Positions 1-36,704 of a stretch of DNA of 36,704 nucleotides are shown here, in pieces (within the stretch, counting starts at the first letter, position 1; each line of letters begins with the position of its first letter). A program made the position numbers and the translations under genes. Source of the DNA: a virus; IMG/VR virus record IMGVR_UViG_3300006736_000027, positions 1-36,704 of that record, one strand, 5' to 3'. The notes below the pieces were generated by a model, which was not told the DNA's origin, did not search any database, and saw only the letters and a program-made list of their open reading frames with translations.

Positions 1-3000
1 TCTGTTACATCTTTTTCAGATAATTCGTGCTCAAATTCAAAGATGTACATCGCTATAGGATCTTGATCCTCAAAAGCTAAGAAATTAAACTGTGGCGGAA
101 TCACATAATTTCCCATCTTTATTAATTGTTCATAAACCGGACGGATTCGAGACGTCTTTGCTGGAACATCACCACTTTTTATGCGTCTTTTGGCGCCGGC
201 TACGCCTTCGGGATTTAACTTATAATAATACTCATCTTGCGCACGATCTGCACGGAAAGGTATCGCAACAACCGCTTCTTTTATGATCTTTTTCTCGCGG
301 GCTTGACCAAGCTTAAGGGCGCGCTTTGGCATCTTAATTAAATCTGCCAGAGAGCCGGTGAGAAGGCTATCATAACTACTGTCACGATTAACGTTTGCTA
401 AGATCCCATTGCTGTCGTCAACATCGCTGATAATGGGATCCCGAACTTCCAGATATATGCCAGTATCCGCGGCTGGTTTAAGACCGTATTGATGCCACAT
501 CCCTCGAATGACATCCCCCTCGCCGCCGTCGCCGTCAACGAAGGAGGCGGAGAGGAAGATCTTTGTAATAGTTGAACCAGCGAAACCCGTATTACCAGAA
601 TCGCCGTCGGAACTTTGTGTCAACTGACAAACACCCGATGTGCCGGCGGCGGTGGCAATGATCGTCCCATTATGGCCGGCGGAGGCGTTGACGCATGCAG
701 CGAGCGACGTTGCTAGGGCTGCGGCGGTGGAAGATTGATTAAATTCCCGGGCGGCAACGTCCTCAGCAGCTTTAGCGGTATAGGTCTTGGACGTGCCGGC
801 GTAATCTGTGATTACAATAGTCTCGTCGACTGATGGAAGACCTCCGGTGGCCTGCATTGTGGTTGTGGCGGCCGATCCGCTGATTAAGGCAGGAATTGTG
901 GCGTCTCGGTCTGCCTGGGCGAGCGAAGCAGAAGTGAAATCAAGCATTGGTGTCTCATATTTGGTTTGGAACACCAATACTTGTCCTGTTCCTTCCTCGA
1001 CTCGATCTGGTGCTGCAGAAATTGCATCAAAGCTGACTTTTGGAGCGGCAATTAGAGCCAATTTTGTTGTATCGTCAGATAAGTTAACAGAAGCACTAAT
1101 TTGCATCCAATCCCTGTAGGCGGTTACCGAGGACGCTGCACGAATATCGTCCCACGCAGAAGATGTCACAATATGATAGTAGTTCATCGTTGATGCTTGT
1201 AAGATCTGATCAAGAGAATAATTTTGTTCTTCGCCCACTGCATTTGGAGGCTCGAACGATAAACGCGCAACACAAGGAAAATCATAATGCGGAGGACTAA
1301 ACGGATATGCAAATCCAGTATCCCCATAGCCTTGTGCGGCTGGTCCAAAAAATGTGCCTCCGCCGGGTGCCTGGACACTGTCTTTGTTATACATCATGTT
1401 GCTTGGCGCGACGGTGTTGAGATCCCCGCCCGGGCCCTGGCGCATGACGATATCCATTATGTATTTTTTTCCCGGATCGGCTGTAAACCCAATTGGTCCG
1501 TCGGGGGCAGATGCAAACGCAGTAAGTTGTCCATCTTTTAAAAAGAAGTCAATCGACTCTGCCAAGAAGTTATGCATAGCCATTTTGTACCGATCGTCGC
1601 CGGAACCATCCCACGAAGCAGTAGAGTTAAGGATTGTTTTGGTGCTATTTACCTCGTTATCTATAGTGTTCTTCCCGAACATATGCTCCGGTTCCACGAG
1701 AGCTTCAAAGGGTAGCCTAAAACTGGCCTGTGAGCTAATGTTATAGTTCGGACCAACCTCGATGCCTGCGGAACTTCCGGAGTTCCCGCCTTGGAGCGAA
1801 CTCCATATAGGGTAATCAACCGCTACGCCAGCCTTAATTGTGTTGTGCATAATTCCAGGAGTGAAGAAGGGTTGCAAATATGTTCTGAAGCTTCCCTGAT
1901 TGTTGTTGGAGCCGTAAAGTGTACCGGAAAACTCCACATTCGCCCCATATGATTGACTGAATATGCTTGCAAGCTTTAAGGTTCGCTGAGCCGGGTAGAA
2001 ACCGTCGTATGGCAAGAACTTCATTATCGCATCACACTCTAGAGTAAGGGATGCGGGAGAAGCAATTTCTCGGGTAGAGCTTTGGATTGGACGGAAGTGG
2101 CTCAAGAAATCTGTCGTTGAATAAACCTTAAAGAAGTTTTTCATAGAACTAGAGGCTGCACTGCCGGGGGGTGTGGACTCATTTAGAACGGCTCCAGTGA
2201 GACTAAGAAAGCCTGAAAAGGTGCCGTCCGAAGGAGGAGAGGCTTGGAAATTTTTATTCTGTTCTAAAACAAAGTAGTCCATGTAGTCGCTAATTCTAAA
2301 CTCTGGTATAATCGTATAGTCCTTTCCATGACGCTTTATATCATCGACATATGCTTCATAAGAAGGGTAATAAAAGGGGTCTTTTCCAGCTTGACTCGCT
2401 GCTTGCCATGGCACCGAATAGATGTTGTCAGTGCCTACTCTGGTGTAGAGCGCCGAGGCAGTCATGAACCCCGGGCCGTTGAGCCATGCGTCGCCATAGT
2501 GGTTTATTGTGTATCGGTTTAAGAGTTCACCGGGGGCGTCAGGATCACTACTTTGAGGCGCGACGTTGCCGCCCACCGGGCCGGCGGAGGGGTTCAACAT
2601 GCCGTCGAGGGGCCACATACTCTGACTATAAATCGTTTTAAGATTAGTGGGCGCTGAATGTGAACCCATTGAGTTAGATACGTTTGTTTCGGTTCTATCG
2701 GCACGAATCGGGTTCCAGAATTCTACAATGAACTTCTCTCTCTGCCTCACCTTCTTTAGAAAAGTGTTTTGCTCACGAGGAAAAATTGTTTCACGATATG
2801 TTATTCGGCTTATTTGTTGATCTGATGGCAACCCAAAAGCAGTGCGCTCATAGCCATCTAAACTTGATATCTTTTCAGTTAATTTCGTATGTATCTGTTC
2901 TTTTCTAATCTTCTCAACGTTAATTCCCAGATCACCAATTATTGTAGTACCTTTTGTATTATCGTTATGAGCGGTGAAAGTCACCAAGTTGTTTCCATAT

Positions 3001-6000
3001 GTATCTGCCATCATAACGTGACTAGGAACAGCAATATCTCCAAACTCATGGATAAGAGGGCTGTGTTTAGATGTTACAACGGACTCTGTCAAATAAGCCA
3101 CGTATGTCGAGCGGGCTGGTGCAGTGTTATTCCGAGGTCCATGACTTCGCTGCGCCTGCCTAAACTCTAGGGCGCTCGGGTGCTTCATGCGAGTAGGATC
3201 GTTTAGGTTAACGTAGTTAGAACCAAAATCTGCCACCGTCTCCCTGACACGAGGAAGGCACGACATGATATTGGTCTTTCTTTGGTTTCGAATAATGGGG
3301 CTGCTTTGCCCAGTTCTGATCTGCTTCCAGGAAGGATACTGGTAAGGTCCGTTGCGGTGCAAGAGAAGCGAGTTAAGGATACTAGCAGTCGAGTCAGTGC
3401 CAAGAATATGCGTGATGAGCCCACCTGAGACAGGGCGGAGGGTCGAGTCGAGATCTTCGCCACCAGTGTTTAGATTTGACCTCAGTGTCGAGTTGCCGCC
3501 GCCGATGAAAGAAGCGGAGAGGAAAACATTTGTGATAGTTGAACCACCAAAAGTTGTGTTGCCGCGTGGGCCCGGGACGCTTTGTGTTAGTTGGCAAACG
3601 CCGACCGTGCCGCCTCCGGTGGCGGAGATTGTGCCGTCGTGGCCAGCGGGACTGTTGATACATGCAGCCAACGAGATTGCAAGAGCCTCCGCGTTGTAGT
3701 CGCCATGAAATTTGTTGGCAGTGAGATCTTCATCTGCTGCACTGGTATAGGTTTTAGTTGTGCCGGCGGTGTCTGTGATTACGATAGTTAAGCCGTCGAC
3801 TGGGAGTCCTCCGGTGGCTTCCATGGTGGTTGTGGCTTGAAGGAGTAGATCGTATCCAAGAATATTAGCCGAACTAGTTATGGGCTCATGTATATTAGAG
3901 TTGATGCCTGCGAAATCGGTGGGAAGATACGAATCTGCAGCGCTTCCACTTTGTGCGTTCCCCCAATATCTTATTACGGTCTTGGCGCCGTGGCCGAGCC
4001 ATGCGTTACGTGTTGTATAAGAACCATAATCTGAATGCTGAACGAACTTTAAATCTGTGGAAGCAGTGGCATGGTTGAGTTGATGCGCCATGTTAAGATT
4101 ACCAGAGAGAGGTGAGCGCTCAAGAGAAGCTGTAATCCATGCATATTGAGAATCTCTTTGTGGAATTGAGTGCTGCACAAAACCATTATCTTGCACAAAG
4201 CTAGCTGTATACCAGGAACCTGAGGCTGGTACCAACGCGCTGTTACCTGCATCCACGACGGGTCCTGTGCCTTCGCGGCCGTTGTGAGAAGCATCGTACA
4301 TAGTACTACCGTCGCCGGGAGTGTCGCCAAACCGCCACCACACGCTCAAGTGAGCATAAGACTGGTGCTGCAGCCAGTCTATAACGCCGCCATTAGAAGA
4401 GGAGTTTAGATCGTTATTTTTATATCCTTGAAGATCGTTAATTTCTGTTTCGTCTAAAGTCTTGTCCCAAATCCCCATTTCCGATATATACCCAGTATAA
4501 TCGTATGATTCTATTGGACGTCTAGTAGCTATGACGACCCCCTGGTCGGCGGCGCCGCCTGGGTACACCCTGGCGCTTGGTTGGTAATATGTTGTTCCGG
4601 GTCCTGAACCCGCCGTAACGTCCACCATGGGAGAACCGTCCGCGTACATGATAATTCTAATCGCTTCTTGATTGGCTGGAGTGCCCGTAAAGGTGTCTGT
4701 TAACTCCTCATAAGTGAAGCCAACCAAGTGCCATTCTCCATCGTTCAGTTGCGGAGTAGCAGCTTGATCAACACCTTGAGGAGTTTCAATCGTGAGATAC
4801 CCGTTACGGGGCCCAAACTCAAGTACGACGGTAGAAGTATCCGAATCGTAAACGTAGAATAAGGGCTCGCGGGTACTTGTGCTGGTGGTGTTAATCCAGA
4901 AAAAGACAGAAAATGCCCCATTATTGGCAATTTCCAAAGGTCCAACTCTTGAGCCGTTGTCGGAGAACTTGAACCCCTTTGTGCCGGTCGGAACCGACGG
5001 GTTAAAGAAAGTCGATTGCGCCGTCATAATGCTTTCTTCAACAAATTTCTTAACAACTCGTGGGTTTCTATTTGTCTTGTGATAAGACCCAGTTAGGAGA
5101 CTGAAGTCGTCCATGTAACGTTCGCTAGCGTCAAAAAAGGAAGACGACACCGTGCCTGATTTAATCCCGTATTGACCAGAAGGCTCTCTTAGTAACGAGT
5201 TCAGTGGTTGTCTTACGCTTAAGTTTCTCCATGGAAGCGCGTTATATGGAGAGTATTCCTCAGAAGTGTAGTCTCTTGTTCCTCTCGCCATTACCTCGCC
5301 AGAGCCGGGGGCGCTGAATCTTTCAGTTATGACGGTTTTGTTTGTCGCCCTCTCCGGTAAAGAGTAATCGATAACGCCAGTTACGTATGATGATTCGCTG
5401 TTAGAGATTGACAAGCGCTCAATGAATAGATTGTTGGCTTTCCTGCCGCTTGTTTGAACAACTTGGTAGTTCTTTTCGAAGTTGCCGATCTTGGTTAGTC
5501 CAGAGCTTGTAACCTGTTGAATATTAGCGATGTTAACGGGCCGCTTGGCGTATGTTTCTCTTGTTCTATTAGCAAATGGAAGGAACTTGTAGTTTGAGTC
5601 TAAACTTAAAGCTACTGGGGGAGGTGTCTGTGCCCGGGTAGGGTGTTTAGAGCCGGCGCCGGTGTTGACCAGCGTATGAGAATTGCCTGATGAATCCGCT
5701 GTCAAATCGCCGCCGAGGGCGCCAAAGCGCCACCAAGCCTCAAGGTCACTGAAAGTGGTGATAATGGTGGCGTCCCACGCGCCGGCGGGGGTACCACCAT
5801 AGCGGTTAAAGAAGTCCGGGGGACCCGTATAAAGCTGCAAAACCTCTGGTGATGTAAGCCCATCATTAAAGACGGTCATTTCTCCCATATAACCCTTGAA
5901 CCCTGCATCATAATGTCCGGAAGATGTGTCATATGTAAATCCAATAAACGGAATATCGGTTGCATCAATTGATATTCCCGTGGCGCCGGCGGATCCATCG

Positions 6001-9000
6001 ACAAAAGAACCGTCAATGAACAACTGTGCGACATCGCTCCCAGTAAAATACTCTACAACTATGTGATGCCATTTACCATCGTTTATTCCTACAGAGTGTT
6101 GAACCGTGGCAGTGGAAAGGTTTGGTCCTGCAGTCACCAAACCAGAAGAGTTGATGTATAAGAAGAACACATCGGCGAGGGCCGCACTGATCACGGAGAA
6201 GAGGACGCCTCCGGCAGAGTCGGCAGAAAAATCAGTATCTGTTTTTATCCAAACGCCAATTGTGAAATCACCAGTTATCTGGATGACACTTGCATTCGGA
6301 GCGTTATAACCGACGGCTCCGGTCTCATCGCCGGGGGTGTAGGAATGAAAAAGTGCCGAATAGTCGACTGAACCCGTGCGAGCCATGGCTGGTCCTGCCA
6401 CTGTTATGGAGTCGGATGCTCCTCCTACCTCGTCATCCAGTATTATCCTATAACCTTCAGGTCTAGTGTATAAATTGTCTAAGTAATCTCTACTATCATC
6501 GTTCCTATAGTTCACGTCTACATGGCGGTATTGATAGCCTCCGACGTACTTCTCGGTGAAGGGCCCTTGCATGGGGATCTCAAGATTAGAGCCGTATGAA
6601 TCCTCATGAAGATTGGTGACATCCAGCCCCTCAAAGCCATCAACATCCTGAATCTCGACGATATAACCACTGGCAGTCATCGAAGAGGAGTAGAAACTTA
6701 AGGGTGTGTTTTCTTTACGTACGTCTGTTGGGCGCCCAATAGAGTCGTGACCAGTGTAACTTTCGTAGAATACCTTCTTTTTTGATGCTGGATTTCCATC
6801 CTGATCTTGATAGGTAGGTTTGAGGAGATCCATGCAATCTACAAATTGCTCCAATTCGGACCCTGAAATATATACGTAATCATCGTACAAATCCATGTCG
6901 GCTTCGTTTTCGATGTTAGAGAAGCCGCTGAGGATCGATTTCTCTTTGTGATTGTTGGACAAGCTATTTTGTCCGCTCTTAATATCGTTTCTCTCAACAG
7001 CGCTGAATTGGACTGGTGCATTCTTCTGTCTATCAAAGGTCTGATAGAGGGCGGTGTGGAGACTCGTCCTGTCGGCGTTTACAGACGCCACGCTCGAACT
7101 AATGAGAGAGTTGACTGGTTCGGCCCTGTTTTTCCACCAGAAACAGTTTGTGTTTACCGAGGGACTGCTGCCAGTGGGTCCCCCACGGAGATACACAACC
7201 GTATCAGGAGACGCGGCGACCTGTATAGCAGTTGCGTTTTGTGGAGCAGTCGATGGATATGAGGCATTGGAATAGTTAGCTGAGTCGGCGAGAATGGTTG
7301 CACTCTCGGCAGAATCGCCCATTCTGTACCACGCCGCTAGTCTGGTCGAGTCTGTTCGGAGGTCCCAAGGTTTGCCATCATTATATAGCTCTGCGACAAG
7401 CGGCGTACCGCCGACGCCGGGGGCTTGGGTCCAGATAGAAAATTCATCCATGTCGCCGGCGAATTCGCTTTGGACCGCGTGTGATGTTGCCCAGGCGCCT
7501 ATATAAATATCACCATCGGCGGCAAGATCTATCTCAATGTCGGCACTAGAGAGAGTAAGAGCCTGACCATCACCATACAGAGCTAACAAGTCTCGGGCGC
7601 CGGATCCGTCGGCACCGGAGCCCTCCCCATATTGATATACGACAATAAGGTTGTGCCAGTTTCCGTCGTGCGAATTCGGGAAAGTGGCAGTTCGGATGAC
7701 GCCTGCGCCGAAGAGATCAAAGAACTGAATGAGTCCATCGTCGCCGGAGGGGTTGACGTAGTTGATCATTATCTCGGGATCATGCGCTCCGCCATCGGCG
7801 GTGGAGAAAAATGGTCCTAACCCATTCCGTATCCATACAGAAAGAGTCCAGCCGGAGGACGCGACGGGGGGCGCCATGCCCAACTGACCCAAGGGATTGC
7901 TAGAGCCGCTGTTGATGGCGTAAACACAGTTGGAGAACCGGGCATAATAATCGTTAATGAATTCGCCCTCAACGACCGGAGCGTGTCCATATTTCCAAGG
8001 GTAGGGGGATGCGCCGCCGACGGCTGGTGAAACCACTGAACCAGCGATGATTGTCGGTAGTTTGCTCTCCACCATGGGGAACTTGTTCCAATACTTATTG
8101 CGCTCTAGAACGTGGCTATTCACCATGGTCCGGATGCCGTCCGAGAACTGTGCTGATGCGGGCACTAATTGGGCAAGCATTGATGATAATGCACTGTCAA
8201 ACCACTTATAGTATTCTAAATACTTTTCAAAATCTATGGTTTCATTTTGTACTCTCTCAAAATAAAACTGCCTCATTTTATCTAGCTCTTTATAGGACTG
8301 CCTATATCGATTTACAGAGTCTCCGATTAAGCTGTTGAAGTCTTTAACCGTTGCAAAGAATTCTAGCATCTGACGTGTTACCACATCGTACATGCTCTTT
8401 TCAATCGAGAAGTAATAATTTATTGGTCTTGAGTTCTTCTCAAAGTATACATCATCATTTGACATAACCTTGATCATGTCTTCACTATCAAGGTCCTCCA
8501 GCGATCTTTGTTTTTGAGCGTAAATGTAATTACCATAAACAACACTGGTGCTGCCGCTCAAAAACCCGTATCCAATCCCTGGGTGCTGCAGGTGCAGTAT
8601 TGGGCCCAACCAGCCAGAGCCAGCGGAGGCGAACAGCGAGCCGGAAGAATTATCTATAGCATCAAACTGTCCTTCTGCGGAGGCGCTAGTAATTAGGGCA
8701 AAATCCCAATCTAAAATCCTGGTTTCGATGCGTGGAATGTAGTTTTGGATTGCATTGACGCCAACGCTTCCCGTAAGAAATGCCTGTCGGTACGGATGCA
8801 TACGCCCGAAGGTGGTGGGGTCTTTCGCGTGAGCTAGGACTTCATCATTGTCTAAGACATCCAACCAAGCTCTAACTGAAGAGATTCTAGCATCACTACG
8901 TTGCAGTGTTGAGCCTGTGAAGTCCGTCCTGTGGGCGCCGGCATAAACTCTCTTCGACGAAGATAAAAATGTTTGTCCCTGCGAAGGTGTCAATGACGTG

Positions 9001-12000
9001 GTCAAATAGAACTCGTGTTGAATTACATTATATTCCGTGCTGACCCCGTAAAACTCAACCTTATAATTGTTCAAACAACTTTCAGTTACCATACATGCTG
9101 CAGGGTATGAGTCAGGGGCGACCTTAACAGCAAAGTTCCAACGCTTATCTTTGTATGCCTCGGGGAAGCCGGCGGAGGTCAACTCGGAAATCCAACCCTC
9201 GGTGGAAGGATCAGGGTTTGAACTTGTTAAGACAAATTTTACCTCATTTAAGGAAACATCCCCCTGTGTGTACTCTTTTACTGCGTAAACTTGGAAGTTG
9301 GCAGGATCATATGGTGACCACTGTGTCTCCGCTTGATCCTCATTGGGAGTGTGCATTCCGAACAAGGAGGCGCTAGCAAAAGGATCCCCTATATAAGGGG
9401 GTCCAGAAGAGGCATCATATAAATTAGGAAGCACCACTTCCGCCTCAAAGGTCATCCCGAAGCCATTAGACAAATTTGTAGAAGAGCCAATGTATGGAAC
9501 ACTATTTACGTCTCCACTAGCAGTGTGCTGATAACATGTCGCAGAAAAATTATCTGCGGTGTGGAAATTTATATAGTTTTTTCTGAAGGTTTTATTTTTA
9601 AGGTTATCCTGTAGTTCCGTCTCGATATTGTTGCCATACATCTTTAAATCAACAACATCTTCATCCACGCCAAAACAGTGTATTAAATTTCTAAAAGAAT
9701 CATGAGTACCTTTTGACTTGTAAATGTTTATTAAGTTGTTGTAAATGTTTTCGTATATGCGGTTCTTAACATTGCCAATGTCTTCGGTAAAAAGCTCGGT
9801 TTCTGAGCGACTCCCAAGAGCCTCTAGAATGTCAGCGTCAACAAAAAGCTCTGGCGCTATGAACCCTGCTGATTCCAACATCTCCTGAGCAAAGGGATAG
9901 GGCTTGTTGGAGGCAGAGGTATAGGTGTCATTGTCTCCAAAAGTTGGCAGTGCATCGATCTGCAAGTAAACAGTGTCCAGATAACTGGACATTATCTGAG
10001 TTAGATTTTTTAGGGTCCCGTCGTCGTCTTCTTCTTGAATCCATGATGGAACCGAGCTATAAAGGCTTGAAACATTGTTGTAGTCATATAACGTTCCCGA
10101 AAGTTTGAGGTTGTTAGCAAGAGTGCTGACATCGGGATGTGAACGATAGAGGATGGGATCTTTAAACTCAAATGCTGAGGCGCTGGCTTCTACAATGGCT
10201 GATCCAGTGGAGCGGGCCCCGGAGGCATAGCCTACAAAAGCACCATTCGTGATACGCCCTGAATAGTCTAGAACCTTCTTGTCGGTCGCAGTATTCGTGG
10301 TGATCCCTTCGTTGAATTTGTAGTATACGCCCAATTTGTTAGAAGCATCATCGGTGTTAACACCGCCCTCGACCTGATCAAGCCAATTCAACCCAATTTG
10401 TCTGCCTGTTCTCTTTGTTTTCCAATATCTGAACTCGTCTACTGAGCCAGAGAGCTTATACCAACCGCGGGATCCCGTAGGAACGGTGGGGAGTGTGTCC
10501 GCAACAGAAATTCTGGCGGGATCGCCGAGTGTTACTGCATCATTAGTTTTGGCAGAATCAACCAGGGTGGTACCAAAGCTAGCTGAATCTCCGCAGCGAT
10601 ACCAGGCTTGTAGATCAAGTCCGCCCGATAAATTTGTGGGGGCACCGCTGTTGTACATCCCCACAACTTCACCGGCGGGCAATTCTCTCGACCACACGGA
10701 CATTTCATCTAGAGATCCGCTCCAGTCTTGCGACCATGAACCGGAAATATAATCGGCGCCGATGGCTACATAATAATCATCTTTTAGGGTCAAAAGCCCA
10801 GGATAAGCGGTGGTGACACCTACTCCGTCGACATATAGTTTAGCACCGTTGCCTGAATTCGCAGATCCGGTGGTGAATGCCACGTGGTGCCATTCATCGT
10901 CCTCAATTGAGATAGAAGAGTCATACCAATGAGTGGTCACGGTGCCGGCAGCGTACACCCAAGCGAGGGTACCCACGTCGGACATCATTACTCGCCAGGG
11001 CGCGCGGGTGCCAGCAGCGGCACCACCAGTGACCGCCTCGCCGGCTGAGAAGATTGTTGTGCCCCGGGCGTTGGAGTCCGCCTTGACCCAAGTAGAAAAA
11101 GAAAACCCATCCCAGGAGTTATACCAGGCTGGGGAAGTGCCAGGTCCTCCAATTCCCAGATCTTCGGCTGGGGTGAGTGATGCACTGTTGATCACGAAGT
11201 AGTCGCCGGTACCATCTAGATAAGCTCCAAACGAGTTACTCATCATTGTAACCGACTGCTCTAGGGCTCCGATTGTAGCCCGCAAGCCACCTGTAACCTC
11301 GTTAATTGCACCACCAATTGAGGTCTTGGCTTTTTTGAACCGGCCGTTTTCATAAGTCTCTACGACTAAATCAGACCCACTATTTTGCAGCGCAAAAGCA
11401 TAGTGATTCCAGGATCCGGTAGTCGCGAGAGAAAACCCATCGTTAATAGAGTACGCAGTTATGGTTTTGTTAACACTCCCTGATTGGATGTTAATTTGAA
11501 AGCCGTTTGCATCATCACTATCATCGGCGCTATTGTTAAGGTAGACCCACAGGCGGCCGAAGGGGGCGTCGTCGCTTCCTGAAGTTTGATTATTGTTGAG
11601 ATCCAATAAGGTTTGACGCGTCGTCGTGGTGGTGCGGTCGATGTCGCCAAACTTTACCCAAGATTCGACAGTAACCCCCGAGCCACTTAGATCAAACTTG
11701 AGATTGGACTCTCGAAGGCTTCCTGTGTCCCAAACGTTGGAGCCGCTAAATGTATCTACAAGAGGCTTACCAGCCATTCCGGCGGAGGCTGTGTTAGGTC
11801 CACCATAGAACACAATGTATTCTTTCGTAGAGGGGTTTCCTAGCGCGTCAATTGCATACTCGGCGGAAGCGAATGTCACGTAGCCGTTCGTGCGCGGGTA
11901 TTCGTTATCAAATATGTGGAGGTCTAGATAAGATGAGCTGTTGTGCCATTTGAGCTTTTCAACACTTGATCCATCATAGGGGTAAAATTCAATAATCCTA

Positions 12001-12224
12001 GTGATAGCATCGTTATAGTATCTTTCAGCTGATCCGAACTTTACAAAATTGGAAGCGGAAGAAAAATCTACATGAGGAATAAACCGATCATTTTCGATTG
12101 TGCGAGCATCGACATACTTATCAGTCTTGCTGTTCGTTTCATCAGCAATCTCAGCTACACTCTTGTTTCCCAGATTGGTCAAATCGCCCTGAGTTTTGAA
12201 CAGGTTTTTCAGGTTATCGCTCAT
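1..12224 (-). CDS. Giant virion protein with five LamG/ConA-like domains (partial, C-terminus off the left edge)
   Basis: An open frame of 4,074 codons starts at ATG 12224 (MSDNLKNLFKTQG), overlapping the previous stop by four bases (ATGA), and is still open at base 1. Five LamG/concanavalin-like folds are visible at about residues 145-327, 338-528, 1426-1615, 1953-2131 and 2411-2608. Each has a core strand of the DGxWHH type (TGSWNHYAF, DDEWHHVAF, DGNWHNLIV, DGKWHHIVV, DGEWHLVGF) and is followed by a W(W/Y)RxGD-like strand and a D-S/A-x-N turn. Between them lie blocks I associate with large environmental-phage structural proteins: YKSKGTHDSFRNLIHCFG near residue 840, PMQGPFTEKYVGG near 1885 and VITERFSAPG near 2300. 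A module of about 115 residues occurs twice (2795-2911 and 3784-3901). No signal peptide is seen. Position after the gp25/gp6-like genes suggests a baseplate-attached fibre or tail-surface adhesin that binds glycans; the LamG folds are clear, the role is inferred. Confidence 0.88.
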   Translation of the reverse strand, partial: MSDNLKNLFKTQGDLTNLGNKSVAEIADETNSKTDKYVDARTIENDRFIPHVDFSSASNFVKFGSAERYYNDAITRIIEFYPYDGSSVEKLKWHNSSSYLDLHIFDNEYPRTNGYVTFASAEYAIDALGNPSTKEYIVFYGGPNTASAGMAGKPLVDTFSGSNVWDTGSLRESNLKFDLSGSGVTVESWVKFGDIDRTTTTTRQTLLDLNNNQTSGSDDAPFGRLWVYLNNSADDSDDANGFQINIQSGSVNKTITAYSINDGFSLATTGSWNHYAFALQNSGSDLVVETYENGRFKKAKTSIGGAINEVTGGLRATIGALEQSVTMMSNSFGAYLDGTGDYFVINSASLTPAEDLGIGGPGTSPAWYNSWDGFSFSTWVKADSNARGTTIFSAGEAVTGGAAAGTRAPWRVMMSDVGTLAWVYAAGTVTTHWYDSSISIEDDEWHHVAFTTGSANSGNGAKLYVDGVGVTTAYPGLLTLKDDYYVAIGADYISGSWSQDWSGSLDEMSVWSRELPAGEVVGMYNSGAPTNLSGGLDLQAWYRCGDSASFGTTLVDSAKTNDAVTLGDPARISVADTLPTVPTGSRGWYKLSGSVDEFRYWKTKRTGRQIGLNWLDQVEGGVNTDDASNKLGVYYKFNEGITTNTATDKKVLDYSGRITNGAFVGYASGARSTGSAIVEASASAFEFKDPILYRSHPDVSTLANNLKLSGTLYDYNNVSSLYSSVPSWIQEEDDDGTLKNLTQIMSSYLDTVYLQIDALPTFGDNDTYTSASNKPYPFAQEMLESAGFIAPELFVDADILEALGSRSETELFTEDIGNVKNRIYENIYNNLINIYKSKGTHDSFRNLIHCFGVDEDVVDLKMYGNNIETELQDNLKNKTFRKNYINFHTADNFSATCYQHTASGDVNSVPYIGSSTNLSNGFGMTFEAEVVLPNLYDASSGPPYIGDPFASASLFGMHTPNEDQAETQWSPYDPANFQVYAVKEYTQGDVSLNEVKFVLTSSNPDPSTEGWISELTSAGFPEAYKDKRWNFAVKVAPDSYPAACMVTESCLNNYKVEFYGVSTEYNVIQHEFYLTTSLTPSQGQTFLSSSKRVYAGAHRTDFTGSTLQRSDARISSVRAWLDVLDNDEVLAHAKDPTTFGRMHPYRQAFLTGSVGVNAIQNYIPRIETRILDWDFALITSASAEGQFDAIDNSSGSLFASAGSGWLGPILHLQHPGIGYGFLSGSTSVVYGNYIYAQKQRSLEDLDSEDMIKVMSNDDVYFEKNSRPINYYFSIEKSMYDVVTRQMLEFFATVKDFNSLIGDSVNRYRQSYKELDKMRQFYFERVQNETIDFEKYLEYYKWFDSALSSMLAQLVPASAQFSDGIRTMVNSHVLERNKYWNKFPMVESKLPTIIAGSVVSPAVGGASPYPWKYGHAPVVEGEFINDYYARFSNCVYAINSGSSNPLGQLGMAPPVASSGWTLSVWIRNGLGPFFSTADGGAHDPEIMINYVNPSGDDGLIQFFDLFGAGVIRTATFPNSHDGNWHNLIVVYQYGEGSGADGSGARDLLALYGDGQALTLSSADIEIDLAADGDIYIGAWATSHAVQSEFAGDMDEFSIWTQAPGVGGTPLVAELYNDGKPWDLRTDSTRLAAWYRMGDSAESATILADSANYSNASYPSTAPQNATAIQVAASPDTVVYLRGGPTGSSPSVNTNCFWWKNRAEPVNSLISSSVASVNADRTSLHTALYQTFDRQKNAPVQFSAVERNDIKSGQNSLSNNHKEKSILSGFSNIENEADMDLYDDYVYISGSELEQFVDCMDLLKPTYQDQDGNPASKKKVFYESYTGHDSIGRPTDVRKENTPLSFYSSSMTASGYIVEIQDVDGFEGLDVTNLHEDSYGSNLEIPMQGPFTEKYVGGYQYRHVDVNYRNDDSRDYLDNLYTRPEGYRIILDDEVGGASDSITVAGPAMARTGSVDYSALFHSYTPGDETGAVGYNAPNASVIQITGDFTIGVWIKTDTDFSADSAGGVLFSVISAALADVFFLYINSSGLVTAGPNLSTATVQHSVGINDGKWHHIVVEYFTGSDVAQLFIDGSFVDGSAGATGISIDATDIPFIGFTYDTSSGHYDAGFKGYMGEMTVFNDGLTSPEVLQLYTGPPDFFNRYGGTPAGAWDATIITTFSDLEAWWRFGALGGDLTADSSGNSHTLVNTGAGSKHPTRAQTPPPVALSLDSNYKFLPFANRTRETYAKRPVNIANIQQVTSSGLTKIGNFEKNYQVVQTSGRKANNLFIERLSISNSESSYVTGVIDYSLPERATNKTVITERFSAPGSGEVMARGTRDYTSEEYSPYNALPWRNLSVRQPLNSLLREPSGQYGIKSGTVSSSFFDASERYMDDFSLLTGSYHKTNRNPRVVKKFVEESIMTAQSTFFNPSVPTGTKGFKFSDNGSRVGPLEIANNGAFSVFFWINTTSTSTREPLFYVYDSDTSTVVLEFGPRNGYLTIETPQGVDQAATPQLNDGEWHLVGFTYEELTDTFTGTPANQEAIRIIMYADGSPMVDVTAGSGPGTTYYQPSARVYPGGAADQGVVIATRRPIESYDYTGYISEMGIWDKTLDETEINDLQGYKNNDLNSSSNGGVIDWLQHQSYAHLSVWWRFGDTPGDGSTMYDASHNGREGTGPVVDAGNSALVPASGSWYTASFVQDNGFVQHSIPQRDSQYAWITASLERSPLSGNLNMAHQLNHATASTDLKFVQHSDYGSYTTRNAWLGHGAKTVIRYWGNAQSGSAADSYLPTDFAGINSNIHEPITSSANILGYDLLLQATTTMEATGGLPVDGLTIVITDTAGTTKTYTSAADEDLTANKFHGDYNAEALAISLAACINSPAGHDGTISATGGGTVGVCQLTQSVPGPRGNTTFGGSTITNVFLSASFIGGGNSTLRSNLNTGGEDLDSTLRPVSGGLITHILGTDSTASILNSLLLHRNGPYQYPSWKQIRTGQSSPIIRNQRKTNIMSCLPRVRETVADFGSNYVNLNDPTRMKHPSALEFRQAQRSHGPRNNTAPARSTYVAYLTESVVTSKHSPLIHEFGDIAVPSHVMMADTYGNNLVTFTAHNDNTKGTTIIGDLGINVEKIRKEQIHTKLTEKISSLDGYERTAFGLPSDQQISRITYRETIFPREQNTFLKKVRQREKFIVEFWNPIRADRTETNVSNSMGSHSAPTNLKTIYSQSMWPLDGMLNPSAGPVGGNVAPQSSDPDAPGELLNRYTINHYGDAWLNGPGFMTASALYTRVGTDNIYSVPWQAASQAGKDPFYYPSYEAYVDDIKRHGKDYTIIPEFRISDYMDYFVLEQNKNFQASPPSDGTFSGFLSLTGAVLNESTPPGSAASSSMKNFFKVYSTTDFLSHFRPIQSSTREIASPASLTLECDAIMKFLPYDGFYPAQRTLKLASIFSQSYGANVEFSGTLYGSNNNQGSFRTYLQPFFTPGIMHNTIKAGVAVDYPIWSSLQGGNSGSSAGIEVGPNYNISSQASFRLPFEALVEPEHMFGKNTIDNEVNSTKTILNSTASWDGSGDDRYKMAMHNFLAESIDFFLKDGQLTAFASAPDGPIGFTADPGKKYIMDIVMRQGPGGDLNTVAPSNMMYNKDSVQAPGGGTFFGPAAQGYGDTGFAYPFSPPHYDFPCVARLSFEPPNAVGEEQNYSLDQILQASTMNYYHIVTSSAWDDIRAASSVTAYRDWMQISASVNLSDDTTKLALIAAPKVSFDAISAAPDRVEEGTGQVLVFQTKYETPMLDFTSASLAQADRDATIPALISGSAATTTMQATGGLPSVDETIVITDYAGTSKTYTAKAAEDVAAREFNQSSTAAALATSLAACVNASAGHNGTIIATAAGTSGVCQLTQSSDGDSGNTGFAGSTITKIFLSASFVDGDGGEGDVIRGMWHQYGLKPAADTGIYLEVRDPIISDVDDSNGILANVNRDSSYDSLLTGSLADLIKMPKRALKLGQAREKKIIKEAVVAIPFRADRAQDEYYYKLNPEGVAGAKRRIKSGDVPAKTSRIRPVYEQLIKMGNYVIPPQFNFLAFEDQDPIAMYIFEFEHELSEKDVT
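523..872 (-). repeat. Duplicated module, C-terminal copy (inside the giant protein)
   Basis: The second copy reads MQATGGLPSVDETIVITDYAGTSKTYT, LATSLAACVNASAGHNGTI, GVCQLTQS, GNTGFAGSTITKIFLSASF. It is separated from the first copy by about 870 residues of unrelated sequence, so the duplication is dispersed, not tandem. Nucleotide similarity persists across both copies, which suggests a fairly recent duplication or continuing recombination. Confidence 0.75.
3493..3840 (-). repeat. Duplicated module, N-terminal copy (inside the giant protein)
   Basis: This copy reads MEATGGLPVDG-TIVITDTAGTTKTYT, then LAISLAACINSPAGHDGTI, GVCQLTQS, GNTTFGGSTITNVFLSASF and a Gly-rich end. It aligns almost without gaps to the copy at 523-872, and the DNA is also visibly similar. 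The pattern of an AACIN helix, GHxGTIxA and LTQ followed by GNT and an S-A-S-F strand looks like a small beta-rich domain found repeatedly in phage fibre proteins. Function is not known to me. Confidence 0.75.
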
Positions 12225-13714
12225 TTCTCGACTCTAAATTTGAATTGCTTTTCACCCTCAGTATATTTGCTATTCAGGTAATATAAGAACCGTAAAGTAT
12301 ATGAATAACCGGGTTCGAGCATATGCACGTCCAAATCAAAGTAACTTCCTGTTGAATCCAACGATAGTTTTGTTTGGTTATCACTTCCTGTCCCATAATC
12401 GAAAACAGGATATTCATCGTAAGTCCGATAGAGACTATAGAACACAGATTCTACTGGATAGTTTTGAGCTTGTGCGACGACTTTCGAATAAACATTTGGA
12501 TTCCAATTCTTGTTTCTGGTGTAGAGGCGGAACCTAGTAGTCTTTTCGTCTAAGTGATAAACTGCTTTCAAGTTGGTGATGTTTTCGACGATCTTAACAT
12601 TAGGGTTATAGTTTGATGAATCAAATTTCTTAGGTGTAACGCTTCCAGTATGATATTGTGTTCCAGCGTCATCGTGCCAGACATCATAAAGGCGTGTTAG
12701 AGGCGTTGCGGCGGCGGTGACGGCGTAAGATGCTGAATATATACCCGTAGTGACATAGCCACCAGTTACGTTGAGATCGTTGTCAGCGGCAACGTCGCCG
12801 CCGGCTGCTAACTCTAATTTCGAACCAGATGGCACTGTGTTGTCGTCTGATCCCGAATAGAGACTCACATAAATGGCACCAGTATCTGCGCCGGGAATAT
12901 CCGCTAAGTGTCCACGTATTACATTATAAATGTAAACTGTATTAATGTTATCGGCTGCAGGAGCAACAGAACTGCTATAGTAGAAGTTTCCTCTGTCGTC
13001 AATCTTGGAGGAATCCCATCGTGCCTCTATTACTGGCCTCTTGAGAAAATACTGTGACGATCGTGCAAAAAATTTCTTAGTGTATTGAGTGACACCGCTT
13101 GTTTCTAGGCTGGACGTGAGGCGGATGACTAGTCCGTAGTTGTCAATACCACTATCGCCAGAACCCTTAATCCAGTCTTCAACCAAAGGAGTGATATCGA
13201 GTTCAATATCTTCCACACCGGACTCCATTGCAACATCAAAGACATTCTCGTTCTTGTTTTGATCCAAGAAATCGCCGCCGGCGGTCGTCCAAGTACTCCC
13301 TGAACCGGCATTGATCCAGTTCGAACCAGTTTGATCGTAAGTAAGATCACTATAGTTCTCCATGTCTAATCCATAACCCTCTTCCCACGCCTTCGAAACA
13401 GGCATTACAGAGTAGGTCGTGTCACGTGGAATGGTAGAACCGTGGGGGGCGTTGTATACACGAAGGTAGAACGAAACGCTGCCGCTAGCTGGGACATCTC
13501 CGTTGGTTCGATCGGTAGAAATGGTGCTAACAGGAAAATTAATGATGGCTCTCGAAAGTTCCTGGGATGTTGACGATTCCTGTCCGTAAATGTGGAACAC
13601 TTCTAGGATATCCGCTCGTCCCATATTTGAACCGGTACCTCTTGTTGAAAGATTCAGCTCAAATGCATTTGTAACAGTATTATCTGCGTCTGCTGTATAG
13701 CGCTTGATGGCCAC
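12221..13714 (-). CDS. Virion structural protein with DNRLRE-like domain, 497 aa
   Basis: The N-terminal half (about residues 45-240) follows the DNRLRE/CBM96-like beta-sandwich pattern: LSRAIINFPVSTI, a strand FYLRVYNAP, then VMPVSKAWEEG, a WTTAGGDF turn, LDITPLVEDWI, NYGLVIRL and a late FFARSSQYFLKRPVIEARW. The C-terminal part contains TTRFRLYTRNKNWNPNVYSK and DLDVHMLEPGYSYTLRFLYY, which I do not assign to a named family. Translation starts at GTG, overlapping the TAG stop of the gp6-like gene by one base, and its stop overlaps the ATG of the giant LamG protein. Lying between a wedge protein and the giant adhesin, it could be a fibre-attachment or baseplate peripheral protein. Structural role is likely; exact position in the particle is inference. 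Confidence 0.8.
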   Translation of the reverse strand: MAIKRYTADADNTVTNAFELNLSTRGTGSNMGRADILEVFHIYGQESSTSQELSRAIINFPVSTISTDRTNGDVPASGSVSFYLRVYNAPHGSTIPRDTTYSVMPVSKAWEEGYGLDMENYSDLTYDQTGSNWINAGSGSTWTTAGGDFLDQNKNENVFDVAMESGVEDIELDITPLVEDWIKGSGDSGIDNYGLVIRLTSSLETSGVTQYTKKFFARSSQYFLKRPVIEARWDSSKIDDRGNFYYSSSVAPAADNINTVYIYNVIRGHLADIPGADTGAIYVSLYSGSDDNTVPSGSKLELAAGGDVAADNDLNVTGGYVTTGIYSASYAVTAAATPLTRLYDVWHDDAGTQYHTGSVTPKKFDSSNYNPNVKIVENITNLKAVYHLDEKTTRFRLYTRNKNWNPNVYSKVVAQAQNYPVESVFYSLYRTYDEYPVFDYGTGSDNQTKLSLDSTGSYFDLDVHMLEPGYSYTLRFLYYLNSKYTEGEKQFKFRVEK

Positions 13715-15510
13715 TACCTTAATACTCCATTAATGTCGCTCTTGGGATACTTGATCTCCCAAATTGTGTCCGGAGGGAACTGCACAACACGACCGGTAGG
13801 GTCAGTATAACTGTCAACGGATACTGCAACAGGAGCATAGTTTAGTCCGCTTTTTTGATAAACATTCACCGAAACGGTATCAACGACGCCGGCTACATCA
13901 TTAAGGACGTTGTATATGTCGGATATAAAAAATGCTTGTGCAATATTTGGTTTTACTTCAAAGTACTCCTCAAGTGCTCGCTGCGTATTGTTCATGACTT
14001 CAAATCGATTAGCGGAATAATCTATAATGGCGTTGAAGTTAATTCCCAAATTTATAATCACAGGATCTAGGATATCAACGGTATCATTGATCATCTTAAC
14101 ACTAGTTAACCATGTTTTTAAATTTCTCTTTAGAGTATCGTTAGCTAAAGTAAGCTTTCCGTTGGAGTTCTCCGAAAGAACATACATATTCAAGTTTCTT
14201 TTCAAAGAATCTTTATCTTGCAATATGTTGCATCTTTTGATAGCGCCAAACTGTGCGGGCATTCTATATGCCATCGCAATATAATCTTGTTTCGTGACCG
14301 CTCTTGCTTGTGTGGCAAAGTTGGCGGCCGCACGTAGCTTTAGTTCCTCAGCCGATGGATAACTAATGCTACCCACAATAGGCTCCTCATTGGTGACCTC
14401 TAACGAGTTAATGACTTCATCAATCGTACTTGGGGTCAAGGATCCTATATCAGCAAAACGAAGTCTCGGACCAGTGACAGCGGTAAGAGCGTCAGTTGCA
14501 GTATTCATATCTGCTTCAGAATTAGCGCGATATTTAATTGTTAAAGTCGTGTTTGATGGTCCTACCCCGAGCTTGTCTGTTTCCAAAAGGTTGCTGGGAT
14601 CCAAAGTTCTTGTCGAGAAGTAGTCGCGACCATACACCTGCAACACCACATTGCTAGGATCCGTTACCGCTCTGGTGGTTAGTTGAGAGTCTGACCCGAA
14701 ACCAAATAATAGGTGCACGCCGGCGGTGTCTTTCTCGACCACGAAGCGGCGTGGTACCGATATTGCAGACATCACAGAACCAACTGTGCCTTTATCCTGG
14801 TTCCTGTTCTTGATCGCCTTATAGATCACGTCTTGTGTTAAATAATCTACTTCATAATACTCGTTGCCATCTTCATCCATAACAGAGATAATTTCAGTAA
14901 TATTTTGTCCAGATAATGGGACTCTTAAAAACTTTTGGAAGGCGCCAACAGTAATAGTAGATGTCTTCAGTGTGCCGGAAATTACTCGCCCGCGGGCTTT
15001 AACAGCGAATGAAGTTGGCACACCTGTTGCGGGATCCTGTCGAGCTACCACAACATCACCAACGGAGGCTTCAGCAAGATCCACATTTTCATTCAGAATA
15101 AATCCACGGCCGGACGTCGTTGCCAACGCTGTGCCTCGCTCTAAGACGGGCATGTATTTTGGATCAGGTTCGTTAGAAATAGCGAGAGCAGGAACTACAA
15201 CGTAAAAAGTTGCAATTCCCGTCGCGGTCGGACTTAAGTCAAGTCGGAACCCCAGTTGCTTAACAAGTTTTAATACGTTGTTATATTCAATGGCAGTTGA
15301 TAAAAATGATTCGTTAGCTTGATAGTCGATGTAAAAAGAGAGCATATCTCCAACGTAAGCAACAGTATCCAACATGAGAGCACCAAAGCTGGCCTCATTG
15401 AAGTCTTGGAATGAGTCCGGATAATACCTTTTTGCGTAATCGACTAATTCATCTTTGATTGAATTAAAATCTCTACTTGTATAATTGACAACTGTTTTCT
15501 TTTTCGGCAT
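13714..15510 (-). CDS. Baseplate wedge protein, T4 gp6-like, 598 aa
   Basis: The first 100 residues carry the hallmark of the gp6/baseplate-J group: NYTSRDFNSIKDELVDYAKR, then YYPDSFQDFNEASFGALMLD, VAYVGDMLSFYIDYQANESFL and an NNVLKLVKQLGF helix. In T4, gp6 forms the ring that joins the baseplate wedges and drives the sheath-contraction switch. Later parts include ATQARAVTKQDYIAMAYRMP, typical of the core where J-like proteins have a conserved tyrosine, and a C-terminal domain ending in IWEIKYPKSDINGVLR. Length is close to the T4 protein (about 660). ATG 15510 has a GAGG-type ribosome site about ten bases upstream. It follows the gp25-like gene by 22 bases, the usual gp25-gp6 pairing in contractile-tail systems. 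Confidence 0.9.
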   Translation of the reverse strand: MPKKKTVVNYTSRDFNSIKDELVDYAKRYYPDSFQDFNEASFGALMLDTVAYVGDMLSFYIDYQANESFLSTAIEYNNVLKLVKQLGFRLDLSPTATGIATFYVVVPALAISNEPDPKYMPVLERGTALATTSGRGFILNENVDLAEASVGDVVVARQDPATGVPTSFAVKARGRVISGTLKTSTITVGAFQKFLRVPLSGQNITEIISVMDEDGNEYYEVDYLTQDVIYKAIKNRNQDKGTVGSVMSAISVPRRFVVEKDTAGVHLLFGFGSDSQLTTRAVTDPSNVVLQVYGRDYFSTRTLDPSNLLETDKLGVGPSNTTLTIKYRANSEADMNTATDALTAVTGPRLRFADIGSLTPSTIDEVINSLEVTNEEPIVGSISYPSAEELKLRAAANFATQARAVTKQDYIAMAYRMPAQFGAIKRCNILQDKDSLKRNLNMYVLSENSNGKLTLANDTLKRNLKTWLTSVKMINDTVDILDPVIINLGINFNAIIDYSANRFEVMNNTQRALEEYFEVKPNIAQAFFISDIYNVLNDVAGVVDTVSVNVYQKSGLNYAPVAVSVDSYTDPTGRVVQFPPDTIWEIKYPKSDINGVLR

Positions 15511-15532
15511 TTACCACACCCTCTTCTGTCTT

Positions 15533-15928
15533 CTAAATAGCTGTAATTTCATTATTTCTTAGTGAAGCTTGTATACTTAAACGATCCGCAACACCGATAG
15601 AAGGCACCCGGTAACCAAGAGTAACATGCATTATCTGAGAATCTTCTACCAAGTTGGTGTTAATCTCTATTAAATCTACAAAAGACATGTATCGTGAAAC
15701 TTGTTCAGCTATGGCTGTCTGCACCTTTTCACTGGTATTATCACCAGGGCTACCGAACAGATAGTTCCGGATGCCGACGCCGAACTCAGGATCCATCATG
15801 CGTTCGCCGGGGGCTGTAAGGACTAGATTTCGTAAATTTTGTTTTATTAGCCCTGCATAAGTCTTAATTAACCCAAACCCGTCCTCGGGGTCTTTTTCAA
15901 GCGGCAATCTCGGAGCTAATCCAGGCAT
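15533..15928 (-). CDS. Baseplate wedge protein, T4 gp25-like, 131 aa
   Basis: This is a small gp25/GPW-type wedge protein and part of the sheath-initiation complex at the baseplate. The sequence has the family core: ...IKQNLRNLVLTAPGERMMDPEFGVGIRNYLFG at residues 30-65, with the E-R-M-M-D-P-x-F-G-V-G-I segment typical of the family, followed by a helix with VQTAIAEQVSRYM and strands LIEINTNLVE and HVTLGYRVP. T4 gp25 is 132 residues, essentially the same length. The gene begins after one of the two real gaps in the window (62 bases), which holds a candidate late promoter, so it may head a transcription unit with the gp6-like gene. Confidence 0.93.
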   Translation of the reverse strand: MPGLAPRLPLEKDPEDGFGLIKTYAGLIKQNLRNLVLTAPGERMMDPEFGVGIRNYLFGSPGDNTSEKVQTAIAEQVSRYMSFVDLIEINTNLVEDSQIMHVTLGYRVPSIGVADRLSIQASLRNNEITAI

Positions 15929-15940
15929 ATCTTATCTATG

Positions 15941-15948
15941 TATAAATA
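15941..15948 (+). promoter_or_regulatory. Exact T4 late-promoter octamer TATAAATA, antisense orientation
   Basis: TATAAATA is a perfect match to the T4 late consensus, but on the plus strand, pointing right into the 3' end of the 2,421-residue gene. If used, it would make antisense RNA. Nothing else in the sequence supports its use, and it may be chance in an AT-rich gap. Confidence 0.25.
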
Positions 15949-15971
15949 TCAACCCAAAGGGAAAAAATATA

Positions 15972-15979
15972 TATTTTTA
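15972..15979 (-). promoter_or_regulatory. Candidate T4-type late promoter (TAAAAATA) upstream of the gp25-like gene
   Basis: The minus-strand octamer TAAAAATA matches the T4 late consensus TATAAATA at seven of eight positions and lies about 45 bases upstream of the gp25-like ATG, in one of only two sizeable gaps. It overlaps a perfect 16-base AT palindrome (15963-15978, AAAAATATATATTTTT). The region is very AT-rich, so a chance match is quite possible. The presence of a gp55-like sigma factor in the window makes a late promoter plausible. Confidence 0.35.
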
Positions 15980-15990
15980 TTGTTCTCTCT

Positions 15991-18900
15991 TTATTCGTTC
16001 TCTGAAGGGATTTCTTCTTGAATCTCGCCCAAGTCTAGTTCCTGTCCTTCAGAGTTTTCCAAGACCACATAATTTGGAATTTTCTCACACCGGGCGGTTT
16101 GAGCCAGTTGCCCCGTAGAACATCCAGTACCCAGGGCAGAGCCGCCATTTGGCTTTACATAATCAGGGAACTCTGGGAACGGTGGCAACGACAAACATCC
16201 CCAGTCTTTCTTTATACGCTGGGTAATATGATTGACTAGTTCATCTGGTACGTCTGATCCGCTGCGGGTCGGGAGGAACGGGCAAAGGATCAACTTTATC
16301 AATCCAAACGGATCAAAATGGGCGCCGAGGACGTTGACTCCGGCAGCTAATATGGCCAGGACAGCATCAATCAGCATCTTTGTCAGATCAATACCAAAGT
16401 CCTTATGGAGGGCATCCCACCAGTCCCTCGTGATAGCGTCGTAGGCGTCTGTAATGCTAGTGTCCGGACAACCTAAAGGATTATCATCAAGAAGGACATA
16501 AAACAGACTCTTCAATGCACTTTTAGCCGATTCAAAAGCAAGACTAGAATCCCGATAAGCGTTGGTGGACAGCGTGTTCAGGGTTATAAAGGCCATACTG
16601 TATAATCTGTTTACAGGTACAATATAATCATAAAGAAGCTTATATTCATTACTCATCTCAATTTTTCTTTGCAGTTCTGAAAATTTCTCATCCGCTCCCA
16701 AACCGGCTCTCCAGTCGTCCAATGCAACACCAAGCTCATACTCATCATCCAAGAGTATATATTCTTCCTCAATCATCGGTAATGTAGTAGTTGTAACTGC
16801 TGCGATCTGGTCCGCTCGGGAGGCACCCCACTCATAAGTTACGTAAGCCTTTTCGTTGTTGGACAGAGTCGAAATTGGGCCCGCAAGTTCCGGCTTTTCA
16901 AAAATCTTTCCGTAGGTGTTGGTCGCTTCAACAAGATTATCCAATTCTGCAACAAATTTTGGCGACGGCGGCAGATACACAAGCCTAACTCCTAGAGCAA
17001 GCTTTTGGAAGTAGGTAGAGGGTGGAACCCAAGAGCTTATCGTCGGAAGAACGGACTGTCTCCAATATCGATTCCATTGTTTGTAGTTTACAACCCCGTA
17101 CAGATCTGGCTGTTTAATGGCATCTATTACAGCATCTTGAGCTTCGCCCTGGATGCCTTGAACTGAATTTCTCAGCGTCTCCTGTGAAATTTCAGTTCTC
17201 TGTCTGTTGCGAATAGCAGTTTCGGTGGAAGCCTGCACGGCGCCGTTTACAACGGGACTATCAACGACGCGGATATATCTTTGAAAAAAGAACTGTCCAC
17301 GGTTGTTTCCATCGTTTGGGGGTCTCCAAAGACCTGCATCATCTAAACTCATCCAATTGGTGTATTTTGCCGAAGGAGATCCGACTATTTGCGACTGTGG
17401 ACTCTCATAGAGATCTCCAGACCCCCTGAAGAGGGAAGCGGCAGTGGTTTTAAGTGCCGGGTTAGCGAACACTTCCCATCCTTCAGGGATCGGTGACCCG
17501 TCCGCTGTTTTTTCTACGAGGTGTGACGCCATAATATAGTCAAATTCGGCTACCAGCGATGGAGCTTGTTCTTTGATCAGGAAAATCAGCTTATCATCTA
17601 TGGTAACCAAATCTATCGGTTGGCCGCCCAGAGGATCCACCTTTAAGGAAGTGTCTCCACGGTTCTTGCGATCTCTCATAACTTTTGACACCATCTGCAT
17701 GAAGTCACAATGGAACCCTTCGTCTCGTGAAAACTGCATGTTAATGCGCTGTGTGATATAAAGCGGGATGGCATTGGATCTAAACATATCCAGCATATCA
17801 AAGCGTGCAACTGTTGGATACATCTTTAGTATAAATTCAACACAATATATTCTCATGTAGAGATATATGATCCCAAGAATAGAGGCTTGCGATAATTGAG
17901 ACAGATTCTTTGCTTTTGCAGGATCCCCTACAGGATCGCAGACTGGGTTTTTTGCAAAATCGTCCTTCACCCTTTCCTTCGCTGCCGTCAATCCAAGCAA
18001 ATCCCCATGAGGTGCATCAGGTGGTAATTTAATCCACTTCTGTTTAGGAAGCCCCCAAGCATTCAAGCCTGGCTGCGGCTGGTGTATAAATCCACGAGAT
18101 CTCTCAAGACGTTCGAACTCTTTAGGGATAAATTCAATTGCTGTAAGGGATGCAGGATCGCCGAAGGTAGGTTGTGATGTAGCTTCATTAACAAGCCTCT
18201 CAATATAAGACGCGCAAAGATTGTGGTACTCAGTTTTGCGCGCTTCGTCGAAATGTTGGCTACGCCCGCCGGCAGAGGGATCCAAGCCTTTCGAGGCTGC
18301 TAAATTATCGATATATTCAAACAAAAGCTTGTATTTGCTTTCTTCGTTATTGACAGTAGACGGAACAGGCTCTTGTAAAGTATCGTGGTATTTTATATTG
18401 TATTCCTGAATATCCGTTAGTGATTCCTCTAGCTGACTAACTGTTGTTGATTTTTTATAATTTAATTCAAACCTATCTATATTCGGCGGGGCAGCGTGGC
18501 GTAAGTCAATGATTTCTACACTAGGTGTTACAGTAAAATTAAGTGCGAACTGGGGGCTACCGCTGCGTGTGAACACTGGTGGGATCGCGGGGGGGAGCTT
18601 GGTGTACTTCGTACCAAATAACGTGTCACTCGCTTTGGGGAGCAACATGACTGTGTCATAAGCACCTTGCACCACTGCCGGATCATCCTCCGCAACAGGC
18701 TTATAGGGTCCTCCATACCCACTAAATGCCGCAACTTTGTATTCTTCGGACATTTCATTTTTAGCGATATGGTCACCCGGGTATGCTAGCTGATACTCTT
18801 GCACGGGTATTCTAGTGATGATAGAGGAATTCTCGTCTCCTGTTTGGACGACGTGCGCTGGCGCAAACTCATCAAGATACGAAAAAACGTTCTGCAGAGG

Positions 18901-21900
18901 TGGTTGCTGGAGTGGCAGCTTCGCCCTATATTTTATCTCGAAGTCAATAAACCCATCATCAGAATAGGGCGACAACGCTGATTCGGCATCAAATCCGGCA
19001 CGAGTCGTGGCGTGATCAGTTGTTAAATCAAGAAATTCTACTCCTGGCAAATTTTGTGGTCCAAACTCCGGGTCTCCGGTTTGTCCAGTATAGTAAAACT
19101 GAATCCAGGCGGCGGCCGAGTTGGTGGCGGAGTCGGCGGAGGGATCCTCCGATAGTTCTTCGATACGAGGAGAACGTATAGGAGTTATGAAGTTTTCAAA
19201 TCCGGGTGCATCCTTCAATGCGCTCAGTTTTTGCGCAATATAAATCTTCTTCGCCGCCCAGAAAATGGGTGAATCGGCGGCCGGGTTTATCCCCCGGCGG
19301 CTAGCTACCTCAGAAACCATATTCTGCACAGCTTGCAGGTCGTCAGATGTCAAGGTGATCACTTGTTCCTGCAGCCCGTCCCTAACCTCTATCATGCCTC
19401 CTATACTATTTGCAATCCCCGAAGCAAAGGTCTTCTTTACGTTCTGATAGTACAGATCAATTGCAATATCGTTGACAGCCTGCGTGGATGGTAGGTTTTT
19501 CCAGTCCATGAGAGCGGGCTGTCGGGGAGGGGGGTTTGGCGCCCCCTCTGGACGTTCGCTTGGTACTACTGGATCGCAACTGTCATCAAAAATACTAGGT
19601 GGTGGAGGAAGGTGGAATCCTCTGTCCAGAAGATCTTGCAATTCTTGCCTCAAATCAGGCGCAATTGCATCGGGCGGCAGATTACATAGATCTGCCAATT
19701 GCTCATCTCCTGCTAACAATGTTTGACAATAGTCAGGATCGAGCATTGCCCCCATCTTGGCGAAAATGTCATCTACGGAATCCAAATCAGCGAACAGGCC
19801 AGCCAAACATGGTATTCCTTGGGCCTTGTCCAGAACCATATGTTTGACGTTGTCGGGCGCTGAGCCTTCCAGCAAAGAACACAGTTCAGCCGTAGTGAGT
19901 GCGCTAGCTACGAAGTCTATTAGTGCCTGAAGCTGATCTAAGTACTCATCGAGAGTACATGATTCAACCGGTGTTGGGAGAGCCGTGGGAGGGAAGCGCT
20001 CTGCTAGTGCTTCCCTTGAGATAGAGGGTGCAGATCCTTGATTTGGGTTCGCTAGATTATCTCGGACTTGCTGGCATATTGCCAATAAGTATTTCAACAG
20101 TCGAGGGAGAAGTTGGCGGGCTGCATTGTTCCAGCTAAAGTGGCGGTCGAATTCTTTTTTCATAGCCTTCATAGCTTGATCCCAGATGTCTTTTGCAGTT
20201 ACGCTCTCGTCTCTGGGGAGTTCTTTTTTGCGGTTCTTAGGAAGCTTATAGCTAGCGTCGTCATCTTGCTTATCTGGATTTATGAGGAATTCTATCAATT
20301 GCATTAGATAGTCATTTAAGTTTCGACATATTTCCTCAAGATCCACCATTTCACTGACTTCTTTTAGAAAGTCAGCGGTCGATTGAGCATTTTGTAGCAT
20401 GGCGGACCTATCATTGGAAACTCTATCCATACGTTGGATTGTTCCCTTGGCATCAGCGGCGCGCTGGAATTGTTTTTGTAACGCAACGGCGTCGAGCGTC
20501 GCGTACGACGAGTCAATCTTTTCTAACGCGGCGTTGTACTTCTGGTCGTTTTCAACCAGCGTTGGTCGAAGAGCAGCGTCGGCTTTCCCAAAGGTGCTCT
20601 CCATGCCCAGGCTCATAACCTCGCCACCCCATGCTGTTATTGCAAGGAAGGGAACAAGCACTGTTTGCCGGAACTCTTCTACTCCGATATAATCTAGCGC
20701 CATTTGAAGTTTTGTTTCGCAATCCCATGTGAGCCCTAATATTTCCAATAAACACCGAGTTAACTCGTTAGCAAGTTCCGTCATGCCGTAGCGAGCAACA
20801 AACTCATCATACGCATCAACCATATCTTTTATTCTGTTAGCGGTCCGTTCGAGCGACGCAAATTCAGAAGCGCCGGCGAAATGACGGCTTTTCTTGGTAG
20901 ATTCATAAACCTGCCGTTGAATTTCAGGATCTGCCAAATAGCGTCTTTCTCGGAGAGTTTGTTCGCGTGTTTTTACGCCAGGCGTTACTTCTTCCGACTT
21001 AATGGACACAAATTGGGGAGGTATCAAAATATACCTCTGAACCATGGATTTGGCTGATGGTGTGGATTTGGAATCCATCTGCTCGGCAATCTCCTTCATA
21101 TTCGAGATGAAAGAAATGTTTTGTGCAGAAGTGGCAGTAATAGAGCCTACGAACTTATCAAAGCCTATTTTTAAGGGGATCTTTCTGGTGGTGCCGTCAA
21201 AACGATTATGAAACACTGCATATAGCCCCTTGAGTATATAAAACTGATTGTAAACAAACACAAGTTCATTCACGGGGCTGTTCGGATCCCAAAACCCCCC
21301 AAAATCTTCGAGGTTTGCTTTCAAAAAGTTTACGAGGGCGCCGGTGGGAGTTCCCCCCGCTTCTATTTTTATAAAGCTCTCAAATTTTTCAAATTGGCTC
21401 GGGACTGTTGTGTCCTTGCCTGCCATTTTGAAGTCTTTAGACTCGGGAGCTAACAGAGCCGTCTCGAAGCCCTCGGTGTCTTCGAACCCTTTCTGGATCT
21501 TTTCCATGGCGGCTTTAAAGTCTTTGATATCATCTTTAAAGTTCTGAATCTTCACATGCTGATGGTGGTATTCTCCGTAATAAGAGTGTTCACCATATGT
21601 CTTCTCATACAAGTCCATGCGTGGTGGATTTTGTGGGAGGACGTCCAAATAGCTCCGGTGTAATGCTATTTGAAAAACCAAGTTGTTCGTGAGAGGATCC
21701 GGAAACCGGTTTACAATAAAGATTTTCTCCATTAAACTTCGGACCACGCCATCATTTGCGTCCCCGTCTATCGTTGGTCCCCCTAATTTATCAAAAAACT
21801 TAAGCAAATACGTGGCTGCGGTAGCCTTGACTATTCCTACTGTTTCCCTCATCTCCGGCCGGGCGAGGGAGCCGTGCTGCTGCGCCCACGCCGTTGACTG

Positions 21901-23256
21901 AGGGTACTCAAGATATTGTTTTAATTTAGAATCTGCTGGTCCCACCAAGCTTTCTCTAACACTCTTTTCGATGGCGTCCTTGTTTTCTCCTAAGAGTTTA
22001 TTGAGCGTATTGGTGGCGGCGGCCGTGAAATCGGGAGTTTCCGTAGGTCCCGCGATTTGCCTCAACCATTTAAGATCAAGAGTGTATAATGTTCGAGTAA
22101 TTTCAGCGGCTAGCCGTTGATCAATATCAAGTTTCACAATTAAGTTTACAGTATTAAATTTGGTTTCCAGCCATGGACTAAAACGATCTTGCCTTTTTTG
22201 TGCAAAAAGAGCAAGATCTTCATCAATGTAAGGGGGCGGCGGGGGGCCGTAGTGGCCGCCTCCCAAGAGTTCATGCGCCTCTTCAGAGTTTTCCAATTCG
22301 TTTACTGTACTGATTGCATATTCAAGCACATGTTCAAGAGCGCCAACCTTGTTGCTGCCCTGACTGTCAATAATATAACTTGGATCCACCTTCTCTTTCG
22401 TTGCAACGAGAGCCTGATCTGAATTTTGATTAAGACTGGATAACTCACCGGATAAAAGCTGCCCTTTGCGCCATGTTGTCATAACATCGCCGACATAACT
22501 GTCTCGCTTGATCAGGTAGTTTCTGTCTAGATATTTTTTTACCAAGGTATTATCTTTTATAATCCTTTCTATAGCATAGGCGTCTATATCGCCGTTAGCG
22601 CTCTCAAACGATCGGATAGCTGCAGACTCTAGCGTGTTTTTCTGAGTCATATATCTCAAATACTCTGGGGCTCCGCGTGGTACTGCAAGTACAGCATCGG
22701 GAGGGAGTTCCGGGTCGAAATGTTTCACAACGTAGAGACAGCCTTTGAAGCGGTCAACGGCAGGCTTAGACTCTCGGTCGGTTCCGGACATGTCGGGATC
22801 TCTGACGTGGGAGAGGGGAGTGTGGCGGAGCCTTCCGCGGTTGGCGGCGATGGGGGTGGAAGATGCAATCCACATAAACTCATCACCATACCATTCAAGG
22901 AAAGTGGGATCTTTCCACACTCTGTATTGACCGACGGGGGCGTTACGCATGGCATAGTTATAAGTCGTCTCTATGTTCACAAGGGGTGGCGAACCACCTG
23001 CACGACCGTAGGCGTGGATTCTCAAGCCTTCATCTAAATACTGCCCATGAGCTTCTACGAATCTTTCGAAAATATCTTTAGTTTTTTGTGTCCAATTATT
23101 TTCATCATCACTCAATGCAGTATAGTGGGCCCCGGCAGGACCATACGTCGAAGCAGCCGGCAAAGAAACGCCCGATTTGAAATAAAAATCCCCATACCCA
23201 TTCACGACAGCAAGTTGCAGCCAGTTTACAAGTTTTCGTTTAAAGTCTTCAGCCAT
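15991..23256 (-). CDS. 2,421-aa virion-associated protein of unknown function
   Basis: I do not recognise a family. The protein starts MAEDFKRKLVNWLQLAVVNGYGDFYFKSG, two bases after the stop of the spike-like gene. It is mostly predicted-helical in character. A coiled-coil-like stretch lies at about residues 880-990 (YNAALEKIDSSYATLD... onward). Next comes a series of Cys-containing helical hairpins (AELCSLLEGSAPDNV, DYCQTLLAGDEQLADLC) with polyproline loops (HYGPPPPPY, HLPPPPSIFDDS). The middle is acidic and beta-richer. About 130 residues from the end is a strongly hydrophobic run (MLIDAVLAILAAGVNVLG and FGLIKLILCPFL), followed by a Cys-rich and then acidic tail (LGEIQEEIPSENE). Its place between spike and gp25-like genes suggests a hub, baseplate or ejected protein. 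The hydrophobic run could insert in a membrane. Tail tape measure is possible but not supported by position. Confidence 0.7.
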   Translation of the reverse strand: MAEDFKRKLVNWLQLAVVNGYGDFYFKSGVSLPAASTYGPAGAHYTALSDDENNWTQKTKDIFERFVEAHGQYLDEGLRIHAYGRAGGSPPLVNIETTYNYAMRNAPVGQYRVWKDPTFLEWYGDEFMWIASSTPIAANRGRLRHTPLSHVRDPDMSGTDRESKPAVDRFKGCLYVVKHFDPELPPDAVLAVPRGAPEYLRYMTQKNTLESAAIRSFESANGDIDAYAIERIIKDNTLVKKYLDRNYLIKRDSYVGDVMTTWRKGQLLSGELSSLNQNSDQALVATKEKVDPSYIIDSQGSNKVGALEHVLEYAISTVNELENSEEAHELLGGGHYGPPPPPYIDEDLALFAQKRQDRFSPWLETKFNTVNLIVKLDIDQRLAAEITRTLYTLDLKWLRQIAGPTETPDFTAAATNTLNKLLGENKDAIEKSVRESLVGPADSKLKQYLEYPQSTAWAQQHGSLARPEMRETVGIVKATAATYLLKFFDKLGGPTIDGDANDGVVRSLMEKIFIVNRFPDPLTNNLVFQIALHRSYLDVLPQNPPRMDLYEKTYGEHSYYGEYHHQHVKIQNFKDDIKDFKAAMEKIQKGFEDTEGFETALLAPESKDFKMAGKDTTVPSQFEKFESFIKIEAGGTPTGALVNFLKANLEDFGGFWDPNSPVNELVFVYNQFYILKGLYAVFHNRFDGTTRKIPLKIGFDKFVGSITATSAQNISFISNMKEIAEQMDSKSTPSAKSMVQRYILIPPQFVSIKSEEVTPGVKTREQTLRERRYLADPEIQRQVYESTKKSRHFAGASEFASLERTANRIKDMVDAYDEFVARYGMTELANELTRCLLEILGLTWDCETKLQMALDYIGVEEFRQTVLVPFLAITAWGGEVMSLGMESTFGKADAALRPTLVENDQKYNAALEKIDSSYATLDAVALQKQFQRAADAKGTIQRMDRVSNDRSAMLQNAQSTADFLKEVSEMVDLEEICRNLNDYLMQLIEFLINPDKQDDDASYKLPKNRKKELPRDESVTAKDIWDQAMKAMKKEFDRHFSWNNAARQLLPRLLKYLLAICQQVRDNLANPNQGSAPSISREALAERFPPTALPTPVESCTLDEYLDQLQALIDFVASALTTAELCSLLEGSAPDNVKHMVLDKAQGIPCLAGLFADLDSVDDIFAKMGAMLDPDYCQTLLAGDEQLADLCNLPPDAIAPDLRQELQDLLDRGFHLPPPPSIFDDSCDPVVPSERPEGAPNPPPRQPALMDWKNLPSTQAVNDIAIDLYYQNVKKTFASGIANSIGGMIEVRDGLQEQVITLTSDDLQAVQNMVSEVASRRGINPAADSPIFWAAKKIYIAQKLSALKDAPGFENFITPIRSPRIEELSEDPSADSATNSAAAWIQFYYTGQTGDPEFGPQNLPGVEFLDLTTDHATTRAGFDAESALSPYSDDGFIDFEIKYRAKLPLQQPPLQNVFSYLDEFAPAHVVQTGDENSSIITRIPVQEYQLAYPGDHIAKNEMSEEYKVAAFSGYGGPYKPVAEDDPAVVQGAYDTVMLLPKASDTLFGTKYTKLPPAIPPVFTRSGSPQFALNFTVTPSVEIIDLRHAAPPNIDRFELNYKKSTTVSQLEESLTDIQEYNIKYHDTLQEPVPSTVNNEESKYKLLFEYIDNLAASKGLDPSAGGRSQHFDEARKTEYHNLCASYIERLVNEATSQPTFGDPASLTAIEFIPKEFERLERSRGFIHQPQPGLNAWGLPKQKWIKLPPDAPHGDLLGLTAAKERVKDDFAKNPVCDPVGDPAKAKNLSQLSQASILGIIYLYMRIYCVEFILKMYPTVARFDMLDMFRSNAIPLYITQRINMQFSRDEGFHCDFMQMVSKVMRDRKNRGDTSLKVDPLGGQPIDLVTIDDKLIFLIKEQAPSLVAEFDYIMASHLVEKTADGSPIPEGWEVFANPALKTTAASLFRGSGDLYESPQSQIVGSPSAKYTNWMSLDDAGLWRPPNDGNNRGQFFFQRYIRVVDSPVVNGAVQASTETAIRNRQRTEISQETLRNSVQGIQGEAQDAVIDAIKQPDLYGVVNYKQWNRYWRQSVLPTISSWVPPSTYFQKLALGVRLVYLPPSPKFVAELDNLVEATNTYGKIFEKPELAGPISTLSNNEKAYVTYEWGASRADQIAAVTTTTLPMIEEEYILLDDEYELGVALDDWRAGLGADEKFSELQRKIEMSNEYKLLYDYIVPVNRLYSMAFITLNTLSTNAYRDSSLAFESAKSALKSLFYVLLDDNPLGCPDTSITDAYDAITRDWWDALHKDFGIDLTKMLIDAVLAILAAGVNVLGAHFDPFGLIKLILCPFLPTRSGSDVPDELVNHITQRIKKDWGCLSLPPFPEFPDYVKPNGGSALGTGCSTGQLAQTARCEKIPNYVVLENSEGQELDLGEIQEEIPSENE

Positions 23257-23258
23257 TT

Positions 23259-24227
23259 TCAGTTCGTGCTATTATGCTTGCTAAGTATGTACTTTGTACT
23301 ATTAGATCTCAAGTACGTGGCGGTCAAAGAGAAGAGTATGTTGGTATCTATCTTTAATGCGTCGTGCATTGCATCTGCAGAGTATTTAGCCATTGCCTGG
23401 GATGGTTGTATCAACAACGGAGAATTTGATGTGGGGGCGCCTACGAAGGGACTCACGTGCATATGCATGGCGACTTGGGCATTAAATTTCAACTGCCACA
23501 GCATAAACCGGTTTATTAAACCTACAATATCCTTAATATCCAGAAGAAGTCCGTCCTCGATCATTTTAATCAAATTTTGACCTTTTACGAGATGTTGTAG
23601 TTCATACTCTCCAGAATCAATATTTCCAGCGATGAGATCAATACCGCCCTTTGTTATGGCACCGCCTAGGGCGTTTGTCTCATCGGGTGGTCCAATGCCG
23701 CTGACAATCTTTACTCCCTCGCGGCCGACGACCCTCACTGCATCTGCTTTTAGAACAATTGCTGACTTAGCTACTGATTGACCTACTTTTCCCTCTGCCA
23801 GTTTAAAGTTTTTGTCACAGTCTGTCTTTTCTGATATGTATATGCGGGCTGAATCGTAAAACGGAAGTGGATCTACGTCCTGGTTAGGATTAGATTTACT
23901 GCCGTTTCTACCGCATACCAAATCAATCTTAGAGGCGCGGGTCTCCCCCACGCCACCATAACCAGTCCAGGCGCCGCCTAGGTTATCACTTCCCATACAA
24001 ATGTAGGAGCCTTGGGAGTTTTCTATTACGTCCTCATCGGGGCGGCGGAGATAGTTAGCAAGCGGCTGTTTACGGGGATTGCAATAGATACCTGCCCACT
24101 CGGCGGGGGGAACAAGCTGAGCTTGCATCGCCTCTTCGAATTCCTGATCCCATCGGGAGAGAGATGATGTGTCAATTGCCTTTTGTTGGCGGACTTTTTG
24201 TCTTTTCTTTTTGCTGGGTGGTGCCAT
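23259..24227 (-). CDS. Putative baseplate spike / needle-like structural protein, 322 aa
   Basis: The N-terminus is strongly basic (PPSKKKRQKVRQQK). Residues about 75-180 are beta-rich and contain FYDSARIYISEKTDCDKNF, then KVGQSVAKSAIVLKADAVRV and VGREGVKIVSG. This resembles the repetitive beta-strand segment seen in gp5-type spike C-termini and in small spike-associated proteins of environmental T4-like phages. The C-terminal third is helical (FMLWQLKFNAQVAMHMHVS). Its coding region begins five bases after the spike-hydrolase stop (24233), and it is followed after two bases by the giant 2,421-residue gene. This placement supports a central baseplate/needle role. An alternative is a hub-associated structural protein without spike function. 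Confidence 0.55.
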   Translation of the reverse strand: MAPPSKKKRQKVRQQKAIDTSSLSRWDQEFEEAMQAQLVPPAEWAGIYCNPRKQPLANYLRRPDEDVIENSQGSYICMGSDNLGGAWTGYGGVGETRASKIDLVCGRNGSKSNPNQDVDPLPFYDSARIYISEKTDCDKNFKLAEGKVGQSVAKSAIVLKADAVRVVGREGVKIVSGIGPPDETNALGGAITKGGIDLIAGNIDSGEYELQHLVKGQNLIKMIEDGLLLDIKDIVGLINRFMLWQLKFNAQVAMHMHVSPFVGAPTSNSPLLIQPSQAMAKYSADAMHDALKIDTNILFSLTATYLRSNSTKYILSKHNSTN

Positions 24228-24232
24228 AATAT

Positions 24233-26197
24233 TTAGTACGGGGCATGGGAAAAGCGGGCTAGCCCAATATGCATGGGCCGACTGCCCATAGCGATGCCAG
24301 CGGACGTTGGGATCCTGTTATATGCAACGACGCCGTGGCCGGTGTAGGCTGTGCCATCAGGACTAACAAGGGACGGATCCATTGGCAGTAATCGGAAGCT
24401 TGCAACCGACCACAGTGGCAGTCGAACATAGTATTCGTAGGCCAGGGCGGCGCGAAGTTGAGCCGGGGTGGTAACCGGAGGGGCTTCGGCGAAGGCGCGG
24501 GCGTCCGAGATACTATAACGGGGGTCATCATGTGATCCTCCCGGACCATGTATGTATACCCTCGTGGCGGCGGTGAGTACCCGGGGCGTGACATGGACCG
24601 TAGGCGAGCCAGGGTGACTTCCGCCGATGATGGGAGCGAGGGGCATAGATGTATTCGGCTCCCATTTAATCTCATATTGTGCCGGGGGAGCATACGAACC
24701 AAGCCCCGTTAACTTACTAACTTTGTTATAACCCGTCGTCGCGTCTATCGTGTAGCGCGAGCGCTGGGGGCCACCGAGGATGTTGGCTGGCCATGGATTT
24801 TGACCAAGAGCAGCGGGCACGGGGGATGTCGGAGTTAACGGTAGATTATTATGCAAGTATCCATAATTTGTGGGATGCAAGAAATAGTTACGGGCGCCGA
24901 TTGGGTTCATATACTCCCCATCTAAAATAGATTTAGCAAATTTGCGCATGCGCGCTTGCGTAGTTGAACCGCCGCGGGCCCCGCTCCAGAATGCGGCGGA
25001 GGAGGCGGCGATGGTGGCATGTCCAGGCGGGCGGATCTTGTCCTTGTAGTTCGTGAGCAGACCCCCAATGCCTCCGTAAATCGTTTCGTCACTAAGTCTC
25101 ATCCCTTCTGTGTTGGCTCTATTAATAACCACGTAAGCAATACCAACCCACTCACCCAATAAATATTCCTTAGAGTCCGAGTTCTGAGCCGTTGTATCAT
25201 AAGGAAGATCTGCAACAGCGGGTGGCGACCAGATTCCCGGGGCGGTGGCGGTGCGGCGGTACCACGGTTCGCCTCGTTCTTTCGTCATAACGCGTGCCAA
25301 TATTTCAATATCGTCGTCGATGTAGGAGATTACCTGCGGGGCGACCAGAGCAACGGAGGTACTGGCGAAACCCGGGACACGGGAAGCAGCACTAGTAGGA
25401 CCGGCTAGTATCCCAAAATCAAAATCGGTGCAGGGTCCTCCGGCGTCGCCCGTGTTGGCGTGCTCGATCGCTGGTAAAATCATCGGTTGTCTAGAGTTTT
25501 TCATTATAACTTCTATAACGTCACCCTCAAGGACGCCGCCGAAGTGGGGCATTGGCTTTCCGTGGGGTATTGAGGTAGTAGGGGTGTGCCTCCGTAAAGG
25601 AGCTTTGGGCTCGTAAAGCCTCACCTTCACCATGGCGCCGATTTTGAGTCCGTTCTGATTTTCAAGATCTGGTAGGTAGCTGAAGAGTGGATACATTCTT
25701 GCAATTGCAAGCGTGTCTTTCTCAAATTGGTTGCTGACGCGTCGGCAATAGGACGGGTCTCGTACGCCGACCTCCACGTCGGGGATCGCTGGTATTACCG
25801 GTAGCACACTAAGTTCTGGAATTCTTACACGTACATACCCCGTGTCCTGCCCAATCGTCTCAAGGGCGTCGTCTTCATCGAACCCAAAGAGAGAACCGAT
25901 TTGATTCCCTAGACCTGGTGCTTCTCGACCTGGGACGGGGGTCGCGTTGTCCTCGCACTCTAGAGTTGACTTAACAGTAGCAACAACCCATCCATAGTAA
26001 TCTGTTTTGAGCGCCATGGGTGATGGAGGGACGATTTGGTCTTTTACGGCGGCCTGGATCCAGCCCCACTCGTCTACGACGTCCTCGTCATACGCCACCG
26101 TATTAGTGTTGATGTCGCGATTCATCTCAAGCTCACCTTCCACGGCTGCCACATGTCCGCTTCTAGTGACCAGATCGGATCCATCGCTTCTGGCCAT
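24233..26197 (-). CDS. Baseplate spike with OB-fold and SleB-like cell-wall hydrolase domain (gp5-like), 654 aa
   Basis: Two parts can be seen. Residues about 66-240 look like an OB-fold split by inserts: YYGWVVATVKSTLE, YVRVRIPELSVLPVIP, GAMVKVRLYEPKAP, GGVLEGDVIEVIMKN and RQPMILPAIE, as in gp5/gpV/VgrG spikes. Residues about 296-450 resemble SleB-type cell-wall hydrolases: ILARVMTKERGEPW, with E307 at the position of the catalytic Glu of the EARGE motif, then GEWVGIAYVVINRANTEG, and a distal ARNYFLHPTNYGYLHN. A roughly 40-residue insert separates the motif halves. T4 gp5 has an OB-fold plus a T4-lysozyme domain; here a different hydrolase would do the same job of opening peptidoglycan during injection. 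The C-terminus is Pro/Gly-rich with no clear beta-helix, which may be supplied by the next gene. Start ATG overlaps the previous stop (TAATG). Confidence 0.7.
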   Translation of the reverse strand: MARSDGSDLVTRSGHVAAVEGELEMNRDINTNTVAYDEDVVDEWGWIQAAVKDQIVPPSPMALKTDYYGWVVATVKSTLECEDNATPVPGREAPGLGNQIGSLFGFDEDDALETIGQDTGYVRVRIPELSVLPVIPAIPDVEVGVRDPSYCRRVSNQFEKDTLAIARMYPLFSYLPDLENQNGLKIGAMVKVRLYEPKAPLRRHTPTTSIPHGKPMPHFGGVLEGDVIEVIMKNSRQPMILPAIEHANTGDAGGPCTDFDFGILAGPTSAASRVPGFASTSVALVAPQVISYIDDDIEILARVMTKERGEPWYRRTATAPGIWSPPAVADLPYDTTAQNSDSKEYLLGEWVGIAYVVINRANTEGMRLSDETIYGGIGGLLTNYKDKIRPPGHATIAASSAAFWSGARGGSTTQARMRKFAKSILDGEYMNPIGARNYFLHPTNYGYLHNNLPLTPTSPVPAALGQNPWPANILGGPQRSRYTIDATTGYNKVSKLTGLGSYAPPAQYEIKWEPNTSMPLAPIIGGSHPGSPTVHVTPRVLTAATRVYIHGPGGSHDDPRYSISDARAFAEAPPVTTPAQLRAALAYEYYVRLPLWSVASFRLLPMDPSLVSPDGTAYTGHGVVAYNRIPTSAGIAMGSRPMHIGLARFSHAPY

Positions 26198-26505
26198 TAC
26201 TCTTCTTGTCCTCCGCCATTAATAATGTCGAACAACTCAGACTTGTCAACTTCGCTAAGTCCTTGAGTCTTGCTGTCTTTCTTGTGGAGAATGCTTGTTA
26301 CTTTGACAAGCTGTTCGTTCGAACGCTGAAGGGTTTCAACATATTTAGAAGCGATCAGTCCACATTCCTTATGTGAGGAAATGTCCTTCTTCATATAGAT
26401 GATGAGATCGGCCAGAAGCGAGTGGATGATTGTACGATCTTTACGCACGTTATCCACTGCTTCTTCTAATCTCTCTTCTAAGTTTAAATCTTTCCCTCGT
26501 CCCAT
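26197..26505 (-). CDS. Conserved-looking small helical protein, 102 aa
   Basis: The product is hydrophilic and predicted helical: NLEERLEEAVDNVRKDRTII, LLADLIIYMKKDISSHKECG, YVETLQRSNEQLVKV, ending GGGQEE. It starts at ATG 26505 inside the 3' end of the late sigma gene (22-base overlap) and ends on the start of the spike-hydrolase. The neighbouring sigma factor and its size (T4 gp33 is about 112 residues) invite comparison with a late-transcription coactivator, but I see no gp33-specific motif. Function unknown. Confidence 0.7.
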   Translation of the reverse strand: MGRGKDLNLEERLEEAVDNVRKDRTIIHSLLADLIIYMKKDISSHKECGLIASKYVETLQRSNEQLVKVTSILHKKDSKTQGLSEVDKSELFDIINGGGQEE

Positions 26506-27179
26506 TTTCTCTTGAAAATCCTATATTTCTCGCGCATTTTGTTGAGATTGTTGACAACTTGCTTGGTATTCAAACCAGTTATCTCTCTCATATACAGGTA
26601 AATAGCTTTTTTATTAAAAATTTCAATATCATCTGGCTCAGTTAGTAATATTTTAACTGCTTCATACACCTTGCGTTCGTTAACCTTCATCCCGTCGCCT
26701 AAATCCCATGATTGCATCTCTGTCCATAGGAAGTCCCAAAACTCCTCTTTCTCTCGCAATCTATGATATCCTAAGTCGGTCGACAAATGGGTGTGTTCAA
26801 GATCCTTTGATATATCTTCAAAGTAAACCTCACGTTTATTTTGCTGAGATATCTTCTTTACTTTGTGAATAAACCAGTTTTTGGTTATAACGCTGAAGTA
26901 AGAGAATGCTTTTGAGCCTTTGTTGGGATCATATTTATCCAATATTGTGGTTAGCCAGAGCTTACATTCCTCACTTAGTGACTCAATATTGGGAAGAGTT
27001 GTGAATTTATAGGTATAAACGATCTTATTTACCATTTCGTTGAACGCTGGTTCGATGAATTCAATGTAAAGCTCTGTTTTTATTTGTAAATCGTCCGTTA
27101 AAGCATATTTTACAATTGCGTTTTCGTGATCTTTTGTAAAATAATACCGCTTGGTATCTTTTTTGCGTTGGCTTGCCAC
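26484..27179 (-). CDS. Late-transcription sigma factor, T4 gp55-like, 231 aa
   Basis: T4 gp55 is a minimal sigma factor that recruits host RNA polymerase to the TATAAATA late promoters together with the sliding clamp. Residues 79-111 fit the region-2-like core of this group: ILDKYDPNKGSKAFSYFSVI followed by TKNWFIHKVKKISQQNKRE, comparable to the T4 segment around [23 protein letters not shown]. The N-terminus is basic (SQRKKDTKRYYFTKDHE), and the C-terminal third is a long helical region (GLNTKQVVNNLNKMREKYRIFKRK). The start is GTG at 27179, overlapping the upstream TAG by one base; the next Met is around residue 49 and would cut the domain. Its placement just before tail genes differs from T4. 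Confidence 0.8.
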   Translation of the reverse strand: MASQRKKDTKRYYFTKDHENAIVKYALTDDLQIKTELYIEFIEPAFNEMVNKIVYTYKFTTLPNIESLSEECKLWLTTILDKYDPNKGSKAFSYFSVITKNWFIHKVKKISQQNKREVYFEDISKDLEHTHLSTDLGYHRLREKEEFWDFLWTEMQSWDLGDGMKVNERKVYEAVKILLTEPDDIEIFNKKAIYLYMREITGLNTKQVVNNLNKMREKYRIFKRKWDEGKI

Positions 27180-27526
27180 TATGCTGCCTCAGTCTCTTCA
27201 GAAACTTCTTCCTCAGAGAGTTGATCTGACCATTTAAAAGCCTCATCAATTTGTTCGTCATCAATGAGAAAGATCTCTACGTACTCCTTCACACTAGCGT
27301 TAATGATCTGGGTATGTTCTAAAAGGTTTTGCAGAATGGGTTCTCCAAAAAAAGTATCCATTGAGTACACCGCTTTCAGGTGGGACTCATACCCATTGAG
27401 ATTATATTGTAAATCAGAGATCCCCTCAGAATAAGTGGTAAATTTGCTCAGCACGGCCCGCAGATAGAGAACCAAAAAAACGTTGAGCACGATTGATAGT
27501 GCTAATCCAAAATATACCCAATTCAC
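27179..27526 (-). CDS. Small membrane-anchored protein of unknown function, 115 aa
   Basis: One transmembrane segment is clear at residues 3-25 (NWVYFGLALSIVLNVFLVLY), followed by an acidic, mostly helical soluble part ending EEEVSEETEAA. With a short N-terminus and positive residues after the span (LRAVLSKF), the soluble domain would probably face the cytoplasm. It overlaps the FmdB-like gene by four bases (ATGA). The type is familiar from T4-like marine phages, but I know no function. A role at the host membrane is inference. Confidence 0.75.
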   Translation of the reverse strand: MNWVYFGLALSIVLNVFLVLYLRAVLSKFTTYSEGISDLQYNLNGYESHLKAVYSMDTFFGEPILQNLLEHTQIINASVKEYVEIFLIDDEQIDEAFKWSDQLSEEEVSEETEAA

Positions 27527-27792
27527 TTTTTTGTTTCCTTTTTCATTTCTTTCTTTTGCTGTTCAAGATCCTTTCTTGAGTCCTCAATAAACCTCTTTAC
27601 TGTCGCTCCTACGCGTTTTGGAGAGGCTTCTGTATTAGGACGATGGATGTTGACAACTCCGAAGAGTTTTTTAACGGGGGCCGACTCTGTACACTCACTT
27701 ATGTCTGCACAAGTTTCGATTTTTTCACCGAGAGTGTGAATAGACTCAATCTCTTTTTCACATTCTAAGCACACATAAGTGTAACGCGGCAT
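27523..27792 (-). CDS. FmdB-like zinc-ribbon protein, 89 aa
   Basis: The opening MPRYTYVCLECEKEIESIHTL matches the FmdB/CxxC zinc-ribbon family, where two knuckles bind one zinc ion. Knuckle one is C8-x2-C11. The second is C28-x5-C34, not the usual C-P-x-C, so zinc binding may be altered. After KLFGVVNIHRP a basic/acidic helical tail (SRKDLEQQKKEMKKETKK) follows. Family members are often labelled putative regulators, and phages carry them beside tail and packaging genes. Start ATG overlaps the upstream TAA (TAATG). Confidence 0.75.
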   Translation of the reverse strand: MPRYTYVCLECEKEIESIHTLGEKIETCADISECTESAPVKKLFGVVNIHRPNTEASPKRVGATVKRFIEDSRKDLEQQKKEMKKETKK

Positions 27793-28142
27793 TAACTGTC
27801 GTCAGCATCCGGGGCGCTGACTTTGACTGTCGCTTTCGCACGCTTCTTTGATGGTGCGCGACGGCTTGGAGCCTTCTTAGCTCTCGTCTTTGTGGTAGTC
27901 TTTTTCTTTTTAGTTTTGGTTTTTGTAGTTTTAGTCACAGGAGTAGTAGCCTCCTCTGACACAGCATTAATGCGTTCAAAGTCATCATTAAACCTTACAA
28001 TAGGGGGATTCATTACAACCAATCCTGTATCAGAACTTTGAAATTTAAACCCCTTCAACACTGGAACAATGTCTGATTGCTCCATTAGGCTCTTTTGAAG
28101 AGCCATCATAACTGCGCCTAGCGCTTGATCTGATAATTGCAT
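27792..28142 (-). CDS. Small protein with a basic histone-H1-like tail, 116 aa
   Basis: The N-terminal 50 residues (MQLSDQALGAVMMALQKSLM, VLKGFKFQSSDTGLVVMNPP) form a small helical/beta unit of a kind seen in marine T4-like phages. The C-terminal half is low-complexity Lys/Thr/Ala/Arg (TKTTKTKTKKKKTTTKTRAKKAPSRRAP and on), closing with an acidic DADDS. The start at 28142 is chosen over the in-frame ATG at 28163 because AGGAG lies six bases upstream of it and because it clears the RmlB-like stop. The tail suggests nucleic-acid or other polyanion binding. Function unknown. Confidence 0.8.
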   Translation of the reverse strand: MQLSDQALGAVMMALQKSLMEQSDIVPVLKGFKFQSSDTGLVVMNPPIVRFNDDFERINAVSEEATTPVTKTTKTKTKKKKTTTKTRAKKAPSRRAPSKKRAKATVKVSAPDADDS

Positions 28143-28152
28143 TTTTTCTCCT

Positions 28153-29106
28153 TTACCATACAAAATTATCCTTATAGTACTTCACTATGGAACCGATTTC
28201 CTCGTCAAAATTCTTCTTCGGCTCCCAACCCAAACTCCTCAATTTGTCATCGTTTAGGGCGTAACGTACATCCTGTCCGGGTCGTACGTAGGACAAATCT
28301 ACGTACGATTCCCAATTAATCTCTGTATCATTATAATATGATTCAATTATTTTTTTAACTGTTAACCTGTTTTCTTGCTCAAAACCGCCTGCTATATTAA
28401 AAATCTCATTCTTAATCCCACTTTCTATGATGGTTGTGACGGCTGCTGCGGTATCAGCTGCATGGAGCCAATTACGTATTGGGGCTCCTTTGTTGTGAAG
28501 CCTCACTTTCTTCCCACCTTGTAACAATTTTACGGTTAGTGGAATCAACTTTTCTGGGTACTGTCTTTCCCCATAGTTGTTTGTTGGTCTCAAGATAACA
28601 TATTCTATTCCATATGTTCGAGCCCACGATGTGACCAATAGATCAGCAGCGGACTTGGAGGCTGAGTAAGGATTACTTGGTCTTAGAAAATCCTTTTCGG
28701 TGTGCTCTCCTTCGTCGATGTCTCCATAAACCTCGTCTGTACTAACCTGTAAGAAGATGGGTCGTTCGCGAACGTTTGCGGGTTTGTTCTTAATAAGATC
28801 TAAAAGATTCTTAACCCCTTCAACGTTAGAGTGAATGAAATCTGTACTATCGATAATGCTGTTGCCAACGTGCGTCTCGGCTGCTACGTTAATCAAATAA
28901 TCACAATCAGGAAGACTCTTTAAATCGCAGATGTCCTTCTCTAGAAACGTGAAATTCTTGTTCTTCAAAAAGGTTGCAACCACTTCACGGTGGCCCGCAT
29001 ACGTGAACTTGTCAATCCCCAAAACACGATAGCCACTCCTGAGAGCCTCTTCTGTGATGTAGGAACCTATGAATCCCGCGACGCCTGTTATAACGATATC
29101 CCTCAC
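28153..29106 (-). CDS. rfbB: NAD-dependent sugar-nucleotide 4,6-dehydratase, RmlB-like, 317 aa
   Basis: This extended short-chain dehydrogenase turns a nucleotide-hexose (typically dTDP-glucose) into the 4-keto-6-deoxy sugar. The Rossmann glycine motif GVAGFIG is at residues 8-14, D32 follows for NAD ribose binding, and the catalytic T123-D124-E125 of dehydratases (as opposed to epimerases) plus Y147-x3-K151 (YSASK) are all present. Other RmlB marks are THVGNSI, SNPYSASK, RPTNNYGERQYPEKLIPL and the C-terminal YVRPGQDVRYALN. Translation starts at GTG, four-base overlap (GTGA) with the previous gene. It is a little short (RmlB is about 350). Substrate nucleotide cannot be read from the sequence; a CDP- or UDP-sugar is possible. 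The next gene starts after only 10 bases. Confidence 0.9.
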   Translation of the reverse strand: MRDIVITGVAGFIGSYITEEALRSGYRVLGIDKFTYAGHREVVATFLKNKNFTFLEKDICDLKSLPDCDYLINVAAETHVGNSIIDSTDFIHSNVEGVKNLLDLIKNKPANVRERPIFLQVSTDEVYGDIDEGEHTEKDFLRPSNPYSASKSAADLLVTSWARTYGIEYVILRPTNNYGERQYPEKLIPLTVKLLQGGKKVRLHNKGAPIRNWLHAADTAAAVTTIIESGIKNEIFNIAGGFEQENRLTVKKIIESYYNDTEINWESYVDLSYVRPGQDVRYALNDDKLRSLGWEPKKNFDEEIGSIVKYYKDNFVW

Positions 29107-29546
29107 TTTAAAAGTCCCACATAATCACTGCAAATACCCATAACCTCTTCTTCGTTCATTATAACAGTCTCTTCTTTGGTTTTGCACACAATAATGGAAT
29201 TATCACACACAGGTTTCCGAGGAAAAGTCCAAATATGACCGGTACTTGTTATAGTAAAGTCATCCGTCTGGTGCCAGAAACAATTAATATCGTTTTCAAT
29301 CATAATTTTTAGCGCTAAGAGGTTTTTTGCATGACACCACAACGAAGTACTTTTCAAGTATTTCAATTCGACGCTATGAATAGGTGCTTCGTGCCCCAAA
29401 TAGAAGCGTGCATTTGAATACCACACATCAATTTCCACATCATAACCAGAGTTCAGTGCCTTCTCAATATGTGTGGGACTATTTTCCTCACCAGGCATGG
29501 GACCGCTTATGTTTCCGCGGTGGGCTATTAATATCTTCCTGCTCAC
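29103..29546 (-). CDS. Small GDPD/PI-PLC-like phosphodiesterase, 147 aa
   Basis: The TIM-barrel phosphodiesterase signature is in place: H9-R10-G, E21-N22, E38-x-D40 (YDVEIDVW) and H52 (LGHEAP). These correspond to the metal-binding and catalytic residues of glycerophosphodiester phosphodiesterases. At 147 residues it is far shorter than the usual 240 or so, but the blocks after it (WCHAKN, FWHQTDDFTITSTGHIWTFP) are the familiar ones of a compact family found in polysaccharide gene clusters. So it looks complete, not decayed. It starts at GTG with a GTGA overlap. It may act on a phosphodiester-linked sugar or lipid-linked intermediate; substrate unknown. Confidence 0.72.
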   Translation of the reverse strand: MSRKILIAHRGNISGPMPGEENSPTHIEKALNSGYDVEIDVWYSNARFYLGHEAPIHSVELKYLKSTSLWCHAKNLLALKIMIENDINCFWHQTDDFTITSTGHIWTFPRKPVCDNSIIVCKTKEETVIMNEEEVMGICSDYVGLLK

Positions 29547-30340
29547 TTTCGCTTTTTCTTTTCACAAAACCACCAGGCACGTTTGTGACCACCATGGTGA
29601 GCGTCTAGGGTGTGGTATATGTCTGTAGTCAGAAGAGCATCTGAGTTTTCTCGGTCCCAAACGTAGTCCATACCCTCTTGCACCGATAATATTCGTAAAG
29701 TTTCATGGGGTGGGCTTGTGTATTGCATTCCATATTCTTCCAAGCGAGATTCAACAAAAGCGTAGCTTGGAGCGCTTCCGACCCCATTGAAAGCTTGTCC
29801 CCATGCACCCTTATCCCAATCTGTCTCCTCTGCGCGCAAGATTAGATGTTCAGAGTTATCAGAGTCAATAACCTCAGACTCCAAGATTAAGGTATTACAC
29901 CTTTCACTAATCATTTTAAGATTTTCCCCAGGATTACTCAGATGGTACAGGAGACCAACATGTATTATGATGTCATATTTTTCTTCCTCATATGGCCATG
30001 TAGTATTTTCCGAGTCTACTACTAGGCTCCTCAATTGAGGGAACCGCTCTCCTATAACATCGATGTGTTCTTGGCGCGCGTCACTTACCGTCACATCTGC
30101 CCCCATCGAGTAGGCAAATGCGCCTATAGCAGCAGGTCCACAACCTACTTCAAGTACTTTCTTTCCCTTAAAGGGGTTGTCTGGGAGGGCTTCTCCCTGG
30201 CGGCAAGCGTTGATGGCGTTAGCTAATCCATAGTGCTCTGCAATTGCAAAAATGCGGGATGAGTGCCATCCCGGGGAGATTTCGCCTTTCTTCGTTATAC
30301 CGCCCTGATATACTGGCGTGTCAAAAACATATTCTTTCAC
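29543..30340 (-). CDS. SAM-dependent methyltransferase (class I), 265 aa
   Basis: Motif I, VLEVGCGPAAIGAFAYSMGA, and the acidic end of the next strand (DVTVSDARQ) place this in the Rossmann-type methyltransferases. IIIHVGLLYHLSNPGENLKM is motif post-I/IV-like, as in small-molecule and sugar methyltransferases. I place the start at GTG 30340 (VKEYVFDTP) because it makes the four-base GTGA overlap found throughout this operon; an upstream TTG at 30367 would be an unusual choice. It lies among sugar-modifying genes, so a carbohydrate acceptor is likely, though not shown. Confidence 0.8.
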   Translation of the reverse strand: MKEYVFDTPVYQGGITKKGEISPGWHSSRIFAIAEHYGLANAINACRQGEALPDNPFKGKKVLEVGCGPAAIGAFAYSMGADVTVSDARQEHIDVIGERFPQLRSLVVDSENTTWPYEEEKYDIIIHVGLLYHLSNPGENLKMISERCNTLILESEVIDSDNSEHLILRAEETDWDKGAWGQAFNGVGSAPSYAFVESRLEEYGMQYTSPPHETLRILSVQEGMDYVWDRENSDALLTTDIYHTLDAHHGGHKRAWWFCEKKKRK

Positions 30341-31074
30341 TTCATATATCCGTATTTTTTTAGCCAATCCCCATACGTCGAATTCATAAATGTGATCTCT
30401 TCCTCTGAAAAGAAGTCTCTATAGGAACCAATTATCCCATTATTTGTCATCTGCTCTTTTTTCATCTTTGTGGTGATATGAAAATCAGTTGCTGACAGAT
30501 CAGCAAGTCCGATCAAGGGGCACTTTTCTTTATCGCCATAAAAATGCTTAAGATTTTCACTGTGATGTATGATCACTCCCAACGTTTCATCAGAGTGAGA
30601 TAGCCCTAGGGCAGCCTGCAATTCCCTCATTACGACGACTGGCTTTTCTTTGTACTTCTCGTAAACCCAGTCATAATCTGCTACATGTGCCCAGACCCTG
30701 TGCCATAAAATATTTAAATCGCAATATTCTTTTATAACACTTAAATCACGATCGCGGTTCTCTTTTCTCAAGCGAGAAGCCACAGCATCTCGCAAATCTC
30801 TCTGAACTCTTATAACCTTTATGTTATGCGATGCCTTGAATGTGTGACACCCCGGTTTTGCAGCACTCAACTCTGCAGAAAAAGGAAGATCGTGCTGTTT
30901 TGTAAGAACGACAGTCGTCGTACTCTGATGTATGGAATCTCGTACGCCATATATATTGGGAGGATCGTAAATATGAATGGTGGCGTCGGAGGCGGTGTAC
31001 AGGGCACGGAGTAGGTTGAAACAAAGCGTGCTGCCAGCTTGTGACATGCCCGTGATCATGATGGAGTCCGTCAT
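30337..31074 (-). CDS. Sulfotransferase family protein (first of a tandem pair), 245 aa
   Basis: PAPS-dependent sulfotransferases bind their donor through an N-terminal P-loop-like 5'-PSB motif and an RD-x-RD-x-V-x-S 3'-PB motif. Both are here: ITGMSQAGSTLCFNLLRAL at 7-25 and IKVIRVQRDLRDAVASRLRK near 85-104 (R92, D93, R95, D96, S100). The start is set at ATG 31074, overlapping the upstream TAA (TAATG); the further upstream ATG would run into the previous gene. C-terminal GIIGSYRDFFSEEEITFMNS is a typical acceptor-side end. With the next gene this makes two related enzymes in a row; they differ in length and are divergent. Confidence 0.8.
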   Translation of the reverse strand: MTDSIMITGMSQAGSTLCFNLLRALYTASDATIHIYDPPNIYGVRDSIHQSTTTVVLTKQHDLPFSAELSAAKPGCHTFKASHNIKVIRVQRDLRDAVASRLRKENRDRDLSVIKEYCDLNILWHRVWAHVADYDWVYEKYKEKPVVVMRELQAALGLSHSDETLGVIIHHSENLKHFYGDKEKCPLIGLADLSATDFHITTKMKKEQMTNNGIIGSYRDFFSEEEITFMNSTYGDWLKKYGYMK

Positions 31075-32012
31075 TATAGATACCCATACTCGCGAAGCCA
31101 ATGTGAGAACAATATATCTTTCTCTAAAACTGTCGTGATATCTTTAAATATATGCTCTTTGTACCCACCAACTTTACCTTGATTGGTCACATTATACTTG
31201 GTCATCAGACTGGGTGAATCCGTTGCTTTCTCGATCTCTTCACTTAAAGCGAATTCCGGGAGTGCACCCACCAGGGCAAGTATATCATCCATAGTGTCAG
31301 AGAATAATTCATCGGAATTGCCGATAATACTTTCATACATCGAACGCATAATCTGATGTTTTCTTTCATTACTTCCCAAGATATAGTCTTCATAAACGAA
31401 TTCATAATCGCTAATACTTTTCCACATATTATAATTACTGAGTTGTTCCTGTGCTATAGTGATTGGGTTATACGACTCATGGGGGTTTTGCAAAATTTTC
31501 TTTCTACACAGAGATGCCACAGTGTCTCTCAAGTCGCGGCGGGGCGTCAAGATCTTGCAGTTGGGAACAGTAGAGGCCAGATGGTAAAGAATGGGATAAT
31601 ATCCGTGTGTTTTTACCACCAGAAAGCACTTCGCGGGGGGTCCGGTGGGGGATCCCAAATCAAAAAACCCACCTTTACGAACCGTATAAGAAATTTTATC
31701 GCCCTTCGTTTTTGACTTTAAAGAAGAGTCCGGGTGGTTAAGATAAGCTAGCTCGAAAATAGGACCATGGGCCACGCAATCATACTCTTGTGAAGAAACA
31801 GCTAGCGCCTTTATCATATTATACAGCAGAGTCGACCCCGATTGTCCCATCCCAGCCACGATTACCAACAGACTGTCGGGATGTTGTGCCAATCGCTTCA
31901 CCAAATATTGTTCCACAAAACCAATATGTGCAGCGCGGTCGCTACCCACAACAACGTCGCTCTTACTAAGAGCAGGTATAACGTCTGTGAATCCTTTGGG
32001 TATTGTTTTCAT
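31074..32012 (-). CDS. Sulfotransferase family protein (second of a tandem pair), 312 aa
   Basis: The PAPS-binding motif IVAGMGQSGSTLLYNMIKAL lies at 51-70, the conserved VKTHGYYP lies at 133-140 (the family's K-T-H motif), and KILTPRRDLRDTVASLCRK lies at 153-171 with the RD-x-RD-x-V-x-S core. The end, VGGYKEHI...HWLREYGYL, is similar to the end of its neighbour. The start at ATG 32012 (MKTIPKGF) is supported by an upstream GGAG and an ATGA overlap with the nucleotidyltransferase stop; the ATG at 32060 is inside that gene. It likely transfers sulfate from PAPS to a sugar hydroxyl. PAPS would come from the host, as no PAPS synthesis gene is visible. Confidence 0.82.
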   Translation of the reverse strand: MKTIPKGFTDVIPALSKSDVVVGSDRAAHIGFVEQYLVKRLAQHPDSLLVIVAGMGQSGSTLLYNMIKALAVSSQEYDCVAHGPIFELAYLNHPDSSLKSKTKGDKISYTVRKGGFFDLGSPTGPPAKCFLVVKTHGYYPILYHLASTVPNCKILTPRRDLRDTVASLCRKKILQNPHESYNPITIAQEQLSNYNMWKSISDYEFVYEDYILGSNERKHQIMRSMYESIIGNSDELFSDTMDDILALVGALPEFALSEEIEKATDSPSLMTKYNVTNQGKVGGYKEHIFKDITTVLEKDILFSHWLREYGYL

Positions 32013-32722
32013 CGGTTCTCCAAAAAATGTTTGAGATCTTCCGGGGTTCCAATACCCCACATCTTATGTACGTAAAATGGGATCAGCGACTGACCTTCTT
32101 CTATGAGTTCATTATATACAGGGGCAATATAGAACTCATTATTAACTCTAATGTTCTTCTCAATCATGCTCTTCGCGTGTTTCACGAAGTCAGATCCCTT
32201 GCGATACCAGTAAATGCCACATGTGGCGATATTGGATATGGGCTTCTTTTCTGCAACTTCCGTAATGTACCCTCGTGAATTAGTTTTTACAAACGACCAT
32301 TTAGGATGCACTGCGTTGAAAGTGAACACGATAGCATCGGTGCTCGTTAAGTTTTTAAAGGCTTTGAAATTTTCTGCCTCGTACTCAATATATTGATCCG
32401 AGTTTGCAATAAGAAGATCTTCGTCGTTATCTATGTGTTCTTCAGCTAACAATGCAGTACAAGCTGCACCTTCTGTAAGTCCGTCAACCACAACATACTT
32501 GAACCGGTCATTGGTAATACGGCCGAGCGTATCTAACATTCCCTCGTACTTTTGAATATGCTCCCTTCGAACTAAAAAGATATATTCACAATCAAAATCT
32601 AAGTTCTCAACAACCGTTTGAATCATTGGTTTTCCACCGACGTCTATCAGTGGTTTGGGGAAAGTGTATCCTTCTTTACTAAAGCGGCTTCCCTCACCCG
32701 CCATGGGAATTAAAATTTTCAT
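32009..32722 (-). CDS. Nucleotidyltransferase (sugar-1-phosphate or related phosphate activating), 237 aa
   Basis: The N-terminal signature MKILIPMAGEGSRF...TFPKPLIDVGGKPMI has the glycine-rich NTP loop (G9-E-G-S-R) and the P-K-P-L lysine (K23) of the NTP_transferase family. Mid-region IANSDQYIEYEAENF holds the acidic pair that coordinates magnesium, and IATCGIYWYRKG the later substrate strand. It overlaps the HAD gene by 29 bases. The close set of this gene with a HAD phosphatase and a GDPD-like protein is a combination I associate with capsule clusters of the Campylobacter Cj1416 type, where such an enzyme is a cytidylyltransferase. A plain dTDP- or UDP-sugar pyrophosphorylase feeding the RmlB-like enzyme is equally possible. 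Confidence 0.82.
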   Translation of the reverse strand: MKILIPMAGEGSRFSKEGYTFPKPLIDVGGKPMIQTVVENLDFDCEYIFLVRREHIQKYEGMLDTLGRITNDRFKYVVVDGLTEGAACTALLAEEHIDNDEDLLIANSDQYIEYEAENFKAFKNLTSTDAIVFTFNAVHPKWSFVKTNSRGYITEVAEKKPISNIATCGIYWYRKGSDFVKHAKSMIEKNIRVNNEFYIAPVYNELIEEGQSLIPFYVHKMWGIGTPEDLKHFLENR

Positions 32723-33332
32723 TTATGTAGTCCTCCACTGTGTTCTTTGTAACCTGCTTAGAATTCTTCACTTCCATCACGCTGCATCCCGATGCATGGG
32801 CGGCGGCCAAACCCTTGGGTGAGTCTTCGACTATCATAGTGTTCCCAGCAGAACAATTAAAGATCTCTAGTATTTTCAAATACCCTTCTGGATCAGGTTT
32901 GGGGTTTTGCACATCTTGATTTGTCACAAGACAGTCAAGCAGGTCGTGAGCACCAACTTTTTTAAGCATAAGAATCGCAGTTTTACTAATACTGTTAGTA
33001 AAACAAGCAGTTATAATTTCTTTGTCTTTTAACCATCGGATAAGCTCTATTTTGCTTTCGTCGCGACGGGCTCTTTTTTCTATGATATCAATTGTTTTTT
33101 CCTGTTTCAACTCACTTACCAATTCATGACGATCGGCAGCGATAATACCCATTTCAGTGAGTTTATGTAGTTTTGTTCTAGTTGGCAACCCATTGAAGGT
33201 ACTATAATGCTCTTGATCCGGAATAACATATCCACATATTTCTTCTAAAGCCTCATTAAGAGCGTCTTTGTGCCACCCACAAGCATCAACCAGGACACCA
33301 TCCATATCAAATATAACGAGTTTTAGGCTCAT
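32694..33332 (-). CDS. HAD-superfamily phosphatase/phosphomutase, 212 aa
   Basis: All four HAD motifs are visible: motif I FDMDGVLVD (D9, D11), motif II ACFTNS (T112), motif III the lysine in NPKPDPEGY (K145) and motif IV VEDSPKGLAAA (E169, D170). The all-helical cap after motif I (WHKDALNEALEEICGYVI) makes it a subfamily I enzyme, like beta-phosphoglucomutase and phosphoglycolate phosphatase. It would probably dephosphorylate or isomerise a sugar phosphate for the nucleotidyltransferase. It overlaps the upstream gene by four bases (ATGA). Confidence 0.85.
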   Translation of the reverse strand: MSLKLVIFDMDGVLVDACGWHKDALNEALEEICGYVIPDQEHYSTFNGLPTRTKLHKLTEMGIIAADRHELVSELKQEKTIDIIEKRARRDESKIELIRWLKDKEIITACFTNSISKTAILMLKKVGAHDLLDCLVTNQDVQNPKPDPEGYLKILEIFNCSAGNTMIVEDSPKGLAAAHASGCSVMEVKNSKQVTKNTVEDYINENFNSHGG

Positions 33333-34048
33333 CTAAAGCCCCTCTCATTAATGTCAATTCCAACTTCTTCCAGCACAGATGTTAACATATCTCCATACTC
33401 TGATATCATCCATTTCCCCTTTACAACAGCCGTGGCAAAATATGGATATATTGAACTATCCCAATGGAAGGACCCCCTCTTCTCGTCTCCTTGAACCCAA
33501 ATCATTCCTGTCTTTATGTTGAAATAATTACAGATCATTGAGGAGTTTGTTTCAAACTCCCAAATTGTATCACCATGAGTTTTATCGTAGATCTTTTCCA
33601 ACTTACTCTTTCTGCATATACTTGGCTGAATTGCATATTTTAAATCACGTGGATTATCATATACATCCGAATGCGTTGTGCTTCTCACCAAGTTATGTTT
33701 TTCGCCATAACTTGCGCGTGACAGTTTAATGATGTCAGACTCTTCATTTTGAACAAGAGTTATTAGTTCTTTTAGTTTGTGTTCATTAGGGAAATCATAT
33801 AAAAACATATCTTCATGATGAAAAATAATTATATCCTCCTCAATCTGCCGTAAGCAATGCACCACTCTTTGTTGATAAGGTAGCGTGTCGTCATACCTTA
33901 TCACCACCCAATCATTTTCTAATTCTTGAGAATCCTGATTGGTAAGAAGGTATTTTTTATACCTTTTAAAATATCTGTCTGTTTGATAAAAGAGCGCCGG
34001 CCAAACATCAGAATAATCCGAATGTGAATAAAACACTAGAGGTATCAT
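33329..34048 (-). CDS. Glycosyltransferase-like protein, 239 aa
   Basis: I see no strong family signature. The layout MIPLVFYSHSDYSDVWPALF, then YKKYLLTNQD, IIIFHHEDMFLYDFPNEH (an acidic metal-site-like segment), ending in VKGKWMISEYGDMLTSVLEE, is like small GT-A-type sugar transferases found in phage and bacterial polysaccharide clusters. It has no membrane segment. It is flanked by a methyltransferase and a HAD protein. A glycosyltransferase is the best guess from context and fold pattern; the function is not proven by motif. Confidence 0.5.
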   Translation of the reverse strand: MIPLVFYSHSDYSDVWPALFYQTDRYFKRYKKYLLTNQDSQELENDWVVIRYDDTLPYQQRVVHCLRQIEEDIIIFHHEDMFLYDFPNEHKLKELITLVQNEESDIIKLSRASYGEKHNLVRSTTHSDVYDNPRDLKYAIQPSICRKSKLEKIYDKTHGDTIWEFETNSSMICNYFNIKTGMIWVQGDEKRGSFHWDSSIYPYFATAVVKGKWMISEYGDMLTSVLEEVGIDINERGFR

Positions 34049-34049
34049 T

Positions 34050-34766
34050 TTATTTCACACACCTTACCCAAATCCACCCTGGGTGTCCCGCATCTAAGGG
34101 TTCCCCATCGTCAGAAAGCGTGTCTGTAATGACGGCTGAGTTTTCTGAAAAACCTATTCTCTTCATGTCCTCTAAAACCTCTTCTTCTTCAAAAATTCGA
34201 ACATCATGATCTGAATTTGTGCTCCTAGCACCATATGCATTTTCGTAATATCTGCTTCTCGGTCGACCGATGGGGTCAGATAAGTCTTCTCCAATGCCCA
34301 TTTGAAAAGAGAAGATACCCCCATCATGTAAAAGATCAAAAATATCGGTAATTATTCTTTTTCTAATATCATATACGGGTATGTGCTGAAGGGCGATTGT
34401 AGACATCACAAAATCATATTTTTTTGTTCTCGGCATACAAGACAAGTCAAAGCCATTATTTACAAACCAACTGCTTTCCTGATCGGTATAGTTATCTCTG
34501 CAGTAGTTTATATTACCTTCCGATATGTCGACGCCATCGACTTCGCTCCAATTGCACAAGCTTAATAGATTGGTAACATTACGACCTTTTCCACAAGCGA
34601 AATCAAGAGCTTTCTTTCCTTCCCATCTGGATGTATCTTTAAGATCTTTTAGTAGTATATTCCAATAATTTTTGTTATTATTGTGTTCCAGGTGGTTTGA
34701 TGTTCCTGCCTTGTAAAATGCTTTTTGCATAGAAGTGTAAGAATTCTTTTTTAAAAAATCTGTCAT
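34050..34766 (-). CDS. SAM-dependent methyltransferase (class I), 238 aa
   Basis: Motif I is ALDFACGKGRNVTNLL (residues 53-68), with acidic D80 in VDGVDISEG after strand 2, and FVMSTIALQHIPVYDIRKRI as the motif IV/post-I strand. DLLHDGGIFSFQMGIGED is the usual beta-strand after the DGG turn. This is the ordinary small-molecule methyltransferase fold, and the cassette context suggests O- or N-methylation of a sugar. Stop and next ATG are one base apart. Confidence 0.82.
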   Translation of the reverse strand: MTDFLKKNSYTSMQKAFYKAGTSNHLEHNNNKNYWNILLKDLKDTSRWEGKKALDFACGKGRNVTNLLSLCNWSEVDGVDISEGNINYCRDNYTDQESSWFVNNGFDLSCMPRTKKYDFVMSTIALQHIPVYDIRKRIITDIFDLLHDGGIFSFQMGIGEDLSDPIGRPRSRYYENAYGARSTNSDHDVRIFEEEEVLEDMKRIGFSENSAVITDTLSDDGEPLDAGHPGWIWVRCVK

Positions 34767-34767
34767 C

Positions 34768-35604
34768 TTATTTTACCCACTTTGTTATTTCGTATAGTCC
34801 GGTCTCCTTACAAAACCATTTATGATGTAAGTGACTATCGGTAACCCTCCATCTTGGGAATTTCATAAGATTTGTGCTCCTCTCTGATTCGGCTTTTTCC
34901 AGCTCATTTGAAAACTGATTCTCGTCATCAAAGTCCCATATGTTAAATGCGTTGCTATCAAACCATCCCGAGGTTAGACTCTTTTCATAAGAAGAGCGCG
35001 CTTTGAAATCACTCAGGCAACTTTCATATATTGAAGAATATAAATCCATTATATCACTTGAGCCATAAAACCACATATCCCCATAACCAACATTCATCTG
35101 GTTCCAATATGCTGTATACAAAAACCTCTTGTCGGCATTATGATTGAATTTTATCTGTTTAACCTCTTCGCCGCCGCGCTGGCCGATGTCGAACCTAGTC
35201 GTTATCACCCAATCATATTTAAACCCATGCTTCCGTTCGTGTTCCCTTTTTAACTCTAAGGCTTTGCATCTGGAATAGTAAAAACTCATTATTCTTGACG
35301 CAACGGCATTCTTATACATGGTTTTCTCTCTAGGAAACCCCTCGTCGATATACTGTTGCTCTATGCCATTTTTTCTACAGATCTCTTCAAAGTCAATTTG
35401 GCTTTCGAATTCTGAAGCCGTTGGCGAGTAGAGCATTTCTACGGTCTTTTGGTGCTCCGGCTGCCAGCAATGTACAAATACATCCACATTCTTGCATTGT
35501 GAGTATATCTTCTCTTTTAGAAGAGCGTGTCCCGCATAAGCAGATAGGTGATTGTTGACACTCACAGTACCGAAATATCCCGACAAACACAAAGCAACCT
35601 TCAC
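34768..35604 (-). CDS. Glycosyltransferase-like protein, 278 aa
   Basis: Start is GTG (VKVALCLSGYFGTV). The pattern of ALCLSGYFG, KNVDVFVHCW, and YDWVITTRFDIGQRGGEE (RFD as a DXD-like acidic motif), followed by DMWFYGSSDIM and SNAFNIWDF, fits a recurrent family of phage and bacterial sugar transferases related to capsule enzymes. The acidic motif is at about residue 140. A short seven-residue upstream frame (35601-35624, MSKGKKS) ends with a TGA that overlaps this GTG, the same four-base junction used elsewhere; whether it is translated is unknown. Confidence 0.55.
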   Translation of the reverse strand: MKVALCLSGYFGTVSVNNHLSAYAGHALLKEKIYSQCKNVDVFVHCWQPEHQKTVEMLYSPTASEFESQIDFEEICRKNGIEQQYIDEGFPREKTMYKNAVASRIMSFYYSRCKALELKREHERKHGFKYDWVITTRFDIGQRGGEEVKQIKFNHNADKRFLYTAYWNQMNVGYGDMWFYGSSDIMDLYSSIYESCLSDFKARSSYEKSLTSGWFDSNAFNIWDFDDENQFSNELEKAESERSTNLMKFPRWRVTDSHLHHKWFCKETGLYEITKWVK

Positions 35605-35622
35605 GATTTCTTGCCTTTACTC

Positions 35623-35652
35623 ATTATAATATAATTTTTAGTATTTTTTAAA
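35623..35652 (-). promoter_or_regulatory. Candidate sigma70-like promoter in the 35605-35656 gap
   Basis: In the only gap within the cassette, the minus strand has TTTAAA (35647-35652), an 18-base spacer and a perfect TATAAT (35623-35628). Transcription would begin just ahead of AAAGG and the GTG start of the 278-residue glycosyltransferase-like gene. The -35 box matches only four of six consensus bases, and the surroundings are AT-rich. It would allow the genes to the left to be expressed by host polymerase separately from the two genes to the right. Confidence 0.35.
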
Positions 35653-35656
35653 CCGT

Positions 35657-36280
35657 TCATTCGCTAACCACTGGTATTTTCTTAAAAATATCAAACTCTG
35701 TCAAATCGCGATAAGGAGGATCTTCTAACAAGTCATCCATATGTTCTGGATAGTTTTGCATAAGCATTAGTCCTCGACAAGCTTGTTCAGGGTTCATGTA
35801 CATATTCCATCCTTCTTCAACGATATTGTCCTCGTGGTAAGGCACGGTACCTCGACCTTCATATCTAGCCTTTTTGTACCAGTCTACAGCCTCCTTGCTA
35901 TCCGTCAAGATCATACCGCCCTTTCCAATTTTAAGATGCTTCTTAATATGAAAACTCAAGCACATGGTGCTCTGAGGGATATACATTTCTGACGTCAGCC
36001 TTTTGGCTGCGTCGTAAATCGGAAACGGTTTAAGTTGGTAGATACCCTTCCAGGCAACATCTTCGAACTGCAACTTGGCGCCGGCGTGCAAAATAGACTG
36101 CGGTGGCGAAAGGTATGTTCTTTTCGGAATTGTAACTTCCCTTCCCTTAACCTTATGGTACTTGCATGCCAAAAAAATAGCATTGGTGCAACTGTTTACA
36201 GAAACTGCATACGGGGCACCTGTATAGTGAGCGATCTCTTCCTCAAACATTTGAACTATCTTGTAAGGATTATGTAACAT
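35657..36280 (-). CDS. Short DegT/DnrJ/EryC1/StrS-type PLP aminotransferase, 207 aa
   Basis: The DegT layout can be followed: KIVQMFEEEIAHYTGAPYAV, VNSCTNAIFLACK (the Thr-containing PLP-phosphate loop), PIYDAAKRL (D90, PLP pyridine-nitrogen contact) and LSFHIKKHLKIGKGGMI, with K114 at the Schiff-base lysine position of SFHxTK. It then ends after YMNPEQACRGLMLMQ and a short tail, at about 207 residues against a usual 370, so the C-terminal domain that shapes the active site is missing or replaced. I prefer ATG 36280 because the family's N-terminal blocks begin right after it; ATG 36349 would add 23 residues overlapping the FkbM gene. It could aminate a keto sugar made by the RmlB-like enzyme, if active. 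Confidence 0.7.
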   Translation of the reverse strand: MLHNPYKIVQMFEEEIAHYTGAPYAVSVNSCTNAIFLACKYHKVKGREVTIPKRTYLSPPQSILHAGAKLQFEDVAWKGIYQLKPFPIYDAAKRLTSEMYIPQSTMCLSFHIKKHLKIGKGGMILTDSKEAVDWYKKARYEGRGTVPYHEDNIVEEGWNMYMNPEQACRGLMLMQNYPEHMDDLLEDPPYRDLTEFDIFKKIPVVSE

Positions 36281-36302
36281 ATTAGTCCGCAGTGTGGCCC
36301 GG

Positions 36303-36704
36303 TCATAGGCGTAGGTCTTTATAATATTTCTTATTGACGGCGAACACATTATCTAATTCGCGGAACTCACCGATGCGGTCATTTATAGATCTACTGGGCA
36401 ACTTTTCATCAAATTGGATGCGCCCGTCCCACAATTCAAATAAGTAAAAGTGGCTGCACAGTTCATCAAGAAGACTTTGCTTACGCTCAAATCCATAGTA
36501 GTTATGAAGTTCCATAGCTATGAACGTTATTTTGTCATAATCCTGCAAGCCTTCTAAGATATCATACTCGCCGCCTTCACAATCCAGCTTTAGATAATCA
36601 ATTCTGTCTATTTCAAGTTTTTCGAAAATCTGGTTTAGGCTAGTAGTCTCACACGTTTCTCCAGTATCCTGCAGCGTTATCCCTTCTCCTATCTGTTGCA
36701 GACA
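36303..36704 (-). CDS. FkbM-family methyltransferase (partial, N-terminus off the right edge)
   Basis: Only the last 134 codons are in the window. They read LQQIGEGITLQDT near the edge, then LEIDRIDYLKLDCEGGEYDILEGL and ITFIAMELHNYYGF. The DYLKLDCEGGEYDIL segment is the hallmark of FkbM SAM methyltransferases (K-x-D-x-E-G-x-E). The C-terminal part (LFELWDGRIQFDEKLPSRSI) is ordinary for the family. FkbM enzymes methylate sugar or macrolide hydroxyls; in a sugar cassette, O-methylation of the glycan is the likely job. The ORF is open through the right edge. Confidence 0.8.
   Translation of the reverse strand, partial: CLQQIGEGITLQDTGETCETTSLNQIFEKLEIDRIDYLKLDCEGGEYDILEGLQDYDKITFIAMELHNYYGFERKQSLLDELCSHFYLFELWDGRIQFDEKLPSRSINDRIGEFRELDNVFAVNKKYYKDLRL

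Follow-up and report, generated by a model that had tools for sequence, protein, structure and literature searches.

What is a protein of this size, with five LamG domains, doing in a phage genome? The question was raised by the window analysed here, a stretch of 36,704 nt that is the entire virus record IMGVR_UViG_3300006736_000027. On its minus strand a frame begins with an ATG at position 12224 and stays open to base 3, giving 4,074 codons with zero internal stops and filling 33% of the window, in line with a sequence-only reading of this DNA that had described a single frame over at least a third of it. The sequence left of base 1 would hold the C-terminus of the giant protein, not its N-terminus. 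A complete homologue, G001 (3,609 aa), is collinear with the giant up to G001 residue 3442; because the alignment stops there, the giant appears to be short of about 167 C-terminal residues (~170). The five LamG domains of that reading were recovered by Pfam, in which Laminin_G_3 (PF13385) matched five stretches at 168 bits against a curated cut-off of 27.6 (E 1.5e-49). Domain positions were taken from an HMM built on the family's own LamG sequences, which found LamG1 in two pieces (residues 156-363 and 552-666) and LamG2 to LamG5 at the residues listed in Table 1.

Table 1. Features of the giant gene and its neighbours in the window; residue numbers refer to the giant protein.
Feature	Position	Strand	Evidence
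gp25/W-like baseplate wedge protein	15533..15928	-	PF04965, 1.2e-10
gp6/J-like baseplate wedge protein	13714..15510	-	phrog_219, 1.4e-19
497-aa protein between gp6-like gene and giant; orthologues across relatives	12221..13714	-	
Giant baseplate-wedge-like protein, 4,074 codons, C-terminus off window	3..12224	-	frame and G001 alignment
LamG1 first half, fixed scaffold domain (residues 112-330)	11235..11891	-	HMM and predicted model
LamG2 (355-568), optional, nested in LamG1; absent in G001	10521..11162	-	Pfam, HMM, G001 alignment
LamG1 second half, after nested insert (residues 580-683)	10176..10487	-	HMM and fold match
Conserved core of module A (residues 666-1417)	7974..10229	-	
gp7/gpI-like motif YKSKGT..SFRNLI (residues 831-865)	9630..9734	-	
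LamG3 (1425-1660), optional, site S1 after conserved WK..HAP junction; absent in G001	7245..7952	-	
LamG4 (1959-2197), optional, site S2; MAM domain there in G003	5634..6350	-	
LamG5 (2408-2657), optional, site S4	4254..5003	-	
Repeat-domain cassette a (residues 2794-2910), absent here in G001	3495..3845	-	
Module C (residues 2920-4074), separate gene in some relatives	3..3467	-	
Repeat-domain cassette b (residues 3783-3900), absent here in G001	525..878	-	84.5% DNA identity to G001 copy elsewhere

The gene neighbourhood points to a phage baseplate. The minus-strand order runs from a gp25/W-like gene through a gp6/J-like gene and a gene for a 497-aa protein to the giant, and the same gp25-gp6-(~500 aa)-giant order is found in relatives. 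A T4-type late sigma factor is encoded further upstream of the gp25-like gene (phrog_234, 1.7e-4). The 497-aa protein had no clear match in Pfam or PHROG. A second giant frame, of 2,421 aa (15991-23256), likewise matched no Pfam or PHROG family; its counterparts in relatives, of similar size, sit just before gp25. Cyanophage ACG-2014f shows a gp25-gp6-gp7 order in which gp7, at 4,225 aa, resembles the giant in position and size and is followed by gp8, and other cyanophage gp7 or equivalent genes (for example in P-SSM2 and P-HM2) span 5.7-21 kb and likewise encode proteins of several thousand residues. Giants at this position are therefore known in marine T4-like phages. The earlier label of "adhesin-like" thus fits less well than "baseplate-wedge-like", because the giant adjoins gp25 and gp6 homologues and parallels the giant cyanophage gp7. 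Nor did traits of a bacterial surface adhesin appear: by eye, the N-terminus (MSDNLKNLFKTQGDL) is not signal-like, and the gene lies in a phage baseplate cluster of a virus record.

Relatives of the giant were reached in steps: a single-sequence scan of viral contigs returned nothing, and the gp6-like protein, followed by an alignment of the core, revealed the family. Scanning with the core alignment identified at least 574 confirmed related stretches in IMG/VR, of which 80 were kept, and 6 in bacterial genome assemblies; full-length members range from 1,240 to 4,325 aa. Uncultured marine virus proteins in BFVD (A0A1B1IUQ9, A0A0F7L9Z0 and others) belong to the same family over most of module A, the N-terminal third (E 1e-67 to 1e-76), and are uncharacterised entries that carry no function in that listing. 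A cultured-phage search with giant residues 1-1341 found no relatives. The gp6-like protein also matched Flavobacterium phage immuto, Microcystis phage Mel-JY01 and a 484-kb uncultured phage, in each of which gp6 is followed by another protein and then by a large protein of 1,265-1,400 aa. Immuto gp161 (1,265 aa) and the proteins of Mel-JY01 (1,336 aa) and the huge phage LR756508 (1,400 aa), annotated as hypothetical or not at all, are recognisably homologous to module A and are encoded downstream of gp25 and gp6. They are about the size of that module, with modules B and C unfused.

These three modules, A, B and C, make up a scaffold of ~2,700 alignment columns. Module A combines a fixed LamG-fold domain with a gp7/gpI-like helical motif, and some relatives encode modules B and C in genes of their own. 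The first protein is shorter in G003, L032/L035, L055, L063, L083, L086, L090 and L103, and shorter or split in L005; in G003, L032/L035, L063, L083, L086 and L090 the next gene has matches to later portions of the giant, with a variable break point. Judged from these sequences, the giant consists of separable parts fused together, and the differing splits among relatives point to fission or fusion of a single baseplate protein having happened repeatedly. Module C matched nothing in the PDB by sequence or fold, which is not proof of a new fold. The giant of one relative, L047, holds a Hint/intein-like domain at residues ~3300-3480 (L047:15808-16350; PF07591, 9.6e-8; PF14890, 4.3e-7), perhaps an intein, perhaps a virion-protein domain with autoproteolytic activity.

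Is the giant, then, a gp7? A core profile matched cyanophage gp7 at E 3e-4, improving to 5e-5 with immuto and other cultured intermediates, over a short SKGT..SF..L motif, and cyanophage gp7 in turn matched T4 gp7 by profile comparison (E 5e-8) with the same SKGT motif. Foldseek against BFVD returned part of a gp7 annotated in the ACG-2014f species. T4 gp7 (1,032 aa) and P2 gpI share the gene order relative to gp6/J and gp25/W and a short KGT motif with the giant, but are far smaller and without LamG; direct profile comparison of the core with these two proteins was not significant. Cyanophage gp7 has little sequence similarity to the giant beyond the SKGT motif, and ACG-2014f gp7 contains no LamG by Pfam or the family LamG HMM, whereas the giant has five. 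The core matched no PDB sequence, PHROG searches with the giant, the core and distant homologues gave essentially nothing, and PDB structure-search lists for the predicted model of residues 1-1200 were filled by LamG domain matches, masking the helical core. On this evidence we infer, with moderate confidence, that the giant is a gp7-like baseplate wedge protein standing in gp7's place and orthologous to it. That it is instead an unrelated tail protein, such as a tail-fibre anchor, which merely follows gp6 seems unlikely to us. Such a protein would account for the non-significant comparison with T4 gp7, for the extra ~500-aa gene that parts the giant from gp6 here but is lacking between gp6 and gp7 in T4 and ACG-2014f, and for a downstream gene, of ~330 aa in relatives, in which similarity to gp8 of T4 or of cyanophages could not be detected. 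It would not account for a position conserved both in this group and in cyanophages or for an SKGT motif in common with cyanophage gp7, and no other gp7 candidate adjoins gp6 in the window.

Comparison of LamG number and position between related phages, which the sequence-only reading had proposed as a check, separated one domain from the other four. LamG1 occurs in all 90 relatives examined (77 non-redundant), near residues 130-470 or split by a nested insert, and the sampled LamG1 copies form a single clade with support of 100 in the LamG tree; the remaining four domains are optional and lie at recurring sites. The idea of LamG domains inserted into a phage-structural scaffold therefore held for four of the five, while LamG1 is a fixed domain of the scaffold that itself holds an insert. 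In a predicted model of residues 1-1200, LamG1 adopts a pentraxin/LNS beta-sandwich, with PAPP-A and pentraxins as top matches (Z 18-20) and pentraxins and LNS domains at Z 14-20 across the match list; glucanases and alginate lyases are also among the fold matches. LamG2 lies nested within LamG1, because the structural match of LamG1 covers residues 112-683, spanning the insert, and because LamG1 is uninterrupted in G001, which lacks LamG2 and LamG3 and has LamG4 and LamG5 in common with the window. Structure prediction thus recovered the expected beta-sandwich for LamG1 (Z ~20), while LamG2 was modelled with low confidence (pLDDT about 25-50), so its fold is assigned from HMMs only; for LamG3 to LamG5 the beta-sandwich is predicted from profile matches. 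The family LamG HMM also matched L032/L035 and L023 in the region equivalent to giant residues ~920-1140, where the giant may hold a sixth, divergent ConA-like domain.

To place the optional copies, we excised them, aligned 77 members with MAFFT and mapped the inserts onto the ~2,700 scaffold columns, whose numbering is approximate in variable stretches. The 55 optional LamG copies fell at recurring sites: columns 274-321, inside LamG1 (seven members, so that the nested LamG is present in six contigs besides the window), 1144 (seven members), 1348-1389 (six), 1454-1468 (sixteen), 1576 (five) and 1661-1666 (nine); a few more lie at other positions. Other domains also serve as inserts. G003 carries a MAM domain at the same or a neighbouring site (PF00629, 1.1e-8), and L036 a reelin-like domain (PF21471, 2.5e-4, under the curated cut-off). 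A short repeat domain, with the pattern ATTTMQATGGLP...GNT.F..S.I...FLSASF, represents a second cassette type; it occurs in the window (twice), G001 and L087, had no Pfam or PHROG family match, and similar-looking repeat domains were seen by eye in L036, L089, L091 and L061/L071.

Pairs of close relatives captured gain, loss and replacement of these cassettes. L053 and L070 are 90% identical, and a whole LamG lies between the conserved motifs FHAP and NIYWHRYMEE in L070 where L053 has a few residues; L036 and L048 (98-99% protein identity) differ by the reelin-like insert of ~180 residues. At one site, L067 and L068 carry LamG domains only 28% identical between flanks that are 89% and 78% identical, and the L067 domain is 81% identical to the copy in L088, yet module A of L088 is only 60% identical. 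Repeat domain b of the window is 84.5% identical at the DNA level to a G001 copy at a different scaffold site, against 64-77% for the adjoining scaffold. In trees with many long branches, the optional LamG copies required 25 site-label changes against a minimum of 7, and with LamG1 included 26 against a shuffled mean of 39.8; the copies therefore cluster by site yet also move between sites. The core (scaffold) tree shows 40 changes between presence and absence of LamG across six sites. The simplest mechanism of cassette exchange would be homologous recombination in the conserved flanks.

How might such a protein work? We favour, as somewhat the more probable account, a gp7-like wedge of T4-related, mostly uncultured phages with recombining beta-rich cassettes at recurring sites, for which we propose binding to host-envelope polymers. 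The scaffold would accept extra LamG, repeat-domain, MAM or reelin-like cassettes at these sites, and recombination in the conserved flanks would gain, lose and swap them between phages. Hanging off the baseplate, the cassettes would attach to glycans or other polymers in the envelope of the host, and swapped cassettes would alter the surface on which the phage can dock. The optional LamG copies are patchy, fast-diverging and swapped within conserved flanks, which argues for selection on what the cassettes contact; a glycan is suggested as ligand because LamG, MAM and related folds generally serve adhesion. Surface exposure, glycan binding and an effect on host range are proposed for the cassettes, and it is plausible that one protein binds several surface sugars, as the sequence-only reading had suggested. 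We put forward more tentatively a fuller version in which about seven acceptor sites, one of them within a LamG, hold combinatorial sets of LamG, MAM, reelin-like and repeat cassettes, recombined across lineages and sites, that would set host or surface specificity.

A purely structural role is conceivable for the fixed LamG1 and also for the optional copies. Were the optional LamG and other beta domains structural decorations, such as spacers or glue to tail proteins or fibres, rather than ligand-binding parts, a LamG1 that is fixed and conserved in all members would be natural, as would an insert that sits inside LamG1 without replacing it. We consider this improbable: a structural part is expected to be kept, whereas the optional copies are patchy, diverge fast and are swapped against flanks 80-90% identical, and unrelated domains common in adhesion proteins (MAM, reelin-like) take their place at the same site. 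Slightly less probable still, in our view, is that the cassettes bind environmental polymers, such as algal or mucus-like polysaccharide or particles, so that the virion lingers near hosts while host specificity is not set. The LamG fold is common in polysaccharide-binding and -degrading proteins, consistent with the glucanases and alginate lyases among the fold matches, the proteins matched in BFVD come from marine viruses, and the host of one distant relative in culture is a Baltic Flavobacterium; against this, the baseplate is a less obvious location for such a role than the capsid. The sequence-only reading had named a frameshift or assembly error as what would undo it, and a metagenomic fragment lacking several of its LamG domains in the closest relative might suggest one, but we reject a chimeric LamG array as extremely improbable given the intact frame, the collinearity and common LamG4 and LamG5 of G001, the nested LamG of six other contigs and the identical insertion sites in independent contigs.

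If the cassettes contact glycans, as we propose, recognition and modification of sugars might be linked, as that reading had supposed. An upstream cluster in the window does encode an NDP-sugar dehydratase/epimerase, sulfotransferases, a nucleotidyltransferase, methyltransferases and a DegT-type aminotransferase. The supposed link was not seen: among 22 non-redundant relatives on longer contigs, DegT was present in 4 of 9 with optional LamG and in 8 of 13 without, a comparison of fragmentary records with low power. The DegT-type frame of the window (35657-36349) encodes 230 aa against a 360-position Pfam profile, and DegT-like frames of ~200 aa occur in G002, G012, G019, G022, G024, G025, G026 and G030, most beside a full-length DegT, so the 230-aa frame is perhaps a viral version of reduced length, not a disrupted gene.

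Neither giant gp7 proteins nor LamG domains in proteins of phages are new, and these marine sequences already stand in databases as uncharacterised entries. Literature searches found no description of a fixed LamG alongside optional cassettes at recurring sites or of LamG-in-LamG nesting, and nothing on point about LamG in phage baseplates; a search of one Far-T4 paper for baseplate and LamG terms found none. A parallel is offered by the optional Ig-like domains of phage virion proteins, which are beta-sandwich accessories with a patchy occurrence on structural proteins. Here, by contrast, the additions are LamG, MAM and a repeat domain, placed in frame at recurring internal sites, with one LamG inside another, and this nesting identifies the loop of the fold that can take up an entire further domain. 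Tail fibres and spikes are where receptor recognition is normally looked for, whereas here a scaffold protein, common to a very abundant group of uncultured phages (at least 574 related stretches), carries optional, exchanged lectin-like domains. Should the cassettes bind glycans of the host, a single gene would be enough to read how host range evolves in uncultured phages, by setting cassette content against host.

Follow-up and report, generated by a model that had tools for sequence, protein, structure and literature searches.

A phage gene cassette with a conserved scaffold and exchangeable finishing enzymes that may build variable sulfated glycans

We analyzed a 36,704-nucleotide stretch of viral DNA (IMG/VR record IMGVR_UViG_3300006736_000027; hereafter the window), the source of which is a marine T4-like virus of bacteria. 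Between positions 28153 and 36704, twelve open reading frames without internal stops lie tightly packed on the minus strand, just as a prior reading of the letters alone (the sequence-only reading) had claimed. These genes belong to a longer row on the same strand that spans the cassette and a late sigma factor, runs on to o322 and also includes baseplate genes. From the FkbM gene to o322 the intergenic gaps range from -52 to +5 nt, with the single exception of 52 nt between DegT and GTx1. The cassette is bounded by o123 (27792..28163), a basic protein without assigned function that is kept after RmlB in relatives, and is followed by an FmdB-like zinc-ribbon protein (27523..27792; Zn_ribbon_8, E = 4.5e-5, below cut-off) and a T4 gp55-like late sigma factor (26484..27179; phrog_234, E = 1.7e-4). 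At the other end, comparison with the closest relative shows that the cassette extends past the window edge. A late-promoter scan (TATAAATA, at most 1 mismatch) gave matches scattered within genes and none convincing at the cassette, a PHROGs search with the tail genes o654, o322 and o497 gave no match, and a near-identity search of a phage collection returned 0 matches.

Several of the genes are of types that make sugar donors. The sugar-1-phosphate nucleotidyltransferase (NTase; 32009..32722), a core gene of the cassette, matches NTP_transferase in a profile search (PF00483, E = 3e-11) and PDB entry 4evw (E = 4e-18), and has 80 relatives among IMG/VR records. The neighboring gene encodes a HAD enzyme (32694..33332; HAD_2, E = 2e-28), and among 80 cellular homologues 47 are HAD-NTase fusions. 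In the HAD family alignment, His21, Lys76, Lys145, Glu169 and Asp170 are invariant; set against beta-phosphoglucomutase, the Asp pair and the equivalents of His20 and Lys76 are invariant and the Arg49 position is Thr. The earlier call of a HAD phosphatase was correct as to family, and the enzyme looks as much like a beta-phosphoglucomutase as a phosphatase. The RmlB-type NDP-hexose 4,6-dehydratase (28153..29106) retains the TDEVYGD, YxxxK and NAD-binding motifs and matches dTDP-glucose 4,6-dehydratases in the PDB (best E = 4e-60). Because its TIGR01181 score (291; E = 8e-87) falls below the curated cut-off of 365, we call it a 4,6-dehydratase and leave the nucleotide unspecified. In the short DegT-type PLP sugar aminotransferase (35657..36349; PF01041, E = 1e-23), Thr55, Asp113 and the PLP lysine Lys137 are all invariant in a 17-row alignment, and the AF2 model matches DegT aminotransferases. 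Given a TM-score of 0.56-0.63 on the query and a length in relatives of ~205 aa, versus ~370 for the full-length two-domain fold, this protein is a shortened relative of the DegT/DnrJ/EryC1/StrS aminotransferases and not a standard member. The twelfth gene, previously left unnamed, is a second core gene and encodes a half-length (147 aa) GDPD-like protein (29103..29546; phrog_34507) that keeps invariant HR, ExD and GH residues, set against the HRG, ExD and H catalytic residues of GDPD in a full TIM barrel, and matches the GDPD 7e0v weakly. In 12 related loci, a GNAT acetyltransferase lies 1-3 genes ahead of DegT; in the closest relative it lies ahead of FkbM and completes the set NTase-RmlB-DegT-GNAT.

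Most of the remaining family calls of the sequence-only reading were likewise borne out by profile, motif or fold. GTx2 (33329..34048) has no family match, and a PDB search by sequence gave nothing useful; its AF2 model (pLDDT 91, pTM 0.90) matches GT-A glycosyltransferases and nucleotidyltransferases in Foldseek, and the predicted structure thus folds as a GT-A-type nucleotide-sugar enzyme. GTx1 (34768..35604) belongs to a family conserved in the cassettes, and we call it a glycosyltransferase only putatively because its matches to DUF7796 and phrog_13607 are weak and the PDB search gave 0 matches. Relatives carry additional glycosyltransferases, namely GT4/GT2 enzymes upstream. Three genes encode SAM methyltransferases: an FkbM-type enzyme (36303..36704; PF05050, E = 7e-10), whose 5' end is cut at the window edge and which is 98% identical to L082_2 and 259 aa long in the closest relative, and the class I enzymes MT2 (34050..34766; Methyltransf_25, E = 1.5e-11) and MT3 (29543..30367; Methyltransf_23, E = 6e-9).

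The final two genes encode putative sulfotransferases. ST1 (31074..32060) matches PF13469 Sulfotransfer_3 under the Pfam cut-off (E = 2e-5) and ST2 (30337..31101) matches PF00685 Sulfotransfer_1 (E = 4e-8), and both have PAPS-binding motifs (GQSGSTLL and RRDLRDTVAS in ST1; SQAGSTLC and QRDLRDAVAS in ST2). Across the family, GSTL, RDxRDxxxS and NxGxxG, which correspond to the 5'-phosphosulfate loop and 3'-phosphate sites, are invariant in 9/9 sequences, and the family profile matches SULT1C2 (E = 4.9e-10). The basic residue of the phosphosulfate loop (Lys/Arg before SG) is absent, being Gln in 8 of the 9 sequences and Glu in L002, so we claim a relationship at the level of fold and PAPS site and regard activity as putative. 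Single-sequence scans of IMG/VR with ST1 or ST2 found no relatives, and a search of published phages with ST2 returned nothing; the IMG/VR scan needed a family alignment as query, with which all 7 of 7 confirmed sulfotransferase matches sit in these cassettes. In one of these phages (L025), an APS kinase, the enzyme that makes PAPS, immediately follows the sulfotransferase. It is the only APS kinase in the sulfotransferase phages checked, and no ATP sulfurylase was found. Among 21 further related records, taken from outside the set with sulfotransferases, no APS kinase match rose above the cut-off. Together, the conserved PAPS site and the adjoining kinase strengthen the original proposal of sulfation.

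To what extent do related phages share this arrangement? A conserved frame recurs across 80 related IMG/VR loci: DegT-GTx1-GTx2-HAD-NTase-[slot]-GDPD-RmlB, then the late sigma factor. Its slot, between NTase and GDPD, holds interchangeable sulfotransferases or methyltransferases. The sigma factor is a syntenic marker in 30 loci; among 24 distinct sigma-linked loci, HAD adjoins NTase in 23 and GDPD lies at most 7 genes downstream in 20. The order DegT-GTx1-GTx2-HAD-NTase is kept in every locus having all five genes (11/11). Aligned with its closest relative, the cassette alternates between stretches of 83-97% DNA identity and replaced genes: FkbM, DegT, NTase and RmlB have hardly changed, and the two glycosyltransferase-like genes, the sulfotransferase and the remaining methyltransferases are either replaced or missing. 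In other words, the scaffold is conserved and the finishing enzymes are exchangeable. The sulfotransferases might instead only share the locus and modify something other than a sugar, for instance a small molecule or a residue of a tail protein. The profile matches, which are to cytosolic SULTs with a weaker one to tyrosylprotein sulfotransferase, would suit this reading, but it is improbable given that the enzymes fill the same slot as methyltransferases within a sugar gene row.

The operonic genes and the ordered set kept in related phages support, as first suggested, a phage-encoded pathway that makes a glycan and includes arms for amination, methylation and sulfation. Independent replacement, which was expected to speak against a linked set, is seen for the tailoring genes and not for the core. 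The idea of one complex sugar unit finds no support in that form: with the core unchanged, the tailoring genes replaced in the closest relative and extra glycosyltransferases in relatives, the data fit better with a glycan of several sugars that is variably finished. The high rate at which individual genes turn over could also indicate transient cargo or filler without selected joint function, a possibility that the cyanophage literature leaves open for its LPS clusters (PMC3037559). We consider this most unlikely, as the catalytic residues are intact, order and core are conserved across diverse phages, and the APS kinase sits beside a sulfotransferase.

From the gene row, the families and motifs, the synteny and the swapping, we infer a reaction order, a product and an acceptor. 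The best explanation, to which we give a probability of about one half, is that the phage makes an amino-deoxysugar glycan that varies, bears sulfate and methyl groups and most likely sits on virion proteins. In this scheme the cassette forms the downstream half of the phage's glycan locus. First, the beta-phosphoglucomutase-like HAD would prepare a sugar phosphate and the NTase would activate it. Second, RmlB would yield a 4-keto-6-deoxy intermediate for amination by the short DegT, and the amine would then be acylated by a GNAT of the kind found just upstream in the closest relative, giving a viosamine- or Fuc4NAc-type donor. Third, GTx2, probably GTx1 and the relatives' upstream GT4/GT2 enzymes would assemble a short glycan, which FkbM, MT2, MT3 and two PAPS-dependent sulfotransferases would then finish. 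None of these steps falls to the half-length GDPD-like protein. Glycosylation would take place in the cytoplasm, most likely on a protein of the tail or capsid, and the analysis turned up neither an acceptor sequence nor a protein-linking enzyme. Since the finishing enzymes are exchanged while the frame stays, the product may be a diversifiable surface epitope.

We think it possible, if somewhat doubtful, that the glycan is instead placed on the host envelope, with LPS or capsule remodelled during infection via the host flippase and polymerase; such remodelling could, for example, exclude superinfecting phages. This is the published reading of pelagimyophage glycosyltransferases (PMC7029224). 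Additionally, a surface-glycan cluster in a Balneolaceae MAG (L097) keeps homologues of the short DegT (69%), GTx1, GTx2, HAD-NTase, GDPD and c22 together and includes an ABC transporter, which indicates that these genes as a set can be used for export to the cell surface. However, the cassette shares its row with late sigma and baseplate genes, and polytopic proteins (at least 4 TM segments by a simple hydropathy scan) occur in 0/80 phage loci versus 56/80 cellular loci, which suggests that the phages do not themselves supply a polytopic lipid-carrier transferase, flippase or polymerase. Phages rarely encode membrane proteins, and for this reason the count is suggestive and not decisive; an absent flippase is still compatible with use of host machinery. 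Modification of the phage DNA, as hypermodified, glycosylated bases, was also considered, as T4-type phages glucosylate their DNA and the source phage is T4-like. We rejected this very improbable reading because a search of 16 related records, each of which may be a fragment, found no base-modifying enzyme (thymidylate synthase or dCMP hydroxymethylase homologue). Sulfation, amination and FkbM methylation are not known to belong to DNA glycosylation.

Returning to the sulfated glycan, because relatives swap finishing enzymes and one has an APS kinase beside its sulfotransferase, these phages probably add sulfated sugars of variable makeup to their own virions (or to the infected cell). More tentatively, we suggest a dedicated phage sulfation of the phages' own virion glycans, in some with their own PAPS synthesis, in which the exchangeable slot diversifies a surface epitope. 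According to a 2023 marine-phage study, what phage sulfotransferases do is unclear (PMC10580990). Our analysis places the family in a defined pathway, with a donor-making enzyme adjoining in one relative, and thereby opens the question to testing. A further implication is that certain rfbB-like "auxiliary metabolic genes" in marine viruses may serve glycan synthesis and not host metabolism.

The cassette parallels giant-virus fibril glycosylation. The fibril glycan clusters of Megavirinae (Moumouvirus australiensis, Cotonvirus) share with the phage loci a 4,6-dehydratase, aminotransferase, acetyltransferase, glycosyltransferases, sulfotransferase and APS kinase, but belong to viruses of eukaryotes; the available excerpts do not note a HAD-NTase-GDPD core, and sulfation is likewise putative there (PMC10117803, PMC9614988). 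The Mimivirus 2-O-methyl-N-acetyl-viosamine pathway similarly combines a dehydratase, DegT-type aminotransferase, acetyltransferase and methyltransferase to make a virion sugar; unlike in the cassette, most steps are experimentally shown, and the excerpts at hand describe no sulfation arm. The LPS-type clusters of cyanophages and pelagimyophages are also variable glycan genes of marine T4-like phages, for which the accessible portions of the reports describe no sulfotransferase cassettes and leave function open or assign it to the host O-chain (PMC3037559, PMC7029224). In the cultured Flavobacterium phage vB_FspM_immuto (MW353176), which infects Flavobacterium sp. LMO8, a short DegT, glycosyltransferases and a methyltransferase follow a PD-(D/E)XK nuclease, and late sigma and baseplate genes lie downstream, as here; it differs in the ~20 kb that separate cassette and sigma gene and in having no sulfotransferase annotated in the cassette. 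The Balneolaceae cluster differs from the phage cassette in its fused HAD and NTase and in its ABC transporter. Phage glycan clusters as such are already known; new here are the sulfation arm and the scaffold-and-slot design.

The window derives from a T4-like myovirus (a 36,704-base IMG/VR fragment), and the twelve minus-strand ORFs that the sequence-only reading had placed in a sugar cassette (28153-36704) are all present and intact, except that the FkbM methyltransferase gene lies at the window edge. Downstream on the same strand lie the baseplate genes gp25 and gp6 and a late sigma factor resembling gp55. Intergenic gaps from FkbM to the ORF o322 measure -52 to +5 nt, with a single outlier of 52 nt between DegT and the glycosyltransferase-like GTx1; the cassette therefore makes up one tight row with the sigma factor and the genes that immediately follow it. 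Between the sigma and baseplate genes lies a 654-aa protein (24233-26197) without a family match, one part of which resembles a SleB-like hydrolase as judged by eye only. The tail region also encodes two giant proteins of 4,074 and 2,421 aa (3-12224 and 15991-23256) that are far diverged from the closest relative, the second having no Pfam match.

Through the nucleotidyltransferase (NTase) we obtained 80 relatives, so the following shares hold for NTase-bearing loci; distinct NTases were counted given near-duplicates, and any IMG/VR locus may be a fragment. The HAD gene adjoins the NTase in 23 of 24 distinct sigma-linked loci, and the GDPD-like gene follows within seven genes downstream in 20/24. 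Between NTase and GDPD lies a slot, a pattern first seen in the very loci used to count it, that holds no gene in six of the 24 and one gene in nine. Its occupant is a sulfotransferase in L009, L010, L011 and L025 and a methyltransferase in L005 and L014. Upstream, the order DegT, GTx1, GTx2 is kept in all 11 loci having the three. One genome-collection contig, L092 (named Methylococcaceae TMED69), pairs the cassette with homologues of late sigma and o102, and hence looks like a phage contig inside a MAG.

Relative to the closest relative (L002), DNA islands of 83-97% identity cover FkbM, DegT, NTase and RmlB-to-sigma, separated by unalignable stretches. Protein identity is 36% for GTx1, 35% for GTx2, 67% for HAD and 57% for GDPD, and the methyltransferases MT2 and MT3 are absent from the relative. 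Tail and baseplate genes diverge as well (gp25 54%, gp6 62%, o2421 31%; o497 82%). The relative's upstream extension, preceded by genes for a nuclease and a PhoH-like protein, encodes a GNAT, a c22-cluster protein, a protein similar to UDP-GlcNAc 2-epimerase, and three glycosyltransferases. Within the exchanged region of L002 (4029-8460) are genes for a HAD hydrolase, a PfkB kinase, an additional nucleotidyltransferase and a transketolase-like protein; the short ORF after the last of these may be its other half.

NTase, RmlB, DegT and GNAT would together yield an N-acylated 4-amino-4,6-dideoxy sugar, for which this combination is the textbook route (compare VioA/B and related routes). RmlB matches solved dTDP-glucose 4,6-dehydratases (best 4e-60) and scores under the TIGR01181 cut-off, so the match does not fix the nucleotide of its substrate. 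The short DegT keeps Lys137, Asp113 and Thr55 in 17/17 aligned members, and its predicted model (mean pLDDT 84) structurally matches sugar aminotransferases of full length. The HAD profile matched two enzymes to about the same degree, Lactococcus beta-phosphoglucomutase and a sugar phosphatase; the mutase His and Lys are invariant, and Arg49 is replaced by Thr. FkbM, MT2 and MT3 all belong to the class I methyltransferases. GTx1 is an unproven glycosyltransferase, and GTx2, which has no family match, is predicted to adopt a GT-A fold, one common to nucleotidyltransferases too. The twelfth gene encodes a half-length GDPD-like protein that retains the first-half catalytic residues.

Across the nine cassette sulfotransferases that were aligned, three features are conserved: GSTL in the phosphosulfate loop, the RDxRDxxxS site and NxGxxG at the end. 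Their family profile hits SULT1C2 (4.9e-10). We regard them as putative enzymes, the loop Lys being Gln in most. A motif scan of IMG/VR returned 21 stretches with seven confirmed relatives, all within cassettes already found. Directly after its sulfotransferase gene, L025 encodes an APS kinase that carries a DUF2061 domain at its N terminus; no APS kinase scored above cut-off in the eight other records scanned with it, window included, or in 21 further related records, and no ATP sulfurylase was found in the sulfotransferase records. Most of these phages would need host PAPS.

L025 (5134-6576) also encodes a fusion of a nucleotidyltransferase with 3,4-dihydroxy-2-butanone 4-phosphate synthase (PF00926, 2e-72), shared by L009, L016-L018 and Synechococcus phage S-SKS1. 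An APH-like kinase, a c23-cluster protein (in S-SKS1 the gene in this position carries the annotation phosphoheptose isomerase) and a transaldolase follow, possibly forming a second activated-sugar route. Separately, clostridial operons (L142, L146, L152, L153, L157, L167, L168) contain a HAD gene and a pair of nucleotidyltransferase genes separated by a small gene, whose homology to phage cluster c27 was established for L146 and L157; in L146 a GDPD-like gene lies just upstream.

By hydropathy scan, proteins with at least four predicted transmembrane segments occur in 0/80 phage loci versus 56/80 cellular loci of similar total length, a contrast weakened by the general scarcity of membrane proteins in phages. 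This result, together with the baseplate linkage, makes a virion protein our first choice of acceptor, with a probability of about 0.5. The host envelope is a tentative second choice. The count speaks against a lipid-carrier route supplied by the phage, but is compatible with the use of host machinery.

Glycan clusters of T4-like marine phages have been published, with function left open in one report (PMC3037559) and a change of the host O-chain proposed in another (PMC7029224). Phage sulfotransferases were noted earlier and their function called unclear (PMC10580990); in the literature searched we found no description of a phage sulfotransferase family in such a cassette, with a donor enzyme and an exchangeable slot. 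Giant viruses have clustered dehydratase, aminotransferase, acetyltransferase, sulfotransferase and APS kinase genes for fibril glycans (PMC10117803, PMC9614988). Among cellular homologues, HAD and NTase are fused in 47/80 and GDPD lies at most three genes away in 33/80, which marks the HAD-NTase-GDPD trio as a cellular-type module. One MAG, from Balneolaceae, contains most of the phage frame in a single cluster.
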